Under the pieces are notes generated by a model. The model was not told where the DNA came from and did no database searches. It saw only the letters and a list, made by a program, of their open reading frames with translations. Source: an uncultured Schlesneria sp. (GTDB lineage: Bacteria > Planctomycetota > Planctomycetia > Planctomycetales > Planctomycetaceae). Taken from it: a stretch of DNA of 33,283 bases. Made by a program: the position numbers and the translations under genes. Shown here one piece after another: positions 1 to 33,283 of the stretch. The stretch's first letter is position 1. Every line of letters begins with the position of its first letter. The stretch lies in NCBI GenBank assembly GCA_903871875.1, contig CAIQIR010000006.1:1-33283 (forward strand), in the 5' to 3' direction.

Positions 1-1
1 C

Positions 2-2020
2 AAACTGGACGAGGCTTATCAACTACTGGATTTCCTGCGCCAACCCGGCGCGGGGCAGACGTTCAATCTCGATCTGCTGGAAACGCTGGCCAATCTCTAT
101 CAGAAAAACAACCAGCACGAACGCGTGTTGGAACTGTGCGGACATCTGCTACAGGAACGGCCGGCCGCCGCGGATCAATTCAAGTTTCGCAAATTGGTCA
201 CGCAGTCGGAACGGGCGACGCACCAGACACAATCCCTACTACCGGCGAAATCGTTTTCGGTTGCTGGCCTGTTCGATTCGAAAAGCGGTCTCTACGCACC
301 GTGGGTCCGGTGGGCGACTTTCGGTTCGGTGGCCACCGTGTTGTTCGTTGTCGGTATGGTGGGACTCAACGAGTATCGTCGCACCCACCGCACGTTGTAT
401 GTGCTGAATGGATTCGCGCAGCCGATCACTTTTTCCGTCGATGGCGACCTGCCCATCACGGTCGTCGACCGCAAATCGTTTTCCGTATCGGAAGGGGAAC
501 ATCGGATTGCCATCAACGGCGCGCTGCCCAAAGAATCGGTGATCTCTCTTCAATCCGACTATTGGTCGCGGTGGACCAATAGTCCGGCCTGGATTTTCAA
601 CGTGGAACAGGCGGCGCTGGTCCAGGAAGTCACGGTCCACTACGCCACGAACCCCCAACCCTCGCCGGCGAAATGGTTGAATGAATCCGAGCTGAATTAT
701 GTTCCCCATGTCGACTACTTGTTCCAGTCCGCGCCGAACAGCCTACCGGTGAAAGGCCATCAAACGATCACGAAGACCCTGCTCGAGATCGTGCCGCGAT
801 CTCCGGCCAGCGCGTTGGTGCTGTTGCAAGGCCAGGTCGAGAACAAACGGGTGCAATGGACCTTCGCCGAGGGATATTTGAACCGAAATCCCCAGGACGT
901 GGATCTACTCGAATCGTATGTCAATAGTGGCGACACGGCGGAAGACGAAGTGCATCTCCGCGAATTCCTCCAAGCGGGACTCTGGCGAACGCCCTTGTCC
1001 GTGCCCTGGCACCGGGCTTATCAAAACCTCAAGTCGGTCATCGTCAACGAAGCGGCGGTGGCCGCAGATTACGACGCCCACCTGATTGAAGATCCTGACA
1101 ACGCCACGCTGCTTTATCTGCGAGGTCGCGTGGGTGCGACGCGAGCGGAACAGGTCAAATTCTTCCAATTGGCCAAAGCGAAAGATCCTCAATTCGGCTG
1201 GCCCGCTTTCGCCCTGGCTTATGATGCGGCGAATCGCGGCGAATGGGGTGCGGCCAAAGAACTGTGTGACAATTCCGTGCTGGCAATGACTTCGGATCCT
1301 TCGATTCGCGGCTTTCTTCACCAGTTGAAGATCGCCAATGGCGAAGCGGCCACGCTCGAAGCCGGCTATCGACAACAACTCGCCGGTACGAATTACTCGG
1401 AAATCATGCGCGCAGCGTTTCTGCTGGCCGATACCCTGGCCGCGCAGCAAAAGTACGCTGACGCCCGCCAGACGATTCACCAATGGTGGTCAAAAACGAC
1501 CCGGTCGGCACCGGTCGCCACAATCGATCTGCTGCTGGACTATGTCTGCGCGGACCTCGACGCGTTTCGGCAAAAACGAGAGCAACCGATTATCAAGAGC
1601 TTTACGAGCTATCAATTTCAATTCCTGCTGGCCATTGATGAGCCCGACGCCGCCGTCAAACTCGACGGAGCTGACCAGCTGCTGGAAGAACCGCTCAATG
1701 CTCTGGCACTCAGCGTGTCGTATTCGCTGACCGGAAATCCGACCGAAGCGGCAACATGGCTGTCAAAAGCGTGTGACGAATTGCAAAAGTCAGACCACGA
1801 TCGCCAGCGAGCCGCCGCCCTGCTGCAGCGAGACCAGGCGCCGACCAACGAGGAACTCGACGACATTGTGATGTCGCTCGCGGAAACACCACTGTTCCTG
1901 GCGGCGCTGGCGATGCGATTTCCGGACCGCAAGGCGGAACTCTCGGAACGAGCCCGGCGAGTGAATGTCAGTCGGTTACCGCCCAGCCTGCTGGTGAAGA
2001 AAGTCATCGATCAACCGTGA
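2..2020 (+). CDS. TPR-like repeat membrane protein, 5' end outside window
   Basis: The reading frame is open from base 2 without an initiator, so the start lies before the window; the internal GTG at 125 is not a convincing start because the frame before it codes for similar helical repeat sequence. The visible protein has a helical N-terminal part, one clear membrane span encoded at about 302-360 (hydrophobic, followed by EYRRTHR), and then a long region of helical pairs typical of degenerate TPR repeats. I recognise no catalytic motif. The M48 peptidase gene follows on the same strand after about 120 bases. I infer a membrane-anchored scaffold or adaptor, possibly working with that peptidase, whose own C-terminal part also looks helical. 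Function is unknown. Confidence 0.75.
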   Translation, partial: KLDEAYQLLDFLRQPGAGQTFNLDLLETLANLYQKNNQHERVLELCGHLLQERPAAADQFKFRKLVTQSERATHQTQSLLPAKSFSVAGLFDSKSGLYAPWVRWATFGSVATVLFVVGMVGLNEYRRTHRTLYVLNGFAQPITFSVDGDLPITVVDRKSFSVSEGEHRIAINGALPKESVISLQSDYWSRWTNSPAWIFNVEQAALVQEVTVHYATNPQPSPAKWLNESELNYVPHVDYLFQSAPNSLPVKGHQTITKTLLEIVPRSPASALVLLQGQVENKRVQWTFAEGYLNRNPQDVDLLESYVNSGDTAEDEVHLREFLQAGLWRTPLSVPWHRAYQNLKSVIVNEAAVAADYDAHLIEDPDNATLLYLRGRVGATRAEQVKFFQLAKAKDPQFGWPAFALAYDAANRGEWGAAKELCDNSVLAMTSDPSIRGFLHQLKIANGEAATLEAGYRQQLAGTNYSEIMRAAFLLADTLAAQQKYADARQTIHQWWSKTTRSAPVATIDLLLDYVCADLDAFRQKREQPIIKSFTSYQFQFLLAIDEPDAAVKLDGADQLLEEPLNALALSVSYSLTGNPTEAATWLSKACDELQKSDHDRQRAAALLQRDQAPTNEELDDIVMSLAETPLFLAALAMRFPDRKAELSERARRVNVSRLPPSLLVKKVIDQP

Positions 2021-2141
2021 TCAAAGTGCCGCGGAATCGGCATGTCAGAAGGAAGTTTGCTCGGATCATGATCGCCACGAACATGCCTCGCATTGGCCGC
2101 AAATCACGGCCTCGTATTCCACAGCCTGACTGAGACTCGCC

Positions 2142-4109
2142 ATGACCAACGAGCAATTCGATCAGCTCGTGAATCGTATTCAGACGAGATACGGTTCGCG
2201 GCCCTGGGCCCTGCGGTGGCGGATCGCACTGGTGGTCGCTCTGGGATATTCCGGTTTTTTGGCCGTCTTGCTGGCCGTGATCATGCTGTCGGTCGCCCTG
2301 ATGTTCGGCGCCATCCTGGCCGATAAGGAACCCAGCGTGGTGCTGGTGGCGATCGTGGCACTGCTGCTGGCGTTCGGGGTTTGCCAGGCGTTGGCCTTGT
2401 TGTGGGTTCCCATCAAACCACCCACGGAACGCGAAGTGACGCGGCAGGAAGCACCGCAACTCTTTCAATTGCTGGACCGACTGCGAACCGAAGTGCGAGC
2501 CCGACGATTCGATCATGTGCGACTGACATCGGAACTGAACGCGGGGGTTCAAGTCATCCCGCGGTGGGGCGTGTTCGGCTTCAATCGCAGTGAACTTCAT
2601 CTGGGCCTGCCCCTGATGCGACTGCTTTCACCCGAGCAGTTCTCGGCCGTGCTGGCTCACGAGTTCGCACATTTATCCTCGCGGCACGACCGCTTCGGAA
2701 TGTGGATCTATCGGCTGCATCAGACCTGGGCGCGCGTGTTTGCCGAATTGGCGGACCATCAATCACGCGGATTCTTTCAGCGTTTTCGCCGCCCGATCAA
2801 CTGGTTCATCGGCTGGTACTGGCCCCGCTTCAATGCCTACAGTTTCGTGCTGATGCGAGCGAACGAATACGAGGCCGATCGGATGGCGGCGAATTGGGCG
2901 GGAACCGCAGCCACGGCCGAAGCCCTGTTTCGGATTGAGTGCGTGGCCAGCCGCCTGAACGAAAAGTTCTGGCCCGACCTGAAGCAACAGGCCAAGCGCG
3001 AGGATGCTGTCGCGAACGATATTCTCCACCGGATCGAGACCTTTCTGGACAGTGAGCCGGAACCGGCCGACGCGACGCGCTGGTTGGATCAATCCGCGAA
3101 AACACTGACGGGCAATGTCGACACACACCCCAGCCTGTCGGATCGCCTGCAGGCGTTGGGCGAAAGTGTGACTCGATTCACGCGGACACCCTTTCCGCGA
3201 CCGCCATCCGATTCCGCCGCCGCCATGATGCTGGGACAGGCTCTGCCGGTTGTGACCCGGGATGTGAACCTGTTCTGGCAGAAGGAAAACAGCCTCAGTT
3301 GGCAAAACGTCTTTCATCAGGCACGTCGCACCGAAAAGCAGTTGCAGTCGGTGGCGAAGCCGGCAGCGGAAACAATACCGGCGGACGCAACCGAATCAGC
3401 GACAGTCACTGAATTAGATGCCGATCAGTTGTGGCGACAGGCGCAGGCGGTGAACGATCTGCATGGACCGAAGGCTGCGGAACCGCTGCTACGGGAACTG
3501 CTCGCGCGGCGACCGTCCCACGCACTGGCCAACGTCACATTGGGAAAACAGCTGTTGGAACGGGGAGAAGTGGAAGGGGAACAGTTCCTGCGGCGGATCC
3601 TGGCGGAAGATGACAATGAATTGGTCCCCGTCGCCTGCCACGGACTGATTTCGTATTTCCAGCAGTCGGGTCAGTTGGATCAAATTCAAGAAACGCGCTC
3701 GCGACTCAGCCGATTTGAAACGGCTCAGATCGCGGCCGCCAAAGAACGAAGTACCGTCAAAGCGACTGACCAGTTTGTGCCCCATGGATTAAGTGAGACG
3801 CAGCTCGAATCCGTCGTCCAGACGTTGGCCCAGGAAACGGACCTGGCGAAAGCCTGGCTGGTCCGCAAACAGCTGCAACATTTCCCTCATCAGCAACTGT
3901 TCGTGCTGGTGGTTCAATCGAAACCAGGCGGCCTGTTTGGTGCGTCTGATCCCGATCGAGACCGGACCCTTGTCACTCGATCGATGACTCGAATCAAGCT
4001 GCCCGGCCGGGTCCTGATCATTGCTCCACAAGCCAGCTTTCGTAAGCTCGCGAACAAGATTGCCGCACGGGCTGACGCCCAGATTTTCCCAGCCTCCCCA
4101 ATCACCTGA
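2142..4109 (+). CDS. M48 family zinc metallopeptidase with TPR-like C-terminus
   Basis: A 655-residue protein. Two long hydrophobic segments near residues 27-60 and 64-92 anchor it in the membrane. The zinc-binding HEFAH motif is at residues 173-177, and the second M48 motif (ExxxD, in NEYEADRMA) starts with E242, the expected third zinc ligand, so the active site is complete. M48 proteins of the HtpX/Ste24 type cleave membrane or misfolded proteins. Residues from about 340 on are an extra helical region with TPR-like stretches (about 425-510), much longer than HtpX at about 290 residues. I infer a membrane protein quality-control protease; its substrate is not visible. It follows a membrane-anchored repeat protein and may share a transcript with it. 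Confidence 0.85.
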   Translation: MTNEQFDQLVNRIQTRYGSRPWALRWRIALVVALGYSGFLAVLLAVIMLSVALMFGAILADKEPSVVLVAIVALLLAFGVCQALALLWVPIKPPTEREVTRQEAPQLFQLLDRLRTEVRARRFDHVRLTSELNAGVQVIPRWGVFGFNRSELHLGLPLMRLLSPEQFSAVLAHEFAHLSSRHDRFGMWIYRLHQTWARVFAELADHQSRGFFQRFRRPINWFIGWYWPRFNAYSFVLMRANEYEADRMAANWAGTAATAEALFRIECVASRLNEKFWPDLKQQAKREDAVANDILHRIETFLDSEPEPADATRWLDQSAKTLTGNVDTHPSLSDRLQALGESVTRFTRTPFPRPPSDSAAAMMLGQALPVVTRDVNLFWQKENSLSWQNVFHQARRTEKQLQSVAKPAAETIPADATESATVTELDADQLWRQAQAVNDLHGPKAAEPLLRELLARRPSHALANVTLGKQLLERGEVEGEQFLRRILAEDDNELVPVACHGLISYFQQSGQLDQIQETRSRLSRFETAQIAAAKERSTVKATDQFVPHGLSETQLESVVQTLAQETDLAKAWLVRKQLQHFPHQQLFVLVVQSKPGGLFGASDPDRDRTLVTRSMTRIKLPGRVLIIAPQASFRKLANKIAARADAQIFPASPIT

Positions 4110-4444
4110 CGCGATCGGTTTGGTCGGCACGCGAAGTCCTCAAGGAGGTCGTTACGAGACGAATTCTCGTCATATATTGCCCGGTCTTCGACAAACAATC
4201 GCGAGTCGCGGTTTCAAACGCCCATCCCGCTGCATGGCGACGGACGTCTCGCCTTGATACAATGTTGGGTTATCGATTGGCGGGCACGGGAATCGACTTC
4301 CTCTGTTTTTTCCATTCAATGAGCAGCAATTCTGCAGACACCAAGTGTGTGGACTTCGCACACGACTGTAGAACCGATCTCACACAATTCGAATGATTTC
4401 GCTCCGCTACATGACTTTTCGTTCAGATCAAGGAACCGCAAACG
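4110..4444. other. Intergenic region before xylB
   Basis: This 335-base gap has no credible gene. It holds a 6-bp inverted repeat (ACGAGA/TCTCGT, 4154-4170) that could be a weak terminator for the peptidase gene, and a TACAAT hexamer at 4258-4263 that could be a -10 box for xylB, although the -35 match upstream is poor. A purine-rich AAGGA lies about 10 bases before the xylB start. Confidence 0.4.
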
Positions 4445-5983
4445 ATGGCAGTATTTCTGGGAATCGATGTAGGCACGAGCGGCACCAAAACTCTGGCCAT
4501 GCACGAGGACGGAACGATACTCGCTAGCGCGACGGCCGAATACCCTCTCTTGTCGCCCAAGCCAGGCTGGTCCGAACAAGACCCCGAGGAATGGTGGCAA
4601 GCCACTCTGACCACCATCAAGAAAGTCTTGAAGGCCGGCAAAATCAAGCCCGACGATGTGGCGGGTATCGGACTGACCGGCCAGATGCACGGCAGCGTGT
4701 TTCTGGACAAAACACATGCGGTGATTCGTCCAGCCATTCTCTGGAACGACCAGCGAACGGCTCATGAATGTGCCGACATCGAACACAAAGTGGGCGGCCG
4801 AGCCAAGCTGATCGAAATGGTCGCCAATCCCGCGCTCACGGGCTTTACCGCACCCAAGATCGTCTGGCTGAAAAATCACGAGCCGAAGAACTACGCTCGG
4901 GTGGCTCATATCCTGCTGCCGAAAGATTACATTCGGTTCCGGCTGACCGAAGAATTTGCGACCGATGCCAGCGATGCCTCGGGTACGCTGCTGCTGGACG
5001 TGCGCGCTCGCCAATGGTGCAAGCCGCTGGTAGACCGGCTGGACATCAAGATGTCGGCACTGCCGAAAGTCTTTGAATCGGAAGATGTCACCGGCGTGCT
5101 GACGGACACGGCGGCGAAACTGCTGGGACTGAAAAAAGGCGTGCCCGTCGTCGGTGGTGCGGGTGATCAAGCGGCCGGAGCCGTCGGCAACGGGATCGTC
5201 AAACGCGGCATCATCTCGGCCACGATGGGCACCAGCGGCGTCGTGTTCGCTCATAGCGACGACGTGCAGATCGATCCGGCCGGACGCGTGCATACGTTCT
5301 GTCACGCCGTCCGCGGTAAGTGGCACGTCATGGGCGTGGTATTGTCGGCCGGCGGTAGCTTGCAGTGGTATCGCAATCAGTTGGCCCAGACGGAAGTCAT
5401 CGACGGCAAGAAGCTGAAGACCGACCCTTACAACCTGATCACCGAACAAGCGGCCGAAGCTCCTCCGGGATGCGAGGGCTTGTTCTTCCTGCCTTATCTG
5501 ACCGGCGAACGAACGCCGCACGCCGACCCGCATGCACGGGCCTGCTGGATCGGGATGAGCCTGCGACACGGCCGCTCACACATGATCCGTTCGATCATGG
5601 AAGGGGCGACGTATGCGATGCGCGACTGCCTGGAAGTCATCAACTCGATGAACATTCCGATTCGCGAAATTCGTCTGTCGGGCGGCGGAGCTCGCAGCGA
5701 TTTCTGGCGTCAGATGCAGGCCGATGTCTACGGACGTCGCGTCAGCGTGATCAATGCCGAAGAAGGACCAGCCTTCGGAGCGGCGTTGCTGGCGGCCTCG
5801 GGAACGGGCAAGTACAAATCGGTCGTCGAAGCTTGCGGTGCAACCGTCAAGGTGATTGCCAGCACCGACCCGCAAGCCGAAGCCAAACGAATTTATACGA
5901 AGTCTTACCCGATGTACGGAAAACTCTACAAAGCGTTGAAAAGCGAATTTGTGGATATCGCCAAGATTGTTTCCGAGTCCTGA
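4445..5983 (+). CDS. xylB: Xylulokinase (FGGY carbohydrate kinase)
   Basis: A 512-residue cytoplasmic FGGY-family sugar kinase, close to the usual XylB length. The N-terminal phosphate-binding loop reads [11 protein letters not shown] (residues 6-16). The sugar-site motifs TGQMHG and NDQRT follow, and the C-terminal half has the ATP-binding GGGARSDFW and the [12 protein letters not shown] segment. It phosphorylates D-xylulose to xylulose 5-phosphate, which enters the pentose phosphate pathway. No xylose isomerase or transporter gene is adjacent, so substrate specificity rests on sequence resemblance alone; a related FGGY kinase is possible. AAGGA precedes the ATG by about 10 bases. mazG starts only 34 bases downstream, so the two may be cotranscribed. 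Confidence 0.85.
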
Positions 5984-6017
5984 CGGTGGCCTGGTAGGAC
6001 GTGGTACGGAATCAATC

Positions 6018-6941
6018 ATGACCGATTCTCACGCGCAGGGGTCGCCACGACCCGCTTCGGAGTACGGGACGCCGCCCGATCCGAAGCAACTGGAACCGCT
6101 GTTTCGTGAACTCTGCGAAGTGGTGGCCCGACTGCGTTCGCCGACGGGTTGCCCGTGGGACCGTCAGCAGACGCTGGAATCGATCAAGCCGTACACGCTC
6201 GAAGAGACGTATGAATTGCTCGAGGCGATCGACGCCGGCGACGATGCGGCGATCGTTGAAGAGTTGGGTGATGTCCTGCTGCAGGTGATGCTCGATAGCC
6301 AGATCGCGGCGGACGAAGGGCGATTCACCCTGACAGATGTCGTGGACGGATTGACGCGAAAAATGATTCGGCGTCATCCTCATGTGTTTGGCGACACGGC
6401 CGTCAAATCGGCCAGTGAAGTCAGTGGTCACTGGGACCGCATCAAACAAGAAGAGAAACAACGCGAGTCGATTTTCGACGGACTGCCGACGGCGTTGCCG
6501 GCTCTCGCGCGGGCGGCCCGACTTTCGAAAAAGGCGGCTCGCGTCGGTTATGACTTTCCCCAACGGGCAATGCTGTTCGACAAGCTGCGGGAAGAATTGA
6601 GCGAACTGGCCGAGGAACTGTTTCCCGACGGGCAAATTCCGACCGTTGCCGCCTCGGTGGAAACCGCGGTCGAACCCGACCCCGAACCGTTTGACGCCGA
6701 CCGCCAACGACGAATCGAATCGGAACTGGGCGACGTCTTGTTCGTCCTGGCCAATATCGCCCGTCGGTGGCATATCAATCCTGAAGAAGCGCTGCGGGCC
6801 AGCAATGCCAAATTTCAACGACGCGTCGAATACATCGAAGGCCGCCTGAAAGAGCACGGTCGCGACATCCGTTCCGCTTCCCTGACCGAAATGGAACAGT
6901 TCTACCAAGAAGGAAAACGGCGAGAGAAAGAGACATCCTAA
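6018..6941 (+). CDS. mazG: Nucleoside triphosphate pyrophosphohydrolase MazG
   Basis: A 307-residue protein with two MazG domains, as in the E. coli enzyme (263 residues). Domain 1 covers about residues 27-130 and contains CPWDRQQT followed by EETYELLEA and [10 protein letters not shown], the EExxE and ExxD metal-binding pattern. Domain 2 covers about 195-300 and repeats it with EELSELAEE and [11 protein letters not shown]. MazG hydrolyses NTPs and dNTPs to monophosphates and pyrophosphate, cleaning the nucleotide pool and in some bacteria lowering (p)ppGpp. The frame is open upstream into the end of xylB, but the ATG at 6018, 34 bases after xylB, puts the conserved domain at the normal distance from the N-terminus. 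Confidence 0.9.
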
Positions 6942-7139
6942 CGTAAAGAAACGCCGTAACATTCAGTCCAGTCGGATCAACCGCCGGTTAACGCCCCCTG
7001 CCCCATGCATGGCGGGATTGGTCTTCTCAAAAAAAGGCCGGTGGAATATAAGCCGCCGCAGCATTCCCGGCAGGTCGGACGTCATTCGTCGTACGCCCCT
7101 GCCTCACCACGCCAACTTAGACACGTCATTGATTCTGTT

Positions 7140-8054
7140 ATGGAGCCTCATTCGCCAGGTCGTGAAGCACGCGCGGTCCACGTTCCCGTTTTGTTGCGAG
7201 AGATTCTGCAGCATTTGCGGTTGGAACCCGGATTGATCGTCGTCGACGGAACGGTCGGGGCGGGAGGACACAGTCGCGAAATGCTCAAAGCCATTGGTCA
7301 CAACGGACGCCTGATCGGTCTCGACCGCGATCCCATGATGTTGGGTCACGCGGCGAAGGTCGTTTCGGGAGACAACGTGACGCTGCGGCAGGCGAGTTAT
7401 GTCGAGCTTCCCACGGTTCTCAAAGATCTGGGCATCGCCGGCGTTGACCGGATCTTGCTGGATTTGGGGCTGTCTTCCGATCAACTGTCTGACGCGTCGC
7501 GCGGGTTTGGTTTCCTAAGCCAGGGTCCACTGGACCTGCGCTTCGATGTCTCCACAGGTCAGCCGGCCACGCAGCTGCTGGCCCAAATGAACGCCGCGCA
7601 ACTGGAAGAAATCTTCCGTGACTTCGGTGAGGAACCACTGGCCCGTCCGCTGGCGGAATATCTTGTCAAACGACGGGCGACAACACCGATTCGCACCGGA
7701 GCGGAACTGGCCGAAGCGGTCGCCGAATGCCCCGCCTTTCGTCGCCAGGGACACAGCGACAAACATCCCGCCACGCGAATCTTTCAGGCCCTGCGGATTG
7801 CCGTCAATCACGAGTTGGAACATGTCGAACGCGGGATTTCGGTCGGTGCCTACCAGTCCTTAAAACCTGGCGGACTGCTGGCCGTGATCACGTTTCATTC
7901 GCTGGAAGACCGGCTCGTGAAAAATGAATTTCGAAACACCGAGCGATGGGACAATCTGACCACCAAGCCGATTGTCGCCACGCCACAAGAACAACGATTT
8001 AACCCCCGCAGCCGGTCGGCAAAATTGCGTCTGGCGATGAAGAAAGCGATCTGA
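7140..8054 (+). CDS. rsmH: 16S rRNA (cytosine(1402)-N(4))-methyltransferase RsmH
   Basis: A 304-residue S-adenosylmethionine-dependent methyltransferase that methylates C1402 of 16S rRNA. The SAM-binding motif is VDGTVGAGGHS near the N-terminus. Family signatures such as VPVLLREIL, LDLGLSSDQL, RGFGF, LDLRFD, HPATRIFQALRIAVN and ITFHSLEDR all appear. I chose the ATG at 7140 because it gives the usual length with HVPVLLREIL close to the start. The frame is also open from an ATG at 7005, but that would add 45 atypical residues; no strong Shine-Dalgarno precedes either. rsmH normally opens the dcw cluster after mraZ; here no mraZ is present and division genes follow. Confidence 0.93.
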   Translation: MEPHSPGREARAVHVPVLLREILQHLRLEPGLIVVDGTVGAGGHSREMLKAIGHNGRLIGLDRDPMMLGHAAKVVSGDNVTLRQASYVELPTVLKDLGIAGVDRILLDLGLSSDQLSDASRGFGFLSQGPLDLRFDVSTGQPATQLLAQMNAAQLEEIFRDFGEEPLARPLAEYLVKRRATTPIRTGAELAEAVAECPAFRRQGHSDKHPATRIFQALRIAVNHELEHVERGISVGAYQSLKPGGLLAVITFHSLEDRLVKNEFRNTERWDNLTTKPIVATPQEQRFNPRSRSAKLRLAMKKAI

Positions 8055-8137
8055 ACGGTGGAACTGAGATGACGCTGTCCACCCCGCCTGTTGCCCGCAA
8101 GTGATTGATCACGACCTTTTGAGGAAGGAACCTCATT

Positions 8138-9580
8138 ATGACACGCGAAGCCAAAATCGGCCTGCTGATGGTCGCGGTGCTGGTCGGCGTGTTCGGCTTT
8201 CTGGTCTATAAACGAATGCATCGACCCATCGAGGCGCTCGCTGATCAGAGAGGATTCCGCGATGCCGAAGTCGTCGCCGAAGAAGAAGACGCCCCGAAAC
8301 AAAGCGACGACGATCTGTTCTCGCGACCTCGCTCACAGCTCTCTTCGCAAAATAGTCTGCAAGCTCCTCCGCGACAGATCGAAGAAGAAGTACTGACTTT
8401 CGCTCGACGTGAACCGTCGGGCATCATGCGCGAGGTCGAGGTTGTCGCCAATAAAGTGGAAGAGTTTGCCGACGAGGCAATTGAAGATGTGAAGTCGCTG
8501 GGTCGAGACAAACGACGACACGACAAGCCACGGATCCCCGATGAGTTTACCGCGGACGACGACGACGCTTCGCTGTTCAATCGGCCCCGTGAGACCAACC
8601 AGCGAGCCCAGGAACTGCAACCTCCCGAGCCGCAGGAAAACACCTTCGACGACGTGCCCGGCCAACTGGCCCCGCCGCGAGTTCTGGCAGACAACAACGA
8701 TCGTCCCACCAGCGATCCGTTCGGGGACGATTCTTCCGGCTCCAAAGCCCGTCCGATTGAATTCAAAAAGGAACGACCGGCTGTATCCAAAAAAGAGAAG
8801 CACGCCCGGAAAACGATCCGCCAGGTCAGTGCGGATCCGTTTGCGGACGACGTGGCCGACGAGCAGCCCTCATCGCGAGAATCGCAGGTGATTCAGTCAC
8901 CGGCCGCCCAGGAATCCGTTGAAGTCGACACGCAGATGGAAGAACCGCGTTTCACCAGTGATGCGGACAATGCAACCGAGTTGGCACCGCGAGAACGACG
9001 CCGCGCAGCACCAATGACGCTATCGGACAACGATTCCCCCACGAGTTCCACATTCCCCGCGGCAGATGCACTCGATGGATCCAGCTATACGATCCAACCG
9101 AACGACAGCTTCTGGTCGATCTCGCGCAAGCGCTATGGGGCGGGTCGCTATTACATGGCATTGGCCCTGCATAACAGCCAGACCATTCCCGATCCCAAAC
9201 GGATGAAGCCCGGAGTGGTGATTTCGACCCCCGACATTTCCGTGCTCGAACGACGCTACGCCGAATCGATTCCCAAAGCGGCGCCCGTCGATTCCCCGCA
9301 GTCCGTCAACACCACACAATCACGACGATCGGCAGAGGTTGAGCAATCGGGTTATTTCGTCACGGTGGAAGGGTCACCGATGTATCGCGTCGGCGAACAG
9401 GACACGCTGACCGACATCGCCAAGACTCACTTGGGCCGTACGTCGCGTTGGGTGCAGATTCTCGAAATGAACCGCAATGTTCTCCGAGACGGCAATGAAC
9501 TCAAGGTTGGCACAGTCCTTCGACTTCCTGCCGACGCCAGTCGAGTTCGGATCGCGGGAGCGACTCGCGACATCCGATAA
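8138..9580 (+). CDS. Membrane-anchored protein with two LysM domains
   Basis: A 480-residue protein. A single N-terminal membrane span (about residues 6-24, GLLMVAVLVGVFGFLVY) is followed by a roughly 280-residue polar, acidic and basic linker rich in D, E, R and P that is probably disordered. Two LysM-type modules lie at about residues 313-366 (starting SSYTIQPNDSFWSISRK) and 403-470 (YRVGEQDTLTDIAKTHLG). LysM modules bind N-acetylglucosamine in peptidoglycan. GAGGAAGG lies about 10 bases before the ATG. Its place between rsmH and ftsL/ftsI suggests a role in septal or envelope peptidoglycan. No hydrolase domain is visible. Two stable hairpins follow the gene, so transcription may stop or attenuate before the ftsL-like gene. 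Confidence 0.8.
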   Translation: MTREAKIGLLMVAVLVGVFGFLVYKRMHRPIEALADQRGFRDAEVVAEEEDAPKQSDDDLFSRPRSQLSSQNSLQAPPRQIEEEVLTFARREPSGIMREVEVVANKVEEFADEAIEDVKSLGRDKRRHDKPRIPDEFTADDDDASLFNRPRETNQRAQELQPPEPQENTFDDVPGQLAPPRVLADNNDRPTSDPFGDDSSGSKARPIEFKKERPAVSKKEKHARKTIRQVSADPFADDVADEQPSSRESQVIQSPAAQESVEVDTQMEEPRFTSDADNATELAPRERRRAAPMTLSDNDSPTSSTFPAADALDGSSYTIQPNDSFWSISRKRYGAGRYYMALALHNSQTIPDPKRMKPGVVISTPDISVLERRYAESIPKAAPVDSPQSVNTTQSRRSAEVEQSGYFVTVEGSPMYRVGEQDTLTDIAKTHLGRTSRWVQILEMNRNVLRDGNELKVGTVLRLPADASRVRIAGATRDIR

Positions 9581-9624
9581 CAATCGGTAACAGCTTGTTG
9601 AAAAGCGGGGACCGGTCTCGGCGG

Positions 9625-9660
9625 ATCGTCACGGATTTCGCGAGATCCCTTCGTGACGAT
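9625..9660 (+). terminator. Hairpin after the LysM gene
   Basis: A perfect 9-bp stem (ATCGTCACG / CGTGACGAT) 45 bases after the LysM stop codon. The loop can form an extra GGAT/ATCC stem. Only a short T run (TTTG) follows, so it is terminator-like but not a textbook intrinsic terminator. Confidence 0.5.
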
Positions 9661-9719
9661 TTGTCCGTTCCCAACCAATTGACACGCTCTCAGATTGGCG
9701 ATCCTTGGATTTGTGACAA

Positions 9720-9757
9720 CGAGCGACCCGGATGTGAATTCGCATCCGGGTCGCTTG
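9720..9757 (+). terminator. Long hairpin just upstream of the ftsL-like gene
   Basis: A 13-bp perfect stem (AGCGACCCGGATG at 9722-9734 with CATCCGGGTCGCT at 9743-9755) around an 8-base loop, extendable by a G-U and a C-G pair. It ends about 12 bases before the GTG start of the next gene and has no T tract. It could be a terminator, an attenuator, or a structure limiting translation of the ftsL-like gene. Confidence 0.5.
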
Positions 9758-9768
9758 CATGAGACTGT

Positions 9769-10095
9769 GTGATGTTCTTCCGATTTGGAGCCGCGTTGTC
9801 TCTGATCGTGCTGGTCGCACTCTTGGGGACCACGTTAGAAAAACAGAACCTGCAATTGAGACGGGCCATCAGTCACCAGCAGTATCGCCTGGACGAAATA
9901 CTCGATTCGCAAACCCGACTCACGCTGGAAGCCCAGCGTCTGGGTACCCCGGCTCGCCTGCTCGGGCCGCTCGAACGAGGCGAACTACCCTTGCAGCGTC
10001 CCGCGAAGCCCCAACGCACCGACGAACGTCGAACACCCCTGCTGAATTGGAATTCTCGTTCCGTGACGAATGACAACAACGCAGACAGACGATGA
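9769..10095 (+). CDS. ftsL: FtsL-like cell division protein
   Basis: A small bitopic protein of 108 residues (GTG start at 9769; an ATG follows immediately at 9772). One N-terminal membrane span (FFRFGAALSLIVLVALLGTT) is followed by a helical stretch with coiled-coil character (KQNLQLRRAISHQQYRLDEI) and a polar tail. FtsL sequences are poorly conserved, so the call rests on topology, length and position: it lies directly before ftsI and overlaps it by ATGA, the usual order in dcw clusters. In other bacteria FtsL forms a complex with FtsB and FtsQ that activates the septal synthase FtsWI. The polar tail may contribute little to function. Confidence 0.6.
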   Translation: MMFFRFGAALSLIVLVALLGTTLEKQNLQLRRAISHQQYRLDEILDSQTRLTLEAQRLGTPARLLGPLERGELPLQRPAKPQRTDERRTPLLNWNSRSVTNDNNADRR

Positions 10096-11867
10096 CAAAC
10101 TCGCCGCCTATTCGTGAACAATCTCCGATGCTCTGGCGAGCTCGCCTGGTCGTGACGGTCATCGGATTAGGGTGGTTGGTGCTGGCAGCACGATTGATTC
10201 AGCTGCAGTGGTTCCAACAAGACAAATTCGCAAATAAGGCCGAACGCCAGCGAGAATTCGTCGAAGAGATCGCAGCGCGTCCCGGCGACATCGTCGACCG
10301 CCAGGGCCGTTTACTCGCGACAACCCTCTCAACCCGCAGTCTTTATCTGGTTCCTTCACAGATCGACGCCCCCGAAAAATTCGCCCAGGCCCTGGCGCCG
10401 GCACTCGGACTTTCCAGCGACAGTTTGCTGGAGAAAATCGGCCTCAACTCGCACCGCCATTTTCTGTGGATCAAGCGCCGGCTGTCCGAGACAGAAATCA
10501 ATCAGGTCAAACGTTTGAACCTGCCGAAAGCCTGCTGGGGATTTCGCGATGAATACCGTCGGGAATACCCGCAAGGCGTCGTCGCGGCCCATGTGCTGGG
10601 ACTAAGGGATATCGACGGAGTGGGCCGGGGCGGCATCGAAGAAAATTACGATGCGGATCTGCGAGGCCAGAACGGCCAGCGACAAATCGCCCGTGATTCG
10701 CGAGGCCACGTGATTGAGATTCGCGACGACGAACTTCGACCGGCCATCCCAGGTCGCACGATCCGGCTGACGTTGGACGTGGTGGTGCAGCTGTATGCCG
10801 AGCGTGAACTCGACAACGTCATGCAGGAATGGAAGCCCGAAAGCTGTTGCGTGGTCGTCATCGATCCGATGAACGGCGATGTCCTCGCGATGGCGACACG
10901 TCCCACCTTCGATCCCAATCAACCGCAAGAAGCATCACCCGACTCGTGGAAGAATCGCGCGATTGCCGACATCTACGAACCGGGATCGACGTTTAAACCG
11001 ATGATCGTCAGCTATGGCCTGGATCATGGCGTGCTGGAAAAAGAAGATGTCTTCAATTGCGAAAATGGCCAGTACCGCATGGGTCGACGGATACTGCACG
11101 ATCATCATCGGTATGGGAAGCTCAGCTTGACCGATGTGCTGGTTAAGTCGAGTAACATCGGCATGGCCAAAATTGGCGAACGAATGGAAAACCCGCGGCT
11201 GCACGAGGCGGCGACGATCTTTGGATTTGGACGCAAGACCGGCATCGAACTGCCTGGCGAATTGCCCGGTATCCTGCGACCGCTCAAGGATTGGACCAGT
11301 TATTCGACCGGTTCGATCCCCATGGGACATGAACTGGCCACAACACCCTTGCAGCTGATTACGGCTCATGCCGCCTTGGCGAATGGCGGCCAGTTGGTTC
11401 GTCCGCATATCGTCTTGCCGACGCAACACGATTCCAGGATCAACCAGCATGGCATGACCGAATCGGCCGTCAGCAGTGAAACAGCTCGCTGGATCGTCGA
11501 ACATCCCATGCAAGAGGTCGTCACGCGCGGTACCGGCAAGAAGGCGCAGATACCGGGATATCATGTCTTCGGCAAGACGGGAACCGCGCAATGCCTGTCA
11601 GCCGACGGAGGCTATGTCCACGGCAAATATATCAGTTCGTTCGTCTGCGGTGCCCCGGCCGAATCACCCCGGTTGCTGGCGCTCGTCGTCGTCAATCAAT
11701 CCTCAGTCGGTGGAGAAACCTTCGGTGGCCGAGTCGCTGCCCCTGCCGCCGCGAACGTCTTGCGTCAATCGCTCGTCTACCTTCGCATCTCGCCCGACGA
11801 CCATCTGCTGCGAGCCGCGACGAATTTGAAGAACGATGACCTCGAAGAAGACCCTCACGCGAACTAG
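10092..11867 (+). CDS. ftsI: Septal peptidoglycan transpeptidase (FtsI / PBP3-type penicillin-binding protein)
   Basis: A 591-residue class B penicillin-binding protein. An N-terminal membrane span (about residues 16-36) precedes the pedestal domain with RPGDIVDRQGRLLATT. The transpeptidase domain has all three active-site motifs: STFK with nucleophile S299, SSN starting at S353, and KTG at 495-497. It cross-links peptidoglycan at the division site. It starts within the stop of the ftsL-like gene (ATGA), implying translational coupling. The cluster ends here: the next gene is convergent, and no mur, mraY or ftsW genes follow. If the host is a planctomycete of a lineage lacking FtsZ, this enzyme must act with a different divisome. 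Confidence 0.9.
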   Translation: MTNSPPIREQSPMLWRARLVVTVIGLGWLVLAARLIQLQWFQQDKFANKAERQREFVEEIAARPGDIVDRQGRLLATTLSTRSLYLVPSQIDAPEKFAQALAPALGLSSDSLLEKIGLNSHRHFLWIKRRLSETEINQVKRLNLPKACWGFRDEYRREYPQGVVAAHVLGLRDIDGVGRGGIEENYDADLRGQNGQRQIARDSRGHVIEIRDDELRPAIPGRTIRLTLDVVVQLYAERELDNVMQEWKPESCCVVVIDPMNGDVLAMATRPTFDPNQPQEASPDSWKNRAIADIYEPGSTFKPMIVSYGLDHGVLEKEDVFNCENGQYRMGRRILHDHHRYGKLSLTDVLVKSSNIGMAKIGERMENPRLHEAATIFGFGRKTGIELPGELPGILRPLKDWTSYSTGSIPMGHELATTPLQLITAHAALANGGQLVRPHIVLPTQHDSRINQHGMTESAVSSETARWIVEHPMQEVVTRGTGKKAQIPGYHVFGKTGTAQCLSADGGYVHGKYISSFVCGAPAESPRLLALVVVNQSSVGGETFGGRVAAPAAANVLRQSLVYLRISPDDHLLRAATNLKNDDLEEDPHAN

Positions 11868-11985
11868 ACGAGGCGTGACAGGATTTCAATCGAGACCTCA
11901 ATTCGTTCATCGCCTGGACGCGCCACAATTTCGTGCGGCAGAAATCGATCGAAGTCCCAGGCAAAGATCGTCCCCTCGTGCTGCT

Positions 11986-12651
11986 TCAGGGAAGTGAACT
12001 TCTTTCCACTTCGTTCATCGAACCATCAGCTCGTTCACACCGGTCTGTTGTTTTGCAAACGGTCGGAGACACCTGCTCCAAATGGCAGAGATTGGAAATC
12101 TGCCGCACAGAACCTAGACGGTCGCGGATCAAGCTGGCAAGAAGATAAGAGACGGCGCTTTCCACGGCTTCTTCAGTCATACGACCCATCGTCCGGTTCG
12201 CGATTGTTCCCATCCGGGACCACAGAGAGCTGGCCTGAGGCACATCCGCTTGCAGAGACTTTGCTCCGTTACCTTCTCCGCCATTGCCACTTTCACTGCC
12301 CATCAATGCGTCACCAGGTGCGGCCGGTACAACGCCGCTGGTCTGCTTTGACCGACCATGTCGCGCTTTGAAAATCTCGGAGGCGAAATAACCCAACATC
12401 GCCGCGCTGCTCAGCATGATCCAGGGATGTCGCGCCGTCTGCTGCCGGACAATGGCCGAAGGATCCGCAGACTTCGCGGTTTCAGTTAACGAATGAAATG
12501 CTCTTCGCGCAGCACTGGCGGCCGCATGAGTCGCAGTACCAGCCAATTGAAAGGGATCTGAGATCTGCTGCTCAAGCGCTTCCATTTTATGTGACAAGCG
12601 CGCCTTGGTCTCTTCCATCCGTTGTCGGATCACTTCGGTATTGGCGTCCAT
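11986..12651 (-). CDS. DUF3618 / YqjD-like protein
   Basis: A 221-residue protein read from the ATG at 12651; the longer open frame would overlap the preceding gene. The N-terminus has the DUF3618-type pattern IRQRMEETKARLSHKMEALE, followed by AAASAARRAFHSL and a short hydrophobic segment HPWIMLSSAAMLGYFAS that resembles the YqjD/ElaB membrane anchor. The rest is polar with a helix near RMTEEAVESAVSYLLASLI. E. coli YqjD is an inner-membrane protein that binds ribosomes in stationary phase; whether this one does is unknown. It starts 5 bases after the Holin-X-like gene, so the two form an operon, matching the yqjD-yqjE pairing. Confidence 0.7.
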   Translation of the reverse strand: MDANTEVIRQRMEETKARLSHKMEALEQQISDPFQLAGTATHAAASAARRAFHSLTETAKSADPSAIVRQQTARHPWIMLSSAAMLGYFASEIFKARHGRSKQTSGVVPAAPGDALMGSESGNGGEGNGAKSLQADVPQASSLWSRMGTIANRTMGRMTEEAVESAVSYLLASLIRDRLGSVRQISNLCHLEQVSPTVCKTTDRCERADGSMNEVERSSLP

Positions 12652-12656
12652 TTGTC

Positions 12657-13058
12657 CTACTCTCCAGGCGTATCGGCAACGGAATCCCGTTGCAAAATCG
12701 TGGGTTCCAATTGACGTTGAGCGGCACTTGCGGCCAAGCCGCCGGCGCCGCCCAGTACAGTCGCCATCACGGCATAGCACGACCATAGCGGCAACCAGGC
12801 CAAGTCGGCTTCGACAGGAGAAGCCATCCAGTGCAACAGATGGACCAGTGACAAACAGAACAAGACGGACGCCAGCATTAAGAGAAAGGTCGCGACCGCG
12901 AATGCTTTGGCAGCGCCGACTCGTCGATTCAGTTCCTCCACCAACTCGGCCTTCGTGAGTTCTAGCTGTTGTTCGGCCAATTCCTGCAGATCGACAAGAA
13001 CGCCACTAAATAACGAATGGATCGTTTCATCGGATTTTTCTTCGGCGTCGTTCAACAT
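12657..13058 (-). CDS. Holin-X / YqjE-like small membrane protein
   Basis: A 133-residue protein from the ATG at 13058, which has GGAG 7 bases upstream; the frame is open further upstream but without a better start. It has an amphipathic N-terminal helix (LFSGVLVDLQELAEQQLELTKAEL), then two membrane spans (about residues 52-74 and 88-112) with a short loop. This is the pattern of the putative Actinobacterial Holin-X family (PF07332), which includes YqjE. Despite the name there is no evidence of lysis activity. It is followed immediately by the DUF3618 gene. The role is probably stress- or stationary-phase-related membrane organisation. Confidence 0.7.
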   Translation of the reverse strand: MLNDAEEKSDETIHSLFSGVLVDLQELAEQQLELTKAELVEELNRRVGAAKAFAVATFLLMLASVLFCLSLVHLLHWMASPVEADLAWLPLWSCYAVMATVLGGAGGLAASAAQRQLEPTILQRDSVADTPGE

Positions 13059-13269
13059 GGCATGGCTCCGACAGTTCGATCTCACGAATAAAGCCAACTG
13101 AGCGGCGATAAACTCGGTCAAGGACGGCTTTCGACAATCCACCTTGAGGTCTTGCTGGACAGATGATTCGATAGGGAAACCACAATATCAATCTGGCTCT
13201 GTGACGTGGAACCCCTTACCGAATAAGACCTGAATTTTGTTGTTTCCGTCAGCAGCAATGCATTTGTTG

Positions 13270-13773
13270 CTACGCAAGGCACTTTGTATTCGACCGACAG
13301 TCCTGATCGGCCGTATCTTGCGGCCCTTCAGCATGAACCGTCAGCACAGGGCATTCCGCACGCTGAACAATTTTTTCAGCAACGCTGCCAATCAGCACGT
13401 GCGACAATCCGGTGCGACCATGTGTTCCCTGGACGATCAATTCAATCTCGTGCTCTTTCGCATAGGCCAGAATTTCGTGACTCGGCTCGCCATAGCGGAT
13501 GGCTTTCACAATTCGCGAGCCTTTAATCAGAGAGTCGGCCATCTCTGCTTCCAATTGGAGTTCGGCGTCATGGACAACGACCGGAACCCGCTGTTCTTCT
13601 GGCACAAACCAGGAATCTGTCGGCCCCGAAGGCAGATGCGGGTACGACAGAACGTGCAGGACATGCAGTTCCGCATCAAGCGGACCGGCGATCGAGCAAG
13701 CGTAGTTTCTCGCCTGAACAGAAGCAGGACTGAAATCGGTGGGAAGGAGAATTCGATTGAGCGAGAGTTTCAT
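13270..13773 (-). CDS. Universal stress protein (UspA family)
   Basis: A 167-residue single-domain Usp protein. It starts with the typical ILLPTDFSPAS strand-loop and ends with the ATP-binding signature G-x2-G-x9-G-S (GTHGRTGLSHVLIGS) followed by ECPVLTV, so it probably belongs to the ATP-binding subfamily. Usp proteins support survival under starvation, oxidative and low-oxygen stress. It lies about 100 bases downstream of the 70-residue unknown gene on the same strand and may share its sigma-54 promoter. I found no separate -24/-12 element in the gap between them. Confidence 0.88.
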   Translation of the reverse strand: MKLSLNRILLPTDFSPASVQARNYACSIAGPLDAELHVLHVLSYPHLPSGPTDSWFVPEEQRVPVVVHDAELQLEAEMADSLIKGSRIVKAIRYGEPSHEILAYAKEHEIELIVQGTHGRTGLSHVLIGSVAEKIVQRAECPVLTVHAEGPQDTADQDCRSNTKCLA

Positions 13774-13876
13774 ATTGGGCCTCTCAGTCAGTAGATCGCA
13801 ATTGGCGGCTGGAGTTGTTTGGACGGCGGGCGGGATTTCGGAAGCACCGACGGTCGCTATCGCCGTTGTTCTTCAC

Positions 13877-14089
13877 CTATCGGAACGTAATGGGAATGGC
13901 TCTTGAGTTCACCGATGCATGGACCTTGATCGAGCGAGCGTGGGGAGACTTGTTGCCGAGATAGACCGGCAAAAGCAACCAGCCGACTTGCAAACCTGCC
14001 CCCATGGATGCCGATTCCCGCAAATCGACCGCGGCTTCAGCCTGCAGATCTTCGGACACTGGCATTGTTGAATGAATTAGCGTGGCCAT
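13877..14089 (-). CDS. Small hypothetical protein, 70 residues
   Basis: I do not recognise this protein. From the ATG at 14089 it has 70 residues with a mildly hydrophobic middle (GLQVGWLLLPVYLG) and a basic C-terminus. Support for a real gene: AGGAA sits 6 bases before the ATG, and a strong sigma-54 -24/-12 match on the same strand (14137-14151) would start transcription about 37 bases upstream of the ATG. The frame is open upstream to another ATG at 14140, but that start would lie inside the promoter. It sits between a Usp gene and the divergent sensor kinase, suggesting a member of the same stress regulon. Confidence 0.5.
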   Translation of the reverse strand: MATLIHSTMPVSEDLQAEAAVDLRESASMGAGLQVGWLLLPVYLGNKSPHARSIKVHASVNSRAIPITFR

Positions 14090-14123
14090 GATGTTTCCTT
14101 GCCCACAAGGTAAGATAATGATC

Positions 14124-14140
14124 TGGTGAGGCAGTTGCAT
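14124..14140 (+). promoter_or_regulatory. Weaker sigma-54 candidate facing the sensor kinase gene
   Basis: TGGTGAGGCAGTTGCAT has GG-N10-GC spacing with a perfect TTGCAT -12 element, but the -24 element lacks CAC. Its -12 GC is the same base pair step as the -12 of the minus-strand site. It would transcribe toward 14281 with a leader of about 130 bases. Confidence 0.35.
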
Positions 14141-14151
14141 GGTTTGTGCCG
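14137..14151 (-). promoter_or_regulatory. Sigma-54 promoter candidate for the 70-residue gene
   Basis: Read on the minus strand the sequence is CGGCACAAACCATGCA. It fits GG-N10-GC and matches GGCAC and TGCA of the consensus TGGCACG-N4-TTGCA. The start of transcription would be near 14126, leaving a short leader with a good ribosome site before 14089. Confidence 0.55.
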
Positions 14152-14280
14152 GAATTGCAGAATTTCCTCACCTGCCAGGAATTGTGAGTTTTCCCCAACG
14201 TTTCACGAAGTTCTTCTGGGGCCGACAAATCGACAACTGGCGTTTTTTTTCCAGCTGATCACTTTATAGGTAGTTAAGTC

Positions 14281-16221
14281 ATGTCCGATTCGTTGTCGCC
14301 GCATTTGGGCGGTTCGAACCCGATGGAAGACCATAGTGGCAGCGACATCCCCGTGCGGATGATTGTCGAAACCGCGATGGACGGCATCATCTCGATGGAT
14401 GCCAATCAAAACATCGTCCTCTTCAATTCCGCGGCGGAAGCAATCTTTGGATGGCGAGCCGCGGAAGTCATCGGGCAGTCGATCGACAAACTGATACCGG
14501 GCCGCTTTCGCACGGATCATCGCAGCAAAGTAGACGACTTTGGCCAAGGAAACATCGAAAAGCGACGCATGGGTACCCAACGCACGGTTATTGCAGTGCG
14601 GGCAAGCGGCGAAGAATTTCCCATTGAAGCATCGATCTCACAGACGACCGTCGGTTCAAAAAAACTGTACACAGTGATTTTACGCGACGTAACCGAAGCC
14701 GTCCGCTACCGGCAACAAATTGAGGAGCAGTCGGAAATGCTCGATCAAGTCTCTGATGCGGTGAGTGTGCTCGATCTCGAGGGACGAATCACTTACTGGA
14801 ACAACGCGGCAACGCATGTTTTCGGCTGGACATCCGCACAGGCATTAGGGCGAAACGGCCGCGAATTGCTCTTTCGTGGCGAGCCCGAAGTATTCGAAAA
14901 AATGCAACGAGAAATCATCAAACACCGTTCCTGGGTCGGAGAACTGGTGAAGGCCACTCGCGACAACAAACAGATTACGGTCGAGCATCGTCGTAGTGCT
15001 CTTCGCGATCAAATGGGTGCGATCAAAGGCTTTCTTTGCATCGATATCGACATTACCGACCGGAGAAAACGAGAGCAGGCTGCTCGACGAAGCCAGCGTC
15101 TGGAAAGCATCGGCACTTTGGCTGGTGGCATCGCTCATGACTTGAATAACGTGCTGACACCGATCCTGATGGGCGCCAAGCTTCTTAGTTCAGGACGTGA
15201 ATTGAAGAACCGACAAGGGTTGCTGGACACCATGGTCGCGAGCGCCGAACGCGGGGCCGATCTCGTCAAGCAGGTGCTGGCGTTTGCGGGAGGGATTCGC
15301 GGCGAACGCAGCCCGATCAACATGGCTCAAATGGTGCTGGAAACTCGCCGTTTGATGGAACATACCCTGCCAAAATCGATTCAAATCGAAACCGTCGTCG
15401 AAGATCGCTGCCCCAATGTCCTGGGTGATGCGACGGAGATTTCGCAAATCTTGATGAATCTGTGTATCAACGCCAGGGACGCGATGCCGGACGGCGGAAC
15501 GATCCGAATTGAGTCGGCAGCCGCAGAGCTCAATCAGAACAGCTACCAAATCAATCCCGACGCGGTCCCCGGACAGTACGTTCTGGTGAAAGTCTCCGAT
15601 ACCGGTTGCGGCATGACCGCCGATATTCTGGAGCGGATTTTTGACCCATTCTTCACAACCAAAGAGGTTGGCAAAGGCACTGGATTGGGCTTGGCGACCG
15701 TTCGAGGGATCGTCAAAAGCTACGACGGCTTCATCAATGTCTACAGCGAGCCGGACCGGGGAACCATGTTTTCGATTTATCTTCCGGCAATCCAGGCCGC
15801 AGAAGTGGCTTCCGAAGAAGAGCCAAAAATCGGTGAAGACGTCAGTCGTGGACAATCCATTTTGCTCGTCGACGACGAATCCTACATTCTTCAGATGACG
15901 ACCGCCGTCCTTGAAGCAAACGGTTATCGGGTATTGACGGCCCCGGATGGCGTAAACGCCATCTCTCAATTCAGAAAGCATCAGCACGAAATCGCCATCG
16001 TGCTGCTTGATATGATGATGCCGGGACTCGACGGAATGCAAACTCTTGAGGAGTTACGAAAAATCAATTCGGAGGTGATGGTGATCGCTTGCAGTGGACT
16101 TCGTACGATCCAACGCGAATCGGAGGTTCTCGCACGGGGTGCCAAGGCCTTTCTACCCAAGCCGTATTCCGAAGCACAGCTCTTAAAAACTCTCACCGAG
16201 GTCTTGATCAATCGATCGTGA
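14281..16221 (+). CDS. PAS-PAS hybrid sensor histidine kinase
   Basis: A 646-residue protein with no membrane span, so a cytoplasmic sensor. Order: PAS1 (about 25-145), PAS2 (about 150-262), HisKA with H286 in GGIAHDLNN, HATPase with N-box NLCINARDA (N397), SDTGCGM, and [11 protein letters not shown], then a receiver domain (about 525-642) with DDE at 531-533, phosphoacceptor D577 and K627. PAS1 has FRTDH with H80 where FixL and DosP have the heme-ligating histidine, and R101 in GTQR where FixL has its distal arginine; this pattern also occurs in non-heme PAS domains. The partner is presumably the NtrC-type regulator 192 bases downstream, with phosphorelay through the internal receiver or directly from H286. 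Confidence 0.9.
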
Positions 16222-16413
16222 TCGATCCGTCGGCCAGACACGGCAAATAGGGTGAGGTTCCCCCTTCGCGCCAACAACATCAGAAATTTCGCGGCCAATC
16301 GACAGTGGCGTGATTCTCGGCAAATTGCCGCTATGATAAGGCCTTGAGATGGTGCAGGATGTCGATCGCAAATGTGCCGCAAATGCAAGACTGTCTGAAC
16401 GGAATGGGAGATC

Positions 16414-17874
16414 ATGCCGAAACTGCTGATTGTCGACGACGACATTCTCATTCTTGAGTGCTTTCGTCACGCTTTCGCCTCTGACGATTTCCTCGTTCGA
16501 ACCACCACAAACGCCGCCGAGGCCATTTCGCTTTTCCGTGAAACGCCCTTCGACGCCGTGGTCACCGACATTCGCTTACCCGGCTCGTCTGGATTGGATT
16601 TGCTGCGAGGCCTGAAGGAAAATGACGCCCGCGTACCCGTCATCCTGATGACGGGCCATGGAACGGCAAGCTCGGCTATTGACGCCATGCGGTGGGGTGC
16701 CTTTGAATATCTCTTAAAGCCGCTGGACCTCGACATCCTTCAAACCGTGATTGACCGAGCGTTGGAAGTTTCGCGCATGTCGCGGACCCCGGCCAAAATC
16801 TCGACGGGCGAGCCCAACGAATCCCATGATGATGACCTGATCATCGGGCAATGCCCAGGCATGCAAGAGGTTTACCGACAGATTGGTCGCGTCGCCGGGC
16901 AAGATGTGACGGTACTGATTCTTGGCGAAAGCGGCACCGGAAAAGAAGTCGTCGCTCGGGCAATTTACCAGTACAGCAAGCGGGCCGAGCAAGCATTTCT
17001 GGCCATCAACAGCGCGGCCATTCCCGAGACGCTGCTGGAAAGTGAGCTCTTCGGTCATGAAAAAGGTTCGTTCACGGGAGCAGAACGAAAACGCATCGGG
17101 AAATTTGAGCAGTGCGATGGCGGTACGCTGTTCTTGGACGAGATTGGTGACATGACACCATTGACTCAAACCAAGGTTTTAAGGGTTCTGCAAGATCAGC
17201 AATTCGAACGTGTCGGCGGTAACGAACTGGTTCGCACGAACGTCCGACTGATCGCGGCGACCAGCCGCAATCTTGCCGCGATGATGGAACAAGGTTCTTT
17301 TCGTAGCGATCTCTATTATCGCCTGGGCGTTTACACAATTCATTTGCCAGCGCTTCGCGACCGAACCGGTGACTTGCCGCTCCTGGCAGATTACTTCCTT
17401 CGACGGTTCAGCCGTGAACTGGACAAGCCGGTTCATTCCATTTCCCCGGCGGCCATGGATCTGCTCAGGGCCTATCAATGGCCCGGTAACTTGCGTGAAT
17501 TGCAAAGCGTCTTGAAACACGCAGTAGTCGAAGCCACTGGCCCACTGATCCTGCCCGAGTTTCTTCCAGAAACGGTGCGAGGAAAAGGCCTGACAGCCGC
17601 TCGATCGATGCCAGCGCAACAGGCTCATGCCACGTCCGATTCTCAAGGCCAACTTGTCCAGTTCATTCAAGAACGTATTCAAGCCGGCACGGAAAATCTG
17701 TATGACGAGGTGATTCAGAACGTCGAACGAACGATGCTGACCGAGCTGATCCGCAGTGTCGAAGGAAACATCAGCCGAGCATCGACGATCCTTGGCATCT
17801 CTCGTTCGACACTGCGCACGAAATTAAGTGCTCTTGGCATTAATCTCGACCGCTCAATCAAAATCACGGACTAG
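16414..17874 (+). CDS. Sigma-54-dependent response regulator (NtrC family)
   Basis: A 486-residue activator. The receiver domain (about 1-120) has DDD at 8-10, phosphoacceptor D52 and K102. The AAA+ domain (about 142-375) has Walker A GESGTGKE (171-178), the sigma-54 contact loop as GSFTGA (218-223) where GAFTGA is usual, Walker B LFLDE, and the R-finger region FRSDLYYRL. A Fis-type helix-turn-helix is at the end (NISRASTILGISRSTLRTKL). Phosphorylated activators of this type bind enhancers and open sigma-54 promoters by ATP hydrolysis. The paired kinase is directly upstream and -24/-12 sites flank the module, so nearby genes are the likely targets. The A-to-S change in the loop occurs in functional relatives. 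Confidence 0.93.
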   Translation: MPKLLIVDDDILILECFRHAFASDDFLVRTTTNAAEAISLFRETPFDAVVTDIRLPGSSGLDLLRGLKENDARVPVILMTGHGTASSAIDAMRWGAFEYLLKPLDLDILQTVIDRALEVSRMSRTPAKISTGEPNESHDDDLIIGQCPGMQEVYRQIGRVAGQDVTVLILGESGTGKEVVARAIYQYSKRAEQAFLAINSAAIPETLLESELFGHEKGSFTGAERKRIGKFEQCDGGTLFLDEIGDMTPLTQTKVLRVLQDQQFERVGGNELVRTNVRLIAATSRNLAAMMEQGSFRSDLYYRLGVYTIHLPALRDRTGDLPLLADYFLRRFSRELDKPVHSISPAAMDLLRAYQWPGNLRELQSVLKHAVVEATGPLILPEFLPETVRGKGLTAARSMPAQQAHATSDSQGQLVQFIQERIQAGTENLYDEVIQNVERTMLTELIRSVEGNISRASTILGISRSTLRTKLSALGINLDRSIKITD

Positions 17875-17911
17875 ATCTGCGATCTGACGCGAGCGCATTC
17901 AGCCGATTGGT

Positions 17912-17927
17912 CGGCACAACTGGTGCC
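17912..17927. repeat. Inverted repeat after the regulator gene
   Basis: CGGCAC-AACT-GTGCCG type dyad (6-bp arms, spacer of 4-5 bases), 38 bases after the regulator stop codon. It also fits GG-N10-GC on both strands, so it could be read as a sigma-54 site. The perfect symmetry without a T tract makes a weak terminator or operator at least as likely. Confidence 0.4.
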
Positions 17928-17986
17928 GCTTCACCTACTCCGCTTTCCGCGATCACCTGACCAATGCGCTCGATTCGTAAACGCGT

Positions 17987-18066
17987 CTGGCAGCAATTGC
18001 CAGCTTCACGCGTCCACCGCATACGTCAATCACCTTGAGAACAATCGAGTCTCTAAGCAGCAATTG
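17987..18066. promoter_or_regulatory. Candidate enhancer sites for the NtrC-type regulator
   Basis: The 10-bp sequence GCAGCAATTG occurs twice, 67 bases apart (17990-17999 and 18057-18066). Each copy is inside a partial dyad: TGGCA-N5-TGCCA for the first and AGCA-N7-TGCT for the second. Paired dyads upstream of a -24/-12 promoter are typical of NtrC-family enhancers, but these lie about 600-680 bases from the promoter at 18672, farther than usual. Confidence 0.3.
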
Positions 18067-18671
18067 TGCTTGTCGTATGCCACGGAGAATGCGCATACGT
18101 GTTCCTCCTTGTTGTTGGCGGGAAGGTGTCCATTCCTTCCTCCCTGATCCAGGAAGACCATGACCGATGCAGACATGGTGAGATCGTCAACCGGCAGGTT
18201 TGGCACGTTTCATTCCCTGACCCCGAATTCCGGATCGTTGTTCTCGATGTTGGCGCGGCACATCCCTGCTTTTTTCAATCGACGCATCAATCACGGGGAT
18301 TTTGACTCGTCAACGCAGATGTGGAAGTCCACATCGTCACTTCGATGATTGGTACGACTGCTCCAGCGCCATCACTTTTTACCGGTCAACAATTCGCCGG
18401 GTGGAAGAAAACCGCCATTCATCAACTGAGTCACACCCGAAAAACTCGCCGACAACGGGAGCGTCAATCGTTTCGATAAATTCGGTTGAATGATCCCCTA
18501 TTGAGTGGCATTGCACGAAACCGGTCAGCGTTCGATCGACAACGATGCGGCGATTAAAGGACCGATACGAAAGAGAGACCGCACGCGAATCGGCGCATGC
18601 TGTGGTTTGATTTCGCCGCCACCTCTAAAAGCACCCTATCGAAACACCACCACAAATAATCGCTGGCATTT

Positions 18672-18687
18672 GGGCGCGGCAATTGCT
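18672..18687 (+). promoter_or_regulatory. Sigma-54 promoter candidate for the cbb3 oxidase operon
   Basis: GGGCGCGGCAATTGCT has GG (18673-18674), ten bases, GC (18685-18686), and matches GG-C-CG and TTGCT of the consensus TGGCACG-N4-TTGCW. Transcription would start near 18698, giving a leader of about 260 bases before the first cytochrome gene. It is the best -24/-12 match in this intergenic region, which directly follows a sigma-54 activator gene. Confidence 0.5.
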
Positions 18688-18960
18688 TTAGCACCGCTGC
18701 GGAAGCCTTGACAGCAGCCTTTCACGGTGAAACGCCGCCGACCGAACGGTCTGAGAATGAGATCTCGTGGAAGTCCCCGGTGTCTAGGATCCGTGTCGCC
18801 GCGTGAGAGACGATCAGGTTGCCGCTGGCCTGTTCGGGAGGAAGGCCGTCATTCGACGCAGATTCACCCGTTCGATCGCGCGTACTCGTCAAAACAACAG
18901 AGGTCCATGTTGTGGAATGGCCAAGCCAGTCCATCCATTCCCCACGGCAAGCGAGATGAA

Positions 18961-20040
18961 ATGAATCTTCAGAATCAACGCAGTCATCAGTTTCCTGTCA
19001 CCCACTTGCGCCTGACCTGTGCATCCTGGATTGTTGCCGCGATGGCGGTTCTTTCCGGTTGCCAGAGAGCCCAGCCGCCAGAGTTCTCTTCGAGCGACGC
19101 GGCGCAAGCGCTCCCTGCGGAAATGCGTGACGCCGTACGGAAGGAATTAGCGGTCCATGTCGGCACGTTTCTCCAGCCAAAACTGCTGGCTGCCGCGGAA
19201 GACCCTCATCCATCATTGTCGCGAGGCCAGGCAGTCTATCAGCAACGTTGTGAGCAATGTCACGGCGTCAGCGGAGACGGCAAAGGGATCGCCAGCGAGT
19301 TTCTGTATCCTCGCCCACGTGACTATCGAAAGGGCGTCTTCAAATTCACCTCAACCCCCTACGGATATCGACCACAGCGTGATGACTTGCTGAAGACGGT
19401 TCGCCAGGGCATCAAAGGGACCTCGATGCCGGGGTTTGCCTTACTGCCCGAGTCAGACCAACAGGCCGTTGTCGACTACGTGATCATGTTAAGCCGCCGC
19501 GGCGAACTTGAAAGTCAGATCGTCGACATGGCCGACACGGACAGCGCCGTCAATGCGGAAGATGTTCAGTCAGAACTCGTTCCGGCTGTCCTTTCGCGCT
19601 GGACGGAAGCGGACGCTTCCGAGGTCTTTCCGGCCTCGCCCCCACCACGTTTCACCTCCGCCAATGTGGAGCGTGGCAAGATCGCCTTCTTAACAAAAGG
19701 TTGCTCGAAGTGTCACGGTGAAGATGGACGTGGTCAGACCGCGGACAATCGTGGTGCTGACGCCTGGGGCCACCAGACCCGCGCAGCGGATCTGACCTCC
19801 GGCATGCTGCACGGAGGCAATCGCCCGATCGACATCTACCGACGAATTTACAACGGCATCAATGGAACTCCGATGCCCGGCTTCGCGAATGTTCTCAAGG
19901 ACAATCCGGAAACCGTATGGGACTTAGTGTCCTACGTCCTGTTCGTCACAAACCGCCGCCGCCAAGGCGAGATCCCCACGCCCGGAGCCATCAAGCCCTA
20001 TGTTCCGCTGCCGACAGCTTCGTCGAACACGGCTCCCTGA
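18961..20040 (+). CDS. Diheme cytochrome c lipoprotein (CcoP-like catalytic part)
   Basis: A 359-residue exported protein. The ATG at 18961 gives a signal peptide ending in the lipobox LSGC, so the mature protein is probably a lipid-anchored lipoprotein. Two c-type heme motifs, CEQCH and CSKCH, each sit in a cytochrome c domain with a downstream methionine (GTSMPGF and GTPMPGF). In ordinary cbb3 oxidases the diheme subunit CcoP carries its own membrane helix; this protein has none beyond the lipid anchor. As first gene of the oxidase operon it most likely delivers electrons to CcoO/CcoN. The open frame extends upstream to 18727 but that part reads as non-coding. Confidence 0.85.
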   Translation: MNLQNQRSHQFPVTHLRLTCASWIVAAMAVLSGCQRAQPPEFSSSDAAQALPAEMRDAVRKELAVHVGTFLQPKLLAAAEDPHPSLSRGQAVYQQRCEQCHGVSGDGKGIASEFLYPRPRDYRKGVFKFTSTPYGYRPQRDDLLKTVRQGIKGTSMPGFALLPESDQQAVVDYVIMLSRRGELESQIVDMADTDSAVNAEDVQSELVPAVLSRWTEADASEVFPASPPPRFTSANVERGKIAFLTKGCSKCHGEDGRGQTADNRGADAWGHQTRAADLTSGMLHGGNRPIDIYRRIYNGINGTPMPGFANVLKDNPETVWDLVSYVLFVTNRRRQGEIPTPGAIKPYVPLPTASSNTAP

Positions 20041-20126
20041 AGAATGCTCTGACCGCATCGTCAACACCGCTTTTTTGTCCGAATTGTCTTCTGTGCCACC
20101 GTGTACCGTTGGAAAGGATCGCTCTT

Positions 20127-20786
20127 GTGACCCTCGACGATAAAAAAGAACAAGAACTCAATAGCCTTCGTGCACGGTTGCACGAACTCGAATTAGAGTT
20201 AAGCGAACCAGCGCCGGCCAGCCGGTTTCCGCCGCCGGGATTCTACAGTGAATACTACGCCGCCACCGGCTTCCTGCTGGGCATGTTCGGCGCCGCGATG
20301 AGTCTCTTGGTGAACATTGTCGCCGCACCTATTTTCGGCAAGTCACCTTTGGAACTGATCCGTGTGTATTTGACGTTTCCGCTGGGCGAGACCGCCCTGA
20401 AATTGTCCGTCGATACAAAACAGATCTACTCCGGCGGCGACGGCGTGATCCTGGCCATAGGATGCTGCCTGTACCTTGGCACAGGGATGATCCTGGGTGT
20501 CCCCTTCTTCGTCGTGCTGGTCAAGTTGACAGAGAATAAGAGCACCACGATTCGTCTCGTCGTGGCCACTGTTCTGTCGGTCATCCTGTGGGCCATCAAC
20601 TTCGGGGCAATTCTTTCCTGGCTGCAACCCTGGCTGGTTGGAGGCAACTGGATTACGGACCCGGCCGTGCTGCCGCGTTCTGTCGGGCTGGTCACACATC
20701 TCGTGTTTGGGTGGACGCTGGCACTGCTCTATCCCTGGGTCAAGTTCCGCAAGGACGACTACCCCCACATTCAATCCACGAAATAA
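20127..20786 (+). CDS. Unknown polytopic membrane protein of the oxidase operon
   Basis: A 219-residue protein from the GTG at 20127, with AAGGA about 10 bases upstream. An N-terminal helical stretch (LNSLRARLHELELELSE) with coiled-coil character is followed by about five hydrophobic segments (roughly residues 45-70, 108-135, 142-168, 190-208 and a weaker one). I do not recognise the family and see no heme or metal motif. It lies between the diheme lipoprotein and ccoN with 86 and 41 bases on either side, so it is very likely cotranscribed and may be an accessory or assembly subunit of this oxidase. Confidence 0.75.
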   Translation: MTLDDKKEQELNSLRARLHELELELSEPAPASRFPPPGFYSEYYAATGFLLGMFGAAMSLLVNIVAAPIFGKSPLELIRVYLTFPLGETALKLSVDTKQIYSGGDGVILAIGCCLYLGTGMILGVPFFVVLVKLTENKSTTIRLVVATVLSVILWAINFGAILSWLQPWLVGGNWITDPAVLPRSVGLVTHLVFGWTLALLYPWVKFRKDDYPHIQSTK

Positions 20787-20827
20787 ACTTGTCGAATATC
20801 CCAGAAATTCAACTCAGGAACACCCGA

Positions 20828-22261
20828 ATGACTTCGGCAACGAATTCATCGATCGATGGTCAGCAATGTCCACGACATGAAGATTTAGTAGAAGATCGAC
20901 TTGTACTCTGGTACTTCGTCGCGGCGTTGACGTTTATGACGATCTCGATGCTGGCAGGGATCCTGATGGGCCTACAGTTGCTTCGTCACAATCCTCTTCC
21001 GGCGATCGAAGTCCTGTCGCCGGGACGTTGGCGAATGGTGCACACCAACGCGATCGCCTATGGCTTTCTGGCCAATGCGTTTTTGGGAATCATGCATTGG
21101 GTGATTCCTCGCCTGACGTTACGACCGGTGCTAAGCAATCCTTTGTCGTACCTGATTTTCTTCGCCTGGCAAGCGGTCGTGCTGGCGACAGCAGTGGGCA
21201 TCCTGTTCGGTCAGGCCCAGGGAGTGGAATGGGGTGAAACACCGGTCTGGATCGATCCCTTCGCGTTGCTCGGACTGTTGCTCGTTGCCATCAATTTTGG
21301 GGCTCCGATTATCAACGCACCCGGCCCGCTATATGTCACGCTTTGGTACTACCTGGCCGCGCTGGTCTGGACATTTCTGACCTACGCGATGGGGAACCTG
21401 CTTCCCGAATACTTCGTCTGCGGTTCCAGCGCCGGAGCCGTGGGTGGACTATTCATTCATGACCTGGTCGGTCTGTTCGTCACGCCGCTGGGTTGGGGCA
21501 TGATGTACTACTTTGTTCCGATTCTGCTGAAACGTCCAATGTGGAGTCATGGACTTTCGCTGGTCGGTTTCTGGGGACTGGCGTTCTTCTATCCGCTGCA
21601 AGGGATTCACCACTTCCTTTACACACCGATTCCCATGTTTCTGCAATACGGGGCCGTGCTTTCGACGATCGCCCTGGAATTTGTGGTGCTGACCGTCATC
21701 GTGAATTTCGTCGGCACCTTGTACGGCACCGGCGACCTCGTGCTTCGCAATCTGCCGTTGCGTTATTTCTACACGGGAATTCTGTTCTACTTCTTGACTT
21801 GTCTGCAGTGCGCGTTGCAAGTCACCCTGACATTCCAAGCCTTGATCCACTTTACCGATTGGGTTGTCGGCCACGCTCACATGGTCATGTTCGGTGTGTT
21901 CAGCCTCTGGCAGCTGGGCGTCATGACGTATCTGGTGCCCCGAATCCTCAAGACCGAATGGTACAACCCCAAGTGGTGCGAATGGCACTACTGGGCCTCT
22001 AGCGGCGGGCTGCTGGTCATGGCCAGCGATCTGATTTTGGGTGGCTTATTTCAAGGCTGGTCGTGGGCGGCCCTGCAACCATGGGATGCCTCGATCCATC
22101 TTTCGATCCCCTTCTGGTCAGTTCGTCTCGTGGCGGGTCTGGTGATGTTCGCGGCTCAGATTCTGTTCGTCGTTAACTTCTATCTAACGTGGAGAAAATC
22201 AACACGATCGTTCTCCGTAACGGTCCCGGCAACAGGAGCCGCGCCTGCGTTTGGTCAGTGA
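20828..22261 (+). CDS. ccoN: cbb3-type cytochrome c oxidase subunit I
   Basis: A 477-residue protein with about 12 membrane helices, the catalytic subunit of a C-type heme-copper oxidase. Ligands are complete: H72 (MVHTNA) and H351 for low-spin heme b, H349 (VGHAHM) for heme b3, and H211, H261 and H262 (GIHHFLY) for CuB. Y255, six residues before H261, matches the tyrosine that is cross-linked to a CuB histidine in cbb3 enzymes. These oxidases reduce O2 with high affinity and pump protons. The ATG at 20828 is chosen because AGGA lies 9 bases upstream; the longer open frame overlaps the preceding gene. Confidence 0.95.
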   Translation: MTSATNSSIDGQQCPRHEDLVEDRLVLWYFVAALTFMTISMLAGILMGLQLLRHNPLPAIEVLSPGRWRMVHTNAIAYGFLANAFLGIMHWVIPRLTLRPVLSNPLSYLIFFAWQAVVLATAVGILFGQAQGVEWGETPVWIDPFALLGLLLVAINFGAPIINAPGPLYVTLWYYLAALVWTFLTYAMGNLLPEYFVCGSSAGAVGGLFIHDLVGLFVTPLGWGMMYYFVPILLKRPMWSHGLSLVGFWGLAFFYPLQGIHHFLYTPIPMFLQYGAVLSTIALEFVVLTVIVNFVGTLYGTGDLVLRNLPLRYFYTGILFYFLTCLQCALQVTLTFQALIHFTDWVVGHAHMVMFGVFSLWQLGVMTYLVPRILKTEWYNPKWCEWHYWASSGGLLVMASDLILGGLFQGWSWAALQPWDASIHLSIPFWSVRLVAGLVMFAAQILFVVNFYLTWRKSTRSFSVTVPATGAAPAFGQ

Positions 22262-22349
22262 TTCACAAAAACTTGTTCGTGCAATAGCCAAAACGCCTGT
22301 CCGATCCACGCCTGGATCCCGTCACGTTGGCCATCGAGGTACTTAAGTC

Positions 22350-23048
22350 ATGTTCGAGCGAAAATCTGGAATTCTGTTAATTGCTGGTCTTGGTTTTTTC
22401 GCGTTTGCGTTTCTCTCAAACGCCGTTGTGCCGATGTTGATGTATCGACATTTGCCGGAAAAAACGGCGGAACAGCTCGTAAACGGAAATTTGCGATACC
22501 AATTTGAGGATCTGGCCCAACGTTTTCCCCAGGCTTTCGAAAAAGTCTATGGAGTTCCGCCGGCCGATCCCGAACAGGCGGCCAAATGGTATGACGAGCA
22601 TTTGGCAAAGGCGCTTCGGCTGGGACGTACCGTTTACACCGCGGAAGGCTGTTGGCACTGCCACAGCCAGTTCGTCCGGCCAGTTTCGAACGAAGACCGC
22701 CGATGGGGCCCCGTCGCCAAGTCCTGGGAATACCAAAACGAACTTCAGCGTCCCGTCATGTTTGGAACACGTCGCGTCGGGCCAGACCTCAGTCGCGAAG
22801 GGGGACGCCGTTCAAACGATTGGCACGCGGTTCACTTTTTTGACCCGGAAACGCTCTCGAAAGATTCACCCATGCCGCGCTATCCATGGCTTTTCGAAGG
22901 GCGACCCGACAAACCCAATGATCGCGGTTTGGCTCTCTTAACCTACGTGCAATGGCTCGGCTCATGGCACGAAACGTACCCCTATTATGAAGACTATGTG
23001 GTCACCCCGATCAAAACGGCACCTGCGGCAGAAGTTGCTGCCGAGTAA
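22350..23048 (+). CDS. ccoO: cbb3-type cytochrome c oxidase subunit II
   Basis: A 232-residue monoheme membrane cytochrome. An N-terminal membrane anchor (about residues 7-30, including FFAFAFLSNAVVPML) is followed by a periplasmic domain with heme motif CWHCH (101-105), the family signatures SQFVRP and GPDLSREGGRRSNDWH, and axial M175 in DSPMPRYPWL. CcoO passes electrons from CcoP to CcoN. It sits 88 bases after ccoN as usual. Compared with proteobacterial CcoO it carries an insertion between the anchor and the heme motif (about residues 35-95), which may contact the lipoprotein partner. Confidence 0.93.
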   Translation: MFERKSGILLIAGLGFFAFAFLSNAVVPMLMYRHLPEKTAEQLVNGNLRYQFEDLAQRFPQAFEKVYGVPPADPEQAAKWYDEHLAKALRLGRTVYTAEGCWHCHSQFVRPVSNEDRRWGPVAKSWEYQNELQRPVMFGTRRVGPDLSREGGRRSNDWHAVHFFDPETLSKDSPMPRYPWLFEGRPDKPNDRGLALLTYVQWLGSWHETYPYYEDYVVTPIKTAPAAEVAAE

Positions 23049-23105
23049 GACCGCGATAACGGGTCGGTGATTGCCACAACGCATTTCTCCTGAGGATCAC
23101 AAAAG

Positions 23106-23405
23106 ATGTCAGCACATCGAACACATTGGTTAACCAAGATTGTTTTCGCCTTGATTTTGACGCCGGCCATCCTGGGGTTCGCGAATAAATTCCTCGACCT
23201 GGTCCTGGTCGTACAAGGTGATGAGGACGGTGCATTCGCCGTCACACCGATTGTGAATTATCTGCTGGCAACGGCCGGATTCGTCTGCTTGTTGCTGTGG
23301 ACTGCGGCGCGAGGAGCATTTCAAGATCTCGACGGGCCCAGCCGGGTAATGTTCGAGAATGAACAACGGTTCGAAAAACTCGCCCGCGAAACGGCCTTAG
23401 ACTAA
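23106..23405 (+). CDS. Small two-helix membrane protein of the oxidase operon
   Basis: A 99-residue protein with two membrane spans (about residues 8-30 and 48-66) and a charged C-terminal tail (FENEQRFEKLARE). GAGGA lies about 9 bases before the ATG. I do not recognise the family. Its place between ccoO and a single-span protein with spacings of 57 and 14 bases indicates an accessory subunit, in the position where proteobacterial operons carry ccoQ, but the sequence does not look like CcoQ. Confidence 0.75.
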   Translation: MSAHRTHWLTKIVFALILTPAILGFANKFLDLVLVVQGDEDGAFAVTPIVNYLLATAGFVCLLLWTAARGAFQDLDGPSRVMFENEQRFEKLARETALD

Positions 23406-23419
23406 CGGAGAATTGTCAG

Positions 23420-23599
23420 ATGCAACCCAATACAAATTCGGATTCGCCTGAGCAGGATCTCCGCTACCACACTTACCTCAGCCACGTGATTCCGTGGTAT
23501 GTGCGAATGATGTGGGTGGTATTTTGGATCTTTGCGATCGCTTACGCCATCTCGTACTTCATTCCCGCATTTCAAACAGAAATCATCTCTCCGCCATGA
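23420..23599 (+). CDS. 59-residue single-span protein, possible separate CcoP membrane anchor
   Basis: A short gene with GGAG 8 bases before the ATG and a stop that overlaps the next start by ATGA. The protein has a polar N-terminus with DLRYHTYLSH, then IPWYVRMMWVVFWIFAIAYA as the start of one membrane helix ending in ISYFIPAF. A histidine-containing polar stretch, then a proline-tryptophan boundary, then one helix resembles the N-terminal anchor domain of CcoP (FixP_N). That domain is otherwise missing from this operon, where the diheme part is a lipoprotein. I infer a split CcoP; the alternative is a CcoQ- or CcoH-like small subunit. Confidence 0.7.
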   Translation: MQPNTNSDSPEQDLRYHTYLSHVIPWYVRMMWVVFWIFAIAYAISYFIPAFQTEIISPP

Positions 23600-25791
23600 A
23601 GCATGTGACTCCTCTCTGCGTCGAGCCGTCGCAATCGGTCGCTTGCGATTACTGCGGACTACCGACGGCACGCGCGGCGAGCACGGACGAACCCACCTAC
23701 TGCTGTTACGGTTGCCGCTTTGCTGCCGCCATGGCCACTCCGCTGGCCGAGTCAGACCGAGTCATGACGCCGGCGAGCGCGATCGGGTTGTCCGTATTTT
23801 TCACCATGAACGTGGTCATGTTGACCATGGCCCTTTGGAGCTATGCGGAAGCGGCCCAATCGCCATTCGAACTGGCACTGCGAAGCTTTCTACGCTACGG
23901 CGCACTCGCGTTTGCCCTGCCGGTTCTGCTCTTGCTGGGACGACCGCTGATCAGCCATGCCATCGTGGGCATGCGCAACGGGATCTTTACCACCGATCTT
24001 TTGCTGGCGATTGGCGTGATCGCATCGTTCGCATTGTCGGCCGTCAATACCTGGCGCGCGTCGGGCCATGTCTATTTTGAAGTCGGGTGCGTGATCCTGG
24101 TCCTGGTCACCATCGGACGCTGGCTGGAAGCCACAGGCCGTTCGTTGGCCTCGCGTGAACTCGACAATCTCGAGCGTCTTTTGCCGGAGACGATTCGCGT
24201 CGTCCAAAACGGCGTTGATGTGCAATTACCGATTTCGCAAGTTCGCATTGGAGACTGCATTCGCGTTCTTGCTGGAGAACGAGTCCCGCTTGACGGCCAG
24301 ATCATCAAAGGAAACGCCGTCGTCGACGAACAGTTTTTCACGGGGGAAAGTACTCCCGTAGAAAAACATCCCGGAGCGCCACTCTTGGGCGGAAGCCTGA
24401 ATCTGGATGGTGTGATCACCCTGACGGTCACGGCCCTGCCAGGAACAGGGGCCTTGGGAAAACTGATTGCGGCGGTCAAAGCAGCGCGACTCTCCAAGGG
24501 ACGATTCCAGTTATTGAGCGATGCCTGGTCCAAGCGATTCTTTCCCTTGATCAGCATCGTGGCGATTGGCACGTTCTTCTTCCACGGTCTGCGCACCGAT
24601 TGGGATCAGGGACTGCTGACAGCCTTGTCGGTCATCCTGATCTCGTGTCCTTGCGCACTCGCCCTGGCGACTCCCACAGCCATTTGGACCGCCCTGGGTA
24701 CCGCTGCGTCAAAAGGCGTGTTGTGCCGCAGCGGCGCAGCCTTAGAGGCGCTCGCATCGGTGCAGGCGATTCGCTGGGACAAAACCGGCACGTTGACCAC
24801 AGGATCACCGCGTGTCGAGCGACTGATTTGTGAAGATCCCACGACGCGATCAGAGATCGAAGAATTGGCATTTGGTTTGACGAGTTCCTCCAATCATGTG
24901 TTCTCGCTCGCCATCCGTGAATACTTGGCCGAGTCTGATTCCTCCGCTCAGGACACCGACTTGCACGTCGAAACCGTCGCCGGACGCGGACTTCGTGGGT
25001 ATTCCATGAATCCGGGCACAATTGTTCTCGGGTCCGTATCTTGGATGAAAGACAACGAACTGGAATGGGGCGATCAACTTTCCGCCGTTCTCAACGAGGA
25101 AACCATTCTGGCCCGGTCCCTGGTCGCGATCGGATTTGCGGGCAAAGTCAGGGGAATCTTCTTACTGAAGGAAACCATCCGCCCCGAAAGCCGCGAAGCC
25201 ATTTTGAACTGCGAACGGTTGGGTCTGAATCAAGTCATCCTTACCGGAGATCACGCAGCTCGAGCCAAAGCCATCGGTCAGATTTTTCACTTGCCGGTGG
25301 AATCTGAATTGCTTCCAGAAGCCAAGCTGAGGGCGATTCGTGCGGCACACCAACAGTACGGGATGGTCGCCATGTGCGGGGATGGTCTGAACGATTCGCC
25401 GGCACTCGCCGCGGCGGACGTTGGTATTTCCCTGGGCTGTGGCGCCGATGTCAGTCGAGACGCTTCCGACATTTGTTTGTTGTCATCCAATCTGTGCCTC
25501 GTTCCCTGGATGATCGAATTCTCGCGCCGTACCGTACGCATCATCCAATGGAATCTGGCTTGGTCATTTGGTTACAACGCACTGGGTGTCACCGTCGCCG
25601 CCACGGGTTACCTCCATCCGGCACTGGCCGCCGGAATCATGGTTTTGAGTAGCCTGATGGTCCTGGCCAATTCGCTTCGCCTGTCGCCCGACTCCCTTTT
25701 TGCAACGGCGTCTGCCCGCGGCACAAGCCCCGCGTTAACGGACCTTTCCAACGACCATCCGGTCGGACATGTCGCGAAGGAGAGTACATGA
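23596..25791 (+). CDS. ccoI: Copper-translocating P1B-type ATPase (CcoI/FixI-like)
   Basis: A 731-residue copper pump. The N-terminus has CDYC and CCYGC (Cys 17, 20, 36, 37, 40), the cysteine-rich domain typical of FixI/CcoI, but no GMTCxxC heavy-metal domain after it. Eight membrane helices are expected. Motifs: TGES (249-252), CPC (351-353), phosphorylated D395 in DKTGT, GDGLNDSPA, then GYN and MVLSSLMVLANS in the last helices, which together indicate Cu(I) specificity. The usual HP dipeptide of the nucleotide-binding domain is H434-V435 here. CcoI exports copper needed for CuB assembly in cbb3 oxidases. It overlaps both neighbours by ATGA. Confidence 0.93.
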   Translation: MKHVTPLCVEPSQSVACDYCGLPTARAASTDEPTYCCYGCRFAAAMATPLAESDRVMTPASAIGLSVFFTMNVVMLTMALWSYAEAAQSPFELALRSFLRYGALAFALPVLLLLGRPLISHAIVGMRNGIFTTDLLLAIGVIASFALSAVNTWRASGHVYFEVGCVILVLVTIGRWLEATGRSLASRELDNLERLLPETIRVVQNGVDVQLPISQVRIGDCIRVLAGERVPLDGQIIKGNAVVDEQFFTGESTPVEKHPGAPLLGGSLNLDGVITLTVTALPGTGALGKLIAAVKAARLSKGRFQLLSDAWSKRFFPLISIVAIGTFFFHGLRTDWDQGLLTALSVILISCPCALALATPTAIWTALGTAASKGVLCRSGAALEALASVQAIRWDKTGTLTTGSPRVERLICEDPTTRSEIEELAFGLTSSSNHVFSLAIREYLAESDSSAQDTDLHVETVAGRGLRGYSMNPGTIVLGSVSWMKDNELEWGDQLSAVLNEETILARSLVAIGFAGKVRGIFLLKETIRPESREAILNCERLGLNQVILTGDHAARAKAIGQIFHLPVESELLPEAKLRAIRAAHQQYGMVAMCGDGLNDSPALAAADVGISLGCGADVSRDASDICLLSSNLCLVPWMIEFSRRTVRIIQWNLAWSFGYNALGVTVAATGYLHPALAAGIMVLSSLMVLANSLRLSPDSLFATASARGTSPALTDLSNDHPVGHVAKEST

Positions 25792-26549
25792 CTCCCTGGT
25801 GGCTGTTAGCGTTTAGCGGACTGTTGGGTTCGGCACATTGCGTCGGCATGTGCGGCGGTATCGCCGCCATGATTGGACTGAACACGCAATCGCTGCTGGG
25901 AAATTTGAAATCGCAAATCGTCTTCAGCGCGGGACGTCTGATGAGTTACGCCACGCTGGGCGCACTGGCCGGGTTTGCCGGAAAGCGGCTGTTGGATTCG
26001 GTGCCTCAAATCATCAATGTGCCCGCAATTCTCTGCCTATTCTCTGGCCTGTTTCTGATCCGAGAAGGGTTGCTCGCGACGGGACTGTGGAAGCGTGCTG
26101 TCACCGGCACCTCAGTAACAGGTTGTTTGATACGTCCCTTATTCAGTGCCTTGATCAACACACCCCGACCTTCTCGAGCCTTGGTGGCCGGCCTGGCAAC
26201 AGGACTGTTACCTTGTGGTCTGGTCTATGCCTTCGTCGCCCTGGCCGCCAGTTCCCACGATCTGTTGCAGGGGTTGTTCACAATGCTGGCATTTGGCGCC
26301 GGCACGATTCCCATGATGGTTTTCACCGGGTGCGGTACATCGCTCTTGAATTGGAATGCTCGACAACGGTTCTGGAAAGCATCCGCGTGGTCCGTTATCT
26401 TGACCGGTATCCTGACTTTGGGCCGTGGTGTGGCATTTCTGAATTTCTCGGGAGAGACCGCACCGCCCGCCTGTCCTTTCTGTTCCGCGAAGACTTGTCC
26501 GTCCACCACCATGGTCGAGAGTCAGCTCATGGAAAAAAGGAATCGATGA
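25788..26549 (+). CDS. TauE/SafE-DsbD_2 type membrane protein, probable oxidase assembly factor
   Basis: A 253-residue protein with about six membrane helices. It carries the paired motifs GSAHCVGMCGG at the N-terminus and GLLPCGLVY in the middle, typical of the DsbD_2-like (PF13386, often named sulfite exporter TauE/SafE) family found beside cbb3 and copper genes. The cysteines may bind copper or shuttle reducing power. A C-terminal CPFCSAKTCP segment adds three more cysteines. It overlaps the ATPase stop by ATGA and is itself overlapped by the next gene. Likely role: copper handling or disulfide chemistry during oxidase maturation, inferred from context. Confidence 0.85.
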   Translation: MTPWWLLAFSGLLGSAHCVGMCGGIAAMIGLNTQSLLGNLKSQIVFSAGRLMSYATLGALAGFAGKRLLDSVPQIINVPAILCLFSGLFLIREGLLATGLWKRAVTGTSVTGCLIRPLFSALINTPRPSRALVAGLATGLLPCGLVYAFVALAASSHDLLQGLFTMLAFGAGTIPMMVFTGCGTSLLNWNARQRFWKASAWSVILTGILTLGRGVAFLNFSGETAPPACPFCSAKTCPSTTMVESQLMEKRNR

Positions 26550-27025
26550 TGAACGGCATCGCCAGCCAACTACCTGCACGACCGATGGAAAAACCGCCTC
26601 AGGTCACGGCAACGACTCCTGCGACCAAGCGCTCCTTTTGGAGTCGCTATTCGACCCTGATCAACTTTTGGCTCGATGTCGCCCTGCTAATCCTGTTTTT
26701 GGTTCAGGCCTGGATATTTGCCGTCTTGAGACTCGTGTTTCCGCGCGGTGCCGGTCCCGAATGGAAACTGTGGAACATCACGGCGCTGGAGTGGTCAGAA
26801 ACACTTTGTAACGTGTTCTGCGTGTTCGCATTCGCCATTCTGCTGCATGTCATGTTTCATTGGTCGTGGATCTGCGGAGTCATCTCAACCCGGTTCCTGC
26901 GTCGAAAACCGGGCCAAGACGACGGCACGTTGACGTTGCTTGGCGTTTGTCTGATCGTGGGACTGCTGCACCTCTTCATGGGGGGCATTCTGTTGGCCAT
27001 GGTCGGACTTGTCGGCCCGAAATGA
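26546..27025 (+). CDS. DUF4405-like membrane protein
   Basis: A 159-residue protein with three membrane helices (about residues 33-60, 84-112 and 132-156). Histidines inside helix 2 (LLHVMFHW) and helix 3 (LLHLF) fit the pattern of DUF4405 proteins, which resemble small b-type cytochromes. The ATG at 26546 overlaps the upstream stop (ATGA) and has AAGGA 5 bases before it; a second ATG follows directly. It is the last gene of the oxidase operon. Heme binding and a role in electron delivery or assembly are inferences. Confidence 0.7.
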   Translation: MMNGIASQLPARPMEKPPQVTATTPATKRSFWSRYSTLINFWLDVALLILFLVQAWIFAVLRLVFPRGAGPEWKLWNITALEWSETLCNVFCVFAFAILLHVMFHWSWICGVISTRFLRRKPGQDDGTLTLLGVCLIVGLLHLFMGGILLAMVGLVGPK

Positions 27026-27278
27026 TGTGGTTGGTTCTCCTCACATGATTCCGCCAAGTGCTCCAGTCGATGTTCGTTCACCTTTCCCCAGCCATCCCGA
27101 TCAGGAGAGTTGCCTCAGGCTCGTCCAGTGACATGCGAACGAGAATTGATCACGTGGCAACTCAGTAGCCGCTCGTCCGCCCTCTACAGTCCTTGTCTTA
27201 AGAACGATCGAACCTCTAAATCCCGAAAATGTCAACCGAGCACCGCTCTCACTTACTTCCGTACAAAATCACGGTCCA
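27026..27278. other. Intergenic region upstream of the second universal stress gene
   Basis: No credible gene. It contains an 8-bp inverted repeat, GAGTTGCC (27107-27114) and GGCAACTC (27156-27163), 41 bases apart and 115-170 bases upstream of a sigma-54 promoter match. That is a normal position for an activator site, though it could also be the base of an RNA hairpin. Confidence 0.4.
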
Positions 27279-27294
27279 TGGCACAGGCTGTGCA
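27279..27294 (+). promoter_or_regulatory. Sigma-54 promoter for the second universal stress gene
   Basis: TGGCACAGGCTGTGCA matches the consensus TGGCACG-N4-TTGCA at all but two fixed positions, with GG at 27280-27281 and GC at 27292-27293. Transcription would begin near 27305, leaving a leader of about 90 bases before the ATG at 27397. It is the best sigma-54 match in the window. Confidence 0.65.
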
Positions 27295-27396
27295 TTCAAT
27301 GTCAGGTAACCACCCATCAGATCAACCCCGTCAAGGATTGCCCAGAGGCAATCGTCTTGACGAATTGAATGCTCGATCCGAAGTCTGGACCAAACC

Positions 27397-27885
27397 ATGA
27401 GCCAATATGACGTCGTGCTACATGCCACTGATTTCTCAAAGGATGCGGATCAGGCGTTCTCCGTCGCGTGCGCCATCGCGCGGGATCACTTTGCGACGCT
27501 GGTCGTCGTGCATGTTGTCCCGCCGGAAACGCCGTTGGACTGCGATTCAAATTCAAATATCCTCGTCGGGGATCAAGCGACGGTCGCCCCCTACCGACAA
27601 CAATTTGAACGCCTGCGTCAAATCGCAGATGGAATTCCCATTAGCTTTCGGCTCGTCAAAGGCTATCCTATCGGGACGATTTTGAACGTGGCCCACGAAG
27701 AAAGCGCGGACGTGATCGTCATTGCCTCGGAGTTCAATGAGGGACAAGCATTCCAGCTCCACAGCGGAATTGCCGAGGGAGTGCTCAGACAGGCCCATTG
27801 TCCCGTCTGCTGTTTTCGTCTTCCCACAAGTCAGCTCAGCCCGAATACCCGACGTGCGGCTCGATGCAACACGCTGCTTAACTGA
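27397..27885 (+). CDS. Universal stress protein, non-canonical nucleotide site
   Basis: A 162-residue Usp-fold protein beginning YDVVLHATDFSKDADQAF and ending with QAHCPVCCF. The usual G-x2-G-x9-G-S/T nucleotide motif is absent: the corresponding segment reads ASEFNEGQAFQLHSGIAEG. It may therefore not bind ATP, unlike the other Usp in this window. The start has only a weak ribosome site. A strong -24/-12 element lies about 105 bases upstream, so expression probably depends on sigma-54 and an activator. It is set apart from the oxidase operon by about 370 bases. Confidence 0.85.
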   Translation: MSQYDVVLHATDFSKDADQAFSVACAIARDHFATLVVVHVVPPETPLDCDSNSNILVGDQATVAPYRQQFERLRQIADGIPISFRLVKGYPIGTILNVAHEESADVIVIASEFNEGQAFQLHSGIAEGVLRQAHCPVCCFRLPTSQLSPNTRRAARCNTLLN

Positions 27886-28025
27886 AACCCGCCAATACTG
27901 ATGGCCAGACATCAGAACCTGCCGACGAACGCCTGAAGTTTTTCACACGGATTAATAAACACGATACTGATTTCTCATCGCCACAATGTCATCGCAGCCG
28001 AAGAGCTGCCGGAAGGAGAACCGAA

Positions 28026-28466
28026 ATGAACGCACGATCGATCTGGAAATGGACTGTTCCACTGACACTGGGTCTCGGTTTTGGTGCCGCGATGCTCTTC
28101 CCTTCTTCCCAACAAGTGACTCCCGCTGCTGAGGAAAAGCCGGCAACCCTTCAGGCATTCATGCGACAGAAGCTCGAGGCTTCATCTCAAATCCTCGAGG
28201 GTCTGACCGTTGAAGATGCCGAGCTGATTAAAAAGGGAACCACAAAGATCCTGGAGATGAGCAAAGTCGAGCTGTGGAATGTTCTCACCGATGCGGACTA
28301 TCGCGAGTTCAATCGGGATTTTCGCTCGAGCATGCGAAAACTGGATCAGGCAGCGACAGAAAAGAACTTTGATAACGCGATTCTTCAATGGATCGATGCG
28401 ATGAAGGGCTGCGTGGAGTGTCACAAATACGTTCGTAGCGAACGCGTCAAACTGAAATCACCTTAA
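28026..28466 (+). CDS. Exported class II (cytochrome c'-like) monoheme cytochrome
   Basis: A 146-residue protein. The N-terminus is a signal peptide or anchor (WKWTVPLTLGLGFGAAML). The mature part is almost entirely helical and ends with one heme motif, CVECH, about 12 residues from the C-terminus, the position seen in four-helix cytochromes c' and c-556. Such proteins bind NO or carry electrons in the periplasm. GGAAGGAG lies 7 bases before the ATG, a strong ribosome site. No sigma-54 element precedes it; a TTCACA hexamer at 27942 could be a -35 box but the -10 match is poor. A role with the oxidase upstream is plausible, not shown. Confidence 0.8.
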   Translation: MNARSIWKWTVPLTLGLGFGAAMLFPSSQQVTPAAEEKPATLQAFMRQKLEASSQILEGLTVEDAELIKKGTTKILEMSKVELWNVLTDADYREFNRDFRSSMRKLDQAATEKNFDNAILQWIDAMKGCVECHKYVRSERVKLKSP

Positions 28467-28507
28467 GAGCGGCCTTTTGCCGCCCCATCAATAGCGACCG
28501 CTGACAC

Positions 28508-28559
28508 TGACCTGCGTTAGAGACACGGAAAACAATCCGGAGGTTTTTGACGCAGGTCA
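28508..28559. repeat. Nested inverted repeat downstream of the cytochrome c' gene
   Basis: A 10-bp perfect outer stem (TGACCTGCGT at 28508-28517 with ACGCAGGTCA at 28550-28559), extendable by three pairs including two G-U, encloses an inner CGGA/TCCG hairpin (28526-28539). It starts 41 bases after a stop codon. It could be a terminator without T tract, a small structured RNA, or a remnant of a short mobile repeat. Confidence 0.4.
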
Positions 28560-28747
28560 CCGTTTCTACATCCGTCGCAAGACATCGGTAGGCGACCGTG
28601 GGGCAACTCTGATCCACAGGGAGATCTGTCGACCATGCCCTTTGAGTCTCTTGCGCCTCCTTGCGTTGGCTCGACAAAAAGACTTTCATCACATCGGGTG
28701 CCGTTGCACCGAGGCCGGTCCAGATCGCTCGTTGTCATGAGAGAAAC

Positions 28748-28960
28748 ATGACAGATTCACGTCTCGTTTTTGATCGATCGCCCCGCGGCGAGTGGACGCA
28801 GCTTCGTCTGCGACAATCGGAGTCGCATCTCAACCCCACCGCCATTGAACGAATCAACGACGTCTTAGGACCTGCATCCCGACACGAATTGACTCGCCCC
28901 CACGAGCCAGAAAACAGTTCACGTCCCAAGGAAAATCAAACATGGTCATTCCGACGATAG
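28748..28960 (+). CDS. Possible small gene upstream of the MgtC-like gene
   Basis: An open frame of 70 residues with GAGA 3-6 bases before the ATG. It ends 19 bases inside the next gene. The predicted protein is polar and basic with no recognisable domain. The overlap with a downstream start is compatible with translational coupling, but composition alone does not separate it from a chance frame. Confidence 0.3.
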   Translation: MTDSRLVFDRSPRGEWTQLRLRQSESHLNPTAIERINDVLGPASRHELTRPHEPENSSRPKENQTWSFRR

Positions 28961-29628
28961 AGATGTTCCTCCGCATGGGTGCCGGCACGGCGCTGGGAGC
29001 CGCTGTCGGTTACGAACGAGAACGCAGCGGGCACCCAGCGGGTCTACGCACTCATTTGCTGGTGTCCCTGGCGTCAGCAACATTCATGCTCGTCTCAACT
29101 CAATTCGTCTACTTCCAGACTTACGACAAAGGCGATCTGATTGCGGTGGATACCTCCCGCATCGCTGCCAGTGTTGTCTCTGGGATCGGATTTCTCGGTG
29201 CCGGCGCGATCCTGCGAAACGGCATCAGTATTCAGGGGCTGACGTCTGCAGCGAGTCTGTGGTTGGTTGCAGCCGTGGGGCTGGCCGCGGGTGGTGGCAT
29301 GTACTTCGTAGCAGTCGCGGCAACGCTCGGATCCCTGTTTGGACTGAGATTTCTTCGCCGGGTAGAACGAGTTCGGTGGCATGTGTGCCAGCGTCAAGTG
29401 GAAATCACCGGACAGAAACCCAGCCTGAATCGAACCATCATCTTTGAAGAGTTACAAAAACTGGGAATCACTTTGACCGATCTGGAAAGCTCGCATAACC
29501 TCGTCGCAAATGAACTACGCCTGATCTTTGACGTACATATTCCGACCGAAAAAGGTGTTGAGCAGATGCTCACTCGGCTGGAAGCCTTACCCGGTGTGAA
29601 CAGCGTCAAAGTGCAGCGCATCGACTGA
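28942..29628 (+). CDS. MgtC/SapB family membrane protein
   Basis: A 228-residue protein. The N-terminal membrane domain (about residues 1-140, four to five helices) has the MgtC signatures YERERSGHPAGLRTHLLV, RIAASVVSGIGFLGAGAIL and GLTSAASLWLVAAVGLAAG. The C-terminal about 80 residues form a soluble ACT-like domain (beginning RQVEITGQ). In pathogens MgtC inhibits F-type ATP synthase and supports growth at low magnesium; many environmental homologues, probably including this one, have no established role. AAGGA precedes the ATG by about 10 bases. Hairpins follow at 29661-29713. Confidence 0.88.
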   Translation: MVIPTIEMFLRMGAGTALGAAVGYERERSGHPAGLRTHLLVSLASATFMLVSTQFVYFQTYDKGDLIAVDTSRIAASVVSGIGFLGAGAILRNGISIQGLTSAASLWLVAAVGLAAGGGMYFVAVAATLGSLFGLRFLRRVERVRWHVCQRQVEITGQKPSLNRTIIFEELQKLGITLTDLESSHNLVANELRLIFDVHIPTEKGVEQMLTRLEALPGVNSVKVQRID

Positions 29629-29687
29629 AGAACAGAATCCCCACGAACAATTGAACGGGTGCTTGAGCATCAAGCAAGTGTGTCAGC

Positions 29688-29713
29688 CTGCGCGATGGAG
29701 GCCCATCGCGCAG
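29688..29713 (+). terminator. Hairpin downstream of the mgtC-like gene
   Basis: A perfect 11-bp stem (CTGCGCGATGG / CCATCGCGCAG) with a 4-base loop, 60 bases after the stop codon. No T tract follows, so termination would be atypical. Confidence 0.5.
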
Positions 29714-29918
29714 ACCTCGAGGTCGCATAAGTGTCGGCAACATTAATTCCCGACCAGATTCATCTCCTTATTGGCTCCGCGAAGTGAAAGAGCGATGCAG
29801 GTAAGTCGAAATCTCAATTTAACCGAGGGGATCAAGTCTGGATTTGATACAGTGCTGTCCCGAATTTTTTCTTTGTGAAAAGTCCGCCCCAAACCGTGTC
29901 ATGCTCAGTAGAGTTGTG

Positions 29919-29943
29919 CCTGCGGTAAAACGGGTTCCGCAGG
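29919..29943 (+). promoter_or_regulatory. Leader hairpin of the phosphatase gene
   Basis: A 7-bp perfect stem (CCTGCGG / CCGCAGG) with an 11-base loop, ending 42 bases before the ATG at 29986. It could regulate translation or mark the end of an upstream transcript; no known riboswitch is recognisable. Confidence 0.3.
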
Positions 29944-29985
29944 TGAATTCGACGCCCCAATGCCACTCGATTTGAGAGCCCTTCT

Positions 29986-30642
29986 ATGCACGGCCGAGTC
30001 ATCGCCGTGGGCGACATTCATGGTTGCCCTAATGCCCTGAACGCTCTCGTCGCCGCCATCAATCCGAAATCCGACGACATGATTGTCACCTTGGGCGATT
30101 ATGTGGATCGCGGCCTGGATTCGAAAAGTGTCTTGGACCAACTGATCGTCTTAGCCAATCGGTGTCATCTCGTCCCAGTTCTCGGCAATCACGACGAAAT
30201 GATGCTTCACGCCAGGGACGGTGAAGCAGATTTCCAGGACTGGATGACCGTCGGCGGCGACGCCACGCTTGATTCCTATGGTTCTACGGGAACGCTCAGT
30301 CACATTCCCACTGAACATTTCCGTTTCCTTGAGCAGTGCGTTTCCTATTTCGAGATTAAGACGCATTTCTTCGTTCACGCCAACTACAAACCGGACCTTG
30401 CATTGGACCAGATGGATGACCACACACTCCGCTGGTTGTCGCTGCGAGACTCGGTACCTGGACCACACTATTCAGGAAAAATCGCCGTCATGGGACATAC
30501 GCCTCAACCGGACATTCTCGATTTGGGACATCTCATCTGCATCGACACGAATTGTTGGGATGGGGGATGGCTGACGGCGCTAGATGTAGTGAGCGGTCAA
30601 AAGTGGCAAGTCAACGAGCAGGGGTATTTGCGAACCGATTGA
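29986..30642 (+). CDS. PPP-family serine/threonine protein phosphatase
   Basis: A 218-residue metallophosphoesterase of the PrpA/PrpB and lambda-phosphatase size. The metal-binding motifs are GDIHG (9-13), GDYVDRG (37-43) and GNHDEM (67-72), with later histidines in FFVHANY and VMGHTP, so the two-metal site is complete. Enzymes of this group dephosphorylate proteins or small phospho-compounds such as diadenosine tetraphosphate. No kinase gene is adjacent. The gene stands alone or is followed, after 94 bases, by the alpha/beta hydrolase. Confidence 0.9.
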   Translation: MHGRVIAVGDIHGCPNALNALVAAINPKSDDMIVTLGDYVDRGLDSKSVLDQLIVLANRCHLVPVLGNHDEMMLHARDGEADFQDWMTVGGDATLDSYGSTGTLSHIPTEHFRFLEQCVSYFEIKTHFFVHANYKPDLALDQMDDHTLRWLSLRDSVPGPHYSGKIAVMGHTPQPDILDLGHLICIDTNCWDGGWLTALDVVSGQKWQVNEQGYLRTD

Positions 30643-30736
30643 CCGATGCGAGGCGTTTGCATTTCCCGTCTGTTTGAAGGTCTTATGTGCAACTTGTCCC
30701 TTCAACAATTCATCGGGTCAGGAAAAGCGATTGCCG

Positions 30737-31195
30737 ATGATCATTCTCTTTCTTCACGGTTGGCATTCGGTTCCAGGTGGCGTCAAACCGACCTATCTGA
30801 AAGAACATGGTCACGAAGTCATCAACCCTGCCCTGGATGACGATCACTTCGGTGTAGCAGTGGCAACTGCTCAGGCCGAATTCGACAAACATCAACCTCA
30901 GGTCGTCGTCGGTTCTTCCAGAGGTGGTGCCGTGGCAATGAACATCAACAGCGGCGCCGCGAAACTCGTGCTCCTGTGTCCGGCCTGGAAGAATTGGGGA
31001 ACGGCCAACGCCGTGCGACCCGACACAGTGATTCTGCACAGCCGATCCGATGACGTGATCCCGTTTGCACACTCAGAGGAACTGGCCCGAAATAGCGAGT
31101 TGCCTACGTCAGTTTTGAGAGAGATTGGCAACGATCATCGATTAGCCGACTCGAAGTCATTGGCAGCGATGCTGAAGGCGTGCGGCGCAAATTGA
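30737..31195 (+). CDS. Small alpha/beta hydrolase (YqiA/RBBP9-like)
   Basis: A 152-residue hydrolase. The ATG at 30737 starts directly on the first beta strand (MIILFLHGWHS), which is normal for this group; the frame is also open from 30674. The nucleophile elbow is GSSRGG with S61, the acid is D105 or D106 in SRSDDVIPF, and the base is H134 in GNDHRL. Substrate is unknown; relatives include the esterase YqiA. It is convergent with the strong terminator that reads from the right. Confidence 0.8.
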   Translation: MIILFLHGWHSVPGGVKPTYLKEHGHEVINPALDDDHFGVAVATAQAEFDKHQPQVVVGSSRGGAVAMNINSGAAKLVLLCPAWKNWGTANAVRPDTVILHSRSDDVIPFAHSEELARNSELPTSVLREIGNDHRLADSKSLAAMLKACGAN

Positions 31196-31245
31196 GGCCA
31201 CTATCAATCGTCTCTTTCTGGACGAGAATCAGAAGTGCCGGAAAT

Positions 31246-31281
31246 CAAAAAAGCAAAAAGCCGCTGTGAGTTCCCAGCGGC
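31246..31281 (-). terminator. Intrinsic terminator reading leftward (tRNA-type unit)
   Basis: On the minus strand, stem GCCGCTG/CAGCGGC (31260-31281) with an 8-base loop is followed by TTTTTGCTTTTTT, a textbook intrinsic terminator. On the plus strand the same stem is followed by CTTTT, so it can also end the hydrolase transcript. The stronger direction suits a transcript coming from the tRNA-like fragment at 31382. Confidence 0.8.
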
Positions 31282-31381
31282 CTTTTCGTCTGTCGATTTT
31301 GATTTGTGATTCACGCTCTGGCGGAATTGTCGCCTGCCAAAAACCGGCAACTGCAAACTACTGCCAGATAAGGCATTACAA

Positions 31382-31422
31382 GTGGACGATATTGGACTCG
31401 AACCAACGACCTCCACGATATC
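31382..31422 (-). tRNA. 3' fragment of a tRNA-Val(GAC)-like gene, probable attachment-site scar
   Basis: Read on the minus strand: GATATCGTGGAGGTC, then the T arm TTGG-TTCGAGT-CCAA, then the acceptor strand ATCGTCCA. This resembles the anticodon-loop-to-3'-end part of bacterial tRNA-Val(GAC). The matching 5' acceptor strand (GGACGAT), the D arm and the 5' half of the anticodon stem are absent upstream, where an AT-rich unrelated sequence begins. It cannot fold as a tRNA. Such 3' fragments are left at the far end of elements that integrated into a tRNA gene. Confidence 0.6.
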
Positions 31423-31426
31423 AAAC

Positions 31427-31781
31427 AACAAAATTCCGAATCGATACGGCATGAAAACCCTTGTTTTTATTGTGTCTATCGCGCGACCCTAAGAGTGCAA
31501 GAGTTCTCACTATTTCTCGGTGGTTTTCAATTGTTTTCACCCTCTGAGGGTAGTGACTTCGATCCTTGCTAACCAACCTAGGAGGTCAGACGTTTCTACC
31601 CCGTTACGACCCTTCTCAACGAACACCATCCACCGGGGCCAGCAATTCCGCATCACTGCAATTCGTGGTAAAGACCGGAATGACAGGTGGTCCCTTCGAT
31701 GGCGTTTCCGGTGACCTGTCCCGCTTTGCATCAGCAACGGATTAGTATCGGTACGTCGTTTGAATATAAAGACTGCAGAAT
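31427..31781. other. Non-coding or decayed stretch next to the tRNA fragment
   Basis: About 355 bases, locally more AT-rich than the flanking genes, with no recognisable protein on either strand. A minus-strand open frame of 96 codons (31537-31827) has no ribosome site or familiar sequence and overlaps the interrupted gene. No integrase is visible. Confidence 0.45.
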
Positions 31782-32195
31782 TCAATCGGCGATATAGGAC
31801 AGATTGATGCGAGGCCAGACCGGACACGCGACTTCGCCAACAGGATCATCGGATATCATCGCCTGAATCGACGTATGATCTGCCGCATTTAGATTCTCCC
31901 TGACCACGCTACTCCAGACTTCGAAGCGAGGAGCAGTTGCCTGAACGTCGGCTTCCACAAGGATTAATTCGCAATCATTGAATAACTCATCAAATTGTGC
32001 GTATCGATAATTTCCTCGTTCTTCGCACCCGGTGGGGATGAATGCCGCGGCCAGCCTCAGCCGAAGATCGGCGTCGCGCAGTAACGCCAGTCACCCGTCC
32101 GTGATCCGATCGTCGCACCCACTCACCTTGATGTCGCGATTGAAACCCGGCTCACTCTTGTGCTTGCCCCATTGCGTGACCTCCTGGCGACTCAT
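31782..32195 (-). pseudogene. Hypothetical gene interrupted by an in-frame TGA
   Basis: Reading from the ATG at 32195 (MSRQEVTQWGKHKSEPG) the frame is open for 34 codons, meets TGA at 32093-32091, and then continues open for 102 codons (beginning LALLRDADLRLRLAAAF, ending RINLSYIAD) to a TGA at 31784-31782. Composition on both sides is like a normal soluble protein, so I infer one gene of about 137 codons with a nonsense change, probably TGG to TGA. I do not recognise the family. Recoding (selenocysteine) or a sequencing error are the other options. Confidence 0.5.
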
Positions 32196-32387
32196 GGAAT
32201 GCATTCCAAACCATGAAACACCGAGAATCGCGAATGATTTGAAATTTCCTTGTCACATGCCGTTAGTACGGTTTAGAGAAGTCTCGAAGAGTTGAAGAAC
32301 CAGTCCTTGCGTTCCGCCTTTGAGGATGGTCAAATGCGATGCAATTTGCCCAGGGCCTCACAGCGGCAGTCAGGCCGAAAGGACATC

Positions 32388-33283
32388 ATGACTCGCGAGC
32401 AATACCAGGCTGCCGGTTGGGGTATATTCTGGTCCGGTGGGCTAGCGGTCGCAATCTTCGTTGGCTCGCGCAACCTCCGCAACATAGACGCCGCTCTGGT
32501 TGGGTACACGTTCGCCTGCCTCTTCGCGGCATTCGGAATTGCCTACCGTTATTCGATTTGGTTGCAGCGGCCACCAACAAAGATCTACATGCGACGGGGG
32601 TGGAAGGCTTTCTTCCGACCCGGTCACCTGTTTGCAAATGCCAGGCACCTGGCATGGCGGATGTTGCGATTGTTCGCCCTGAACGAGCACATCTTCAAGC
32701 GGAGCAAGTCGCGCGGGTTCGCACATCTACTGATCATGTGGGGGTGCGTCCTGGCCTCCGCGATCACCTTTCCACTGGTCTTCGGCTGGGTCAACTTTGA
32801 AACCGTGCCTGGTGACTTCACCAGGTATCGCACGTTCATGTTCGGGTTCCCCGTTTTCGATTTTGCGCATGACTCACTACTTGGCCACATGATTTTCCAC
32901 GGACTGGTGTGGTCGGCACTACTGGTCATCCCTGGAGTGATGTGGGCGTTCAACCGCCGCATTCATGATCACGACGCGGCTGCGCTTCAGGGTTTTCAGG
33001 AGGATTTTCTCCCGCTGTTCCTGTTATTCGCGGTCAGCGTCACAGGACTGCTACTCACGGTCAGTTACACCTGGATGAAGGGGTACGGGTACGAGTTCCT
33101 CGCGATTGTGCATGCGGTCACGGTGATCTTTACTCTGCTCTGGCTGCCGTTCGGCAAGTTTTTCCATATTTTCCAGAGGCCAGCACAACTGGGAGTGTCG
33201 TTCTATAAGGACATCGGGAGCAGTAGCGAACAGGCCAAGTGCCGGCGGTGTGGGGAAGAGTTTGCCTCCCGCCTGCACGTCGA
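32388..33283 (+). CDS. NarI-like membrane cytochrome b subunit, 3' end outside window
   Basis: A frame open from the ATG at 32388 to the window end (298 codons, no stop), with AAAGGA 5 bases before the start. It encodes a polytopic membrane protein with about six helices. Histidines fall inside helices ([40 protein letters not shown]), as in the diheme cytochrome b subunits of nitrate reductase (NarI) and related Fe-S oxidoreductases. After the last helix comes CRRCGEEF, a CxxC pair that probably continues into an Fe-S or zinc-binding segment. I infer a quinol-oxidising subunit of a respiratory complex whose other subunits lie beyond the window. Confidence 0.7.

Follow-up and report, generated by a model that had tools for sequence, protein, structure and literature searches.

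Does the kinase-regulator pair that lies between genes for universal stress proteins (Usp) and a high-affinity cbb3 oxidase operon in an uncultured Schlesneria sp. form a sigma-54 circuit, and which of its neighbours would it control? We analysed a stretch of 33,283 nucleotides, hereafter the window. The hybrid kinase and the NtrC-type activator were located where the sequence-only reading of this DNA had put them, and their Pfam domains agree, with E-values of 1.2e-25 (REC), 6.4e-70 (AAA+ sigma-54 interaction) and 6.5e-9 (Fis-type HTH) for the regulator. The reading that we favour, at a probability of about 0.64, is a low-oxygen switch in which a heme-PAS kinase would act through the NtrC-type regulator on sigma-54 promoters of Usp and cbb3 genes; the stress-protein genes would probably be among its targets, and the oxidase operon perhaps.

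Table 1. Features of the window discussed in the text.
Feature	Position	Strand	Basis or remark
Usp1, universal stress protein	13270..13773	-	Pfam Usp 1.1e-30
70-aa protein gene, first behind the 14136 promoter	13877..14089	-	weak homologue in 1/58 other genomes
-24/-12 element CGGCACAAACCATGCA	14136..14151	-	enhancer 85 bp upstream
Enhancer (UAS) TAAAGTGATCAGCTGGAAAAAAAACGCCAG of leftward promoter	14237..14266	-	motif score 22.0, P 2e-5 per position
Hybrid histidine kinase, PAS-PAS-HisKA-HATPase-REC	14281..16221	+	Pfam; no strong hydrophobic segment
NtrC-type response regulator: REC, AAA+ with GSFTGA loop, Fis HTH	16414..17874	+	Pfam
Further enhancer candidate in the gap from regulator to oxidase operon	18389..18418	+	second-best window motif match, 19.4, P 3e-5 per position
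TGGCATTGCA, 87 bp after enhancer	18506..18515	+	resembles -24/-12 with spacer ~6 bp short
-24/-12 candidate of oxidase operon GGGCGCGGCAATTGCT	18672..18687	+	score 29.0, weak alone
Two-domain cytochrome c, CcoP-like, first operon gene	18961..20040	+	Pfam Cytochrom_C, Cytochrome_CBB3; N-terminus lipoprotein-like by eye
Conserved operon protein, probably membrane	20127..20786	+	no Pfam family
CcoN	20828..22261	+	COX1 3.7e-57
CcoO	22350..23048	+	FixO 2.2e-32
Small operon protein	23106..23405	+	conserved; no Pfam family
59-aa protein, resembling CcoQ or CcoP-N in size and place	23420..23599	+	conserved
CcoI-type P-type ATPase	23596..25791	+	E1-E2_ATPase 7.6e-45
DsbD_2-family protein, probably oxidase maturation	25788..26549	+	4.3e-40
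Last operon gene, conserved protein	26546..27025	+	conservation
Degenerate enhancer-like sequence, 108 bp before Usp2 site	27150..27170	+	by eye; no score in motif scan
-24/-12 element TGGCACAGGCTGTGCA of Usp2	27279..27294	+	recurs before Usp2 relatives
Usp2	27397..27885	+	Pfam Usp 1.3e-16
Single CxxCH protein, cytochrome c'-like by C-terminal CVECH	28026..28466	+	no Pfam family

Three -24/-12 matches lie where they had been reported, before the 70-aa gene, the oxidase operon and Usp2; by itself, the number of such matches in the window is no higher than chance. With at most two mismatches the window holds 19 matches, compared with 16.7 ± 4.4 after shuffling (35 of 100 shuffles reach 19), and the genome-wide scan suggested in the earlier reading returned 222 matches (at most one mismatch) against 325 with the pattern read backwards, hence no excess. 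The genome contains one rpoN match. Sites were scored with hand-set weights derived from the -24/-12 consensus, which were fixed before the tests and left unchanged, taking the best 16-mer within 420 bp and random own-genome stretches as the null. The Usp2 site scored 31.5 (P 0.014), the 14136 site 29.5 (P 0.059), and the cbb3 site 29.0 (P 0.075). The predicted sites are credible because of their recurrence in relatives and an associated enhancer motif, and on these grounds we rate credibility as strong for 14136, good for 27279 and moderate for 18672.

The enhancer motif was learned by Gibbs runs (six seeds, best taken) on 16 promoters, none from the window, that were chosen for having a -24/-12 site and lie mostly beside Usp genes; L136_ATP was excluded by choice, and the promoters of L129 and L133 are mutually orthologous. 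By eye, the motif is a tandem TGG-N10/11-CCA. Copies were found 75–107 bp upstream of the -24 element in 12 of the 16 training promoters and at other spacing in four, and the copies in two promoters (C155 and C10_768+) are weak. Across both strands of the entire window, whose sites were kept out of training, the top match is the one before the leftward promoter; the held-out matches stand at 85 bp (window) and 104 bp (kinase locus of G008). Usp1 and the 70-aa gene are the probable targets of this promoter. The homologue of the 70-aa gene (G008, E 4.6e-4) is likewise divergent from the kinase, and four relatives (G001, G002, G005, G006) have a gene related to Usp1 that diverges from the kinase and lies behind CGGCACACGTCATGCA. 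A short form of the enhancer pattern gave 59 matches in 15 genomes versus 39 with the backwards pattern, which we counted against the preferred reading. This short pattern derives from the training promoters and is thus circular in part; among the 30 of the 59 matches that were examined, eight have a sigma-54 site scoring at least 29.5 within 55–115 bp, five of them being training promoters and three new (L272, L286, L298; P 0.008 for 3/25).

Promoters of this type are enriched before Usp genes. Sites scoring at least 29.5 occur within the 420 bp upstream of 7/16 own-genome Usp matches in sense orientation and 1/16 in antisense (binomial P 2e-5), with all 16 matches kept, including second genes of operons. 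In six other genomes, where 30 of 67 Usp matches were tested, the figures are 8/30 sense and 2/30 antisense (P 3e-4, own-genome null); a strong site is missing from the other 22 upstream regions, and in one of the 30 a strong site is accompanied, at no more than 150 bp, by a clear enhancer. In the own genome, Usp operons on contigs C10, C91 and C155 stand behind promoters of this type, and five genomes (G001, G002, G005, G006, G007) have sites like that at 27279 ahead of their Usp2 relatives. The motif scan of the window gave no scoring enhancer for the Usp2 site. In G007, a single strand carries the kinase and regulator, a site of 31.5, and then Usp2, Usp1, the CxxCH protein and cbb3. Taken together, promoter and enhancer patterns support sigma-54 control of Usp genes tied to the kinase-regulator pair. 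Contig C10 also carries genes of the Usp, Hsp20, CBS and phosphotransferase-type families. The gene for the CxxCH protein has those for Usp, the kinase or cbb3 in its vicinity in seven genomes (G001, G002, G003, G005, G006, G007, G018).

The oxidase operon encodes CcoN, CcoO and CcoP by the presence of COX1, FixO and a two-domain cytochrome c, the last of which leads the operon, unlike the ccoNOQP order. Seventeen genomes, our own included, were compared among 21 with CcoN of at least 63% identity; G011, G013, G025 and G039 were left out for contig ends, a partial match or a first gene that was not found. An upstream site scoring at least 31 was found in 8/17 genomes in sense and 1/17 in antisense orientation, or 5/14 sense when four close relatives are counted once (P 1e-6). 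The remaining nine have no site of this strength, and seven genomes (G007, G017, G018, G031, G034, G055, G042) score below 24 within 420 bp. These counts support the view that a good share of the genus has its cbb3 operon under sigma-54. The enhancer motif was absent from the 700 bp before cbb3 in nine genomes (G001, G002, G005, G006, G007, G008, G014, G017, G018) and from the sequence preceding the G019 and G033 sites, and we therefore do not claim a regulator of the window type as their activator; in G007, the regulator would act on cbb3 from the Usp2 promoter.

Within the window, both other sites outscore that of cbb3, and the canonical position from the enhancer is occupied by a defective-looking element (18506..18515). 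This element is probably inactive, a speculative reading made post hoc from its spacer. From the candidate enhancer to the 18672 site downstream of it the distance is 253 bp; in G010, where a candidate enhancer also lies ahead of the cbb3 site, it is 226 bp. A search of the gap (17875–18960) for a decayed Usp gene, against the loci collected for this comparison with eight overlapping own-genome loci excluded, gave no tblastx or blastn match at 1e-3.

The weakness of the cbb3 site suits the explanation that the pair governs only Usp and neighbouring genes by sigma-54, its adjacency to cbb3 being incidental and another promoter or activator serving there. In agreement with this, the pair lies with Usp genes and apart from cbb3 in G001, G002, G005 and G006, where another NtrC regulator adjoins the oxidase; a different NtrC regulator stands beside cbb3 in five sister genomes altogether. 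However, no orthologue of that regulator was found (best 43–44%) in G000, G007 and G010, the three genomes in which the pair was seen to adjoin cbb3, and a candidate enhancer lies within the regulator-cbb3 gap of G000 and G010. We consider a Usp-only role unlikely, if the most serious of the competing explanations. In G008, G011 and G013, the contig with cbb3 breaks off within the operon or close to it; G003 has the kinase and regulator and no cbb3 match, and beside its kinase a site of only 28.0 and an enhancer of 14.9. Among 12 regulators compared, the loop that reads GAFTGA in NtrC-type activators is GSFTGA in ten, including that of the window (GAFTGA in G007 and G003), which we counted against the preferred reading. 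GISRSTLR, counted in its favour, occurs in the HTH of 11, the own C10 copy among them.

The signal was approached through the kinase. Its first PAS domain aligns with the heme PAS domains of DosP and FixL and matches FixL at 1.9e-15; for both PAS domains together, the match to DosP is at 2.8e-17. His80 and Arg101 align with the DosP/FixL residues that we take to be the proximal His and distal Arg, and both, together with His286, are invariant in 12/12 sequences (window plus 11 orthologues). The first PAS is likely a heme-PAS sensor, the identity of His and Arg being no proof of heme. Heme PAS proteins bind NO and CO too. A pair that senses NO, CO, redox or general stress, with Usp induction as a general stress response, would be consistent with the many ligands of PAS domains and with the presence of a second PAS. 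Against it, the candidate targets include a high-affinity oxidase and Usp genes like those of hypoxia regulons, and the best matches of solved structure are DosP and FixL, which both bear the name of an oxygen or nitrogen-fixation sensor, so that we judge another signal improbable, slightly more so than a Usp-only role. That the -24/-12 matches are accidents in an ordinary neighbourhood with sigma-70 promoters agrees with the window and genome counts but is very hard to sustain, as the strength, strand and position of the sites repeat before Usp and cbb3 genes of several relatives, the enhancer recurs at similar spacing, and a sigma-70 consensus scan gave one site versus 6.8 expected.

Control of cbb3 by FNR or FixK found no support, with no CRP/FNR match over the cut-off and no box at the operon. 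PF13545 (CRP/FNR HTH), the one family searched for, had two matches in the genome, both below the cut-off, with controls positive in 14/14. No FNR box (TTGAYN4RTCAA, at most one mismatch) was found between 17175 and 24033; the window has 11 near-matches against 4.1 expected (2/100 shuffles reach 11), none upstream of cbb3.

In the low-oxygen switch that we prefer, the hybrid kinase would sense oxygen (or redox or NO) via its FixL/DosP-like heme PAS domain and pass phosphate to the adjacent regulator, which would bind the enhancer, typically 75–107 bp upstream of -24/-12 promoters, and activate sigma-54 polymerase. Its targets would be the leftward operon of the 70-aa gene and Usp1, that of Usp2, and further Usp operons outside the window; cbb3 may be a target directly or from a long leader. 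The proposal of a self-contained stress or low-oxygen module survives in the link between Usp control and the pair; it is not self-contained, because predicted targets lie on other contigs, a second regulator copy (73% identical) is on C10, and five sisters have another cbb3 regulator. A wider reading, which we offer tentatively, is that these planctomycetes, where the search gave no clear FNR/FixK protein, switch at low oxygen mainly by means of sigma-54 and a set of interchangeable NtrC-type activators, the FixL-like kinase driving a DosR-like Usp/Hsp20 regulon via a dedicated enhancer and the cbb3 operon retaining a sigma-54 promoter as lineages exchange its activator. In this reading, the activator of cbb3 would be the other regulator, with an upstream palindrome of its own, in five species, and the FixL-like pair in three genomes (G000, G007, G010). 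If true, planctomycetes would gain a concrete oxygen-response circuit with promoter, enhancer, regulator and sensor residues named, a sensor of FixL type and a programme of Usp/Hsp20 genes would be seen to connect straight to sigma-54, and there would be a natural example of activator exchange on a single operon.

The proposed switch resembles FixLJ-FixK2 of rhizobia, in which a heme-PAS kinase governs the cbb3 oxidase when oxygen is low. FixJ is of another type than the NtrC activators and acts through the CRP/FNR protein FixK2, whereas no CRP/FNR protein exceeded the cut-off here. The DosRST dormancy regulon of mycobacteria comprises Usp, Hsp20, CBS and phosphotransferase-type genes, families also on contig C10; DosR is a NarL-type regulator without sigma-54. 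Studholme and Dixon reportedly worked on Pirellula activators. A literature search, mostly outside subscription journals, recognised no published account of sigma-54 control of cbb3 in planctomycetes. In Planctomycetia, COG0589 Usp is enriched among predicted sigma-54 promoters in a class-level list (PMC12316311); a term search of that paper found no mention of cytochrome or oxidase, and its available passages name no Usp regulator or enhancer. The earlier suggestion that cbb3 is under sigma-54 rather than FNR/FixK agrees with the sites in 8/17 genomes and the lack of PF13545 over the cut-off; its novelty has to be trimmed, because NmpRSTU of Myxococcus xanthus is already published as an NtrC/sigma-54 system that controls a Usp and a P-type ATPase/cbb3 operon (PMC11841059). 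According to the available passages of that paper, the NmpRSTU sensor is a separate globin-coupled kinase, unlike the PAS sensor inside the hybrid kinase of the window, and the enhancer is GCGCA-N5-TGCGC instead of TGG/CCA. The NmpR motif was rejected for the window (17 matches with at most two mismatches versus 31 expected, and not one in the 500 bp that precede each of the three sites). The same passages report hypoxic induction for one target, mxan_4236, and describe an NtrC-like regulator with a hybrid kinase and sigma-54 promoters, a likeness to the window, with NmpR targets including its own genes (PMC11841059).

The Usp promoters of the genome that holds the window form a firmly seen sigma-54 regulon. 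A sense -24/-12 site scoring at least 29.5 (hand-weighted score) was found in the 420 bp upstream of seven of its 16 Usp matches, compared with one of 16 in the antisense control. In six of the seven, 103–129 bp separated the end of the site from the matched Usp domain; the seventh was the window's Usp1, which lies behind a 70-aa gene and whose site ends 377 bp ahead of the matched domain. Among 30 upstream regions sampled from the 67 Usp matches of six other genomes, eight had a sense site and two an antisense site. In four relatives (G001, G002, G005, G006), TGGCAC[A/G]CGCTGTGCG stood 95–162 bp ahead of the called start of the Usp2 relative beside the regulator orthologue, and the Usp1 relative, which is read away from the kinase, had CGGCACACGTCATGCA, corresponding to the 14136 site of the window. 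The Usp2 relative beside the orthologue in G007 had the site TGGCACGGGGCCTGCT.

The sequence-only reading had proposed a self-contained circuit in one 13-kb block of the window (contig C6; genome size 7.6 Mb). The three -24/-12 sites, the kinase and the regulator on which it was built were all real. However, three matches by themselves would not carry its argument, because a blind count of -24/-12 matches in the window was not above chance, and the genome-wide consensus scan that it had called for gave fewer near-matches than the backwards control. The idea is kept in altered form, as a sigma-54 regulon wider in reach than that block. The closest genus-named relatives of the window's regulator in public records were Schlesneria, which places the window in a planctomycete.

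Positions of the features discussed (window unless stated)
Position	Strand	Feature
14136	-	-24/-12 site, 70-aa gene/Usp1
14237-14266		Enhancer motif match, 85 bp from the 14136 site
14281-16221	+	Hybrid PAS-PAS kinase
16414-17874	+	NtrC-type regulator
18389-18418		Enhancer motif match, between regulator and oxidase operon
18506-18515		TGGCATTGCA, 87 bp after enhancer
18672	+	Candidate -24/-12 site, cbb3 oxidase operon
18961-20786		Two-domain cytochrome c and unassigned protein opening the cbb3 operon, followed by CcoN
27279	+	-24/-12 site, Usp2
Own-genome contig C10, 36-94 kb (L236, L237, L238)		DosR-like island: eight Usp matches; Hsp20, zinc alcohol dehydrogenase, APH+AAA_33 protein, M50-CBS protein, export-type genes; class I aldolase behind enhancer and -24/-12
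G008 locus L136, 7371-7386		CGGCATTGGAGTTGCC, 113 bp before P-type-ATPase-like gene beside regulator

Gibbs sampling of 16 promoters (nine from the window's own genome and seven from relatives, with the window held out) yielded the putative enhancer motif AaAtTTtnCCAnCTGGnnAAAAanCGnCCA, and 12 of the 16 training copies lay 75–107 bp upstream of the -24 element. The two enhancer matches in the table were the best on both strands of the held-out window. The G008 kinase locus, also outside the training set, had the window's layout of kinase, 70-aa homologue, -24/-12 site and enhancer (score 22.0, 104 bp from the -24/-12). Counts of a short enhancer pattern are a weak test, with five matches versus four for the backwards control in the own genome (at most one mismatch) and 59 versus 39 over 15 genomes; four of the five fell at three C10 places (two Usp promoters and one aldolase promoter). 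Spacing is the stronger test: a sigma-54 site at 55–115 bp accompanied 8 of 30 short-pattern matches inspected, only three of the eight being independent of training, versus 1.7% at random places. GISRSTLR is common to the HTHs of the window's regulator and of a second copy, 73% identical, encoded on C10, so either could bind the enhancer. Several CCANCTGGCCAAANTTTGGCCA-like palindromes, seen with contig C1 of G003, were scattered through that genome, perhaps as a separate repeat family.

Sigma-54 control of cbb3 is likely in part of the genus. A close CcoN was present in 21 genomes, and the comparison covers the 17 of them, the own genome among these, in which the operon's first gene was locatable. 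Eight (G001, G002, G005, G006, G008, G014, G019, G033) had a sense site of at least 31, whose distance to the matched start ranged from 110 to 414 bp, compared with one of 17 for antisense sites and 1.4% of random 420-bp stretches. The own genome scored 29.0 and G010 29.5. In G007, a 31.5 site was followed on one strand by Usp2, Usp1, a CxxCH protein and cbb3, and G018 had a perfect site ahead of the CxxCH-protein gene preceding the operon; it lies 124 bp from the matched portion of that gene and falls inside the longest frame called at this place. No site was found by this score in the 420 bp upstream of cbb3 in G017, G031, G034, G055 and G042.

Such control is moderately supported at the window's own operon, where the candidate promoter at 18672 is a weak one and its enhancer lies 253 bp away. 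The nearer TGGCATTGCA, noticed post hoc, reads like a -24/-12 promoter minus ~6 bp of spacer; this 10-mer occurred 20 times in the 2.77 Mb of DNA compared. The gene order of the operon differs from ccoNOQP, and its first gene, the cytochrome c, has a lipoprotein-like start by eye.

A different NtrC regulator was divergent from the cbb3 operon in G001, G002, G005, G006 and G014 (the G014 match carries stops), and an NtrC-type gene was also divergent from it in G034. Upstream of the first five of these cbb3 loci, a palindrome was seen by eye (TTGTGACAAATCCGCACAC...TGTTGTGACA in L122, L123, L124 and L125, partly kept in L128), and a motif scan found no window-type enhancer there. The different regulator had no orthologue in G000 (own genome), G007 and G010 (best match 43–44%). 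Only in these three genomes was the window's pair seen adjoining cbb3 (in G008, G011 and G013 the cbb3 contig breaks off close to the operon or within it). The simplest reading, for few lineages, is that activators may have been exchanged on a kept sigma-54 cbb3 promoter.

The best solved relatives of the kinase PAS region were DosP (2.8e-17, both PAS domains) and FixL (1.9e-15, PAS1). A histidine and an arginine of PAS1 align with those that in DosP/FixL act as proximal heme ligand and bind oxygen, respectively; neither residue varied between the window's kinase and its 11 near-full-length orthologues (58–65% identity), among variable neighbouring residues. For FNR-type proteins, a PF13545 search of the own genome (rated 99.99% complete) gave none over the Pfam cut-off and two below it, while 14 of 14 controls were over it. 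The sigma-54 regulon of wider reach probably serves low oxygen.

The literature searches turned up nothing joining NmpR-type cbb3/hypoxia control with sigma-54 Usp promoters for planctomycetes. In one study, predicted sigma-54 promoters of Planctomycetia were enriched for Usp genes (PMC12316311). The Myxococcus regulator NmpR is NtrC-like, acts with sigma-54 and a heme-dependent upstream kinase, and is linked to cbb3, a P-type ATPase, Usp and hypoxia (PMC11841059).
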